Shown here: piece by piece, positions 1 to 64,000 of the stretch
How the letters are laid out: each line of letters begins with the position of its first letter
Position numbering within the stretch: the first letter of the stretch is position 1
Assembly (NCBI GenBank): GCA_032622095.1
Contig: CP136066.1
Span: 49,448,911-49,512,910 of the forward strand
Direction of reading: 5' to 3'
DNA from: Siphonodentalium dalli
Taxonomy: Eukaryota; Mollusca; Scaphopoda; Gadilida; Siphonodentaliidae
Length of the DNA stretch: 64,000 bases
Notes under the pieces: generated by a model
The model's database searches: none
What the model was told of the DNA's origin: nothing
What the model saw: the letters and a program-made list of their open reading frames with translations, nothing else
Made by a program: the position numbers and the translations under genes

Positions 1-3000
1 GAAATATTAATATGTGGTCAAATCGCCACCAACAGATGGAATATTAAAATATGTACAGTTTTGTTCATATGCAAACGTAACCAGCGCACGAATAGTGTAT
101 TGTCCTCAAGGTGTACGATGATTGCGTAAACAACAGCATGCTCGTGTTACAGAAGTTTTGCTTCTGTTTACATAACACAACGCAATCATATTGGTTAATC
201 ACACAAACATTATATAAACGCTCTTCATTATTTCCATATAAGAAAAATAGTAACAAACAACGCTCTTTATGCTTACCATACCCGGATCTATACAAAAGTC
301 AGGAAATGTAACGGTTTTTTCCTTTTGTTTGCACAACAAAGTGAAAACGATTGACAATAACATACTGTTTATGCCATATTTCTGTATGATATAACAACAA
401 CTTCTGCCTATATTTTACTATTTCTGTTTATGGCGGTTTTTGACGGAGATGAATATTTTAACAGCATACCCACCGCCAACACCGCCCGTATCTTTAATAT
501 GAGCAATAAAAGATATTTTTTTTATTAATACCAAATGCTCTCATCATACCCAGAAGCTGCACGTTGCATGGAAAATGATATATTGAGATGTCTGCCTAAG
601 GTCGGATTATTTCAAGAGTCTCCCGAATGTCGTTTCATGTTGTTAGGTATATGTATATCATTACATGGTATTGGTTATAATAAGTAAAGGCACGGGCGCC
701 GTTCGTTGCAGAACTATTCATATGTGATCAAATCGCCACCAACAGATGGAATATTAAAATATATATAGCTTTGTCGAGATGTCTCCCTAAGGTCGGATTA
801 TTTCAAGAGTCTCACTAATGTCGTTAATTTTGTTAGCTATATGTATATGTATATCAGTACATGGCATTGGTTATAATAATTAAAGGCACGGGTGGCGTTC
901 GTTGCAGAACTATTCATATGTGATCAAATCGCCACCAACAGATGGAATATTAAAATATATATAGCTTCGTCGAGATGTCTCCCTAAGGTCGGATTATTTC
1001 AAGAGTCTCCCTAATGTCGTTAATTTTGTTAGCTATATGTATATGTATATCAGTACATGGCATTGGTTATAATAATTAAAGGCACGGGCGGTGTTCGTTG
1101 CAGAAATATTAATATGTGGTCAAATCGCCACCAACAGATGGAATATTAAAATATGTACAGTTTTGTTCATATACAAACGTAATCAGCGCATGAATAGTGT
1201 ATTGTCCTCAATGTGTACGATGATTGCGTAAACAACAGCATGCTCGTGTTACAGAAGTTTTGCTTCTGTTTACATAACACAACGCAATCATATTGGTTAA
1301 TCACACAAACATTATATAAACGCTCTTCATTATTTCCATATAAGAAATATAGTAACAAACAACGCTCTTTATGCTTACCATATCCGGATCTATACAAAAG
1401 TCAGGAAACGTAACGTACTGTTTATGCCATAGTTCTGTATGATTTAACAACAAATTCTGCCTATATTTTACTATTTCTGTTTATGGCGGTTTTTGACGGA
1501 GCTGTATATTTTAACAGCATACCCACCGCCAAAGACAGCCCGTATCTTTAATATGAGCAATAAAAGATGTTTTTTTATTAATACCAAATGCTCTCACCAT
1601 ACCCAGAAGCTGCACGTTGCATGGAAAATGATATATTGAGATGTCTGCCTAAGGTCGGATTATTTCAAGAGTCTCCCGAATGTCGTTTCATGTTGTTAGG
1701 TATATGTATATCATTACATGGTATTGGTTATAATAATTAAAGGCACGGGCGGCGTTCGTTGCAGAACTATTCATATGTGATCAAATCACCACCAACAGAT
1801 GGAATATTAAAATATATATAGCTTTGTCGAGATGTCTCCCTAAGGTCGGATTATTTCAAGAGTCTCCCTAATGTCGTTAATTTTGTTAGCTATATGTATA
1901 TGTATATCAGTACATGGCATTGGTTATAATAATTAAAGGCACGGGCCGTGTTCGTTGCAGAAATATTAATATGTGGTCAAATCGCCACCAACAGATGGAA
2001 TATTAAAATATGTACAGTTTTGTTCATATGCAAACGTAATCAGCGCACGAATAGTGTATTGTCCTCAATGTGTACGATGATTGCGTAAACAACAGCATGC
2101 TCGTGTTACAGAAGTTTTGCTTCTGTTTACATAACACAACGCAATCATATTGGTTAATCACACAAACATTATATAAACGCTCTTCATTATTTCCATATAA
2201 GAAAAATAGTGACAAACAACGCTCTTTATGCTTACCATATCCGGATCTATACAAAAGTCAGGAAACGTAACGGTTTTTTCCTTTTGTTTGCACAACAAAG
2301 TGAAAACAATTGACAATAACATACTGTTTATGCCATATTTCTGTATGATATAACAACAACTTCTGCCTATATTTTACTATTTCTGTTTATGGCGGTTTTT
2401 TACGGAAATGAATATTTTAACAGCATACCCACCGCCAACAACGCCCGTATCTTTAATATGAGCAATAAAAGATGTTTTTTTATTAATACCAAATGCTCTC
2501 ACCATACCCAGAAGCTGCACGTTGCATGGACAATTATATATTGAGATGTCTGCCTAAGGTCGGATTATTTCAAGAGTCTCCCGAATGTCGTTTCATGTTG
2601 TTAGGTATATGTATATCATTACATGGTATTGGTTATCATAATTAAAGGCACGGGCGCCGCTCGTTGCAGAACTATTCATATGTGATCAAATCGCCACCAA
2701 CAGATGGAATATTAAAATATATATAGCTTTGTCGAGATGTCTCCCTAAGGTCGGATTATTTCAAGAGTCTCCCTAATGTCGTTAATTTTGTTAGCTATAT
2801 GTATATGTATATCAGTACATGGCATTGATTATAATAATTAAAGGCACGGGTGGCGTTCGTTGCAGAACTATTCATATGTGATCAAATCGCCACCAACAGA
2901 CGGAATATTAAAATATATATAGCTTTGTCGAGATGTCTCCCTAAGGTCGGATTATTTCAAGAGTCTCCCTAATGTCGTTAATTTTGTTAGCTATATGTAT

Positions 3001-4827
3001 ATGTATATCAGTACATGGCATTGGTTATAATAATTAAAGGCACGGGCGGTGTTCGTTGCAGAAATATTAATATGTGGTCAAATCGCCACCAACAGATGGA
3101 ATAATAAAATATGTACAGTTTTGTTCATATGCAAACGTAATCAGCGCATGAATAGTGTATTGTCCTCAATGTGTAAGATGATTGCGTAAACAACAGCATG
3201 CTCGTGTTACAGAAGTTTTGCTTCTGTTTACAAAACACAACGCAATCATATTAGTTAATCACACAAACATTATATAAACGCTCTTCATTATTTCCATATA
3301 AGAAATATAGTAACAAACAACGCTCTTTATGCTTACCATATCCGGATCTATACAAAAGTCAGGAAACGTAACGTACTGTTTATTCCATAGTTCTGTATGA
3401 TATAACAACAAATTCTGCCTATATTATACTATTTCTGTTTATGGCGGTTTTTGACGGAGCTGAATATTTTAACAGCATACCCACCGCCAAAGACAGCCCG
3501 TATCTTTAATATGAGCAATAAAAGATGTTTTTGTTATTAATACCAAATGCTCTCACCATACCCAGAAGCTGCACGTTGCATGGAAAATGATATATTGAGA
3601 TGTCTGCCTAAGGTCGGATTATTTCAAGAGTCTCCCGAATGTCGTTTCATGTTGTTAGGTATATGTATATCATTACATGGTATTGGTTATAATAATTAAA
3701 GGCACGGGCGGCGTTCGTTGCAGAACTATTCATATGTGATCAAATCGCCACCAACAGATGGAATATTAAAATATATATAGCTTTGTCGAGATGTCTCCCT
3801 AAGGTCGGATTATTTCAAGAGTCTCCCTAATGTCGTTAATTTTGTTAGCTATATGTATATGTATATCAGTACATGGCATTGGTTATAATAATTAAAGGCA
3901 CGGGCGGTGTTCGTTGCAGAAATATTAATATGTGGTCAAATCGCCACCAACAGATGGAATATTAAAATATGTACAGTTTTGTTCATATACAAACGTAATC
4001 AGCGCACGAATAGTGTATTGACCTCAATGTGTACGATGATTGCGTAAACAACAGCATGCTCGTGTCACCGAAGTTTTGCTTCTGTTTACATAACACAACG
4101 CAATCATATTGGTTAATCACACAAACATTATATAAACGCTCTTCATTATTTCCATATAAGAAAAATAGTAACAAACAACGCTCTTTATGCTTACCATATC
4201 CGGGTCTATACAAAAGTCAGGAAACGTAACGATTTTTTCCTTTAGTTTGCACAACAAAGTGAAAACAATTGACAATAACATACTGTTTATGCCATATTTC
4301 TGTATGATATAACAAAACATTCTGCCTATATTTTACTATTTCTGTTTATGGCTGTTTTTGAGGGAGATGAATATTTTAACAGCATACCCACCGCCAAAGA
4401 CAGACAGCCGTATCTTTAATATGAGCAATAAAAGATGTTTTTTTATTAATACCAAATGCACTCACCATACCCAGAAGCTGCACGTTGCATGGAAAATGAT
4501 ATATTGAGATGTTTGCCTAAGGTCGGATTATTTCAAGAGTCTCCCGAATGTCGTTTCATGTTGTTAGGTATATGTATATCATTACATGGTATTGGTTATA
4601 ATAGTTAAAGGCACGGGCGGCGTTCGTTGCAGAACTATTCATATGTGATCAAATCGCCACCAACAGATGGAATATTAAAATATATATAGCTGTGTCGAGA
4701 TGTCTCCCTAAGGTCGGATTATTTCAAGAGTCTCCCTAATGTCGTTAATTTTGTTAGCTATATGTATATGTATATCAGTACATGGCATTGGTTATAATAA
4801 TTAAAGGCACGGGCGGTGTTCGTTGCA
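1..4827 (+). repeat. Higher-order satellite built from a TTAA MITE
   Basis: Two unit types alternate. The long unit A (709-713 bp, or 661-662 bp where a 49-bp block is deleted) starts GAAATATTAATATGTGG. The short unit B is 196 bp and starts GAACTATTCATATGTG. Long units start at 1, 1103, 1960, 3061 and 3919; short units start at 711, 907, 1764, 2669, 2865, 3723 and 4632. The order is A-B-B-A(del)-B twice, then A-B. The start-to-start distances 1 to 1960 and 1960 to 3919 are both exactly 1,959 bp, which defines a higher-order repeat. Every unit carries TTAAAGGCACGGGCGG or a close variant, and the long units also carry the opposite end ending CCCGTATCTTTAA, so the array is an amplified MITE plus spacer. 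The recurrent small reading frames inside are not treated as genes. Confidence 0.93.
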
Positions 4828-5660
4828 GAAATATTAATATGTGGTCAAATCGCCACCAACAGATGGAATATTAAAATATGTACAGTTTTGTTCATATGCA
4901 AACGTAATCAGCGCATGAATAGTGTATTGTCCTCAATGTATACGATGATTGCGTAAACAACAGCATGCTCGTGTTACGGAAGTTTTGCTTCTGTTTACAT
5001 AACACAACGCAATTATAGTGGTTAATCACACAAACATTATATAAACGCTCTTTATTATTTCCATATAAGGAAAGTAGTAACAAAAAACGCTCTTTATGTT
5101 TACCATATCCGGATCTAAATAAAACCTAGGAAAGGTAACGTTGTTTGCTTTTGTTTACGTAACACATTTGACGGATGTGAATATGTTAGTAGCATGACCA
5201 CCGCCGACACTGGCCGTATCTTTTATATAGCAATAACAGATTTTTTGTTCGTTTGATACCAAATGCTCTCACCATAACCAGAAGCTTTACGTTGCATAGA
5301 AAATGATATATCGAGATGTCTCGCCATCAACATATGGAATATTAAAGCATTGTTCATATGCAAACATAATGGGGCGTAAATAGTGTATTGTGTAATAGTA
5401 TACTGTCTTCAAGGTGTGCGATGATTGCCAACACCGCCCGTATCTTTGATATAGCAATAAAAGATGTTTTTTTTTCGATTAATAACAAATGCCCTCACCT
5501 TACCCAGAAGCTACGCGTTGCATAGAAAATGATATATCGAGATTCTCCATAAGGTCGGATTATTTCATGAGTCTCCCATGGCTGTTTTTGACGGATGTGA
5601 ATATTTTAACAGCATACCCACTGCCAACGCCGCCCGTATCTTTAATATAGCAATAAGCAG
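4828..5660 (+). repeat. Degenerate edge of the satellite array
   Basis: A sixth long unit begins here in register and follows the array until about 5110. It then breaks into rearranged pieces: the MITE right end (CCGCCCGTATCTTT) recurs near 5446 and 5632, and the poly-T spacer near 5470. Divergence rises toward 5660, as expected at the edge of a tandem array. No gene is visible. Confidence 0.8.
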
Positions 5661-7178
5661 TTATCAACGTACGATATCTCCATTCGTCGTTTATTTACAT
5701 GTCTTCATGGCATATGACACTTTCCGACAAACACTTTAAGGACATTTCTAACGGGACAATGTTTTCGTTTGAAACGTGTCGGGGAGGGGTTGGGTGTCTT
5801 TGTTCAGTCATATACTCATTGTAGCAAATGAACACACCCAGCTTCATATGTCGAGTTGTTTGTAGATGCGATCGCGAATCGCGATGGAGAGTTCAAACAA
5901 TAATGAATATTTCATAATTACCCTCTAATTTGGTTGTTAAAAATAGATAATGACGACGTGTGCATAGATACATTATCAGACAACAAGTGATCATTGAGCG
6001 CTAAACGTTTTAGTTGATTGTTCGATCGTTTTGTAATTATAATAAGCTGGATGCGTGCCGGGCCACATCGTTTGCGCCACCCAGACCTTGCTTTTTGACG
6101 CTGTTGGGAGACAATATTCAGAAGAAAATACTACATGCTTGCATATAGAAATGAAATTGATGAGCGTTTGTACATGTATGGTTTAAAATGAAAGAATCAA
6201 TCGCCGACCCACCCATGGCGATATAGATGCCATTGTTGGATAAATGGGCTAAATTTGTCAGATTTTCTAGTGATGGTAAACGGGGGTATTGTATCGATCC
6301 CCTTGACTTTAACAATACTACCGTACTATTAACGTAAAACGTGCATCCAAACTGCCTCTATCCGAGTACATGTATAATAGGGACAGCGCATAGAGGCCGT
6401 TTGGATGCATGGAATGGGAGCGGAGCGCGTTGCAAGTCCATGTGCACTGGTTAATATATTCATTTCCGCTTTAGCTAACAACTTGCCTGATTGCCAACAA
6501 ATGCATACAGGGCAATTGGCTGCATGATATTATATTGTCCTTATGAAGGCAGCTTGGGGAGGTGCGGTCCGTGTCATGTTTATGTTGCGCACTTGGCAGA
6601 ACCGGCCGTAGGTTAACAATGCTGTTCTCGCTCGAGCTACCGAGATTGGAACACCTGTATATACATACATGTCTATTCTGCACGAGAGCATTTTCCGGTA
6701 TTGCATCATTTGGTTAATGATTTATTTTGGCCGAATTATACCAAATGTGCTTGTCCCTATAAACATGCTGATGTCAACTTCCATGTACCATGCCATGACC
6801 AATGTCCCAATTGTATGGATTGTATCCCGTGCTAAATTATTTAACGACAAAATCCGACCAAGATATGCACCAGAGAACATGTTTTGCCGACGACGCCAAA
6901 TGCAAGTTATTTGTTTTCTCCCTCAACCAGATAACTTATATCAACCGAGGGCGTTTTGTAATAATGTCGTTTGGTCCCAAAAGGTTTGTCCTACTGTTTG
7001 TTTTCTTCCTGAGGGGGTTTTGTCAGAGTACCATGACAAGATATCTGGACATCAATTCAAATTCAGATGTTTATTGAACATGGATTATCATCAGAACAAA
7101 ATGAAAATATAACAATGATGACGATTTTATAAAAAAAAAAACAATGATGACGACTTACATAACATATAATCAAATAAC
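5661..7178. other. No gene recognised
   Basis: Non-repetitive AT-rich DNA between the satellite and the next MITE. A 147-codon frame (6669-7112) and several 60-70-codon frames show no recognisable domain, splice context or composition. Apart from the hairpin at 6342-6409, nothing is supported. Confidence 0.5.
6342..6409. repeat. Short inverted repeat (hairpin)
   Basis: Arms of 19 bp (TGCATCCAAACTGCCTCTA and its near-perfect complement) flank a loop of about 30 bp. This is probably a short fold-back element remnant. Confidence 0.7.
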
Positions 7179-7638
7179 TTAAAGGCACGGGAGGCCTTAA
7201 TTGTCGAAAATATTCATATCTGTTCCAAACACCGTAAACAGAAAATCATTAACACGCTTAGTGTTCAATGCATAAATTATATACCATGACAATCGCGTAA
7301 ACAACAGTATGTTATCATAAAGATCTACTATATTTTATCTGAACAAGAGCCTGGTTGTGTTACAGAAGACAGCACAATGCTGCTGGCTAATCACACACAA
7401 ATGGTATAAACGCTCTTTATTAGTTCCATATCAGGAATTCACCAACAAAGAACGCTCTTTATGTTTACCATAATAATATAAACAAACACCAGAAAAGTAA
7501 CTGTTTATGCTTTTTTTGTTTACATAACAATGGTCAAACATATGTCTACATTTTGATGTTCTTTCTGTTTGTGCCGGTTTTTGACGGGTGGAAACATTTT
7601 GACAGGATACCCACCGCCAAGGCCTCCCGTACCTTTAA
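7179..7638. mobile_element. TTAA-flanked MITE (piggyBac-type target duplication)
   Basis: A 452-bp element bounded on both sides by TTAA. The left end reads AGGCACGGGAGGCC and the right end is its complement with one mismatch. It has no coding capacity. It contains the internal AACGCTCTTTAT motif pair (near 7407 and 7452) that is also in the satellite. A TTAA target duplication is characteristic of the piggyBac superfamily. The relative at 60730-61231 is very similar; the satellite monomers and the element at 10281-10831 share the ends with GGCGG in place of GAGGC. Confidence 0.85.
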
Positions 7639-8359
7639 ACGTAGAACTGGATAGCTTCTATCTCATGACATGACTAGACTACTTTGTTGCACATGAGGGG
7701 TTTCTGAATTATGACGTAGACAGGACACCGATAATGATGAATGTTCACTAATCCTGATATGGCACCAGAGATAAAATGGGAAATAAACAGTATCCGTTAT
7801 CATGAAAGCCCTTGTTGCACTTCCATCCGAACTGTGTGGTGAACCATTGACCGATTTAATTTGGATATGGCTCAACATGAGCATTATGCCAAAGTTATAT
7901 TTGTCTCAGGAAAACTACGAAAACCAACAGCGTCTGTCCGAGTGTGCGTCATTTCGTCCGTGCGTGCGCATTTTGGTTTGCGAACGATAACTTTAGTAAC
8001 GTTAAAATTGTATTAATTTTCTGCGCATGTTTTATCTCTTTACTCCCCATAAGCGTCCCTGGACGCTTTTGCACTATTTCCACATAAGCGCATGTGGACG
8101 CCTCGCAACATATCCCTAGACGCGCATAAGAGCGCGTTACCAGACTTCCCCACAAGCGCCATAGAGCGCCACACTAGGCCCAGACTGTACTAATGAGTTC
8201 GCCCCTATGCCCCCCGCTTTTGCTATGTTTCTAATCGAGACCACCCGGTTATGTCAACTCGTTATTTGCCTATCTAATAACAATAAACGTGGCACCGTGT
8301 GCATCGCGCGCGACACATGCTGTGTTACTTGGGTACCATTCTAAGTATTTACGAACAAC
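7639..8359. other. 5' flank of the piggyBac pseudogene
   Basis: No gene is supported. The only structured part is the palindromic motif cluster at 8046-8170. No convincing transposon terminal repeat preceded by TTAA was found that pairs with one downstream of the transposase. Confidence 0.5.
8046..8170. repeat. Cluster of GCG/GACGC palindromic motifs upstream of the transposase
   Basis: A perfect 18-bp palindrome with 8-bp arms (AAGCGTCC-CT-GGACGCTT, 8051-8068) is followed at about 35-bp spacing by three degenerate relatives: ATAAGCGCATGTGGACGC, TAGACGCGCATAAGAGCGCG and ACAAGCGCCATAGAGCGCC. Subterminal repeated motifs are known transposase-binding sites in piggyBac elements, so these could be remnants of the element's 5' end. 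A promoter-type cluster is the alternative. Confidence 0.55.
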
Positions 8360-10037
8360 ATGGCTGCAACATTTTCGAAACAGCAAGTGATCGACATGTT
8401 AATGGGAGATGATAGCGATTTTAGCGGAGATTGCGGTTCCTCGTCATCAGAAGATTCAGACGACGATTACTCTGCCCCTGCTACCAGCGACAATGTGACC
8501 TCCATCGATGATAGCAGCTTGAATAATAACCCGATTGGCTGGTCAAATAAACTTTCGAAAGGTATCACTTCAGCCATTTACCCAAAGGACAGGGCCAGTT
8601 ATACCAGATGAATTCGATACTGATACAGCAACAGCTTTGGAATATTTCAATTTTATGTTCTCGCCATCGAAGTATGCCGAAATAGCCAGGCATACTAACA
8701 ACTATGCCAAATGGAAAATGGAAGAAATGGGCGAGACTGATAAATACTGGTCTGATATTTCTGAACTAGAACTTCGTGCGTACATCGGTATGAACATCAT
8801 GATGGGTGTGAATGACCTTCCCTCATACAAGCAGTACTGGTCACATGATGAGTTTATCGGAAACGCCGGCATCAGCAAAGTTATGAATCGGCGCAGATTT
8901 GAAAAAATCACAGAATACTTCCACGTCAGTGACCGAGAGAGCGAACCTGCTAAAGGGACAGATTCGTACGATCCACTATATAAGGTTCGCGACATCATCG
9001 ACTCATCACTAACAACATTGAAATCGTGTTACTTGCCTTCGCAATATATATCTGTCGACGAAGGAATGATAAAATGGACGGGACGTCTCTCCTACAAGCA
9101 ATACATGCCGGCAAAACCAATAAAACGAGGGATCAAAATATGGATGATGTACGATGCCACCAATGCCTACCTGTTAAACTTTGAAGTATACCTCGGAAAG
9201 CATTATTTCAAACCGTCTGGAAAAGGTCTCGGGTATGATGTGGTTACGTCATTGTCATCGGATTTGTGTGACAAAAATTACTGTTTGTTCTTTGATAACT
9301 ATTTTACGAGTGTGCACCTCATGCAGGACTTACTAAACGATGGGTTTTACTCGTGTGGCACCGTTTGGCAGAACAGGAAAGGATTCCCGAAGGATTTACA
9401 GCTACTGAAGAAAATGAATCGAGGTGACTATAACACTAGGCAGGATGGCGAATTTCTCACGGCAACGGTATGGCAGGACAAGAAACAAGTGTTCACCCTT
9501 AGCACGATGACTGACCCAACGACAGATATCATGGCTAATCGGCGCCAGGGAAAAACAATTTTTGAAGTGACTCAGCCGATGAGCATATTCATGTACAACA
9601 AGTACATGAATGGTGTTGACAAACATGATCAGTTGAGGATGACGTATCTCCTCGGTCGCGAAAGGAAAAAAGCATGGAAATGCATCTTCTGGTTGGTCGC
9701 CAATTCATCAATAGTTAACAGTTTCATCTTGTTCAAAGAAATATCAAAGAGACATAATTCTAAGAAGGTGTTCACGCATATGGATTTTAGTATTGAACTG
9801 GCTCATCAATTGATTGCAGAATATTCTTCTAGAAAACTCAAAGCACAAGAAGAGCCACGTGCCCTCAATGTATCACCAGAAAACTCAAACGGACACGTGT
9901 CCACACACATGGGACGCAAGAACCGATGTCGGGTTCATCTGAACTCAAAAGAAAGAAAAGAAACTGTATTTGGTTGCAAACTCTCCAATGTTCATCTATG
10001 TAAGGACGGTTGCCATTTCAAGTATCATTGTAGTTGA
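8360..10037 (+). pseudogene. piggyBac transposase with a single frameshift
   Basis: A DDE/D transposase of the piggyBac superfamily (DDE_Tnp_1_7), which in live elements cuts and pastes DNA at TTAA in the nucleus. The ATG at 8360 has a good context (AACATGG). It opens an acidic, Ser-rich N terminus (residues about 15-50) typical of the family. The N-terminal frame closes at 8609-8611, while the transposase core is open in another frame from 8523 to a stop at 10035-10037, so one indel must lie within 8523-8609. The core shows the three catalytic Asp contexts in order: SVDEGM, FFDNYFTS and NGVDKHDQ, the last including the fourth conserved Asp. The C terminus is a Cys/His-rich, presumably zinc-binding tail ending CKDGCHFKYH, but one usual Cys-x-x-Cys pair reads Cys-x-x-Ser, so it is slightly degenerate. 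Otherwise intact, hence a recently inactivated copy or an assembly error. No terminal repeats were identified. Confidence 0.93.
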
Positions 10038-10280
10038 ACGTTCCGAACAATTATGGATTATGGTTATGAGATATATAATGCATGGACATCACAGAGAACC
10101 CAATGTGTATCTACTGTATATCGCTATACTCAGTTAACATTCAAACTATCCAATTATATTAATTGTTCACGCAACACATTTCATGATATAATTTCAAATT
10201 TGGTGAAATGCACGATTTGACTCAGTTATTATTTCAAACCAAATTATAACATTCAAAAACAAATTTATTGCGAAATATTT

Positions 10281-10831
10281 TTAAAGATACGGGCGGCGTT
10301 CGCGATGGGTATGGTGTTAAAACATTCATATCCTTGAAAAACCACCATAAACAGAAGGAATAGTAAGATATGGACAACTTTGTTCTTATACCAATCAGAA
10401 ATATGGCATAAACGGTATGTTATTGTCAATTTGTTCCCCTTTGTTATGTAAACAAAAGCAAAAAAATTACGTTTCATTGCTTTTGTTTAGATCTGGATAT
10501 GACACACATAAAGCGCGTTGTTTGTTACTGTTTTCCTGATAGGGAAATAATAAAGAGCGTTTATATCATTTTTGTATGAATAACCAATAGAATTTCGGTC
10601 TGTTATGTTATTTACGTACACCATTGTACGTCTTGACGACAATACACTATTTACGCGCTGATTATGTTTGGCATATGAGTTGAACTGTATATACATGATA
10701 TATCAGTACACGGCATTGGTTATAATAATTAAAGACACGGGCGTATATACATGTATGTTGGCGTTCATTCTGTTGATGCCGATTTGAACAAATATAAATA
10801 TTTCTGCAACGGATGTCGCCCGTGACTTTAA
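10281..10831 (-). mobile_element. TTAA MITE, inverted, with an internal rearrangement
   Basis: TTAA at both ends. The left end, AGATACGGGCGGCGTT, is the complement of the satellite MITE's right end; the right end, GTCGCCCGTGACT, is the complement of its left end. So the element is in reverse orientation relative to the array at 1-5660. Internally it contains the array's spacer phrase (GGCATTGGTTATAATAATTAAAG, near 10709-10731) followed by another left end, showing that it derives from a tandem junction and not from a simple single MITE. Confidence 0.8.
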
Positions 10832-12765
10832 TAATGGTTGCATTAGTTGAAAATCGACTATAACCAAGATCGCTATTTGCGTCGTTTTAGAAACACCAGC
10901 GCAGTTATTATTATATTTTTCAAAAATATATATGTTCTTGAATGTTTTTGTTTTATCAAATCGCTCTAGTTATCCAATCACCTTGAAAATTACAACTTTA
11001 GAAAAATAACGGTACTTTTTCGTAACGGAATTAGTTTGCCCTACCCGCATCATAGCAATTCAACATGACCACCGGCATCATAGTATATTAGCATGCCCAC
11101 TTGACCAGGGGTGGACACGCGACAGCTCAGCTACAGTTATGTATTATTGTTTCAAACCGCTTAACATTAAATGGCTGGTGTTACATGCATGTTTCAGTTG
11201 GACGTTATGTTACAATTTGCTTGATCGAAGAGTTCACAAACTATTTTCTCAAACATGTTTGGTTTTTGAGTAAAAGGAAATATCTATATCAATACAATGT
11301 GTACATTGTTCGGTCCTTTTTCTGATAATGTTGGTATATGTTTCTGGTGTTTCTGACGTATGTGATAAAATAGTGTGTAATCGTACACCTATATACCTGT
11401 ATATGGATTGTTTCAAATTTCTCTTATATTATATAATGCGGCTAAATTTTAAATGGTGATGCCATACAGTGTTTGCACGAAGATGAACTTCCAAGCACGA
11501 CGTGTTATATAATAGGTGTTTTCGAAGTCGAAATCAAAGTTGATATTGAGTAATTAGACAACGCGCCATAAAACCAATGACATACACGTATACCTATGAT
11601 CTAGCCTGCATCACGATTACCATTGATTTGTGCTAATAAATCAGAAGCCGTGCGGTATATACACGTAAGCATTACGCACTCTGGAAGCGGAACATACTTA
11701 TGTATGTACAGCGAATTACCAATGAATAATAATTATAATTGAATTGTATGTGTATGTTCTATTTTATCACTTCTGTTAACTGTTACATTTGCATGTTAGT
11801 TTATAGTAATAAACAATCACAAACATCACTATTCTGAAAATATATTTTAAAACCTTACTTGAATTTCGTAGTGCGACATCGCGTTATTTTGGCTGAACGA
11901 AATATAGGATATCTAGCGTTCTGAATTGATACCGGACAAATATATTTGATTATTTTCGCGACCGACTAGCTGCACTTTTCGCCAGCGGAAATACATTTGT
12001 TCTGGCAGAAACAACAGAAACTCATTATCGCCAGAAACAATGTACATGCGTTGACGACAAGTTGGTCGCGAAATTAAGTCCTTAAGCCATATCATGAGAT
12101 ATTTCTGGTATTAATTATGAGAAGAAAACAAAACACATTTGCTTTGAATTGTTTACAAAATACTTTTGGGAGTTGGTGACTTTCCAAAATAAGACGAGTC
12201 TAAATCCTGAACAAGGATCATTTGTATAAGACCTATTTTATTGTCACAATGTGACATTCGTGTGCAAACACGTCGTGGTCACTTCAACCCATGTAATCTG
12301 AGTAAATGATGAGATTTTGTATGGAATATTAAAAGAAACATTTCAGAGCTGACGAAACGCACAATACATATAGTTTGATATACTGATATTGAACTAATCC
12401 CAACAGAAATGTCGAAGATACTTGCTTGCCCAGGGCTCTTATACACAGGTGTCGATTTTCTCATATTACGACACACGTCCCGGCTTACGGTCATGATCCC
12501 CAGTTGGAGCTGTCACTCCAACAGCCTACCTTCACTGCGTCAATACAGTAACAGGTTTACCACCATTTATGGAGCAACGGGATACTTTCTGACAAGCCAA
12601 AACTTATGGGGAAATAGCGTCTGGTACTTGATATATGCCCGGGAACACACCGTCGGTATTATGTTATAGCTGCAGGGAGATGAAGGGGTGGCTTATACAG
12701 CTAGTGTGGGAACTAAAGAGTTAAATATCTTATAAATATGTTCAGTGCGTAAATACAATTCAAGT
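10832..12765. other. No gene recognised
   Basis: AT-rich sequence with short unconvincing frames only (11101-11325, 11913-12095, 12409-12669). None has a domain, a coherent splice context or a repeat partner in the window. Confidence 0.5.
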
Positions 12766-13075
12766 TCGAAAAAGGGTTCGGTCCGAATCATTTTTTACTA
12801 AGTTATGACCCTTTTTACTTAAAATTTTCCAAATTTGAGATTTCTCGATAAATTTAAATTGGGCTGTTTGGTCTGAAGGAAATGTGTATGTTAGCTGTTT
12901 AGTGCAAAATACAGGTCTATACTAAGGGTTTGTTTCGAATAAGTTTTACTGAGTTCTGGCCCATTTTAGAGTAAGGATTTTCCAAATTTGAGGTTTCTGG
13001 ATAACTCAGGTTATTTGATCGGAACCAAATTTGATGTATGATTTTTCCAGTCATATTTTGTTACCAAGAAGACCC
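12766..13075 (+). repeat. Two diverged tandem copies of a ~152-bp unit
   Basis: Copy 1 starts near 12771 (AAGGGTTCGGTCCGAATC) and copy 2 near 12923 (AAGGGTTTGTTTCGAATA). Both continue through TTTACTnAGTT and the shared ATTTTCCAAATTTGAG. Non-coding. Confidence 0.7.
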
Positions 13076-13746
13076 TTATCGCTTGTCCAGGATCATCTAT
13101 AAATTCTGTCCTACTTTCTAGAAAGCCAATGCCCTAAATGAATCAAATTTAAAGGGGATTTGTATATTATTTAAAGGGGCATTGTGTCCTCAGTACGTAT
13201 GTGGCTTATTTCATGCTGTATTAAATTGTAATGATGTTGAGAAAATACTATTGTATAAGTTACTTTAATATAATAGTAAATAAAATGCCATACAAAAACA
13301 CTCATTGTCGAAGCAGTCAGTTGCTATTTGCAATATTGAAATACAGTATATCGAGTTTGAATATACAAGCTCTGTTTAGTTGTTTTGAACAGAAAATTAG
13401 CTATGTGATTTTATTTATATATTACTTTTATAATAAAATACAGGTAGCCCACAATCGTGCTACAATAAAGTAACCCAGTAAGTCATGAGTGTTTGTGAAC
13501 CTGATTCTTTTCATGCAACTTTGTCTTGCGTTGGTTCGTGGAACTGGTTGTAATGAACATATTCTTTCTTAAACAATTAATGAATTTCTTGGCATATATA
13601 TAGCATGGACACCAGTCAGAATAATTTTATTGGTGCCAACAACAATATCAGAAGGTGTATTAAACCATTCGCAATGAATGTGTTATATAATTATTGTTTA
13701 TTGACCTCCAAGTATGAAGAGCTAACGAGTTATGTGGCTTATATTG
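13076..13746. other. No gene recognised
   Basis: Very AT-rich, with only short frames and no recognisable domain or repeat structure. Confidence 0.5.
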
Positions 13747-14640
13747 ACACGTATGAATACCTATACAGTGAAAAATGGGTGGCATACAAAGTCAAATATA
13801 ACTCTTTTGAGTAGTACTCATTAGGGGCAATAGCCTAACCTGTATATGCAATGCGTTGAAACCAGTTATTAGGGAGACATATATAACGAGCACGTACGTG
13901 TCTCCATAATCACGGTTTATCACCTATCAGTTAACTTGAGAAAGTTAATATTCCCACAATACCCGCGTGTGGCTTCTATATATATATGGACACGTATTTA
14001 TATATATACAATAAATAAGTTGGTGGCAAAAAAAGCCAAATATTACTCTTTTGAGTCGCAATCATTGGGGATAATAACATAACGTGTACATATGCAATAC
14101 GTTGCAGAAACATACATGCATGCTGGTTATCTTTGTCTCCTTAATAACGGTTTATTACGTATAAGTTAATCTGAGAAAGTTAATATTCCCACAATACCCA
14201 TATAGTGGCTTCTATAGACACGTATGTATATCAATACAGTAACAAATGAGTGGCATACAAAACAAATATAACACTTTTGAGTTGTAATCTTTAAGGACAA
14301 TAACCTAACATGCATATGCAATGCGTTGATATCCGTCAATAGGGAGACACATATAACCAGCATGTACGTGTCTCCCTAATCATGGTTTATTACATATCAG
14401 TTAATTTGAGAAAGTTAATATTCCCACAGTGTCCACTACGTGGCTTCTATGGACACGTATTTATACCTATACAATAACAAATTGGGTGGCATACAAAGTC
14501 AAATATAAGTCTTTGAGTTGTCATCATTAGGGACAATAACCTAACGTGCATATGCAATGCGTTGAAAACAGTTATTGGGGAGACATATATAACCAACGTG
14601 TACGTGTCTACCTAATCACAGTTTTTTACCTATCAGTTAT
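13747..14640 (+). repeat. Tandem repeat, four copies of ~235 bp
   Basis: Copies start at about 13747, 13989, 14217 and 14452, each beginning GACACGTAT. They continue through a GTGGCATACAAA-like segment, a TATGCAATGCGTTG segment, GGGAGACATATATAAC, GTACGTGTCTCC and GAGAAAGTTAATATTCCCAC. The last copy is truncated near 14640. Spacings of 242, 228 and 235 bp indicate indel divergence. Confidence 0.85.
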
Positions 14641-14654
14641 CATTTATTATATTA

Positions 14655-14880
14655 ACTCGCCACGTTATAGTATGGGGGGAAAAGTCATATTGTACTCCCA
14701 AATGTCATATTGGACTCCCGAGTGTACAATGCCACGTTATATTGGGACTCTGTGACGTAACGAATTACCTATTGCGAAATAAACAGATTTAGCAAACGTT
14801 TCACTTCCGCGTTGAGTATTTTTTATTGCCGTGTTTACTGTTCCAAATCAAATCATGCATACTGTGTGTTTCGTCATCAC
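14655..14880 (+). repeat. Dispersed repeat with AAAGTCATATTG motifs
   Basis: Contains GAAAAGTCATATTG, TGTCATATTGGACTCCCG and further on CGTTTCACTTCCGCGTTGAG. The last block reappears inverted near 36020 (CTCAACGCGGAAGTGAAACG), and the first pair reappears inverted near 36680-36735. This is one family in two orientations, with no coding capacity. Confidence 0.65.
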
Positions 14881-15094
14881 GGTTTCTACAAATAAAATGC
14901 GAGCGCACAATATCCATGTAACTTGTTAGTTTTTTATCATTCTACATTTATATGTATCTGATTTAAAAAATAAAACGATGAAAATACTAGGCACACACAC
15001 ATAGTAAAATACTGGTATATAAGCCTTTTATCAAAGTCGGAATGTCATTTTGAAAAGATAAGAGATCACCCATGACTATCTTTAAACGATTTAG

Positions 15095-15900
15095 AATTTG
15101 GAAAGTTGACGCATAATTTGGTCGCCTATTATAAAAAATAACCAAAAACAACCATGTCATCGATGACCTTTCACCTATTAAATGGCGATCGCGATCTTAA
15201 AAAAAAATCGTATTAGTAGCGAAAACAGGAATGCATGTTTACATAGCACGTGTCTAATTATGCCAGCTAATGGGATTTTATATTCGAGAACAGTTGAAGC
15301 TGCTTTCACAGACCTGCGGCGGACGCACAAGGCCAACGCTATCGGGTTTGTGGCTGACCACTGGCACTGCGCATAAACCGATAGCCGCAGACACTGCACG
15401 CATGTGTCAGCCGCAGGTCTGTGAAATCAGCTTTAACTTCAGACAGACAAAATTGCGACTACGACCTCCAAGTCATCTGGCCATTTGAACGGGTTCCAAA
15501 CAATTATGTTTCGAGTGAAAAGGTCAGAGGTAGCAAATTACTCTAAATGACGCGGAACGTGAAATGTTGACGCATCATTTTGTCGTATATTGCAATTTTA
15601 GAAGATATGAACACTTCAATTAAAACAAGTTGTAAATTTTCAATGAGCTTCCCACAACAATCATGTGATCGATTTTGCAAAAAAAATGTATTGGTAATCG
15701 CATTAGCTCAAATATGACTGTACGATTACACACCACATGTCCCAATTAGGCCAGATAAAGGGATTTTATAATCGACAACGGTTAAACCACAAGACAGACC
15801 ACCACACTGTTGGTCCAACCAAATTGCGACCACGCCCTTTAGGCCATGTGTACGTGTGAACGGGTCCCAAACCATATTCTTGCATATGGCGAAGTCCACC
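15095..15900 (+). repeat. Two tandem diverged copies of a ~480-bp unit
   Basis: Copy 1 (about 15095-15540) and copy 2 (about 15575-15900) share, in order, a TGACGCAT..TTTGTCG/TTGGTCG start, an ATCATGTnATCGAT-like segment, GGGATTTTATA, CAAATTGCGACnACG and GAACGGGT(T/C)CC. The fold-back element at 15292-15438 is present only in copy 1. Confidence 0.65.
15292..15438. mobile_element. Fold-back element inserted in one copy of a duplication
   Basis: Terminal inverted arms of about 36 bp (AGTTGAAGCTGCTTTCACAG and complement, extending through ACCTGCGGC) enclose about 75 bp that contains a second, inner inverted pair around GCTATCGG. It is absent from the paralogous position of the tandem copy downstream. 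Confidence 0.75.
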
Positions 15901-16146
15901 CGTTATGTGTGTACACCTCCTTTGGTAAGAAATACTGCTGACCTTGTGATTTTGATTGCGAATTATAAATGTTATACCTAAACAGAATACAACCAAAGCA
16001 TATTATGCAATCTGATTGTTAACATTTATGAGGCCTGATAACCCTGACTAGATCACAGGACGTATAACTGTTATATTTATATATTTACATACACCTGATA
16101 TCTCTTCCGATTTCCCCATAGCGTTACGGTAGACACGCCCCCTTAT

Positions 16147-16208
16147 TCAATGCGTTCATAAATCTATGAACGTAACGTCACGTTCAATGTCGTTCATAGG
16201 TTTATGAA
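16147..16208. repeat. Nested palindrome
   Basis: GTTCATAAATCTATGAAC and GTTCATAGGTTTATGAAC are each hairpins and are also complementary to each other across about 20 bp, giving a 62-bp imperfect palindrome. Confidence 0.75.
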
Positions 16209-16423
16209 CACATTGTTCCCGGAAATCACCGGGGATTGTCGGACATTACCGACTGCTTGAGTATCTAGTCAGCCAATACGCCAAGGATTTGATAGCAAAC
16301 AATATGTAATCGAGGTTCACGATTGGATGGCTTGTGGCATCTGATCGCGAGCACGGGTGGCACAAGATGTTCGGTTGACTATCAGAATGTTGGTTATCAT
16401 ATAATTCCATAATATGTCAAATA

Positions 16424-16570
16424 TAGCGAATTATCGAAATATGAAATACAACGAAAAAGCGAAATATGAAAATACAGCGAAATAGCACGAAAAATCGAAA
16501 TAGGAAAATACAGCGAAATAGCGAAATAGGGCGAAATATAGAGCAAAATATAGAAATAGGAAATTATTTT
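16424..16570 (+). repeat. Purine-rich GCGAAATA simple repeat
   Basis: Irregular iterations of GCGAAATA/GAAATAG-like words run for about 150 bp on this strand with almost no pyrimidine tracts. The following 60 bp repeat TAATAACGGACATATTTG twice. Confidence 0.75.
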
Positions 16571-16677
16571 TATAAACGAAATAACGGACATATTTGAAAA
16601 AAGTGTTTTTGACTTAATAACGGACATATTTGGAGAAGTGTTTTAAAGAGCGTAAGTATATAAATATGAATAATAAA

Positions 16678-16811
16678 CGGCGGACTCAACGTGGTCATGG
16701 GTTTTGACTCCGATAAAAAATCAGCAAACTCCGCATGAACACCTTTGGGGTTTATGCAGTTTGCTGAATTTTTCTCGCGGTCAAAATCCCATGACCACAT
16801 TGAAACCGCCG
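16678..16811. mobile_element. Fold-back (snap-back) MITE
   Basis: Arms of about 60 bp begin CGGCGG and end CCGCCG. Each arm carries GTGGTCATGGG and TCAGCAAACT, with a tiny loop near ACACCTTTGGGGTT. No coding capacity. Confidence 0.85.
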
Positions 16812-17455
16812 TTCATTTCTTATATAAAACAAAGTGCACCATTCCAAATTTCATGCATAGAAACAAGTTTTATTCCACACCGAGATGCCAGGCCAGATGG
16901 CACTGAGTAAAATTTTATTCCATAAAATTATATGGATAGCATACACACACTGTTTACATTTAAAACATTACATGTTTCTGAAATACGCTCAAATTCTTTC
17001 ATCCTATCTGTGGTTCTACGTAACTCTGGGTGAGAATTTCACACTATATGTGCCATGAATATGAATGAGCTAAGATCGCATGTAGTAACATCATGATTTA
17101 TAATGGAATATGCAATGGTTTGAATGTAATCAATTTCAATTGGGGGAGGGTCCGGGAGGGTGCGCGTGATCTTTTTTTGGATTTACAGCTGGGAGTTACC
17201 GTTCAAATCTCGAGATTAACGGGGTCTTTATTGGTGTTATATGGTGCTGACAGGTTCATTTAATGACAAAATTACGATTAACCAATTAAGCTGGATAAAC
17301 AACACATGTGGCGGCACACGTCGGTTTCATTTGCGGCCCAACCAAATATACCACATGTAATTTCATTAGGTTGTCGCTTGAGGGATCTAGCAGGAATAAT
17401 ACGCATCGTAGCATTGATCTTGGTTACGAGCACTTTTGGGGTCCGTGAAGTTGGA
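16812..17455. other. No gene recognised
   Basis: AT-rich single-copy-looking sequence with nothing recognisable. Confidence 0.5.
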
Positions 17456-18010
17456 TCGAAGTTCGAAATTCGGTAGAGATTCGACCCCCACTTTTGTTTG
17501 CCTCAAATGCATTGTTGTGTTCCAATTCGTGCTCCCCTGCTCGAATTTTGGGTCAAAAGTGATTTTTTTTCCACTTTTTCTGAGATACTGCTGGACTTGG
17601 AAAATTTAGCCACGGCGCTGGACTTCGAGCAGGGAAACACGAATTGGAACACAACAATGCACTTAAGGCAAACAAAAGTGGGGGTCGAATTTCAATCTGA
17701 ATTTCTAACTTCAATCCAGATCGAAATTCGCCCAGATTGAAATTCAAACCTATAGATCGAGTAATTTCTCGAAGCTGAGCGTTAGTTTGCTTGATTCTCT
17801 TATGGAAAGTATCAAACATACCAAATTTCAGCTCAATCCAGCCATAAACAATGCCACTTCCCTTCGGCACCTTAATATTGAAGGCGAAGTCCAGCGCCGT
17901 GGCTATAAATTTTCCAAGTCCAGCAGGGGGGGGGGGGGGTCGGAAAAAAATTCCAGGCACGTATGATGGGGTGGGTGGGTGGGTGTCTCTCGGGTCCAAA
18001 AAGCTGTTTT
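17456..18010. mobile_element. Composite fold-back repeat with a 14-G run, copy 1
   Basis: An inverted pair built on TCGACCCCCACTTTTGTTTG and its complement (17480 and 17660 regions) surrounds GGGTCAAAA..TTTTTCTGAGATACTGCTGG. It is followed by a 14-G homopolymer (17926-17939) and, 28 bp on, GGGGTGGGTGGGTGGGTG. The same parts occur inverted at 19246-19995. Reading frames across it (for example 17553-18023 on the minus strand) are repeat translations and not genes. Confidence 0.8.
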
Positions 18011-18760
18011 TTCCATGTGCCAAATTTTTTTTCCATTCCTGCTATTGAGTCTTATTTTGATGTGTTTTGAACAGAAACAGGTCATATATTGTTAATAGTA
18101 ATGCTATACTATATATAGAGGTTATCAGTAGTTGGATCAGTTGCACAATGGCCAACAATAACCCAAATTCAACTTGATAGAACTAGAAACTGCGCTATTG
18201 GAAAATTTAATTTAATCAGGATTCCATCTACTGATACAACAAAATAAGAATAACTATGCAGAACTCAGCTGAAAATAAGCAATAAAATGAAAGCACATTT
18301 GACCATATGAGACATGGAAATAAAGATATAATAAATAATGGAATAAAATATACTTTTGACAACATAAAACATAAAATCTTAACAAATAAATTGAAGGCCA
18401 GCCGGGCCAGCTTGAACAATTTCAAATTGTTTTCCAAGTTAATGTGGATCAGCTTGTAATGTTGATCACAGTAACACAGATTTTATCGTCACTGATATCG
18501 TGAGCAAAAAAGAAGTGAGATTGGGCTATCCATCCATATTATTCCCAATTATTACGAAGCCTATTACTTCAAGCAGTGGCTACCAGCCTGCCATTACACG
18601 CTATAACATGTTTCCTCAGTTCTGGTTTCTGAGATGCACCAAGAAGAGTCACGCGTGTATATCATGGTTGTGTTTGGTATTAGCATTATTCTTCAAACTG
18701 GGATAAACTGGGATGAACAGTTGTATTTCCACATGTTTTGATAAACAATTTGGTTCCAGC
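18011..18760. other. No gene recognised
   Basis: AT-rich spacer. Short frames at 18228-18437 and 18500-18706 have no supporting features. Confidence 0.5.
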
Positions 18761-18935
18761 AATACAGTAATGAACTAATTAAACGACTCCATAACCACAG
18801 CAGAATAATGGGTAATTTTTTCAGGGGAGAGCTTTCCGATGAATGACAGCAAGCCATATTTCCAACTAAATCCTGAAAAATTACCCATTATTTTGCTGTG
18901 GTTATGGAGTCAATTAATTAGGGCATTACTGTATA
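18761..18935. mobile_element. Fold-back element with ~64-bp arms
   Basis: The left arm starts ATACAGTAATG and includes GACTCCATAACCACAGCA and AATGGGTAATTTTT. The right arm is its complement ending CATTACTGTAT. The loop is about 45 bp. High arm identity suggests a fairly young insertion. Confidence 0.85.
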
Positions 18936-19245
18936 TCACATAGCAAATATCAAAATATCAAATAATCTGAAATTTGTTGTACCGGTACCATGTACTCAAA
19001 TGTGATTATGTGACTAGATCATGTGACTATATATTATGAAAATGAATGTTAATAAAAACTTTGGCACTCTGCCTATATATCCCTAGAAATGTGATTATGT
19101 TGACACATTTCTTGATTAATGACATTTATATGATAAATTCGAATAGTATCGTTATCTCATTATGCACTGTTCTATTCAAATATCGCGCAATAAATTATGA
19201 TAATGCAGAATAATCAGCTATTTGGTTGCTCAGTTGATAATTTTC
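18936..19245. other. No gene recognised
   Basis: AT-rich spacer with no feature seen. Confidence 0.5.
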
Positions 19246-19995
19246 TCAAATTTAGGGGGGTGGGTATCCAAAACTGACCGGAAAAAAATTCCTGAAACGG
19301 AAAAAAAAAGGGTGGGTGTCCAAAATTGCCTGGAAAAAAAGGCCGGAAACGGAAGAAATTGGGTGGGTGGGTCCCCCGAGGCCGGAAAAAATTAAAATGA
19401 TCATACGTGCCTGGAATTTTTTTCCGACGCCCCCCCCCCCCCCCCCTGAGTCCAGCAGTATCTCAGAAAAAGTGAAAAAAAATCTCTTTTGACCCAAAAT
19501 TCGAGCAGGGGAGCACGAATTGGAACACAGCAATGCATTTAAGGCAAACAAAAGTGGGGGTCGAATTTCAATCTGAATTTCGAACTTCAATCCAGATCGA
19601 AATTCGCCCAGATTGAAATTCAAACATATAGATCGAGTAATTTCTCGAAGCTGAGCGTTAGTTTGCTTGATTCTCTTATGGAAAGTATCAAACATACCAA
19701 ATTTCAGCTCAATCCAGCCATAAACAATGCCACTTCCCTTCGGCGCCTTGATATTGAAGGCGAAATTTTCTAAGTCCAGCGCCGTGGCTAAATTTTCCAA
19801 GTCCAGCAGTATCTCAGAAAAAGTGAAAAAAATAATTTTTGACCCAAAATTCGAGCAGGGGAACACGAATTGGAACACAACAATGCATTTGAGGCAAACA
19901 AAAGTGGGGGTCGAATCTCCACCGAATTTCGAACTTCGAACTTCAATCTAACTTCACGCGAATCTCCACCGAATTTCGAACTTCGATCCAACTTC
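19246..19995. mobile_element. Composite fold-back repeat with a 17-C run, copy 2
   Basis: Carries several GGGTGGGT blocks (19255-19375), a 17-C homopolymer (19430-19446) and then two rounds of the module CTGAGATACT-like/CAAAATTCGAGCAGGGG/AACACGAATTGGAACACA/CAAACAAAAGTGGGGGTCGA seen at 17456-18010. Between them, a run around CATTTCAGCTC-like sequence and TCCAGCCATAAACAATGCC is shared near-identically with 17830-17860. Internal duplication makes a 208-codon minus-strand frame that is not a gene. Confidence 0.8.
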
Positions 19996-21849
19996 ACGGA
20001 CCCGCACTTTTGAGGAGCTTTCTTAATCTTCAAGTATTTTTCGCAAATTGCCCAGACCATCTGGTGTGTTAAACTCTTCCCTAAACCGAAATGAGGCCAG
20101 TCCGTCCCATTTAAATCGCGCGATGTGGCTTCGCGCGCAACGGAAACGTCTCATGCTGTGAACCATGTATGAATTTACCAGTATTACTAAACTGAATTCC
20201 AAGATAATTCTGACACTTGGGAGTAATGGGAGCCAAATCTGACTGGTTACACAAATCAGTACAATCATATATATAATCTTACTACCGGCTCTGGTGTACT
20301 TCCGTACACAAAACTACACAATAATTGTTTAAATACAAGCACCATCGGTCTCTATTGGCACAATTCAAGTACAATTGCATTTTAGATTGGAATTTACGAA
20401 ACTATTCATACATATAAAGCTGGACATCAATATTGGAACACACACAGGATAAATTTCTATCAGGCTAATTGATAACCTTATATCGAGTTACAACAAACGA
20501 GGCCGCATCGACAAGTTCGTGGCATCTGTGCACTGGCTGATTTATTACCTCTTGCGCGATGAGGTGAAATCAAAGAGATACCGATACCGGATATGGCATT
20601 AATTTGTCCATACATTAGGAAGAAAATTCCAGGGATATACATGTACGATGGGTTCTTCTCAGAAGATAGCAGTCATTCTACTTACATATTTGGGACTGGC
20701 CACGACTGCAACAGTTACCATTCTGTAGTCGATCCCAGTCTATCTGCTATATTTTCATGACAATTACTTTACTTAATGCGTGTTAATCGTCGATAATCGT
20801 TCTTGGCTGCGTGGTATTCTCGTGGTGATTCCTTTGTGCGATTGGCAGCATCATTTTATTTAACGGAAATTTTATCGAAATTCAACCCGTCGATTGCAAA
20901 AATTGGCCCAAAGAAAGTAAAGATACCAATATACCGCGATTACTCATAAAAATATGTTATATTGTGTGTGCTATAAAATATGCATATGTGCATATATATG
21001 AAATTACTTTGATACTAACAATTCTTGAAAATTTTATTAATTGTTGAAAATGAGCATTTTAAATTAAATTTGGAAAAACTAAATTTTATTTATATAAATT
21101 TTGATCCCAGTATTCAAAACAAATTAATTTAAATTTAAAACTTTAGTTACGTTTTGGACATTAAATTCGATATTTTAAAGTGATCTGAAACACTCCGGTA
21201 GGGTGATGAAATAGAAATGGAGAATATCTTGCTGAAAGTAGTTATTTTTACAAATATTATATCCAAATTGACAGAACAAACCGTAATTCTTATATATATA
21301 CATTAAATACAGTGACCCCCGATGGCGAAATCATTTGTGTTAATTTACCGCCGATAGTTGCGTCCCGAATCTGGAAGTAAATATTTATAATTGAGCGTAT
21401 AATATAGTAGTTCAGACGATGTTTTCTATGAAGTGGTACGGTCGATTTGTTTGAGATTTTCGGCAATGTTAGTAGAATTCATACATCCCCTCATGGCATA
21501 GCGCATGCATACTAACTAATCAGTTTCACGCGTCCGAACAAGTGCATAATATGTCTTTAACTTATGAATTTTTGTAATGTTATATCCAATTTTTCACCCA
21601 TTTGTTAGAACACGATATCGCCGCACAAACTACCGAAACCATTTGCGTACATGTAATATGAACAAACACAAGAAAATAGTAATGCCAACTAAAATAAAAT
21701 GCGACAACAAAACATGACATGGATATAAAGGCCATAGACACAGATAAACAAATATGATATATATATATAATTCAATATATGAAATTGTTTTTTATTATAA
21801 AAGATTTTATCTGACAATTCTGTATTCATTGACGCTAAGACCACGTGCG
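19996..21849. other. Largely featureless, AT-rich
   Basis: No gene is supported apart from a possible short signal-peptide reading frame at 20648-20731. The 20900-21300 part is extremely AT-rich. Confidence 0.45.
20648..20731 (+). CDS. Possible first exon with a signal peptide (weak)
   Basis: A 27-codon frame starts with ATG in the context ACGATGG. It begins with a short polar stretch followed by a strongly hydrophobic core (AVILLTYLGLA) and a small-residue TTAT region, which would fit a secretory signal. It ends in a TAG at 20729-20731. A weak GT at about 20728 could serve as donor. No downstream exon can be matched to it, so it may be a chance frame. Confidence 0.18.
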
Positions 21850-21960
21850 ATTTTTCCGTGTTTTTTCCAGGGGGGGGGGGTCTGCAAAAAAATTCCGTAT
21901 ATAGGGCCGGGGTGGGTGGGTGGTCCAGAGGCGGAAAAAATGGTGCTTGTAAATTTTTTC
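21850..21960 (+). mobile_element. G-run repeat family, copy 3
   Basis: TTTTTTCC then an 11-G run (21870-21880), TCTGCAAAAAAATTCCGTAT, GGGGTGGGTGGGTGG and GGCGGAAAAAATGG. The order and spacing match the copy at 17926-18010, and the whole is nearly the complement of 23440-23525. Confidence 0.75.
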
Positions 21961-22479
21961 CAAAATGTGTTTTTATCAAACAATTTACAAGTACTGACCA
22001 TGTAATGTTGTTTGTAAGCATGTTAGTACCATGCTTGTTGGTATAGGGCTATATAGGCAGCTAAAGTGACTCTTTAGCCTCAGATTTAGCAACATTCTGG
22101 ATTTCACAGTATCCCGGACCACTTGATAGTGGACCACTGTATTAACGTTCAGGAAACTTATGATCAACGGAAGAAATATTTAGTAACAAAATTAATATAT
22201 CACCCAGTTGTATTATCTGAATAAAAGTAATAAAACAAAAAAACTCTATCACAAATTGGATACTACATGGTGAATACTCTATGATGACTACTAGTAGATA
22301 TAATTAACCTGATTGTTGCATAACATGAAATTGAAAAGGGTATCTCATAAATTTCTAATGTCTGAAATACTCTCTTGTTCTGGCATGTAATCAAATTCAT
22401 TCCTTCTGGTTATTTCTCATCTTGAATGATTGCAAGTAATGTTAATTTGCAACAATTATCCAAATAAAACTGAATTGGT
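21961..22479. other. No gene recognised
   Basis: AT-rich sequence without domains or repeats that I can define. Confidence 0.5.
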
Positions 22480-22985
22480 TATGAAGAATGACATTACTGT
22501 TTACTGCTCAGACAATCCCAAATGAAGGTGACGCTATTCTCATTGAATTTCCGAACTTCATCTGGGAGCTTTACTGCTCAAAAAGACGAAATAAAAATAC
22601 TAATTGTATACTGTTATCACTTACAAATAGATGAACTGAAATAATGTGATGAATTCAGATGCATTGAGAAATGACATTCAATTCTTCATTCTGGTCTATC
22701 ACCATACCAAACCACATCAAAATTTGACAACCGACACTTAACTTATATTGCAAAAACTTTGTATGGATTGAATTTCATAAAGTCGAACAGGGCCCATAAC
22801 TCTGGTAGGCATTGGTGGTCACAACCCGCGATATTATGCATATTCGTCCCCCATTTCTGGTCCGTCACCATGCCATAGGGCATCAAATATGACAACTGAC
22901 TCTTGAGTTAAAATTCAAAATGTTTGTATGGACAGACGGCTCGAGACGTCAACTATATACCCGCCGACTAATATCGGGCAGTATA
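22480..22985 (+). repeat. Dispersed repeat of bivalve type with two internal subunits
   Basis: Two related subunits of about 180 bp (ATTCTGGTCTATCACCATACC near 22690 and TTTCTGGTCCGTCACCATGCC near 22855) each continue to TTTGTATGGA. The segment also contains GGGCCCATAACTCTGG and ends GACGTCAACTATATACCCGCC. From memory, non-coding repeats with this pattern (a phrase about the call CATAACTCTG, then an ACTATATACCC tail) are frequent in bivalve genomes. That attribution is recall and not a search. Confidence 0.6.
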
Positions 22986-23369
22986 ATAACCATATATCTA
23001 TGTGTATACCTAACCAAAAAACAATCCCCCTCCCCACCCCATTCCGTTGGATAAGACTAAAGAGTTCTTTGGTCATGCACATATAATTGTGGAACCCCTG
23101 ACCTGTTTACCACTATTTACACTGGCCAGTGTTCTCTGTCAGACACAACACACTCGATATATTAAGGCTATAATGGGGTCTAGGGCAATTTGACATATAG
23201 TGTACCTACACAATGCTTAATAGTGTTGTTAGATACTGAAAACACCAGGAAACACATGGAAATACAGTATATTTTTCGTTTTTCTGATCTGTGTTTACCA
23301 ATTAGTAAGGCAGTTAACACAGTTATTGAAGAACAGCTAAAAAAAACTCTGAAATTTTGATAAAAACAT
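22986..23369. other. No gene recognised
   Basis: Spacer between two repeats; nothing recognisable. Confidence 0.5.
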
Positions 23370-23525
23370 GAGAAACGGGGGGTGGGTCCCCAAAATTTTG
23401 GAGGAAAAAAATATTTTTTTTGCAAAAATGGGGTGGTGGGTCCCTCGAGGTCGGAAAAAAACTTTTTGGGCCCTATATGTGCAATTTTTTTACAGACCCC
23501 CCCCCCCTGGTTTTTTCCGTGTTAA
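23370..23525 (-). mobile_element. G-run repeat family, copy 4 (inverted)
   Basis: GGGGGGTGGGTCCCC, GGGGTGGTGGGTCCC, GTCGGAAAAAAAC, GGGCCCTATAT and TTTTTTTACAGA precede an 11-C run (23497-23507), then CTGGTTTTTTCCGTGTT. It is the complement of the 21850-21960 arrangement and shares CCCTATAT. Confidence 0.75.
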
Positions 23526-23911
23526 AATGTTGGCCACGCGTGGTTTTGAAAACACCACGGGCCTTGTATACTGTGGTTGACACATCTTGACTTCTAGAAT
23601 ATACCGTGGCGCATCCATTCTAACAATACCCCTCTCCCAATCATGTTGACTTGCTATAGTGAACAGTCATTGAAGTTTTAACTAATCTAGCCGAAATGTA
23701 GGCTAAGCGTTTTTTGGAATGCGTAACCGTCTATGACGTGTCATCGGTCGACCCCATTCATGACTGCTTTGATGGATACGCTCACAGTATGTAGCCCACC
23801 ACGCATGTGTACCGTCATGTATCAATCACCATAACGAATGCAAATTTAGCCCTCCCCGGTTCTTGTAATTTAACAGAACCCAGCTGTTCGAAGCCAAAGT
23901 TAAACTATCTC
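23526..23911. other. No gene recognised
   Basis: Spacer; nothing recognisable. Confidence 0.45.
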
Positions 23912-24882
23912 TTAATTGCTGATTATTAGTGCCTCTTCAAAACCATTATAGGTAAACAAAACCAATCCCGTGACATTCCCTGCGTCATGTCACTTTTTTG
24001 CATCAATTTCTCCACATATCTCCATGAAATAATAATAAACGCTCTTTAATGATTGTATATCAATGAAATCATCTGAGGTCAAAGACGCCTATCACGTGAA
24101 ATCACCTGGTCGGGTGATTCATCTGTACCAATTTTTCTTCATATACTTTGAGCCTATAGCGAATGCCTTCATTGCTCGCATTTGCCCACTAAAGTCGTCT
24201 GAGATCAACGTCATCCGGATAGAGTTTTTTTTTTTTTTTTAATTGCTAATTATTAGTGCATCTTTAAATCGTGTGAGGTCAACACACCCAATCCTTTGAC
24301 ACGCCCTGCGTCATTCCAGTTTTGTCACAAATTTCCCCCACTCATCTTCAGGAATCAAAATAAACGCTCTTTATTGATTATATGACAATGTAAGTCATCT
24401 GAGGTCAAAGACGCCTATCGCGTGACAACCACCTGGTCGGGTGATTCATCTGTACCAGTTTCCCTACATATACTTTGAGCATATAACTAACGCTCTTTAT
24501 TGCTCACATTTGTCCATTAAAATCGTCTGAGATCAGCGGCATCCGGATACAGTTACATTTATCTTTTAATTTCTTATTATTAGTGCATCTTTAAATAATT
24601 TGAGGTAAAAAAAACCCATTCCCTTGACATGCCCTGCGTCATTCGACTTTTGTCACCAATTTTCTCACATATCTTCTGGAATGATGATAAACGCTCTTTA
24701 TTGATTATATACCCATGTAAGTCATCTTGGGTCGAAGATGCCTATCGCGTGACATTCATCAAGTTGGTGGTTCATTTGTACCAATTTTCCTACAAATACT
24801 TTAAACTTATAAAGAACGCTCTTTATTGCTCAAATTTGATCCTTAAAGGCGTCTGAGGTCAACGGCATCTATACCACACTAT
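23912..24882 (+). repeat. Three tandem copies of a ~326-bp unit
   Basis: Copies start at about 23912, 24239 and 24566 (TTAATTnCTnATTATTAGTGC). Each carries CCCTGCGTCATnnnACTTTT-like sequence, an AAACGCTCTTTA word, GGTCAAAGACGCCTATC, GGGTGATTCATCTGTACCA-like sequence and a second CTCTTTATTGCTC-like word. The unit is unrelated to the satellite at 1-5660 apart from the AACGCTCTTTATT word. Confidence 0.88.
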
Positions 24883-25570
24883 ATGGGTCATCCCCGTGTT
24901 TAAACTTACACCGACCAGATTGCAACCATTTTTGGTCTATAATCAATTAGTTAGTTAAATGCGTTGTTATTGCCCCTTTAGGACATCTAATGTCAATGGG
25001 ACCTATCTAATAATATTTTCCGGGCCAAATTACCCATATATCAAACCTCATTAGTAACTGACCAATGTGGTTGTCTACTTAATGCATGGTTTATTCAGAT
25101 GTAATTCTATATCTCCTGTGTCGTAGAAAATATCACCGCAAAATACGTAAATCGAAATATATCTCAGGATTTTGAATTTTAAAAGTTGATATTGAGTAAG
25201 CGGTTTTAATTATAAGATATAACCCATAATCAGTCTTCGTCATGCAAACATATTCCCAAATTAACAGTATTTATCACAATAAAACCAGGTCCCCCTAATG
25301 TCGGTCTGTAACACTGTCAGATATACACTACCGATAATTTAATTGCATATATCTATTAAAATATTCATTCCGCGCAAAAACTATCGACAGTTGGTGAATA
25401 ATAGTGTCACAGAGATCACACATGACAGGAAAAATATATAAATTTGCATGTTAAATTCACTTAAAAAACACGCTAAACATTAGGGGGACACACAAAAAGT
25501 CGCCCTAATGTAAAAGTCGCCCTAATGTGGGTTATTTACACACAAATGTCTCCCTAATGTGGCTTCCGCG

Positions 25571-25573
<3 letters not shown>
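24883..25573. other. No gene; scattered CCCTAATGT words
   Basis: Nothing coding is seen. Short words related to the satellite's GTCTCCCTAATGT recur (CCCCCTAATGTCGG at about 25291, GTCGCCCTAATGT twice near 25500-25525, GTCTCCCTAATGTGG near 25545). Confidence 0.5.

Positions 25574-25618
<45 letters not shown>
25574..25618. repeat. (AT)n microsatellite
   Basis: About 22 uninterrupted AT dinucleotides. Confidence 0.97.
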
Positions 25619-25620
<2 letters not shown>

Positions 25621-26007
25621 CATTTTCCATAGAGACACATAATGACCAATAACGTAACACGATTTAGTGTAACACACGGAATATTTACATAGTACGTATA
25701 CATTACGTATACACGGACTGACCATGCATTGTAAGCTCTTCTGTAGTAAAAGGGATCAGTGTCTCTATACGGACAGGGGTCCCATTTTTATAGAAAGTAA
25801 CAACATCTTCGATATTTCTGTCAGGTAGGAAAATCAGTTCCTGAGTACATAAAGCCCGTTCCAAGTTGTATTTGTCAATGTTATGTACATGCTTGATCCC
25901 AAGAATGTGACAAGTGTAACACTTAGCAATGTTTATTTCGAGGCTTGGACATTATTTACCACTGCAATGCTCAAATGAGATCAAAACATTAACATATGTA
26001 CATATAT

Positions 26008-26464
26008 GTGACCCGCCATATCAAATCCAGTCGTAAGTCGGGACTTTTTACCCTTTGCCAATGCATTATCTTATATATGCGAGTCGACCATAGGTCGCCT
26101 CGCATATATAAAATAATGCATTGGCCTAACAATTTTTTATCATTTTGTTTAAATAAATGTTTCTTACAATTTTTAGGACATAAAATAAAAAACATCCATT
26201 ACCCTGCAGGGAGCCCCACACATATATATAGAAGCATATAGAAGAGTGTCGTCTGCTCATGTTTGTCTGGGGTTCTGTATGGGTGAAATTATAAAATTGT
26301 TAAAGAATACAAGAAAAAAATATTAAAATTGTAAAAAATTGTTAGGCCAATGCATTCTCTTATATATGCGAGGCGACCTATGGTCGACTCGCATATATAA
26401 GAGAATGCATTGGCACAGAGCAAAAAAATCCCGACTTACGACTGGATTTGATATGGCGGGTCAC
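26008..26464. mobile_element. Fold-back element with ~140-bp terminal inverted repeats, each containing a palindrome
   Basis: Termini are GTGACCCGCC and GGCGGGTCAC. The left arm (26008-26150) and right arm (26325-26464) are near-identical complements. Each arm itself contains an inner hairpin bounded by CCAATGCATT and AATGCATTGG around TATATATGCGAG. ATAT flanks both ends and may be the target duplication. The 170-bp centre is AT-rich and non-coding. It ends about 50 bp before the WSC exon acceptor. Confidence 0.9.
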
Positions 26465-26515
26465 ATATGTTGAAATGTGTATATGAGTCTATTAGATTTT
26501 TGTGTTCAACCACAG

Positions 26516-26656
26516 AACAACAAGAAGAGGTCAAAGGTAGCGCAGAATACCTGGGGTGTTTCTTAGACGACTTGGACCGGGACCTGTGCGGATTGTCTGT
26601 CGTCGACAAAGATCAGAACTCACATACTTTCTGTATCAACTTTTGCGCGGCTGAAG
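26516..26656 (+). CDS. WSC-domain protein, exon with the N-terminal half of the domain
   Basis: The WSC domain is a cysteine-rich extracellular module, proposed to bind carbohydrate, found in fungal wall sensors, polycystin-1 and many mollusc secreted or membrane proteins. The acceptor ends TTCAACCACAG and the donor is GTGAGC at 26657. The exon starts and ends in phase 1. It encodes a short acidic lead-in, the domain's opening YLGCFLDD, then RDLCG and FCINFCAAEG, which match the first half of WSC. The Cys in DLCG is additional to the usual set. The upstream stretch starting at 26467 is open in frame but probably intronic. The other half of the domain is at 29114. A missing signal-peptide exon must lie upstream, possibly outside this window. 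Confidence 0.82.
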
Positions 26657-27016
26657 GTGAGCAACAATGAGGAAGAAATCCACGTATCACTTTGTGAAAG
26701 CGTCAATATCATAAAAGTAGAATACACCAGTTCGCTGTTATCATCAAGTTAAACAAATAGCTTAATACATGTGCACATGTTTAGTTCCATAGTATATTGT
26801 ATATGCATGCAATGTATCACTCACAATAAAGCAAGAACGGTTGTTGACTGTCATATGAATATTTAATTAATAGAGCATGGGTTGGAGTTGATTACACCAA
26901 TATAGTACCACGAGGGAGTGAGGTAGTTCCCACCGCGGAGTGGAGGAATTACAGCATCCCCAATGACATTGAATTGGAATAGTGAACTCAAAACCATACT
27001 CTACTCAATAAATATT

Positions 27017-27161
27017 CATATAAGGATTAACTGTCATGTGGACTGTTTTATGGAGATGTAACCGTGAGGTAAGTGGTCATGACTTGTGTAAAAGTTATGA
27101 CCACTTACCTCACGGTTACATCTCCATAAAAACAGTCCACATGACAGTTAATCCTTATATT
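27017..27161. mobile_element. Near-perfect fold-back element in the WSC intron
   Basis: Arms of about 67 bp starting ATATAAGGATTAACTGTCAT and running through GGAGATGTAACCGTGAGG differ only by an extra T and one or two substitutions. The loop is about 8 bp around TGTGTAAA. It would form a long stable hairpin in the pre-mRNA of the WSC gene. Confidence 0.92.
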
Positions 27162-28030
27162 TATATACATTTAGCGAAAACTCCACTTTTGTAAATGTAT
27201 TTACATCGAAAAGTGTATCGTGACAAAACCAGCCCAAAATATCATATAGCACCCTTGGCAAAAGTTAACAGGAACAATTTCTTTATATTGAAACCTGATG
27301 ATTTATTAAGTCAATCCTGCGCGAGTCCAAATGCGCCCAAAACATTACGCGTTCTTCTTTCCAAAACCAATGACTTGGCGATGTAATTATGGGGTTGCAG
27401 TTATGACCTCTTGCGCGTTCACCGAGAAATAACTGCAACTAGTCACATGGGCGCCGACAAATCGGAATGCTGGATTTAGTGATAATCACACTTAATATGT
27501 AAATATATGACAGTCAACGTCTTTTTTTAGTATTTTATCAGCCCGCATTTAAAAATGCAATGTGACAAAGAAGTCCAAATTGAGATGTTCCATAATTATC
27601 ACTCAGATCATCTGTATTTTAAACTGGCATACTTGATGATGTAATCAAAACACAGAGGAACATTTAATTATCCATTTGTTTACCATTTAGGAAACAAACA
27701 AACGGAAATAACGACGCGAATTGATAAAAATTCTCACAAGGAGGCCGATCGACTATGAGACAAAGTAAAATATGGTCGGGGTGTTGTGAAACGTTTTATT
27801 TTTATTTATTTATTGCCGGATTTAAGGCCACATGGCGATCACTATTTGAGGACATAATCTCATATTCATATCCCACATTGAGGAGCTGATAAACTATCGC
27901 AAACTTATTTATATATGTTGTAATTGTGAGTAATGCTTAAAATCAGAAACGGTAATCGTAACTACGGATACGGGGAAAACAACAATGAATAGAAAGAGCA
28001 CAAATTATACTTACGTAACACCCCATTCGT
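27162..28030. other. WSC gene intron, no further feature
   Basis: Intronic sequence by position; no domain or repeat recognised. Confidence 0.5.
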
Positions 28031-28790
28031 AACTAGAATGCACTCAGAGAGATGCCAACGTGCGCAAAAATGTAATAAACAATAATTTAAAAAATCACTG
28101 TATTTTACTTAATTTATTTAATTTAATTTAATTTAATGTTAGCAAAAAAAGACAATTACCATTTCTCATTTCATCACAGATAAAAGGCAAATTACTATAT
28201 TAATCATTTAAGTAATTAAAACCAATTCCATGTTGCCGAAAGGATGAGACTTTAATATCGATTACATTTTTTTCAGCGGCATATTTTCATTTTCATTTTC
28301 CGACAAAGTCAAAGTTGACCAAAGGAGCAATTATAAGAAATAATTAATACTATTTGTGTAAATATTGATAGCAGCCAATATGCAACAAAAAATATCAATA
28401 ATTAATCAATAACGATCATTTTATGTAATTATAAACTCTTCAAACGGTGTTTGTGTCAACAAATGCGTTTTGTTTTGTGTTACGTCATTCGTCGTATTTG
28501 ACCCGGCACTCGGCTGAAAGTTAGGCTATTCAGACTATTGCGTCGAATTACGAAATCGCGTTTTGGATGTCTCTCTTTTCCCGCACGATAAAAAGAGGTC
28601 TTCGCACGAACCAAAAATGATAAAACTTCCCAATAATAAGTAAAAATACCCAAATGAAAGAGTATATGTAGGTCCCGAAGGAGTCTATAGACTCTTTGAT
28701 GTAGAGTTCTGATGGAGAAAATGTAGGTCGATCTATTTTTGTCATAACTCTGACGTAATTTGACCTAGTAGAAAAAATCGAAATCGAGGC
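28031..28790. mobile_element. Long-TIR element, left arm plus core, in the WSC intron
   Basis: 28031-28314 is a terminal arm starting AACTAGAATGCACTCAGAG. 28310 to about 28650 is a core starting AAAGTTGACCAAAGGAGC. The same core occurs at 59428-59790, but there it is followed by the arm in inverted orientation (59795-60071). So the ancestral element had inverted arms of about 280 bp, and each copy here has lost one. No coding capacity. Confidence 0.85.
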
Positions 28791-29113
28791 TCACTACGAG
28801 CATGCCAGTTTTAAACATAGAAACAGGGAATCCCGACAAATGGCGATATCGGCGACAAACAAATAATCGAAAACAACATATAAAATAAAGATAGCAAAAA
28901 CGCGGCACAGTAAAAATGTCAGAACGCCACGAGGTTTTACGTCGTTTTTGGTGACATCATGGAGTGAAACGGAGTAGGGTGACACCAATGTACGAATCTG
29001 TCTGATCGCCATACTGTTGCGCGAGCGCACGTAATTATCATATGTAGTAATTCACTATGCGAAAGGTGTCAATGTGGGTGATTAGATTCTTATTTCGTAT
29101 GAATTATTTTCAG

Positions 29114-29276
29114 GATACCATTACGCAGGCATGCAGAACGTAATACAGTGTATCTGTGGCATGAGCTATGGCAAATATGGAAGCCTTCCTGAATACAGAT
29201 GTAGCTCGGCTTGCCCAGGAGACAAGAACCAGGATTGTGGGAAAGCTTATACTTCGGCAGTGTTCAAAACTGGAGT
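29114..29276 (+). CDS. WSC-domain protein, exon with the C-terminal half of the domain
   Basis: The acceptor is TTATTTTCAG at 29113. With the phase-1 base carried from 26656, the exon reads YHYAGMQ, then QCICGMSYGKYG, CSSACPGD and QDCGKAYTSAVFKTG, which is the complete second half of a WSC domain (the usual ..YAGVQ..CFCG...C...CpGd..q.CGG.....vY). The frame hits TGA at 29278-29280. A consensus donor GTGAGA at 29277 would end the exon just before it (phase 2), and a weaker GTGTGA at 29275 is an alternative. The following +3 frame is Thr/Pro/Ser-rich (about 29280-29350), as linkers after WSC domains often are, so a small frameshift is the other explanation. Confidence 0.82.
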
Positions 29277-29280
29277 GTGA

Positions 29281-30071
29281 GACCACAATCAGTCTCAACA
29301 ACGGCTCCGTCAATTCCGCTGGAAGTAACATCTACTCCGCCGGGCAATTTAAATCATGCGCACACCACTGAGATATGTCTGTTGCAACACATCCATTGTA
29401 TATGGATAGATATTCTATAGATCGACAAATTGTATACTTTTTGTGGTCAGAAACTGTTGTCAGACAGTTTGTATTAAATATGGCATGGCGATTGTTTTAT
29501 GATGCTATTTGACATCCATTCAATGTGATGGCTTCATGAGGACCGCGCATTGTAGCCATTACACGTCTATTTATAGGAAAGGTTATTTCCAGCTGAATTT
29601 CGCCGAGTCGTTGAGAATGAATTAAGTCAAGTTAATAGGTTACATACAACTGATATTTTCCTTAGACAACATTGAGCTGTTTGTTAAAAGCGCTCATATG
29701 TTACCAATATCTCATAGTTCACACAGAGGGAGTCTCAAGCGTTATATATTCATTGTATGAAGCCGATGTGTGTGGTGGTTTGTCCATTCTAATTCACATA
29801 CATCGCATTAGCTGACCACCGAAGGTTTAGCAGCAAATTAAGAAACATAAAAATCAAAATGTATGGCAACATCCAGCAATGTCCTAATCATGCATGTTGT
29901 GTACAACAGAGTACATGTGTTTCTATTTTAATTAGAAGTCTTTTTTATTTTGTATCAATCAGTTGACATGACTAGTTTATATCCGATTCTATTTTCTCGA
30001 CATAAATTAAACTCTATGGATTTAGATGTATGTATCTTATATCATATCGAAGATCGAGAGGAATCAATTCA
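29281..30071. other. Downstream of WSC exon; no further exon identified
   Basis: Apart from the Thr/Pro-rich frame just after the WSC exon, no domain or repeat is recognised. Confidence 0.45.
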
Positions 30072-30860
30072 ATTTTTACTCATGTTATGTTTAAATATTT
30101 CTTTTTTATTAATTAAATATAGCAGTTTTCATCCGCCAATATGTGTGTAAATTATCTACTATGATGTGACATACCCGTATTATAGATTAATACAGATTAA
30201 CAATATGACAGCCATAAGTGTTAACCCTGTGGATTTTGAAGAATATGAACCAAACATGAGTTTGAAAATTTTGCATAGAAAGGTTATTTATGTATTTCCC
30301 CCAAAGGGCATCGATAGAAAATATAGTAATATATGTACAAGTTTACACATACTTATCACAATAAGGAATCCAACCTGTCCGATATAGAATCCCAGAAATG
30401 TGTAATTCAGCTGGGACTGCCTCTAAAAAGAAATGGGTGACTTTAAAAATCGGAAGCTCATTAGCTTTTGTTGCACAAAATCTTCAACTAACAGGCTACA
30501 TGAATGGTTTATCTACACTCATCTGATATAATTTCATAAGTGTTGTTTGACAATGGACACCTAGTGATCTGGCTTAATTGTCTGTGTTTATGGTCTCATG
30601 TCTTGTTGAGAACTTTTCTCCTATTAATTTCTCTAAAATTATATTCTTGCATATGATTTCGTGTGACATATAAATAGCTGAGCCAATACCACAATGCAAA
30701 TAGGGATTGTTTAGTATTCAAAATGGAATGGTGGTCAAAACTTCATTTCTCATACTTCGACGTCCAACATAATAGCTATGGTTAATTTAATATATTTGAA
30801 GTTATTTGTTTTATTCACCATCATACTGCGCAGAATGTGGCCCCACAAAAATGATCTCAG
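30072..30860 (+). repeat. Segmental duplication copy A, left part
   Basis: Collinear with 37546-38265. Both contain CATACCCGTATTATAGATTAA, AATATGACAGCC, TTGCATAGAAAGGTTATTTATG or its diverged version, CACAATGCAAATAGGGATT and AATGGAATGGTGGT. Non-coding. Confidence 0.85.
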
Positions 30861-33800
30861 CATCAGCAGTATCAACAGTTTCAACAGTATCAATCGTATC
30901 AGCAGTATCAACAGTATCAACAATATCAACAGTATCAAAAGTGTCAAAAGTATCAAAAGTATCAACAGTATCAACAGTATCAACAGTATCAACAGTATCA
31001 ACAGTATCAGCAGTATCAACAGTATCAGCAGTATCAACAGTTTCAACAGTATCAGCAGTATCAGCAGTATCAGCAGTATCAGCAGTATCAACAGTTTCAA
31101 CAGTATCAATCGTATCAGCAGTATCAACAGTATCAACAATATCAACAGTATCAAAAGTGTCAAAAGTATCAACAGTATCAACAATATCAACAATATCAGC
31201 AGTATCAGCAGTATCAGCAGTATCAACAGTATCAACAGTATCAGCAGTATCAGCAGTATCAACAGTTTCAACAGTATCAATCGTATCAGCAGTATCAACA
31301 GTATCAACAATATCAACAGTATCAAAAGTGTCAAAAGTATCAAAAGTATCAACAGTATCAACAGTATCAACAGTATCAACAGTATCAACAGTATCAGCAG
31401 TATCAGCAGTATCAGCAGTATCAACAGTATCAGCAGTATCAGCAGTATCAACAGTATCAGCAGTATCAGCAGTATCAACAGTATCAACAGTATCAGCAGT
31501 ATCAGCAGTATCAACAGTTTCAACAGTATCAGCAGTATCAACAGTATCAACAGTATCAACAGTATCAACAGTATCAACAGTATCAACAGTATCAACAGTA
31601 TCAAAAGTATCAACAGTATCAACAGTATCAACAGTATCAACAGTATCAACAGTATCAACAGTATCAACAGTATCAACAGTATCAGCAGTATCAACAGTAT
31701 CAGCAGTATCAGCAGTATCAACAGTATCAGCAGTATCAGCAGTATCAGCAGTATCAACAGTATCAACAATATCAACAGTATCAACAGTATCAGCAGTATC
31801 AACAGTATCAGCAGTATCAGCAGTATCAGCAGTATCAGCAGTATCAACAGTATCAGCAGTATCAGCAGTATCAACAGTATCAGCAGTATCAGCAGTATCA
31901 ACAGTATCAACAGTATCAATCGTATCAGCAGTATCAACAGTATCAACAATATCAACAGTATCAAAAGTGTCAAAAGTATCAACAGTATCAGCAGTATCAG
32001 CAGTATCAACAGTTTCAACAGTATCAATCGTATCAGCAGTATCAACAGTATCAACAATATCAACAGTATCAAAAGTGTCAAAAGTATCAACAGTATCAAC
32101 AGTATCAACAGTATCAACAGTATCAACAGTATCAGCAGTATCAGCAGTATCAATAGTATCAGCAGTATCAGCAGTATCAACAGAATCAACAGTATCAGCA
32201 GTATCAACAGTATCAGCAGTATCAACAGTATCAACAGTATCAACAGTATCAGCAGTATCAGCAGTATCAACAGTATCAGCAGTATCAATCGTATCAGCAG
32301 TATCAACAGTATCAACAGTATCAACAGTATCAGCAGTATCAACAGTATCAGCAGTATCAGCAGTATCAACAGTATCAGCAGTATCAGCAGTATCAGCAGT
32401 ATCAATCGTATCAGCAGTATCAGCAGTATCAACAGTATCAGCAGTATCAACAGTATCAACAGTATCAACAGTATCAACAATATCAGCAGTATCAACAGTA
32501 TCTACAGTATCAACAGTATCAGCAGTATCAACAGTATCAACAATATCAACAATATCAAAAGTGTCAACAGTATCAACAGTATCAGCAGTATCAACAGTAT
32601 CAGCAGTATCAGCAGTATCAGCAGTATCAGCAGTATCAACAGTATCAATCGTATCAACAGTATCAACAGTATCAGCAGTATCAACAGTATCAATCGTATC
32701 AACAGTATCAGCAGTATCAGCAGTATCAACAGTATCAGCAGTATCAGCAGTATCAACAGTATCAACAGTATCAACAGTATCAACAGTATCAGCAGTATCA
32801 ACAGTATCAGCAGTATCAGCAGTATCAACAGTATCAGCAGTATCAGCAGTATCAGCAGTATCAACAGTATCAACAGTATCAACAGTATCAGCAGTATCAA
32901 CAGTATCAACAGTATCAACAGTATCAGCAGTATCAACAGTATCAACAATATCAACAATATCAACAGTATCAGCAGTATCAGCAGTATCAGCAGTATCAGC
33001 AGTATCAGCAGTATCAGCAGTATCAGCAGTATCAACAGTATCAGCAGTATCAGCAGTATCAGCAGTATCAACAGTATCAACAGTATCAACAGTATCAATA
33101 GTATCAGCAGTATCAATAGTATCAACAGTATCAATAGTATCAGCAGTATCAATAGTATCAACAGTATCAACAGTATCAGCAGTATCAATAGTATCAGCAG
33201 TATCAACAGTATCAACAGTATCAATAGTATCAACAGTATCAACAGTATCAACAATATCAACAGTATCAATAGTATCAACAGTATCAGCAGTATCAACAGT
33301 ATCAACAGTATCAATAGTATCAGCAGTATCAACAGTATCAATCGTATCAACAGTATCAGCAGTATCAGCAGTATCAACAGTATCAGCAGTATCAATCGTA
33401 TCAGCAGTATCAACAGTATCAACAGTATCAACAGTATCAGCAGTATCAACAGTATCAGCAGTATCAGCAGTATCAGCAGTATCAACAGTATCAGCAGTAT
33501 CAGCAGTATCAGCAGTATCAACAGTATCAACAGTATCAAAAGTGTCAACAGTATCAGCAGTATCAGCAGTATCAGCAGTATCAACAATATCAACAGTATC
33601 AACAGTATCAACAGTATCAGCAGTATCAGCAGTATCAGCAGTATCAACAGTATCAAAAGTGTCAACAGTATCAGCAGTATCAGCAGTATCAGCAGTATCA
33701 ACAATATCAACAGTATCAACAGTATCAGCAGTATCAGCAGTATCAGCAGTATCAACAATATCAACAATATCAACAATATCAACAGTATCAACAGTATCAG

Positions 33801-34889
33801 CAGTATCAGCAGTATCAGCAGTATCAGCAGTATCAGCAGTATCAGCAGTATCAGCAGTATCAGCAGTATCAGCAGTATCAACAGTATCAACAGTATCAAT
33901 AGTATCAACAGTATCAACAGTATCAGCAATATCAGCAGTATCAACAGTATCAACAGTATCAATAGTATCAGCAGTATCAACAGTATCAATCGTATCAACA
34001 GTATCAGCAGTATCAGCAGTATCAACAGTATCAGCAGTATCAATCGTATCAGCAGTATCAACAGTATCAACAATATCAGCAGTATCAACAGTATCAGCAG
34101 TATCAGCAGTATCAACAGTATCAGCAGTATCAGCAGTATCAGCAGTATCAACAGTATCAACAGTATCAAAAGTGTCAACAGTATCAGCAGTATCAGCAGT
34201 ATCAGCAGTATCAACAGTATCAACAGTATCAGCAGTATCAGCAGTATCAGCAGTATCAACAATATCAACAATATCAACAATATCAACAGTATCAACAGTA
34301 TCAGCAGTATCAGCAGTATCAGCAGTATCAGCAGTATCAGCAGTATCAGCAGTATCAGCAGTATCAACAGTATCAGCAGTATCAATCGTATCAGCAGTAT
34401 CAACAGTATCAACAGTATCAACAGTATCAGCAGTGTCAACAGTATCAGCAGTATCAGCAGTATCAACAGTATCAGCAGTATCAGCAGTATCAACAGTATC
34501 AACAGTATCAGCAGTATCAACAGTATCAGCAGTATCAAAAGTATCAATCGTATCAGCAGTATCAACAGTATCAACAGTATCAACAGTATCAGCAGTATCA
34601 ACAGTATCAGCAGTATCAGCAGTATCAACAGTATCAGCAGTATCAACAGTATCAGCAGTATCAGCAGTATCAGCAGTATCAACAGTATCAGCAGTATCAG
34701 CAGTATCAACAGTATCAGCAGTATCAGCAGTATCAGCAGTATCAGCAGTATCAACAGTATCAACAATATCAACAATATCAAAAGTGTCAACAGTATCAAC
34801 AGTATCAGCAGTATCAACAGTATCAACAGTATCAACAGTATCAGCAGTATCAGCAGTATCAAAAGTATCAGCAGTATCAGCAGTATCAG
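30861..34889 (+). repeat. Nine-bp minisatellite, about 448 units (4.03 kb)
   Basis: The unit is CAGTATCAA or CAGTATCAG, with recurrent variants CAGTTTCAA, CAATCGTAT, CAATAGTAT and AAAGTGTCA. Because 9 is a multiple of 3 and units lack stops in most registers, several frames stay open for the whole array, giving Ser-Ile-Asn, Val-Ser-Thr, Asp-Thr-Ala and Leu-Leu-Ile repeats on the two strands. These are consequences of the repeat and not evidence of genes. The Gln-Tyr-Gln register is also open, from about 30855 to a TAG at 32154-32156. Variant units recur in blocks (the CAGTTTCAA..CAATCG..AAAGTGTCA group near 30877, 31088, 31263 and 32009), showing amplification of multi-unit segments. The array is absent at the paralogous site near 38265-38335. 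Confidence 0.97.
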
Positions 34890-34949
34890 AAACAAACTTC
34901 AGCGGACAGTGATTCAATTTCTGATTTTGGTACATCATGTATTTACAGC

Positions 34950-35447
34950 ATCGCATGGCGTTGAATCTTGTCCAAGCAGTGGTATTGAAATCCATGGGAT
35001 TTCAGATCCCTGGGCCAGTCAGATTTGACTGCTCGACCTATGGGGGAGGGGTCTGCTGGATATTTTTTCGGAACACCTAGTATTCGAGCGATTCGCTAAC
35101 CTAGAGTCTGATGACGCAATCAAATGGCTCAAAATTGATTCCAACACCGCCGATTATATCCTATGTGTGTCATACCACTCTTATCAATTTTGTAATAGGA
35201 AATATTGGGAATTATTCGATCTATCAGGTTCGACATGAACTTGCAAAGATCGTCACCGGGGGCCTTATTTCAAATGCTTCGGAACCCTCATCCGGTAACA
35301 TCGAAAATCATTTATGCGTATAGTCTAACCAATATAATAAACTCACCAACCAGGGTTTCTGCAACTCATCTCTCCTGGGACATACTGTAATCAATGACTC
35401 AAACCCTCGGCTTTCGATATCACTGCTTGGAAAAGATTCATCGATTT
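34950..35447 (+). repeat. Segmental duplication copy A, right part
   Basis: Matches 38332-38959: both have GTTG(A/G)ATCTT(G/T)TCCAAGCAGT, CCTGGGCCAGTCAG-like sequence, TAGTATTCGAGCGATT, GATGACGCAATCAAATGGCT, CGTATGTGTGTCATACCACT-like sequence and GGAAAA(A)GATTCATCGAT. Non-coding. Confidence 0.85.
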
Positions 35448-35504
35448 GCGTATCTGTAAAACACAAGATACCAAAATCAGAAATATAATTGAATATGCTG
35501 TGCA

Positions 35505-35715
35505 GTTTGTTTCTAATGCTGCTGAGATTGATCTTGTTGCTACCATAAAATAATAAAAAAAAAATCTACTACCGTTGATTTTGAGATTGTTGATACCATA
35601 AGATAATATATGTTGTTTCTGATACTGCATGTATTGAGATTGTTACTACCATATAAGATAATAAGATTTTGTTTCTAATACTGCTGATATTGAGTTTGTT
35701 GATACCATAATATGC
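35505..35715 (+). repeat. Three to four degenerate ~60-bp tandem units
   Basis: Repeats of TTGTTTCT(A/G)AT(A/G)CTGC followed by TTGAGATTGTTG(A/C)TACCATA, at about 35508, 35575 (partial), 35609 and 35667. Some words resemble the complement of the 9-bp array unit (GATACTGC), so a shared origin is possible. Confidence 0.6.
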
Positions 35716-35718
35716 AAG

Positions 35719-35862
35719 TTATTATCTAATGTTGTGTACAGTATGTGTTTTGCTTGTACGAGTCCAGGTTATGATGAAAAGTCATATTGGACAATATGAC
35801 TTTTCACCACAACCTGGAAGAGTACAAGAAAAACTCATACTGTACACAGCATTGTATAATGA
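35719..35862. mobile_element. Fold-back element, nearly loop-free palindrome
   Basis: Arms of about 70 bp meet at CATATTG-GA-CAATATG. Both arms contain GAAAAGTCATATTG, CCAGGTT and TGTACAGTATG. There is virtually no spacer. Confidence 0.88.
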
Positions 35863-35974
35863 CATTTTTATTATCCATCTATATGTTTATTCGAATTTTG
35901 GGAATAAACTTTTGTGGTTATTATTGGTATTTGTCAGCACTTAATTCTCTATAAAGGCCTGTATTTTGATCATC

Positions 35975-36735
35975 AGAAGCATGATTTGGAAAAGTAAACA
36001 CGGAAGTGAAAAGAAAACTCAACGCGGAAGTGAAACGTCTACTAAATCCATCAGTGTTGCGCGCGCATCACAATTTCACCGATTTAGTTCGCAATATAGT
36101 TAAGTATTCCCAATTCGACGTTACAATAAACAACTCGAAATATTGCAAATAAGCCGATCCATAGTCGTAAGTCAGCGTTTATTAAGGATTGCATGTTTAC
36201 AGAGAATATTGTGGGCACATACAGGTTATTGCACATATTGAGAAAACTGCGCAGTCGGCCAGGAAAAACCGCCTAGGTAAAAACCCCCTTTATTTTCTGG
36301 GGGAAAAACAAGGCGGAAACCTGTTTTCCGAAACCACATTCGTACGCAGCGATAATGTTCGGAAATTCATTCTCAATGACAATATATCAAAAACACAAAC
36401 AATGCTTTGATGTACTATAAGCTTGAATATTCTATTACGTGTTCACATATATAAAAATAAAAGTGACCTCCTGTCTCGACTGGTTAGGCTAGAATGAACT
36501 CTCACCAAACTATAATCCTCTGACAACAACTATCTAATAACAACTTCTCATTGGTCGACATGACAATGATCTCTCCACCCCCAATTTACGTTAACTCACG
36601 TACTGTGAATACAATTTTTTCGTGCTAATCCAAGTAAACGCTCGAAAAATATCATTCTTGACGTTACAGAGACCCGATAACAAAGTCATATTGCACACTT
36701 GTGAGTCCAATGTGGCATTCGGGAGTCCAATATGA
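35975..36735 (-). repeat. Inverted, interrupted relative of the 14655-14880 repeat
   Basis: CTCAACGCGGAAGTGAAACG near 36020 and GGGAGTCCAATATGACTTTT near 36708-36727 are complements of blocks at 14800 and 14700. They are about 680 bp apart here but about 100 bp apart there, so sequence was inserted or deleted between them. No coding feature. Confidence 0.55.
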
Positions 36736-37495
36736 CTTTTTCCCGGATTATCACTTGGCGGCTTTACCTCAGACCAACTACTTATGGTTCTCAAAAGGGT
36801 CGTGCTTGTGAAATAGCCATACATCGGGGAAATAATCCGCTGTTCCAACTTCAGAAACTTGCGCAACATTTGGAATATGAAGAAGTTTAAAAAAAAACAG
36901 AACTATGAAGAAACTCTCCAGCAAAATGTAAGGTAACAACCATCGAAAAAATATTTCTGGCACATCATAAATAATATCATGAATACGACGTCTATTAATA
37001 CTATTATACCACTAATTATGGCTGAGGGACTGTTGATAACCTGGATAATTTATTTAATGGTTTAATTTCCAATTTTAAACTGGATGACTCACATTGAAAC
37101 CTACCAAACGTTGGAAGATGTCGCTTGTTTCGTTTACTGCTATCGGGAAGGCGACTGATTTACCTAATCCAATGAATGAATCTGGCCACAATAACATTTG
37201 TTTGAATGACAAAGGATCACATCCGGCCTAAACAGATAATTTTAAGTTAATCACTTAACAAAGTGGAAGCAAGCTAACATCATTCCGATTCACTCGTTGC
37301 GAACTGTAACATTTATCGTCCCGTATCTATGTTATATTGTTTGGCTAAACGTTTTGAAATAAAATTATTCTCAAGCGAATCTCTACCAATTTCAAAGCTA
37401 ATAGCTTAACTTGAATGTTTCAATAAAAAGCTGGTTTCACGTCTAGTTACTATACTATATACCAACTGAAATAGTGCTCGTGTTGGGTCTGGTAG
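36736..37495. other. No gene recognised
   Basis: AT-rich spacer between repeat blocks; nothing recognisable. Confidence 0.5.
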
Positions 37496-39020
37496 TTTCT
37501 TTCACAACAGAAGTCAGTCATATATTTAATCGCCATAAATTCTAAACTTTTACTGATGTTATGATTGACAATTTCTTTCTTATTAATTCAATATATCAGT
37601 TTTCACCCACAAATATGGGTGTGAATTATTTACTATGATGGCACATACCCGTATTATAGATTAACACGGATAAAATAATATGACAGCCTTATATATTTTG
37701 AAGAATATGATCTCAACATCGGTTTGTATATTTTGCACAGAAATGTTATTTATGTATTTCCGCCGAAGGGTATCATTAGAAAATATAGTAATATATGTAC
37801 ATGTTTACACATAATTATCACAAGGAATCCAACTTTTTTCCGATATCAAATATAATTCAGCTGGAACTGCCTCTCAAAAGAAATAATGTTTTTACATTGT
37901 GTAACGTTAAAAATCGGAAACTCAATAGCTTTTGCTGAAAAAGATCTTCAACCAAAAAGCTACACGAATGGTTTATCTATACATAACATCTGATATAATT
38001 TGGTAAATATTGTTTGACAGTGGACACCTTATGACGTGCCTTGATTGTCTGTGTTTATGCTCTCGTGTCTTGTTGATAACTTTTCTTGCATAATATTTCG
38101 TGAGACATTTGAATAGCTGAGCCAATACCATGATGCAAATAGGGATTTTCCAGTATTCAAAATGGAATGGTGGTTAAAATTTCATTTCTCATACCTCGAT
38201 GTCAATCATAATAGTTATGGAATCTAATTTAATAAATTTAAAGCTATTTATGTTAATCGCAATCATTTGTATTAAAACATTGAGACTCACACAGGTCAAG
38301 TCGCACACATTGTGGTCAAAAAATATTTCGTTGGATCTTTTCCAAGCAGTTGTGTCGAAATCCGTGGGGTTTCAGACCCCCGGGCCAGTCAGGTATGACT
38401 GTTCGAGCTATGGTAGGGGTTAGCTGTGTATTTCGTCAGAACACTTAGTATTCGAGCGATTAGCTAGCCAAGAATCTGATGACGCAATCAAATGGCTCAA
38501 AAATTTAATCCAACAGCTCCGACTATATCGTATGTGTGTCATACCACTCTTATCAATTATGTAATCGGTAGGGGTTTGCTGTGTATTTTGTCAGAACACT
38601 TAGTATTCGAGCGATTAGCTAGCCAAGAATCTGATGACGCAATCAAATGGCTCAAAAATTTAATCCAACAGCTCCGACTATATCGTATGTGTGTCATACC
38701 ACTCTTATCAATTATGTAATTTGATTATCAGTTTCGAAACGAACTCTGCAAAGATCGTCACAGGGGGCCTTATTCCAAAAGCTTCGGAACCCTCATCCAG
38801 TAACATTTATCGAACATTATTTATGCTTATTATCTAACCAATATAATAAGCTCACCAATCAGGGTTACCGCGACTTCATCAGATCTCCTGGGACATGCTA
38901 TAAGCAATGATTCAAACCTCGGCTTCTGCTATCACTGCTTGGAAAAAGATTCATCGATATACAGTTTCTTTCACAGCAGAATTTATATATTTAATCACCA
39001 TACGTTTATAAATTCTAAAT
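37496..39020 (+). repeat. Segmental duplication copy B, lacking the 9-bp array
   Basis: 37546-38265 aligns with 30072-30835 and 38332-38959 aligns with 34958-35447, with only about 70 bp of unrelated sequence between the two parts instead of 4 kb of array. Copy B is bracketed by direct repeats of about 55 bp (GTTTCTTTCACAnCAGAA...AAATTCTAAA) at 37496 and 38963. It also contains an internal 155-bp tandem duplication. Confidence 0.85.
38412..38721 (+). repeat. 155-bp tandem duplication
   Basis: GGTAGGGGTTnGCTGTGTATTT starts at 38412 and again at 38567. The two copies are nearly identical through CAATTATGTAAT. Copy A at 35045-35190 has only one. Confidence 0.93.
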
Positions 39021-39599
39021 GCATAACACACACAAGTTTGCCCTGAAATTAAATAATGGACGGAATTTAATAACCTAACCTGGATGTAATTTGTGGAACT
39101 TAATATGTCCATGTCTAATTTTTGTTAAAATTATGTTATTAACTGATGATTTGTGAGAAATTGGATAGCAATTTTCAGGTTGATTGAACTAAGGAATTAT
39201 TGAATATGTTGCATGTTGTACAATTTGTAAATATTTATCATTTAAATTATAAAAGTTACAAGGTAAATTACGTTAATATATATGGTATGATCTAAATTTC
39301 CCACATAATTTTCAAAGATACACTGATGAATATTATAACATTTGATAGATATTTTTCAGTTAGACAAGACCACTAATGTTTTACCTGGTCACTCTGCGAC
39401 CACATGGGACACGTATAACATGATGATACGACTGAGAATATAATTAGGCGAGAAATATTATTGACAGCGAGGAGTGTTCACGCACGCCTCACTGCATGCT
39501 TTGCTACTGCTATGATCGTATGATATTGCGAATGTGTAGCGTGATATTAGGTGTTATATAATTAGTGCCCAAATACAGTAAGCATGCAGTCTGTTCTAC
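39021..39599. other. No gene recognised
   Basis: AT-rich spacer with nothing recognisable. Confidence 0.5.
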
Positions 39600-41425
39600 G
39601 GAAAACCAGCACATTATCTGCTTATAACAGAACTTCTTTTAGGTAGATAATCTGCTTAGACTCGCCTCATTTTGAGTAGATACTGTATCGACTCATATTG
39701 TAGCGATTCTAATCATATTATGCGCGAATAATGCCACAATACCTAGACTCTTTAGGTGTACGCTTTTTAACATGTGTTTTCACAGTGGTCCGCGCCATAA
39801 AACGAAATAACGGCGATGAGTCAATTAGCTGTTTATTTCAGAATAAAATAATCATATGATGTATCTATTTCACTTTATGTGCGTATTTGCGGCAGAATTC
39901 TGGTCTCTGGTCTAGACCACCCAAATAATCACGGTGTTCCAAGTCAGGACTTGGTCTCGCGAAACAACCTGGTCCCAAGCCGGTGTCGGTGAATTATTGT
40001 ACAATCAACGACAATCAACGGCAATCTATGGACAAAAGCGTGCTGCGCGCTGCATCGATATTGTCGTGTTGGTGTTGCCAAACCTAAATCTCTGTATTGT
40101 ATAGCCGTACCTGTATTCCGTCGCCGGAAGGGTTGTGCGGATTTCTCACCCTCTATGCGGATGTCACGACGTTGTCAGTTTTACGGGTGGAGGAAAGTCT
40201 ACCGACCCAGGAAAGCAACCGACAATCTTGCCGAGATACACGAATCAGATTATCCTCACTTAGCGTGGATCGCGAATCCGCGCTTGTCGATATTCGAACC
40301 AGCTTAGTCAGCGCTAGACGGCATATGGCGGCATTATGCACTGAACATTCTGCCGACGGAAACACCGGGATCCTTTGGAGGGTTGTATCTGAGTCCCGAT
40401 CGCAGACATTTCCAATGCCATATAACTGTTTTCCAAATCATTCTTAAAGACAAATTATGACAAATAAACTAATTTGAAATGTCAAGGCTTAAGAAACTGG
40501 AGCAGGGTTCCCATTTAATTTAATTTTATTCAATTTATCGGACATGTCCTTATTTTGTACCACATAAAATCGTTTTGTCTTAATATAATTTTGATATTTT
40601 TTTCTGTTATATTATAAATCCATTCCAGCAATAATTTATTCCCAAATGATGAATTTTAGTGCTTTCAAAACTAGCTCCGACCTCAATTCATTTCAGAAAC
40701 ACGGTACTAAAGACACCCGCATCCAATACGAATTACCTTCCGATTGCAAAACTACTATCATTCCCTATTTATCCGTGTCGACCACACCCATCGATGACAT
40801 ATTGCGCGCAGAAATAATAGGGAAAATCATATTTAATCACCTAACGGTAGTATGCTTCAAAAAGAACAAATCTCCATTGTAACGCCAACTAAACGCACGC
40901 ATGATTTACAATCAAATTACCAATCTGTATCGTTACTGCGAAACCAGCATCTCGATCAGGTTCAAGTCTCGCTTTATACAATCAACACAGACCAGGGAGG
41001 GATACTAGGTCTCAGTTGTAGACTATTACCTATAACACATAATTATCGATTATATTAAATTGTGTCCTGTGCATATATAATTATAATCTATCATCTATTC
41101 GGCATACCGATATAACACAATTCCTATTTGGTTAACATAAAGATAAATGCTTCCAAAATATACTTATGTTTCTGTTACCAGAACTTGTATGTTACCACAT
41201 GGTTCGAACTATGAACAGACCGCCACAGGCTTGAATGACAATAAGAAGGCAAACCTTGGTTTATGTAAACCTGAATTTCAAAAGGACGAGAATACGGACC
41301 AGTCCGGACCAATAACCTCAGCTTAATCGTTCCGAAGCTAGGTATCACATCGCGATCACCGTGGTTTGAACCTGGTCTAGACTATAGTTTACGCGAAACC
41401 TGGTCCTGACCAGAGACCAGAATTC
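39600..41425. mobile_element. Long-TIR non-autonomous element, copy 1, with flank
   Basis: The element proper runs 39895-41425. It starts GAATTCTGGTCTCTGGTCTA and ends in the complement (GACCAGAGACCAGAATTC), with inner matches ATCACGGTG / CACCGTGGT, so its TIRs are about 80 bp. The 39600-39894 flank (CACATTATCTGCTTATAA, ACATGTGTTTTCAC) is also duplicated beside copy 2. The 116-codon frame at 40097-40447 and smaller frames are not conserved as frames in copy 2, so no protein is called. Confidence 0.8.
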
Positions 41426-41754
41426 GGACGCTAGAATTCTTTGAAATAATAAAATTGTTAAATGTATAATACTACTACACAACTATTAGAAATGCATGAC
41501 TGTTAATGTTATTGCATTCATTGAAAAGTCCAGCAATGTGGAAATTGTCAGTGACATCGCCAAATCAACTTCTTCTGCACCATCAGAAGTCTCATCTTAT
41601 TCTCAATAACTCATATATCACAGAACCCATGCAGTATCCTATTTATCTATCTATTATCCAGCCCCGATATTCACGGACAATCCCGAGAAAAATTATATAT
41701 ACATTCTACAGGGCCCTACGTGACACATAGGGAGGACACCCGAAAAGCCCAGCT
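41426..41754. other. Spacer between element copies
   Basis: No feature seen; a 74-codon frame at 41506-41730 has no support. Confidence 0.45.
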
Positions 41755-44090
41755 TGTTCTCCCGAAAATTCGAACATTATCTGCTTATAAAGAACTTGTT
41801 TTCGTTAGATAATCTGCTTAATGTGCTAAAAATGAGATTATTTTAGTTACATTATCGACTCATTATGAGGCAATTCTAAGCAGATGGTGTGCGGACAATA
41901 TCAAATAAGCCAACCCATGACTGTTCATGTGTACGCCGTTTAACATGTGTTTTCACGGTGGCACGCATCATATAATAAAATAACGACTATGACTCCATTA
42001 TCTGCTTATTTCATAATCAAATAATTATGTACCTATTTAACATTATAGGTCCATTATGTGCGTATTTGCACGATGTTGGAAACGCCATCGGTTGAATTCT
42101 GGTCTCAGGTCAAGACCACCCTAATAATCACGGTGTTCCATGTCAGAACTTGGTCTCGCGAAACCACCTGGTCGCAAGCTGGGATCGGCGCATTGTTGTA
42201 CGATCAACGACAATCAATGACAATCTATGGACAAAAGCGTGCTGAGCGCCTCGTCGAGATTGGTGTGTTGGTGTCTCCAAACCTGAGCACGTGAAAGCGG
42301 CTTATATCCGTGTTGTATAGTGGTATATGTATGCCGTCGCCGTTCGACAGGGGTCAGAGGGCAGGGGTGGTGCTGATTTCTCACCCCCCCCCTATGCGGA
42401 TGTCACGACGTTGTCAGTTTTACGGGTGGAGGAAAGTCTACGCAGAGAGTAAATTCACCGAGAAAAACTCCTCTGTGTGTAGAAATACCGACCCCGGAAA
42501 GGGACCGACAAACTTGCCCAGATACACGAATCAGATTATCCTCACATAGAGTTGATCGCGAATCCGCGCTTGTCGGCATCGAACCAGCTTCGTCAGCGCT
42601 AGATGGCAAATGGCGGCATAATGCCCCGAGCATTCTACCGACAGAACAATGCACCGGCGTCCTTTACAATCAATGTATAGTGTACAATATTGTTTATTCA
42701 GATCAAGAACCAACTATATATTGTCAAAATATTACACATTAAATACATTCATCTCTTGAAAACATTTCGAACCATTATTATATGGGATATCAGGTGGGAA
42801 TTTCCAACAACTGGAAATAGTGAAGTACTTGTTGGAAATTTCCAACAATTCATTGGGGTGAGGGGGTGACACGTGCAATGTAATTTCGCGGACTTGGGAA
42901 TTTGCAATAAGTTGAAAATTTAGAAAGATTCTAAATAACTATCGCCGTGATTGAAGTTATTGGAAATAATTTTCCAGAAAATATAATGGGGGGGGGGGGT
43001 GGTGGTGGTATCACACTCCCGATAGCAGATATTTCCATTGTCATGTAATTGTTTTCCAAATCCATGTTTAAAGATACATTATGTCAAATAAACCAATTTG
43101 AAATGTCAAGGCTTAAGAAACTGGACCAAATAAATCAATAATCAAGAGCAGGGGTCCCATGCATTTAATTTAATTTAATTCAATTTAATCGGACATTTCC
43201 TTACTTTGAATCACAATTTTTCGTTCTTGAGAGTTTTTGCTGTTATATTGTATATCCAGTCCAGCAATAATTTATTCTCAAATGATGAATTAGTACTATC
43301 AAAACTAGCTCCGACCTCAATTAATTTCAGAAACACTGAACGAAAGACACCCGCATCCAATACGGATTACGTTCCGATTGCAAAACTACTATCATTCCCT
43401 ATTATCCGTGTCAACCAAACCCATCGATAACATATTAGAAATAATAGCACGAAAATCTGAATTAATCCATCTAACGGTAATATGCTTTTCAAACACGACA
43501 AGTATGTTATAAATAAAACTCCACTGTAAAGCCAGATAAACGCAAGCATGATTTACAATCAAATTACCAATCTGTATCGTTACTGCGAAAACAGAAAAAG
43601 GTATTCTCGTCTCAGGTTCAAGTCTCGGTTTATACACAAATCTCAGACCGGGCGGGGGGGGGGGGGTACTAGGTCTTAGTTGTAGACTATTACCTATAAC
43701 ACACATTATTATCGATAATATTATATTTTGTCCAGCTCATATATAATTATAATCTTTCTTCTACACGGCATATCAATAAAACACAATTCCTATTTGGTTA
43801 ACATAAAGATAAATGCTTCCAACAAATACATATGTTTCTGTTACCAGAACTTGTACGTTACCACATGGTTCGAATTATGAACAGACCGACACAGGCTTGA
43901 ATGAGATTAAGAAGGCAAACCATGGTTTACGTAAACCTGCGTTTCAAAAAGACGAGAATACGGACCAGTGCTGACCAATAATCCAAGCCTACTCGTCTCG
44001 AAGCTGGGTAACACATGGCGATCACCGTGGTTTCGGTCTGGTCTAGACTATAGTTTACATGAAACCCTGGTCCAGACCAGGGACCAGAAG
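41755..44090. mobile_element. Long-TIR non-autonomous element, copy 2, with flank
   Basis: Same organisation as copy 1: flank 41755-42093, element 42094-44090 with GAATTCTGGTCTCAGG / GACCAGGGACCAGAA ends. It is about 470 bp longer. Part of the extra length is an inserted segment near 42795-43010 holding a perfect palindrome GTTGGAAATTTCCAAC (42831-42846), a 12-G run and GGTGGTGGT. A further G run of about 14 occurs near 43656. Confidence 0.8.
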
Positions 44091-44989
44091 TCGACCGCAT
44101 GTGCTCACTGTGTAGTTCTCCCTTTCTACCTGATAACATAGATCACCACACGATGTTTAAACCAAAGTATTTCAAATCGTATAGTACAAGGGTTTTATAT
44201 TCAAGTTAACCCAATATGGGATAATTGGACACCTACTGAAATAAGCTGGTTATTATTTAACTTTTCGATCACAACATGTATTGGATTGGCATTTCATTTC
44301 TGATTACGCAACAATCGGAGTTGTTGTGTATTTATTGGGTCGTTTCCCCTTTCTATCTTACATTAACGACATATATTAATAATTGTATTTGTCGACATAT
44401 CTAACACCATCATATCTCTGACTCCTATGTATACTGGTGGTACATGTTTTTTTCAGTGTGAAACCACAAGCTCAGTTTGCCCACACCATCTGACCTCTAT
44501 GTGTACTGGTCGCAAATGTTTTTTTCAGTGTTAAACCGCGAGCTCAGTGCGCAAAGAATCTTACAGACTGATGGTTTTGATCGCATGTCGCAAGGAAAAC
44601 AATAGATGGTTAATTAAAACGCTAAAACAGTAATTATATTATGAATCATCGTAAGTTAAAAATAATGTTCAAGCTCACTTTGCCCAGACCCTCTGATCAC
44701 TATGTATGGTGGTTAATGTTCTAAGCTTATTCTTTCTCTCTCATTAATATATTTGAACCATGATGTAGTTGGTGATAACGCCTCACATAATCTCCCCAAA
44801 TAAGCTCGACTATCTCTAACTGGATTCTGGCTTGTTTCGTTGTTTCTGGTAATACATTTTCGACTGTATCTGGAATGGGGTCCACTTAACGAAGACAACA
44901 ATCTCTCAAGTAAGTAAGAACAATTTATTGGAACATTTGCAATCAAACAAATCACTGACTACGTTGAAAGTCTATTGCCCAATACATTT
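44091..44989. other. Mostly featureless, with short tandem repeats
   Basis: At 44416-44560 a ~75-bp unit (CTCTATGTnTACTGG, ATGTTTTTTTCAGTG, GCTCAGT) occurs twice, with a third decayed copy near 44668-44725. No gene is supported. Confidence 0.55.
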
Positions 44990-45346
44990 GGTGCAACATA
45001 TCCTCTCAAACATACGCACATAATCGACCTAAAATATGCAATAGGTACATACTGTGATTATTTGATTCTGAATAAGCAGATAATGAACTCTTAACCGTTA
45101 TTTCGTTTTGTGGCGCGGGCCACACTGGAAACACATTTTAAAGAGCTTACACCTGAAAAGTCCTGAGCTAAAATGTGTCATTGTGCTTACACAATATGCT
45201 TATAATCGCCTCATTATGAGTCGATAATGTGACTAAAATGTTCTCAATTTCATCACATTATCAACTCAAAATGAGGCGATTCGAAACAGATTTATCGACT
45301 TAAAACAAGTTTCATTATAAGCAGGTAATGTGCTGATTTTTAGGAG
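44990..45346 (-). repeat. Inverted partial copy of the element flank
   Basis: Complement of 41755-42060: CATACGCACATAATnGACC, TGATTATTTGATT, GAAACACATTTTAAAG, CATTATGAGTCGATAATGTG and TTATAAGCAG occur in reverse order. The arm ends at about 45346 near GGAGAACAGG. Confidence 0.8.
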
Positions 45347-46227
45347 AACAGGATCATTGGTGAATTAACTAAGTACTCCATAAAGGATTCCAGTTGTCGA
45401 ATGGCACATTGCTTGCGTGTTAACATATGACGGCGCATTCCGCAAGCTGGACAGAAACCCGTCCTTCAATATCGACTATGCGTCTGGTAATCTGTAAATC
45501 AAAAATTAAATGAAGAGTTTGTGAATAGTCCGTAGCCAAGACAGCACGAATGTGTGTTCGAAAAGTGGTTCCGATGTGCACATACGTAAATGTACAAACT
45601 TTCCCTAACTTAGTCTTGGCACCTCAGTCATTATGTCATATCAGACCATGTGTCGTTTAAATTCTAATATCATGAACTCAACAGTAACTTTGCGACCTTT
45701 GGATGACTCGTTGGCGTCATCTGTACCAGCGGAGCAAAATTCCTGTAGTACTCCAAGTGCAATGAACTGTGCTTTAATGCTATGTTATTAATAGTCTCAG
45801 TCATTCAACTTGTATTTACCGCGTTTGACGGGGAGGGGCGCTGTTAAATAATCGGAGGAATCTCAATACAACCATGAACCATGATGGTTAATATGCTTAG
45901 GAACACTTCGAAACATCAAAAGCCACAATCTTAGTATCATGGACACAAGGAAGTTGATTACATTACATTGTCGACTCCGATATAACTGCAGCGATCTGAA
46001 CTTATATTGCACTTCGCTCATGTTGCTAGTATGAATATTCCTGTATTGTATAACGGTATAAAATTAGACCAGTCAAATATTGTCGTCTTTTGTAACAAAC
46101 CCTGCTCTCTGCAATCCCAAGATCGGTCCATCCTTATGTACGTATCTGGCCGTTTCCTGAACTTATTTCTATAATTATCCACTCACTTGTATCCGCATCC
46201 ACCTAGTCACAAACTACACTAAAATCG
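45347..46227. other. No gene recognised
   Basis: Single-copy-looking sequence with nothing recognisable. Confidence 0.5.
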
Positions 46228-46293
46228 CTAGTCACCATGATATATATACAGTTAACCCATCTAGTCACCATGATATATATACAGTTAACCCAT
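46228..46293 (+). repeat. 33-bp perfect tandem duplication
   Basis: CTAGTCACCATGATATATAT... occurs twice back to back (46228 and 46261) with no mismatch. Confidence 0.97.
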
Positions 46294-46329
46294 CTTGAAA
46301 CCAGGAATCTATGTGAGATTTATTCCGAG

Positions 46330-47059
46330 CCAGGGGAGAGGATCTTCTACTAGGTGCCATACATAGAGGATATGAAATGAGTGTTTCTCTCATATGATAT
46401 TTATGAAACGAGTCTAAGAACTTTCAGTTTTCTCGAGCCTCCGGCGAGAGAAAACTGAAAATTCGTGACGAGTTTCATCAATATCATATGAGAGAAACAC
46501 GAATTACATATTATATTTATCATATGACACCTATAAATTGAGTATGATGTCCAAAACGCACACAAATAACTAAATAGCTATATGACATCGGCAGCAAAAT
46601 GTTAATGTGACGTCACTTCATTGCACCGGAAGCCCAATTACACCTGGTGAACTAGCAGAAATAATATTCACGCGAAGATATAGTGCGCTATTCTGTTCTC
46701 AGTTTGTGACATTATATCGTATATTTATTAGATAAATACGAATTACATATTCTATTTATCGTATAACAATGTCCAAAACTATATATTTCAAGATTATAAT
46801 TGCGAGAATTTCGGCATCGCTTTGATTGACGCGCACGAATTTGACCTGCATTTAGTTAGAGACACGGCTCAGCCTCGGCTGCCATTCAGCCAATCAGAAC
46901 ACACTTTTTGTCAACAAACCAATCAAATTATCGGAAGGTGATATGAACTAGTAGTTCATATGAAATTGATTTATGACATACTTTCCAAAGTAAATAATGA
47001 TTGAGTCATATGATAAATTGTATTCCAGGGGAGAGGATCTTCTACTAGGTGCCATACAT
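46330..47059 (+). repeat. 35-bp direct repeat bracketing ~660 bp
   Basis: CCAGGGGAGAGGATCTTCTA... is present identically at 46330-46364 and 47025-47059. It brackets the fold-back element at 46381-46500 and AT-rich DNA, and could be a footprint of recombination or of a larger mobile unit. Confidence 0.8.
46381..46500. mobile_element. Fold-back element with ~55-bp arms
   Basis: The left arm starts GTGTTTCTCTCATATGATAT and the right arm ends ATATCATATGAGAGAAACAC. TTTCAGTTTTCTC and GAGAAAACTGAAA meet near a GAGCCTCCGG centre. Confidence 0.88.
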
Positions 47060-48780
47060 TGTATTCCTATGCCGTTAGCATAATTTATTCATTACAAGCT
47101 GAAACATATATTTAGATTGCGGCCATTTGTGCATAGGCAATTTTGATATTTTAAATACAAATTTAAATAAAAAACAAATTTGTTTTAATTAAAAAAAAAA
47201 CTAACGCTGTTATAACATCCACCGGGATAGCCTGAGTCACCGCGGCAGTTTTTTTTAGGTTCAGGGTTGTTGGACACAATCACAAACAGAGACACATCCT
47301 ACTCGTTATATATATTTCAGTTAATTAAGTTGTAGGCATATAAGTTATATATAAATTAATGGGTCCTCAAACAGACTGGTATGGGTTCTAAATTTGGTTT
47401 ATACATATTTTCTTTCATGATTCAACTTTTGTAATAATCGTTATGAGTATATGATGTTCGTTGATTTTTGTTTTATGTTGTGTATTATCATTATTATGTG
47501 CCCTTTCTGTATCCTAATAGTTGCTTTATACTATTGTCAATGATTTATCCAAATAAAAAGATACTAATGTCTAATTATCTTTTGTAATGTACACATGTAT
47601 ACTTTGGGCATGGTGTATATGTTTAATGAAGTGGGCACTGGGCTCATATTAGCAATTATACTAATTTTCCTCAGAACTGAATAATGATTCCAAAAACATA
47701 CAGAAACCATTTCATGTACACTCACAACATGTTTATCTTTAGTCTATTGAAAGCTTATACTTTTCTTGAAAAAAAAGGTCCCGTTAAAAACATTCCTCGT
47801 TTGAACCTCGATATCTGGAAATCAAACCTCATATTAAGGGGATGTCAAGTGACCAATTTTGAATGGGGATTTTCCATGCAAATCTGCGGAGCAAAAGTGA
47901 CAAGGGTTTCACAAACTTATGAGTGTGACTTGATTTGGTATTGAGAACAATCGATATTTACCTGGCGGGTCAGCTTGGAACGTGTTCCATTATGTTGGTG
48001 TATTTATTTTTGAAATTTATATTGATTTTCAAAAGGTATGTCATGTGATGTAATTCCAGAAAATAATTCTCAGAAATAAATTAATTGCAAAATTTTATAA
48101 TTTACCTAGCACATCTGAGAGTTAAATATTATGACTGTTCAATGTTCAATGACTCAGATGTCTTTAAATCACACCATATAAATATTGCCCATATTATTGG
48201 TATGACTTTATATTAGCCTGTCATCAATGACGTAGCTATCGTTGACTCATGTGATCCCCTGGAAATAATATTAATTTGAATTATACAAATATGAACATTT
48301 GGAAGGTATTTCTAAATGAATCAACAAGCTCGATGGCCAGCAAAACGTAATCGTTAACTTGAAGCACCGACAGTTTCCAATGCCTTTTAGTGGACTGAAA
48401 CACGTACCACTCGTTCGATATTCAGAAAGAGTTTGTGACAACAGTTTACTTGTAAATTCGATACAACTGGCCACAACAAGTGTCTCGGCTTTTTAAAAAC
48501 ATCCTCCCAAACCGGAAGCTGGATGTAAGTGGTGTATGCTGTTTAATCGACCAGCTTGTAATATACAACACAAAAGACAACCGATTGTTCAGCAAGAGAA
48601 CGGGCGCAACGGGACATTTCTTGTTACTGTGCCATCAACTATATGCCATTATACTGAATGCCATAGTATATTCCACGCATGCTCACAATCGGTTTGGAGA
48701 CGTGTTTGCGCACACATCGGTAGTTATTCGTTGGGACACTAGTGAATGTGGCTTCCTCTTGTTGCTTGGGTATTAACATT
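47060..48780. other. No gene recognised
   Basis: AT-rich. The frames at 48480-48776 and 48536-48742 contain several Cys but have no recognisable domain or start context. They may be intergenic or 5' sequence of the next gene. Confidence 0.45.
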
Positions 48781-48791
48781 GCGTCAGTTTA

Positions 48792-48802
48792 GTATATATA
48801 GC
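48792..48802 (+). promoter_or_regulatory. Candidate TATA box of the PAN-like gene
   Basis: GTATATATAGC lies about 155 bp upstream of the start codon at 48951, implying a transcription start near 48825 and a 5' leader of about 125 bp. Position and motif only; AT-rich DNA makes chance matches common. Confidence 0.4.
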
Positions 48803-48950
48803 AACATTGTAAAACCTGATATAATTTCTTGGGAACGATTTGTACAATTAAACTTTCTCTTTTGGTCAGGGTTTCACTTTATGATTGTGTCTGGTACCAG
48901 TGGATGTTATGATGATGCATGCCAATTGTTTCTTCAATCCTTCGATCACC

Positions 48951-49535
48951 ATGGGCTCACTGTGTGTGATGATCATGTTCGCATTCCGAGCGAATGCCGA
49001 ATTTTTTAGAATACAAGAGGTGGTAACATCGACTGTTGCTTGGCATTTCAAGTGCCCAAGCAATGTGGTGGTTACAACATCAACGAGAGAGGACTGTGCT
49101 GTGTACTGCCTCAACATACCCGGATGTCGGAGGTTCTCGTTCAACGTGCCAAATTGTCACGTGAGCGAACGTGAGCAGTATACACGGGAGACAGGCGCCG
49201 CGTTATCAAATTATATAACAAATACCACACACGCAATTGATCACACGTTGATCGTATTTTGCCAACAAGAGGTTGAACCACTGGTAATGCACAATCACAA
49301 TCAGTCGGACCACCATAGAGTTAGGATCGCCAACTCTCAGGATGACCACGCCACCGATAATCCCGAATGCTATCACAACAATGCTGGACTCCATGCATGT
49401 CGCGCCTTGTGTGAGCTGGTCACTCCATGCACACAAAGGCGGATACCAGTTGGTTTTGGACTTACAGTCCTGCCCGGCAAAGCCCTTATCAGGTCTCTCT
49501 ACCGGGAGAGGACTGGAAACTACCAAACCAGCTAG
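48951..49535 (+). CDS. Secreted PAN/apple-like domain protein
   Basis: The start is chosen for its near-ideal context (ATCACCATGGGC), not the upstream ATGs in frame. Residues 1-16 form a signal peptide with hydrophobic core LCVMIMFAF and a small-residue ANA cleavage site. Residues about 17-75 resemble a PAN/apple module, which mediates protein or carbohydrate contacts: FKCPSNVVV, then the diagnostic TREDCAVYCLNIPGCRRFSF and NVPNC. Further on are an N-glycosylation site (NTTH), CQQE and a second Cys-rich stretch (CRALCELVTPC). The frame closes at 49533-49535 after 194 codons. A perfect donor, GTGAGC, occurs at 49161 inside the frame, so the exon may end earlier. No transmembrane segment is seen on this strand. 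The downstream half overlaps another open frame, so the 3' end of the model is uncertain. Confidence 0.55.
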   Translation: MGSLCVMIMFAFRANAEFFRIQEVVTSTVAWHFKCPSNVVVTTSTREDCAVYCLNIPGCRRFSFNVPNCHVSEREQYTRETGAALSNYITNTTHAIDHTLIVFCQQEVEPLVMHNHNQSDHHRVRIANSQDDHATDNPECYHNNAGLHACRALCELVTPCTQRRIPVGFGLTVLPGKALIRSLYRERTGNYQTS

Positions 49536-50089
49536 GAAGAAGCGAAAGAAAAAGACTCCACCCAGGAAAAAGAGAGACACAGAGAGATTGGCTGCGTGGA
49601 CAAAGAGGAAATCGACTGATACCACACAAGGCGACACCTCCCGCGTAGCCGAGATCGATGCACCGCCCGAAGTGGTAATGGACTCTCCATCACCACGGAT
49701 AGATGCGGACACATCCCTTTTCAATCCGAAGACGCCGGAATACACCGAACCGGAGTCTTCACCTGGCTCTCCTACAGCAAACGAAGCACCAACATCCGAC
49801 TCCGAAAACATATCTGACTCCGATACCAACGACACATCTGACTCCAACCCAGACGACACATCTGATTCGACTCCGACGACACATCTGATTCCGACTCCGA
49901 TTCCGAAGAAACAGAAAGACAAAAGCACACAATGGAACTTTTAAGTACAAGAATCATTAAGACAAGCCGAGTTACAACAAACCGAAAAGCTCTTCAATCG
50001 TCCGACTTCAAGTTACCAAACATCACCATCCGAACCACCGCCAAAAAAGAGAAATAGAAATATAAAGACACAAAACAACCACCGCTAGG
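49342..50089 (+). CDS. Low-complexity basic/acidic reading frame, one in-frame stop
   Basis: In the +1 frame relative to the PAN-like gene. An open stretch (49342-49944) encodes a strongly basic block (RKKRKKKTPPRKKRDTERL, codons about 65-85), then Asp/Ser/Thr/Pro-rich sequence with repeated SDS/DTSDS words. The frame reaches TAA at 49942-49944, then stays open in register for a further 48 codons to TAG at 50087-50089. That extension is Gln-rich with a second basic block (PPPKKRNRN). The composition suits a nucleic-acid-binding or nuclear tail, or a retroelement ORF1-type protein. It could be joined to the PAN-like gene by an unseen intron or be a separate decayed gene. Function unknown. Confidence 0.35.
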
Positions 50090-51985
50090 AGTCCCCCACC
50101 ACGCTTTCGCCGCCTTGCCTCCAACCACAGCACCTACAACAGCCAAAATTACCGATCATCGAATAAATCAAGAAAGGGTGAAGGGACATGCAAACTGCAG
50201 TCCGACCATCCTACCCGGCCTTCGGCCGGAAACGACTCAACAACCACTGGCAATGGACACTCTTATGAAAGACCGGTAGCGAAGCTACTTATTAAAATTG
50301 AGTTCATGAGTGAGATCTCTGTGTAGACGGACAAAACATCCTTATTATTTTCAAGTTGATCTGTTGCACTTATGTTGATCTTAGTAATATTGTACTCGTT
50401 CTTTGACATACTGCCAGAAAGATATAATCATCGCACACCATATTCAGTTGGTATTGGTGTGAACGCAAATGTTCGATATTGAAGTAATTATATGCATCAA
50501 TTGTGTTATGTTACTAGTTGGACTGGAATGAATTGTGAATACATGTATATGAATCACTGCAGAAGTTCTGAAACAAAAACACCAAAAACAATTTCAATTG
50601 CCGACACAAGAAAAAGACGAAAAGACAGTCAGTCTTTTATTAACAATGTGTCAATGTGCACATGCTATAATCGACATTATTGCGGTCTTCGTGAATGTCA
50701 GGTCTAGGGCAAATGACACGTACTCCGGGAGTGTGGATTATTAAAAATGTATATCGCATTGAAGTATTTTAATAATCCATGTTTCCATTTTATTTTAACT
50801 TCGACGACATTTTCCCACGAAAAAAAAAAAATTTAGGTAGTGAAATTTCGTAATATAACAACGTTTTAGGAAACAGCACAAACGACACTAACTAGTATGC
50901 GACACGGTGGTCTGAACAATTACACTTTGTGGATAATCCTAATAAACCTAGCCGATTCATCAAAAAACATTGAGACGCAACCTTAATTCAGTTTCCGATT
51001 TTCAATTATATATATCAAAGTTTAATAAAACATGTAACTGTTGACGGATTTATCGGTTTGGCCTGCATGAATAATTCAAGTCTCAACTATATGGGCACGG
51101 CCTCAGTTCTGTCTGGGGTTCAGTGCATCGATGGATGTTGAGACGTTGCGATGTCCGTCGTGGTGTCGTGTCGTCTGAACTAGTTTCCAAGAACTTTTTT
51201 TTTATATTCGAATTAATGCACCACGTTTGGCACTGGTAGTGTAGATACTACAGTGCGAAACGATAAACATACATGTATATCTAATGTGATATTAATGGTT
51301 ATCTTAAGACTGCATAATACATATTGCAATAGATACTCAATATATGTCCTAAAATATTCTTGAATCGAACGAAAACACGCAATTATCGGTCAATGGTCAA
51401 CGGGGAAAGGTACATGATGACGTTGTTTTTCGATTTTTTTTAGTATTTGCTATAGTTTATAATAATTTGTACTAAACGAATATATACTTATATATGTTTT
51501 ATTGGGGATTAAACGATGATGTGGTGAAATCGTTTGTTTATATCAAGAATCTTGGCTTTCTCAGATACCGCGTGTACGATGACCCTAATTTATTTTATAC
51601 ATGAAGTTACGAGTGGGGTCTTTTCGGTCGAGTAGTCATTGGGTGAATAGACAACGGAGTGCATGTAAATAACAACCGGTTGGAATCTATAATCTGATTT
51701 TGACCATATTTTTTTCTTAAAAGTCAGATACCCTCATGCGAGTGGTTTAGCTTTGGTTCGTTGGTTATTCTAGCATACATGTATGGTCATATTAGGGAAA
51801 CAGAAGTTTTAAAATTAACCCACACTAATGAACAAGAAATATAATACTGCCCTGTGTCATTTTAAAAGGCAAAATAACAAAGACGAGCTTGTTTTAACAA
51901 GTAAGATAATGTAGCAACTGTAGAAGAAATGACAATCGATCTATAACATATATTCAATTTACCATTCAATTTTATTTTGTTGGGA
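50090..51985. other. No gene recognised
   Basis: Includes a GC-rich hairpin (CCGGCCTTCGGCCGG near 50215) and AT-rich spacer. No domain or repeat family seen. Confidence 0.45.
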
Positions 51986-52055
51986 TTGCATGGGATTAGA
52001 TCCCACCCAATCCCCCCAAAAAATTGCACTGTCTGAAAAATTACATTTGCTTCTA
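51986..52055 (+). mobile_element. 5'-truncated SINE copy
   Basis: GATTAGATCCCACCCAATCC is followed by ATTGCACTGTCTGAAAAATT, the same B-box-plus-body order as the fuller SINE at 52250. The A-box half is not recognisable. Confidence 0.65.
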
Positions 52056-52249
52056 AAAATAGGCGCCTTGTGTGTTGTATAGTCCCATACATGTTCAAAG
52101 AGCAACGCGCGTCATGTGTCGGAGACGTATATATAACATGCTACTGTGTCATATCTGCTATATATACACACAATAGAGACATTAACATGTGCATATAGTG
52201 TCCTAAGTGCGACTTCGGAATACAGCGACCATTTGAGCTTCATTTTTGC

Positions 52250-52385
52250 GGTCGCTTCGGTGGCCGTGTGGTATTGACGTCAGACTTTGTGTCGCAAAGC
52301 GCGCTCGCCGTCATGGACCGGGTTTCGAATCCCACCAATCCAAAACAAAGATTGCACTGTCTGAAAAATTACACTTACCAAGTAT
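52250..52385 (+). mobile_element. tRNA-derived SINE
   Basis: A tRNA-like head has an A-box-like TGGCCGTGTGG (52261-52271) and a B-box-like GGGTTTCGAATCCC (52320-52333) at the spacing expected of an internal RNA polymerase III promoter. The body reads ATTGCACTGTCTGAAAAATT, shared with the copy at 51986. It lacks tRNA acceptor-stem pairing and is followed by AT-rich sequence, so it is a SINE and not a tRNA gene. Confidence 0.75.
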
Positions 52386-52499
52386 AGACCTATTAATATA
52401 TTGCCTTCTCAAAAATATGCATAAAAGAGTTTCCGATTTCTTAAATTAAAACTACACCCAGCTATGGAAATAATAAAAAGGATCTATATATCCCGTTAT

Positions 52500-53640
52500 A
52501 TACTTACTTGAACATGTGGTCGAACAAAATGATGACCTACTCGAGACTCCACATTAGACATTTGTATTGACCTTTCAAAAGCATTTTATACGACCAGTCA
52601 TGGCCTTCTATCCAGTCAAATGGAACACTTTAGAATACATGGCATTGCGAAGGATTGGCTCAGAGACTGTCTATCCGAAAGGAGACAGTTTACTGACTTC
52701 AATGGTAGCATTTCTAGTCTTAATCGTATATTCAGCGGAGTGCCACAAGAGTCCAAACTCGGTCCGATAATCGTTTCCACATTTACGTGAACGACATGTC
52801 TACTGCAAACTTATTGAAAGTGCTCTCCTTTGCCGATGTTACTACGCATCACACATTAGGATATGACGGCCAGCTTATTGAAAAAATCGTGAACAATGAG
52901 TTAGCAGATGTTTACAGATGGTGTTGTAACATTCTGTCTCTAAATTAAACTAACGGCAAATATATGCTTATTCAACCTAAATACAACGATGACAAATGGA
53001 CTTTTCTATAAAAAAAAACATATATATTATATGTATCAACGGGTTAGAACTCAATCGTGTTGGGAATCCAATCCGATGAACATTTAATATTCAAAGACCA
53101 TACCTCGGCGATATGTTCCAAAATGGCCAGAGCACTAAGTTGCACGAAGAACGCTTTTTTTGCAGAAGATGCCATTCGAGCACCATGTTATGCCTTAATT
53201 GAAGGCAGTCTTGTCTAAGGAATCCACTTTTTGCGGCCATTCAGTATAATCTATAGACAAAGACCGATCAGAACAATAAGCTATGACAAATATAAGTCAC
53301 ACTGAACGATTATTAAACAAGTGATCTGCATATGTTACGTCAGCCGGTTATATATGACTGGACACATCTTAACCTACCGGCATCATTTGAATCATCTTTT
53401 GGCAATACGATCAGCAACCACATAATCGGGAATCACGAACGAAATTCTAGGAGGTTTTCACAGAAAATCATGTCCATGATTATGGAATGAAACTGACAAA
53501 GCTTTAAACACAGAATAAAGCCTAAGCATATCACCGCTTACGATGTCAACTTTAAATCTAAACTCAAAACTTTGCAGACAATGTTTCCTCCCGAAAACTC
53601 ATCTCACAAACACTTATCTCCTGAGTAAATAGTTCAAATG
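52500..53640 (+). pseudogene. Decayed CR1/Jockey-like LINE, reverse transcriptase fragment
   Basis: A reverse transcriptase of a non-LTR retrotransposon, which in active copies reverse-transcribes its own RNA at a nicked target. From 52569 one frame reads DLSKAF, then HGIAKDWLRDCLS, FSGVPQESKLGP, and stops at 52788. Another frame takes over (YVNDMS from 52784) and reads LSFADV, where active enzymes have FADD, then LIEKIVNNELADVYRWCCNI and a stop at about 52944. A third stretch near 53060-53240 reads LGIQSDEHLIFKDH, ICSKMARALSC and APCYALIEGSLV, matching the LINE region downstream of the catalytic domain. Several frameshifts and stops make it inactive. The 5' part including the endonuclease is missing. 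It probably ends before 53830 (AATAAAATGAAATAAT). Confidence 0.85.
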
Positions 53641-55059
53641 CCACCCGCCCGTCGTAGGTGCTACCCTGACACCTGGTCCAGAACAGAATCTGGTGACACG
53701 ATTTGTAAATAACATGAACTGTTAGTGTCACTTAAGCAAGGTACACCTTAATATTAAATAGTGCTCATTAATTGTATTCATATATAGTTATACAGGTATG
53801 TGTACAGAAGCCAATAAAATGAAATAATATTAGGGCCATTAGTGACCCTAGTAGTATTCCATACAATAATTTGATATTTTAAATTCTAGTATTTCAATAC
53901 TAATATTGTGCCATTAGAAATAATTTATTATATTGACACCAGGGGACAGGAAGACGGTCAATCCTGGTTATGGCACCCCTTCACAATAACTACACCCAAC
54001 GTTTGAATTATCAGTGATGATTTTATGTAACTTAGTTATGTGCGTTAGTTCGATGATTCTATAGTCCGAGTGGTTGGTAGTCCGATGATTCAATAATACG
54101 AGGATTTGATAGTCCGAGTATCAATACAAATAGCACGTATGTGCATGTATTAATTATAGAAATAAAAAGTCAAATACAGATTACACCTGTTTGCATGCGT
54201 TCGAATGACAATGCATGGACGACGCTATGCGTGGCCACGTTCCAACACCACTACCGTTTTTCCCCGTTGTCATACTCTTGTTCCATCACCTGAGGATTGT
54301 TAAATTTCGCGCTAGATGTCCTATAGAAGGCCGTATATTTGTTGACTCCCGTTCGGTAACGCTGGTTCAGACACAGTCCAGAGGTTGCACAATCTTTACT
54401 GGATTCAGCGTATAATGTACGCATATTCGAATACCACAACAATTTCCTAAGACCAAGCAGTTAGAGATTTCGCCTGATAGTTTGTCGTGGGGCTATTCGG
54501 TTCCCTCGAGAACGTACGCCAAAAAGCGCCGGTCTAAGGCCGACATGCGTATTTATTCCACCCCGTATTTCCATGTCACATGACCTGGCATAAATCTACG
54601 ATACGCTATACTTCTCAGTCCAGTAGTACAATATACTGCTTCCATGTGACCTCAATTGATCCGTTCCCACACACTTATTGATTTGGTTGTAACTGGTCCC
54701 TATCCATTACTCTTCTAAAGACTTTCAGGCAAAGTATTATCCCCGCTATCCACTATGGTACATAGATGAAACTAACTTATGAGAAAACAAAAAGGCCTGG
54801 CTGTAATAAGACAGATTACTGGTGGCCGTCATTTAGAGTCTGGGAACATGTAATACGTATATACGGATTGGTCATGACTTGTAACATACTTGTTGATCTT
54901 GAAGTTACATATATTATACATATATTAGCATTGTCTATATAAGGACATATGTCCAATTTTTTACAGCAGGTAACAACAGCTGAACACAGCTTATAAATGA
55001 ATTTGACATTTGCTACAGTTAATAAATTTTAGTTCAAGGCTTGGAGATTATGTGTCACT
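53641..55059. other. No gene recognised
   Basis: Contains a few copies of the word ATAGTCCGAGT (54060-54120) but no gene or defined element. Confidence 0.45.
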
Positions 55060-55285
55060 TTAAATGCACGGGCGGCGTTCGTTGCAGAGATATTCATATT
55101 TGTTCAAATCGCCATCACCAGAAGGAAAATTAAAATATATATAGTTTTGCTCATATGCCAAACATAATCAGCGCGTAAATAGTATATTGTCGTCAAGACG
55201 TACGATGTTATACGTAAACAAGAACCTGCTTGTGGTACAGACGTTTTGCGTCTGTGTACATAACACAGCGCAATTCTATTGGTTA
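55060..55285 (+). mobile_element. Left half of a TTAA MITE of the satellite family
   Basis: TTAA then ATGCACGGGCGGCGTTCGTT, and the satellite's internal sequence through CGTAAACA, CAGACGTTTTGCGTCTGT and TATTGGTTAATCACA. It stops abruptly at about 55285, where a different dispersed repeat begins. The right half is missing. Confidence 0.85.
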
Positions 55286-55287
55286 AT

Positions 55288-55420
55288 CACATATGACTTG
55301 CGATTGCTGAAGTTTATGATTGTTCTTTTCGATGTGATAAAAGGTATATCCAACTCGTTCTACGTAATTGATCAATCTCGTCAACTAAATTCTATTTCAG
55401 CCTCGGTAAACCTCGGCTCC
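55288..55420 (+). repeat. Dispersed repeat shared with 59247-59427
   Basis: ATGACTTGCGATTGCTGAAG, then GATAAAAGGTAT, CTCGTTCTA, ACTAAATTCTATTT and GGTAAACCTCGGCTC, in the same order at both loci. The 59-kb copy has about 45 bp extra. The neighbouring 55435-55515 region is rich in GGTAC/GTACC words. Confidence 0.8.
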
Positions 55421-56106
55421 AGGCTTTTCAACGGTACTCAGTACCGGTACCGCCGGTACTCGGGCGTTTTCGCGGTAACGGTACTGTTGTTCAGTACTGC
55501 CGGTATTCGGTACGGTGGTTGCATATATGCACGTTCGTAGATCATCAGGCTGTTTGGCAAAATACAGTAGTATCAACTTTCGCTCTGTATACTGCAGGCG
55601 ATGCACATCGATCGTGATTGTATTCATGGCGCGAGAGGTCGGGTGGGTCCGGGTTTTTATGTGTCTATCATGACTCTTCAATGGTTAAATTTCAATTCTT
55701 TGAAAGCACGGCATTGTGATATTGTTTTAATCTTCAAAGATTATTTTGTGTTGGGAACTTGTGATTGTGACTTATGTTTTTGCCTTTATTATTGCCCAGT
55801 TGTGGCAATTATACACTAAACCCAGTTACAATTTCTTATAATTTATTCACCAACAACCCCACCCACAAATATGGTCCCACACGTTTTGGTTTATCACGTA
55901 CACACGTACCCGTTCACATCTCGTATCGGTTTGCAAATAAGGTCGACCATTTTTAATTTAAATGGGACTCACGGAACATTCAGTTATATAATCAAATCGG
56001 GAACGATTACTCACGAACCGCACACAGTGTAATTTGATGAATAGATACGATAGTTCATTTTCGTATAGGAACTCGTGGAGAGAAATGGTTGCCTAAGGCC
56101 CGTTCC
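55421..56106. other. No gene recognised
   Basis: GGTAC-rich patch followed by AT-rich spacer; no domain seen. Confidence 0.45.
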
Positions 56107-56310
56107 AAACGACGGATTTTTGTCGACTCGAATCTAATACCGGACCCACAATATTGTATTAAATGCGTCAAAAATGCGACGTTTAAAACAATTAGATCCG
56201 TGTCAGACGCATCACAGACGAATCTCCGTCCAATTGAGACGAATCTTCGTCGGTGATGCGTTTGAAATCCGTCTTGGTTTCAAACGACGGATTTTTGACG
56301 ACTCGAATCT
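56107..56310. repeat. Direct repeats bracketing a palindrome
   Basis: CAAACGACGGATTTTTGTCG (56107) recurs at about 56280 with one change. Between them lies a 56-bp palindrome (ACGCATCAC...GTGATGCGT, about 56207-56262) containing GACGAATCT on both arms. Confidence 0.75.
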
Positions 56311-56574
56311 CGAAAGTTGCCGAAGAACGAATGCAAATGATATGATAATGATATGATAATGGTATAATAATGAGGGGGCTCCCCTTATCTGAGGAAATAC
56401 CCACATGACGACATTTGTCGCACGCTCTCTTTGTCATAAAGAAAGATATATCTATAAGCATTGCTTAGGTAACATTGTGAAAATTGTAATTATTTTGGTA
56501 GTTTGATTCCTCAACGAACATGGCATGTCACTGACTCACATCTTATAATGGATATAGTATCAATGTTTTAGAAT

Positions 56575-57255
56575 AATCCATATATACCGGTAAAAGGGGT
56601 AGGGGTTGTAGCAACTGATTTATAATAACTCATATAGACCGATATTCCTTATTGTAAGGAATAGGGGTGGTAGTCTCTGATGTATAATAATTAATATTTA
56701 GCGGTATTACTTCTTATAAGGGGCAGAGGTGGTACTACTGATTTATAATAATTCATATATACCGACATTACTTATTATGAGGGGTAAAGGGGTGGTAACC
56801 TCTTATTTATAATAATTCATATATTCAGGTATTACTTGTTATAAGGGGCAGAGTGGTAGCCTGTGATTTATACTAATTTATAAATACCGGTATTCCTTAT
56901 TATAAGGGGTAGGGGTGGTAGCCTCAGATTTATAATAATTCATATAAACCGGTATTACTTATTATGAGGGGTAGGGATGGCAGCCTATGAGTTATAATAA
57001 TTCATAGATACCGGTATTCCTTATTATAAAGGATATATAGGTGGTAGCCTATGATTTATAATATATAATTAATATATTCCGGTATTCCTCATTATAAGGG
57101 GTAGGGGTGGTACCACTGATCTTATTTATAATAATTCATATATACCGGCATTAGTTATTATGAGGGTATAGGGGTGGTAACCTCTTATTTATAATAATTC
57201 ATATATTCCGGTATTCCTTATTATAAGGGTAGGGGTGGTAGTCTCTGATTTAAAA
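56575..57255 (+). repeat. Minisatellite of ~62-bp units, about 11 copies
   Basis: The consensus runs ATAATAATTCATATATACCG, GTATTACTTATTATAAGGGG, TAGGGGTGGTAGCCTCTGAT. Unit lengths vary by a few bases. The pair of units around 56750-56830 and that around 57130-57210 share diagnostic variants (GGTAACCTCTTATTTATAA, ATATATTC), hinting at a six-unit higher-order block of about 382 bp. Confidence 0.9.
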
Positions 57256-58138
57256 TAATTATTGTATACCTGTATTTACATGCATGGTATACACATATAT
57301 GGCAATTGGTTGCACGATCTAACATTTACTTGTAGCGCCTATTATATTATATTATATAACTATATGTACTATATACATCCTCATATACATATGCACATAT
57401 ATTCGCGCTGCAATCGCGCATATATTTATACATAATTTATACTGTATTTTAGTATATATATGTATAACATACCGGTATATATAGGCCTCTATATCTACGC
57501 GTGACCATTTTGTGAAGGTAACATGGAGTGCACCTTTAAATAAATCGACCGATGTATTAGAATGCAAACCCGGAAACGCGCATGTCTGTCCAGGTAAGTA
57601 GTCATTGATGCAAACAATATTATATTTGCCCCAATTAATATTACAATTATGATGAACAACATTGTGATGATGAAAACATGAGTAGAATAGAAAAGGAGAA
57701 AAGGACCGAGCAGCAAGCATATGTCCGCGTGTGTTGATCTGTCTCTCCAGGCAAGTAGAAAGATTATAGAAATAAAGAAAGCGCAAGTGGCAAGTGGCCC
57801 AGTTCGAGCAAAAAACGATTTAAGAAATGATTGTATATTATATAACTATACAGACGAGTTTACAATATATGTTGACAGGATAAGCTTAGGAAGGTAATAT
57901 GGATACTGGGTACCACTGTTTTGAAAATTTTGAAACTAACTTATGAAACGAACTATTTTAAAATGTGAGTTGTTTTGAAACGAACTGTTTTGAATCGAAA
58001 TATAAGAATTCCATGGGATATCGGTGCTATGCCGTTGAATTATTAGTATGTATTGTTTTAAGCAGTCATTAGGGTGCATCGGAGTAAAGTCCCCCTTTAA
58101 CCCTTTCCATACTTAATTGATGAGTAGTTATCACAAAG
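57256..58138. other. No gene recognised
   Basis: AT-rich. The 144-codon minus-strand frame at 57352-57786 has no recognised domain or promoter and its composition looks non-coding. Confidence 0.45.
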
Positions 58139-58183
58139 GAAATGTTCAGATAGTAAGTTAACAACTTATTATCTAAACATTTC
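58139..58183. repeat. 21-bp-arm hairpin
   Basis: GAAATGTTCAGATAGTAAGTT and its near-perfect complement are separated by only 3 bases. Confidence 0.85.
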
Positions 58184-58766
58184 GCTCATTAAATGTTGTT
58201 CCTTCTGCATGTTAATGTATATACCGTCTGCTTGTATCACATTGACATCCCTCCAAATCAACAATAGATCATTCCGATGTGCACGTTTTAACTGACTGGG
58301 AAAATCTATTTTGTACAGAACGGACTAATCACGTGGCAATACTGTACGTCGTGTGCTTTTTGACTTTGAAATAAGAGTCACGTCAAGACCAATTGTTAAG
58401 GCACATAAAACACAATCGTGGTACAGATGGTGAATACTACACAAACAAATCATCGGAAACTGTTGGAAATTCAGTGATTATTTATGTTGATATGCGTCAA
58501 CGGCTTGACCGAGTTCAGGTTTTTCAGTTCCCATTCGTCCACAGTTTTACTGTAACCTATATGTCCATCTCTAAATATAGCAGTAATTCTGATATATTTC
58601 TTCCCATATTTTATATTTTTCAATTTGGTCTCTAGAAAAAAGTTCCGAAATAAAATCAGAAGTTTACAATAAGCGTTAACACTGACCGAAACACGCCCAT
58701 CGTGTCTGAATTTATATGCTTCTTTTTTTTAGGTAATTCATCGTAAATCCTCTATCGTCCTTGAAG

Positions 58767-58887
58767 ATGAAGACCTTTTTTGCAACTGTTGCAATTATGG
58801 CGTTGGTGGGCATGATGGTCGCCCATCCCAAAGGGAAAGGAGCCAATGATGTGGCTAAACCGGGAAATCAAAACAAAATTTTCCAAA
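58767..58887 (+). CDS. Signal-peptide exon of a secreted C-type-lectin-like protein
   Basis: A splice acceptor (polypyrimidine T8 then AG at 58731-58732) leads into a 34-base leader segment and ATG at 58767; the TTG two codons upstream is not the start. The exon encodes MKTFFATVAIMALVGMMVA, a textbook signal peptide, then a short basic, Lys/Gly/Asn-rich linker HPKGKGANDVAKPGNQNK, and ends at a strong donor GTACGT (58888) in phase 1. The next + strand exon that fits in phase is the lectin exon at 62698, which begins with Cys-Pro when read in that phase. The joined product would be a secreted single-CTLD protein. The linkage is inference; a different downstream exon is possible. Confidence 0.6.
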
Positions 58888-58930
58888 GTACGTATACCCT
58901 AAATCGCCTACCAACACTGCGATATTTATC

Positions 58931-59160
58931 ACCCGATCATTAGAATGTTAAACGATACCAGTGCTAACCTGTTAAAACAGTTGTCCATGTCAGCGATAAC
59001 ACCCGATTCATACAGTGTTTTATGATGCCAGGGTTAACCTGTTGAAACGTGTGTCAACGTCACCGCTAACAACCGATCCTTACAATGTTATATGATACCA
59101 GTGTTAAATTGTTAAAACATGTGTCCATATCAACGCGAACATCCGATTTTATATTGTTTT
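58931..59160 (+). repeat. 70-bp tandem repeat, just over three copies
   Basis: CCGAT is spaced exactly 70 bp apart (58933, 59003, 59073, 59143), with shared TATGATnCCAGnGTTAA and GTTnAAACnnnTGTCCAT words. It lies in the putative lectin intron. Confidence 0.88.
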
Positions 59161-59246
59161 ATCACATAATTAACCCACAAAACCAGCTTCATAATTATTG
59201 GTAAGACACACGTGTAATATTAACGCGTGCGATGACGTCACGCTAT

Positions 59247-59427
59247 TATTTAAATGACTTGCGATTGCTGAAGCTTATGATTGTTGTTTTCGCTGAATAC
59301 ATAATTCGCGCTGCATCGCGTTTATTTGATCATATGATAAAAGGTATCTCAAACTCGTTCTATTTTATACGTAATTTAGCAACCTCGTCCACTAAATTCT
59401 ATTTGAGCCACGGTAAACCTCGGCTCA
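59247..59427 (+). repeat. Dispersed repeat, second copy
   Basis: Same unit as 55288-55420. It abuts the core of the long-TIR element directly at AAACCTCGGCTC|AAAGTTGACC. Confidence 0.8.
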
Positions 59428-60071
59428 AAGTTGACCAAAGGAGCAATTATGAGAAATAATTAGTACTATTTTTGTAAATATTGATAGCAGCCACTATGCA
59501 ACAATAAATATCAATAATTAATCAATAATTAATCAATAACGATCATTTTATGTAATAATAAACTCTTCAAACGGTGTTTGTGTTAACAAATGCGTTTTGT
59601 TTTGTGTTACGTCATTCGTCGTATTTGACCCGGAACTCTGCTGAAGGTTAGGCTATTCAGCCTATTGCGTCGAATTACGAAATCGCGTTTTGAATGTCTC
59701 TCTTTTCCCGCACGATAAAAGAGGTCTTCGCACGAACCAAAAATGATAAAACTTCCCAATTATAAGTGAAAATACCCAAATGAAGGAGTCTTTGACTATC
59801 GGAAAATGAAAATCAAAATATGCCGCTGAAAAAAATGTAATCGATATTAAAGTCTCATCCTTTCGGCAACATGGAATTGGTTTTAATTACTTAAATGATT
59901 AATATAGTAATTTGCCTTTTATCTGTGATGAAATGAGAAATGGTAATTGTCTTTTTTTGCTAACATTAAATTAAATTAAATAAATTAAGTAAAATACAGT
60001 GAAATTATTTTTTAAATTATTGTTTATTACATTTTTGCGCACGTTGGCATCTCTCTGAGTACATTCTAGTT
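59428..60071. mobile_element. Long-TIR element, core plus right arm
   Basis: The core 59428-59790 matches 28310-28650 in the same orientation. The arm 59795-60071 is the complement of the arm at 28031-28314 and ends at CATTCTAGTT. The left arm is replaced by the dispersed repeat. The right boundary coincides with the point where LINE coding sequence resumes, so the element appears to have inserted in, or truncated, the LINE. Confidence 0.85.
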
Positions 60072-60729
60072 CTGATATGCAGTTGGTGTGTTGTGTCCTC
60101 ACGTTGGTGCCGAAGTTTAATTCGATATGTAGCCCAGAACGAACACCACTCCAAAATGGTGAAAAAGGGTTCACACGGAAGTTCTTGATTAATCTGAGAA
60201 TACTTATATTCCCGTTCATGTAGTCGATTACACTACAGTCATTGGATGTTAATTTTTCATTATTCTTATTTTCACCAAATCGTCCGTTAATTATACAAAA
60301 ATCAGTGATAAATTTAAAAGTTTATATCCGTAACTATTGACCCTGCCACTATCTTCGGAATATCGTTTAGGTACTTCATAAGCCCAAATGTCTCTTTCAT
60401 TCTGGGTTATAAAATCAGATGGGTACCCCATAATTTCCAATGTATTAATAATGTCATGGGTCGGGTACCTTTCTGTCTCGTCAATATTACTTGTCCTGGA
60501 ATTTAAATCTCCTACCAGAAGTATAGGCTCATCGTGCCGTCTTATCTCTATAATCTCCCCCTCCAAATCGGTTGACCAATCATCATTCGCATATCTAGTG
60601 CCCGCAGGTGGTACATAAACTGCCCCGAGGAGGAAACTACCACCAGGCATGTTTTTTGCCGCGAACCGCACCCACACTACGTTTAGGGACGATGATGATA
60701 TCTGCTCACTAGAGTGACTAAAATTTCTT
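60072..60729 (-). pseudogene. LINE endonuclease domain fragment
   Basis: The apurinic-endonuclease-type (EEP) domain of a CR1/Jockey-like non-LTR retrotransposon, which nicks target DNA. Reading the minus strand from 60729, one frame gives VVWVRFAAKNM, then GGSFLLGAVYVPPAGTRY, the active-site-type LLVGDLNSRT, and NSYGYKLLNL. A second frame then continues INGRFGENK, TSNDCSVIDYM and FRVNPFSPFWSGVRSGLHI, matching the C-terminal half of the domain (INGR.G..., DCSVVDY, ..FSD/GHxP-like end). The active SDH-type motif reads WSGVRSG, so it is degenerate. There is one frameshift near 60290-60310. The reverse transcriptase part is absent; the fragment stops at the long-TIR element. Confidence 0.85.
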
Positions 60730-61231
60730 TTAAAGGCACGTGAGGCCTTAGTTGTCGAAAATATTCATATTTGTTCCAATCACCGTAAACAGAACAAACA
60801 TTAAAACGCATATAATTTCGGTCATTTATACCATGACCATCGCGTAAACAGCATGTTATCATAAAGACCTACTATATTTTACCTAAGCAAGAGCCTGATT
60901 GTGTTACAGAAGACAGTTCAATGCTGCTGGCTAATCACACACAAATGGCATAAACGCTCTTTATTAGTTCCATATCAGGAAGTCACCAACAAAGAACGCT
61001 CTTTATGTTTACCATCATAATATAAACAAACACCAGAAAAGTAACTTTTTAAGCTTTTGTTTACATAACAATGGTCAAAAATATTACAATAACATACTGT
61101 TTATGCGATATTTCTTATTTGTGTACGGACAAAGTCTGTCTACATTTTGATGTTCATTCTGTCTGTGTCGGTTTTTGACGGGTGGAAATATTTTCACAGG
61201 ATACCCACCACCAAGGCCAACCGTATCTTTA
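60730..61231. mobile_element. TTAA MITE inserted in the LINE
   Basis: TTAA at 60730-60733 and 61228-61231. The ends AGGCACGTGAGGCC and GGCCAACCGTATCT are inverted with mismatches. The interior closely follows the MITE at 7179-7638 (GTCGAAAATATTCATAT, CTGGCTAATCACACACAAATGG, GGTTTTTGACGGGTGGAAA). LINE-like minus-strand coding sequence lies on both sides, so this is a nested insertion. Confidence 0.88.
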
Positions 61232-61990
61232 ACGTAAACCGAAATTCCTCCACATCTAACCCCACCCCTATGTTTTTCCCTTTCTTAGCGCGTAACTCGA
61301 AATTTTCTATTATTATATCATCCTCCAGAAACGATTTAGTTTGCATAAACATATAATATCGTAAGACTCTAGCCCAATCCGCATACATTGAGCGATAATA
61401 TCCACAGGGAACGTGCGCTATCATTTGCATTCGGATCAGGCATGTGTATGTGTCCATTTGGTCGGATACCGTGTGGAATATCAGCTGAAGGGTTCATTCA
61501 GGAATATCTGTGGTATTTATGGAATCAGGCGACGTAATCATGCCTTCGTCCAAGGTCCCGATTACGCCTGTGGTATTTATGGAATCAGGCGACGTAATCA
61601 TGCCTTCGTCCAAGGTCCCGATTACGCCTCTCCTGGTTACAGAAATCTCATCACAGTGCCGATTATAATTGTCGATCGATGATACATCATGGCTATCGTG
61701 AGTAGAATACATATGTGTGTGGACATCAATATCAATAGGTACATGTACATATATATCGTGTGTATAATCTTCAGTATTATAATCATATGTGGGTCGATCA
61801 AACACATTGTGTCCATGCAATTCAGAAATGAGTATATTCGTTAGGGCATCATCGTTGGGACATGACAATCTGCGGAATGGGATGGGGTATGGGATAGAAC
61901 GACAATCTGCGGGACAGAATTTCAAATTGCGTGGGAAGGCCGATATCTCGAGGAATACAGCACGTAAAGGGCTCCTTTTGGTGTCTAACT
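61232..61990 (-). pseudogene. Decayed reading frame upstream of the LINE endonuclease
   Basis: One minus-strand frame is open from about 61988 down to 61232 except for a single TGA at 61494-61496. Visible segments include RNLKFCPADCR, SCPNDDALTN, a 20-residue tandem duplication (GVIGTLDEGMITSPDSINTT twice), then after the stop MDTYTCLIRM, ADWARVLRYYMF and KKGKNIGVGLDV. The last segment could correspond to the basic/Gly part that precedes the LINE endonuclease core, so this is probably the 5' part of the same retroelement, but no domain is recognised with confidence. The frame is offset by one base from the endonuclease once the MITE is disregarded. Confidence 0.45.
61511..61630. repeat. 60-bp tandem duplication
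   Basis: TGGTATTTATGGAATCAGGC... repeats at 61511 and 61571 with at most one end difference. It is in frame (20 codons) in the minus-strand reading frame, so it did not disrupt it. Confidence 0.97.
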
Positions 61991-62697
61991 AAAGGCCGAT
62001 ATTTGTCCTAGCCATACATATTAATCCCACCACTGACCGGACACCAGAAGTTGCATTATTCGGTCGACAACTGACCTATCATAAAATTGTCGAAATCAAT
62101 TCCGTGGAACAGCTGAAGAAATGCATTTTTACAGCGATAACGCTATGCCCACAATCAAACTTGGTATTAAAATGAAGTTTATCATCTATTGCACAATAAA
62201 AATCTATTAATTCGAGCGAAGCTGCGATTTATGGACACATAGAGACCGATTAACCCACCCATGCGAAGGTGCCACGAAACACGAAAAACTGCGTTCGACA
62301 TCAATGTTTACAAATTTAGATTTCTCGATGAATACGCTGGCAAACAACAAGTATTAGGAACCAAATGACGCAGTGGAACACTGCGCACTCGTATTTAGCA
62401 TTTTTTTTTTTTTACAATATGGCTGTTTTAGAATGAATACTGTAATGGCGAACACGCAAACAGGTACCGATGTAAACAGCTAAAAATAGACTCGATGTTT
62501 ACAATAACAGGATCGATTTCAGCTGATATATTCCATATAATGGGGCGTATAGTATATCAAAATGTAGGATTAGACACAGGAATGTAATATTTTTCCAACT
62601 AAGCCGTTCTTATAAGAGATATATCTCAATATCCATAAATTGCTTCTAACAAACAACATAACTAAACACTAAACATTTTTTAAATATTTGATGACAG
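61991..62697. other. Intron 1 of the putative lectin gene, no further feature
   Basis: Holds a T-run (about 62401-62413) and AT-rich sequence; nothing else recognised. Confidence 0.45.
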
Positions 62698-62875
62698 GTT
62701 GTCCGAGCCCTTATATTACGAAGTCTGCTGCCGGTGGATGCATATATTATTTCAACGAGTGACGACGCAGTTAACAACCACATTGAAGCCAGACAAGCAT
62801 GCACGGACCTGATGTCCGGCCACCTCATGCGGTTCTCAAGCAATGCAGAATTAGAAGCACTCATACCATTGTTAT
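62698..62875 (+). pseudogene. C-type lectin-like domain exon with a frameshift
   Basis: C-type lectin-like domains are secreted or membrane-bound recognition modules. The acceptor is TTTGATGACAG at 62697 and the donor is GTAAGT at 62876. Entered in phase 1 (as the exon at 58767-58887 leaves), the exon opens with CPSPY and GGCIYYFNE, the usual N-terminal CTLD pattern, but reaches TGA at 62760-62762. One base away, another frame carries SDDAVNN, EARQACTDLMSGHLMRFSSNAELEALIPLL, the typical helix and strand with the EAR..C and E motifs. So an indel lies around 62747-62761. This is a broken exon, a polymorphism, or a sequence error. The rest of the domain (including WIGL-type and Cys-rich parts) is not in the window. 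Exit phase is 1. Confidence 0.7.
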
Positions 62876-63090
62876 GTAAGTATGGAGTGATGATCCTTTA
62901 GAGATACCAATACCGATATTATACATTATCAGAATCACTCAGACTATTGTTTTGTAAGTACGTACTGGTGACCTTTTAGATGTACCCGGCCAGATGTTAT
63001 ACAGTATTAGAAGTACTCAGATCATTGTCATGTAAGTATGGACTGATGATCCTTTAGTGATACCAGGTCCTATTTTATACCAATTAATTA
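62857..63090 (+). repeat. 78-bp tandem triplication containing a splice donor
   Basis: The exon end and donor (CTCAnACCATTGTTATGTAAGT type) recur at 62876, 62954 and 63032, exactly 78 bp apart. Each is followed by CTGATGATCCTTTAG or ACTGGTGACCTTTTAG and a GATACCAG/CCAGAT segment. Each copy retains a GTAAGT donor. Confidence 0.9.
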
Positions 63091-64000
63091 AGAACATCCG
63101 GAAATCATCATCATTCATATCACATAAGCTTCGCGAAAATCCACGAAATCGATCGTAAAAATGTCTTAACACAATCACAAAGGTCATGATTGAGAACGCG
63201 CATTATTATACACAGTTTGTTTTGGCAACCGTGCAATGACGCTCTTTATAAGAGTTGGTCGTTGGACATTTGACTTGTCCGGTACAAATTAAACACGTAC
63301 TTCCTCCTGTGAAAGTCGACACCTGATCATCACTTCATATTGATTACCTCCTAGGTCACTGCTAATTACGATATGGTATACAACATGCACATATGTTTGT
63401 GTCATTGTGTCAAATGGGCCAGTGTGTGTTTAAGGTAGCGCTGATGTGGTCGAGTTTGCCCCTCGATGAAATATCAGTTCAGCACAACTCTAAAGATGTA
63501 ATGCCAGTCATATCAGTAATATTGGTAATGTTTGAGTTCATATGGAGCTAATTCGCCGTGTCGTCGTGGTATTCGAGAAGAACAAATATTTATAGAAACT
63601 AAATTAAACCGGACTGTTACGCATCATCATATTGCAAATCGGCCGACTTAACTCAACCGAAATATTGTTTGATATTTTATATGGATTGACTTAGCCTGTA
63701 ACTTATATTTTCATCTGATTATCAGGAAGTGTCATTTTTGGGTAAACAGTGTGACGAAAACTGTTATAATATTATATGCCCGCTTGCGTTGGTTAACTGC
63801 TCTGGTTTGTTTTCAACGAACAGTTCGAAGACGTATATTTAACTATTTACAAGTATATCAGCTAAACCTAATGCTAGGTGTCTGTGATGGAAATTCCACA
63901 ATATTTCTTCAAAGTAACCCATTTGAAAAAAGCACACGGACGATTATTATGTGCTGATATCAAACATAATGCATCTACTTAAAAAAAAAACATTTAAAAG
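63091..64000. other. No gene recognised
   Basis: No second half of the lectin domain was found here; the frames (for example 63751-63957) have no support. An ACGCTCTTTATA word occurs at about 63239. Confidence 0.45.

Follow-up and report, generated by a model that had tools for sequence, protein, structure and literature searches.

Primate alpha-satellite DNA forms long higher-order arrays, in which a block of several units is repeated and the similarity within a unit type is far above that between types. The tandem array described here, in a window of 64,000 nucleotides from the scaphopod Siphonodentalium dalli, is like alpha-satellite both in the similarity within its unit types and in the repetition of a block; it has two such blocks, which are 98.4% identical. 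Its units derive from a MITE, and MITE-derived satellites are treated in review passages of PMC9659126 and PMC12628747. The T2-MITE/Kolobok elements of Xenopus, as presented in passages of PMC6004289, share with the element of the array the TTAA target, AG at most termini, a short length without a long open reading frame and inverted ends. The left ends in the array begin with AGG as those of T2 do, whereas the T2 motif given in these passages is AGGRR and the array has AGGCA at its left ends and AGATA at its right ends (PMC6004289). The Xstir repeats, derived from the MITE Xmix according to passages of PMC6004289 and PMC12628747, are likewise MITE-derived tandem repeats. In Xstir, however, an internal segment of the MITE has been amplified, whereas the array is built from a whole MITE with its flank, and its units are of two types and make up a five-part block.

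Two further systems were compared. The Pacific oyster satellites CgiSat13 and CgiSat16 (2,414 bp) carry the Repbase class DNA/Kolobok in the passages of PMC8268682. Like the array they have a period in the kilobase range and a link to Kolobok, but the periods differ, and the likeness, which is one of annotation, is an analogy only. Neither "higher-order" nor "HOR" occurs as a whole word in the main text of PMC8268682. In the Tetris/TIR-220 system of Drosophila virilis a satellite is likewise built from transposon ends, and the passages of PMC4079207 propose unequal crossing over as the agent; unlike the units of the array, those of this satellite are located within the inverted repeats that belong to a foldback element. 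The terms "higher-order" and "higher order" do not occur in PMC4079207. In the open-licence literature, as represented by titles, the beginnings of abstracts and passages, we found no MITE-derived higher-order repeat of such form, and none is described in the passages of PMC6004289, PMC10048060, PMC12628747, PMC9659126, PMC5874043, PMC5139131, PMC8268682 and PMC4079207.

Both the kind of repeat and the principle behind it are already known; the two-type, five-part organisation with a captured flank is a well-preserved instance of them. One stretch of DNA displays stages that are usually inferred across separate loci, namely a dispersed MITE, a tandem of MITE and flank, two monomer types, a first block duplication and a decaying edge. 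If this locus varies in populations, it would allow the beginnings of a higher-order repeat to be studied directly.

Layout of the array

Positions 1-4827 of the window form a head-to-tail array of 12 units in the order A-B-B-A'-B, A-B-B-A'-B, A-B. The unit map, whose boundaries were set by a motif common to all of them, bears out the repeated order that the first-pass annotation had proposed, with A' an A unit carrying a deletion. The first higher-order unit (1-1959, forward strand), where the window edge cuts the sequence to the left, consists of A1 (1-710), B1 (711-906), B2 (907-1102), A2 (1103-1763) and B3 (1764-1959). The second (1960-3918, forward strand) consists of A3 (1960-2668), B4 (2669-2864), B5 (2865-3060), A4 (3061-3722) and B6 (3723-3918). 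It is followed by a plain dimer without a second B (3919-4827, forward strand), made of A5 (3919-4631) and B7 (4632-4827) and 96.35-97.55% identical to the A1-B1, A2-B3, A3-B4 and A4-B6 dimers. The third block is incomplete, with a diverged A6 from position 4828 and a scrambled edge after this dimer. All seven B units measure exactly 196 bp, and the two A' units, A2 and A4, lack a 49-column block of the alignment that A1, A3 and A5 retain. Unit starts in the map follow the window edge; naturally a unit begins some 27 bp before this, at the TTAA. The left-end base by which A and B are told apart (head alignment, column 17) belongs with the unit that follows.

The ungapped identity at a lag of 1959 over positions 1-3918, a comparison whose register is shifted by indels, is 0.593, whereas 200 single-base shuffles gave at most 0.308. 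The terminal motif has 27 matches in the window with at most three mismatches, where 0.11 are expected. These two results exclude chance for the array, which shows over its 12 units the head-to-tail repetition and the homogenisation within types of a satellite. Its visible extent is 4.8 kb, the left side being cut at position 1.

The MITE and its flank

The A3 unit holds a complete, TTAA-flanked Kolobok-like MITE of 524 bp including both TTAA (1933-2456, forward strand), followed by a flank or spacer of 185 bp (2457-2641, forward strand) that was amplified together with it. A had been described as a full TTAA MITE plus spacer, and A3, whose element has inverted ends, has just this composition. 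The equivalents of this MITE in the other A units lie at 1076-1551, 3034-3509 and 3892-4419, with one more in A1 whose left end is off the window. TTAA is found at both element ends in A2-A5 and in all three complete dispersed copies, and at 11 of the 12 array left ends, the exception being GTAA at 684. After the TTAA the array ends read AGGCACGGG on the left and AGATACGG on the right. All 12 left ends in the array have AG, as have the right ends of all five A units. The patterns used to list these ends themselves include AG, but the counts agree with the 12 boundaries obtained from another motif and with the five A units. Among the dispersed copies six of seven ends have AG, and the left end at 55060 has AT. 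Out of 18 bases of the inverted ends, 13 match in each of A2, A3 and A4 and 9 in A5, as compared with 15, 13 and 12 in the complete dispersed copies. A faster decay of the right ends in the array than in the dispersed copies was considered and rejected because A2-A4 (13/18) fall inside the range of the latter (12-15/18) and A5 alone lies below it (9/18).

Four relatives of the MITE were identified elsewhere in the window. Three are complete with TTAA on both sides (7179-7638 and 60730-61232 on the forward strand, and 10281-10831 on the reverse strand), and one retains the left part only (55060-55291, forward strand). The short flanks of the three complete copies are unlike the array spacer. 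The inverted copy is broken at about 10699-10743 by a piece made of some 45 bp of spacer tail, TTAA and a left end, which is B-like and not A-like at both diagnostic tail positions that it covers. Such a piece, with spacer and element end together inside another MITE, is what might be seen if the whole A unit including the spacer were a larger mobile element and the array came from its transposition or from a circular copy. The piece is short, however, and lies inside an element of reverse orientation. The TTAA-bounded element also recurs without the spacer at the three complete dispersed sites, and BLAST (E up to 1) places the spacer elsewhere in the window at the array edge only, if brief and weak similarities (for example 76% at 25516-25560) are set aside. 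We regard a larger mobile element as very unlikely; the piece at 10699-10743 may have been copied from a unit of the array during repair.

Class of the element

Kolobok elements have a TTAA target and RR termini, and T2-MITEs have AGGRR, according to passages of PMC6004289. A TTAA target duplication and RR termini are both found for the present element, with the AT at 55060 as the one exception; the AGGRR motif is not found at the array ends, which are AGGCA on the left and AGATA on the right. PiggyBac elements also target TTAA and have termini of the CCY type. A piggyBac-type transposase was detected by Pfam scan at 8523-10037, 3.7 kb from the array, and assignment of the MITE to this transposase was rejected on the AG termini, set against CCY. 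The ends of the element, TTAA and then AG, fit Kolobok better than the nearby piggyBac-type transposase. No Kolobok transposase was found among the six of 33 listed open reading frames of the window that were scanned with Pfam, in which the sole transposase was the piggyBac-type one. When 19 left and 22 right TTAA sites around the piggyBac-type gene were compared for inverted ends, the ends of its own element were not found; the two pairings obtained (7179/10831 and 5606/10320) were discarded, as both are MITE sequence. The exact 25 bases of the terminal motif gave no match in the viral collection and none in the prokaryote collection. The search for relatives of the piggyBac-type transposase in viral contigs gave two pattern matches, none of them confirmed.

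A and B as sister types

In TTAA phase a B unit of 196 bp, such as that at 2838-3033 (forward strand), passes directly from the MITE left end into the final part of the spacer. In comparison with A3, B has lost 518 bp; the net difference between the lengths of 196 and 709 bp is 513 bp, since B has also gained 6 bp and lost another 1 bp. Since B also lacks the first 85 bp or so of the flank, its earlier description as MITE left end plus spacer stands for the left end, which is present in seven of seven B units, and fails for the spacer as a whole. A length of 196 bp is a common satellite size, and one could imagine a pre-existing satellite of spacer monomers that was later invaded by the MITE. 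Yet none of the 12 units is a spacer without MITE sequence, and the element left end is found in every one of the seven B units, which makes this history highly improbable.

Mean divergence in the shared part is 1.59% among A units (10 pairs) and 1.52% among B units (21 pairs), and reaches 8.3% between A and B (35 pairs, range 6.91-9.57%), where indels of 1 and 6 bp come in addition. At seven fixed left-end differences between A and B, the dispersed relatives are B-like at four, A-like at two and like neither at one; at one of the four B-like sites a third base occurs in one relative. For the last three of the seven sites the comparison draws on two relatives only, since the copy near 10831 was included with its first 60 bases and that near 7179 with its first 70. 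The decayed A6 carries the base of A at all seven. Because the relatives split between B-like and A-like bases, both types have derived changes of their own, and the polarity at the seven sites rules out that B is a shortened form of the present-day A. On these aligned bases B is a sister lineage of A and not a recent derivative.

The five-part block

An alignment of the two five-part units has 2 gap columns and an identity of 98.4% over 1,958 positions; 31 substitutions (15 transitions) and 2 single-base indels separate them. Neighbouring A units are 97.3% (A1-A2), 97.1% (A2-A3) and 96.7% (A3-A4) identical, and A units in the same position of the block 97.7% (A1-A3) and 98.6% (A2-A4), so that the margin of a single pair over the neighbours is modest. 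The first-pass annotation had set the likeness of the blocks against that of neighbouring A units, and within 1-3918 the blocks are indeed the more alike (98.4% versus 96.7-97.3%). Blocks of distinct monomers are thus repeated with an identity above that of neighbours, as in a higher-order repeat.

We then find the same register in the individual sites. All 10 informative sites of A1-A4, among which the 49-bp block is scored as one, pair A1 with A3 and A2 with A4, and the two alternative groupings receive 0 and 0; another 26 variable sites show no such grouping. Three of the 10 (alignment columns 480, 484 and 487) lie within 8 columns and perhaps represent one event, which would leave eight. 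Summed over 660 gap-free columns, the differences amount to 24 for A1A3|A2A4 against 40 and 40 for the alternatives, and A1A3|A2A4 wins in 1000 of 1000 column bootstraps. The same groups appear in a FastTree tree of A1-A6 with moderate local support (0.76-0.82). As read from the alignment, two dispersed copies, those at 10281 and 60730, have the 49-bp block; its loss in A2 and A4 is therefore a shared derived state. B units in the same position differ by 2, 2 and 2 bases and the six cross-position pairs by 4, 3, 4, 1, 5 and 3. The B units weakly support the five-part register, which is carried mainly by the A units because the B pairs are less clear. At the ten informative sites A5 is A1/A3-like at six, A2/A4-like at three and like neither at one, a mixture that possibly reflects exchange or the ancestral state. 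The 33 differences between the blocks, distributed over ten bins, do not cluster significantly (p 0.35) and hence give no sign of a recent conversion tract. Complete five-part blocks number two in the window. What the window shows is that this block was duplicated once; it does not show a satellite amplified over and over.

Both blocks are exactly 1,959 bp long, as had been reported from the outset and as the unit map confirms. A1 has 710 bp and A3 709 bp, A2 has 661 bp and A4 662 bp, and the single-base indels responsible lie in or beside T runs. Because these two 1-bp indels compensate each other, the equal length is accidental and holds no information on age, and its earlier reading as the mark of a recent last round has to be dropped. 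The relevant measure of age is the divergence between the blocks, 1.58% by substitutions or 1.60% after Jukes-Cantor correction, which is the only clock at hand and by which the duplication is not clearly recent. A distance of about 1.6% is also plausible between alleles of a highly heterozygous animal. Units 1 and 2 could then be two alleles of one five-part stretch that the assembler joined inside the repeat, a reading with which the even spread of the divergence and the presence of two five-part units only would agree. Even so, the array is tandem regardless, given that A5, B7 and A6 follow, and the five-part register alone would be artificial; no sign of a join was found, though a join inside the repeat would leave none. 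We consider such an assembly or haplotype duplication unlikely.

The right edge and the origin of the array

The right edge of the array (4828-5656, forward strand; the first piece starts at 4801) is decayed and scrambled. Between 4801 and 5656 it is a mosaic of pieces with 75-93% identity to the unit, in the order 1-365, 466-619, 50-130, 133-152, 502-650 and 457-536 in TTAA-phased numbering. The last element ends at 5645 and is followed by about 11 bp of spacer, the match running to 5656.

In our reading, which we hold to be very probable, a MITE and its flank were amplified in tandem, gave rise to two types and formed a five-part block that was duplicated once. A Kolobok-like MITE would have inserted at TTAA. 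Ordinary errors of recombination or replication, and not transposition alone, would then have duplicated it in tandem together with about 185 bp of flank; we infer this because every unit has the same flank or a part of it. The unit next split into two lineages, now 8.3% apart, and the B lineage lost 518 bp by the internal deletion that the alignment displays. Unequal exchange may have built the A-B array, the A' with its 49-bp deletion and the doubled B; both this agent and the sequence in which B was doubled and the 49 bp were deleted are presumptive. The five-part A-B-B-A'-B would then have been duplicated once, leaving the two copies observed, while the right edge probably decayed by deletion and rearrangement, as array edges do that escape homogenisation. 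The TTAA element, the flank common to the units, the two types, the single block duplication and the decayed edge are all directly visible in the window. The first-pass annotation had proposed capture of the element, tandem amplification, diversification and renewed amplification of the block. This course is retained, whereas renewed amplification on the scale of a satellite is not, as the window shows one duplication with two blocks.

McGurk and Barbash reportedly proposed a model in which a double insertion seeds an array. Applied to this locus, two TTAA sites some 185 bp from each other would each have received a MITE, and the array would have started by unequal exchange between the two copies, in keeping with the single orientation of all array elements and with the density of MITE relatives in the window, four of which lie outside the array. 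The model expects unrelated flank beyond the outermost right element, but the element that ends at 5645 is still adjoined by about 11 bp of spacer; this evidence is not decisive, as the edge is scrambled and the left edge lies outside the window. A double insertion is possible, if rather improbable, and would be a start for the tandem amplification of MITE and flank preferred here, not an alternative to its later steps.

The outer core AAAGGCACGGG is constant at every left end of an array unit in the window (11 of 12 units, the short B units included, and A6), and the bases just inside it vary. It is conceivable, though quite doubtful, that the retained ends drive the array, with a transposase cutting there and repair of the breaks building or reshuffling the higher-order structure. 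In that case such repair would also have produced, as a side effect, the B-like piece in the MITE copy 6 kb away. Given how short the core is, its constancy may reflect chance or recent common descent.

Coding capacity and other searches

No closed stop-to-stop frame of at least 100 amino acids is present in 1-5700; with open ends allowed, 19 frames of at least 60 amino acids were counted in the same interval, the longest of 77 amino acids. Rfam at gathering thresholds gave no match in the window, and ARAGORN found no tRNA there. No coding capacity was seen in the array, and a selected function is most likely absent; we regard the array as selfish or neutral repeat DNA shaped by unequal exchange. 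The motifs ACATGTAT and ATACATGT, which are common in molluscs and whose counts decide nothing here, occur 8 times each, against 4.8 and 2.7 expected from trinucleotides, respectively.

A piggyBac-type transposase and a neighbouring MITE copy

The plus-strand open frame at 8523-10037 encodes a piggyBac-type transposase, as indicated by its match to DDE_Tnp_1_7 (E 1.1e-87) and its similarity to the piggyBat transposase (E 9.2e-44). Upstream of this frame, an acidic, serine-rich stretch may represent the N-terminal part of the protein. The transposase gene looks broken because this possible N-terminal stretch lies in a different frame and is terminated by a stop. Scanning for inverted ends at the surrounding TTAA sites revealed no element ends belonging to this transposase. 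At 10699-10743, a short piece consisting of a spacer tail resembling that of B (the 196-bp unit of the MITE-derived tandem array) and the MITE left end lies within another, inversely oriented copy of the MITE (10281-10831, minus strand) and is flanked on either side by GTATATACATG.

Other repeats and open frames

A 4-kb tandem array of about 448 copies of the 9-bp unit CAGTATCAA occupies 30858-34888 and carries several open frames on both strands, the longest of which spans 1437 aa from stop to stop, flanks included. Further tandem arrays have periods of about 235 bp (13734-14639), 327 bp (23906-24869) and 62 bp (56594-57276), and 40381-41426 and 43004-44093 are direct repeats of each other, each roughly 1.1 kb long (81% identity). 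Two near-palindromic stretches, at 26004-26468 and 27004-27174, match their own reverse complements at 77% and 89.5%, respectively, and are possibly foldback elements. The window also contains a plus-strand frame with a PAN_1 domain match (48885-49535, E 3e-06) and, within a minus-strand open frame, a perfect 60-bp tandem duplication at 61508-61629.
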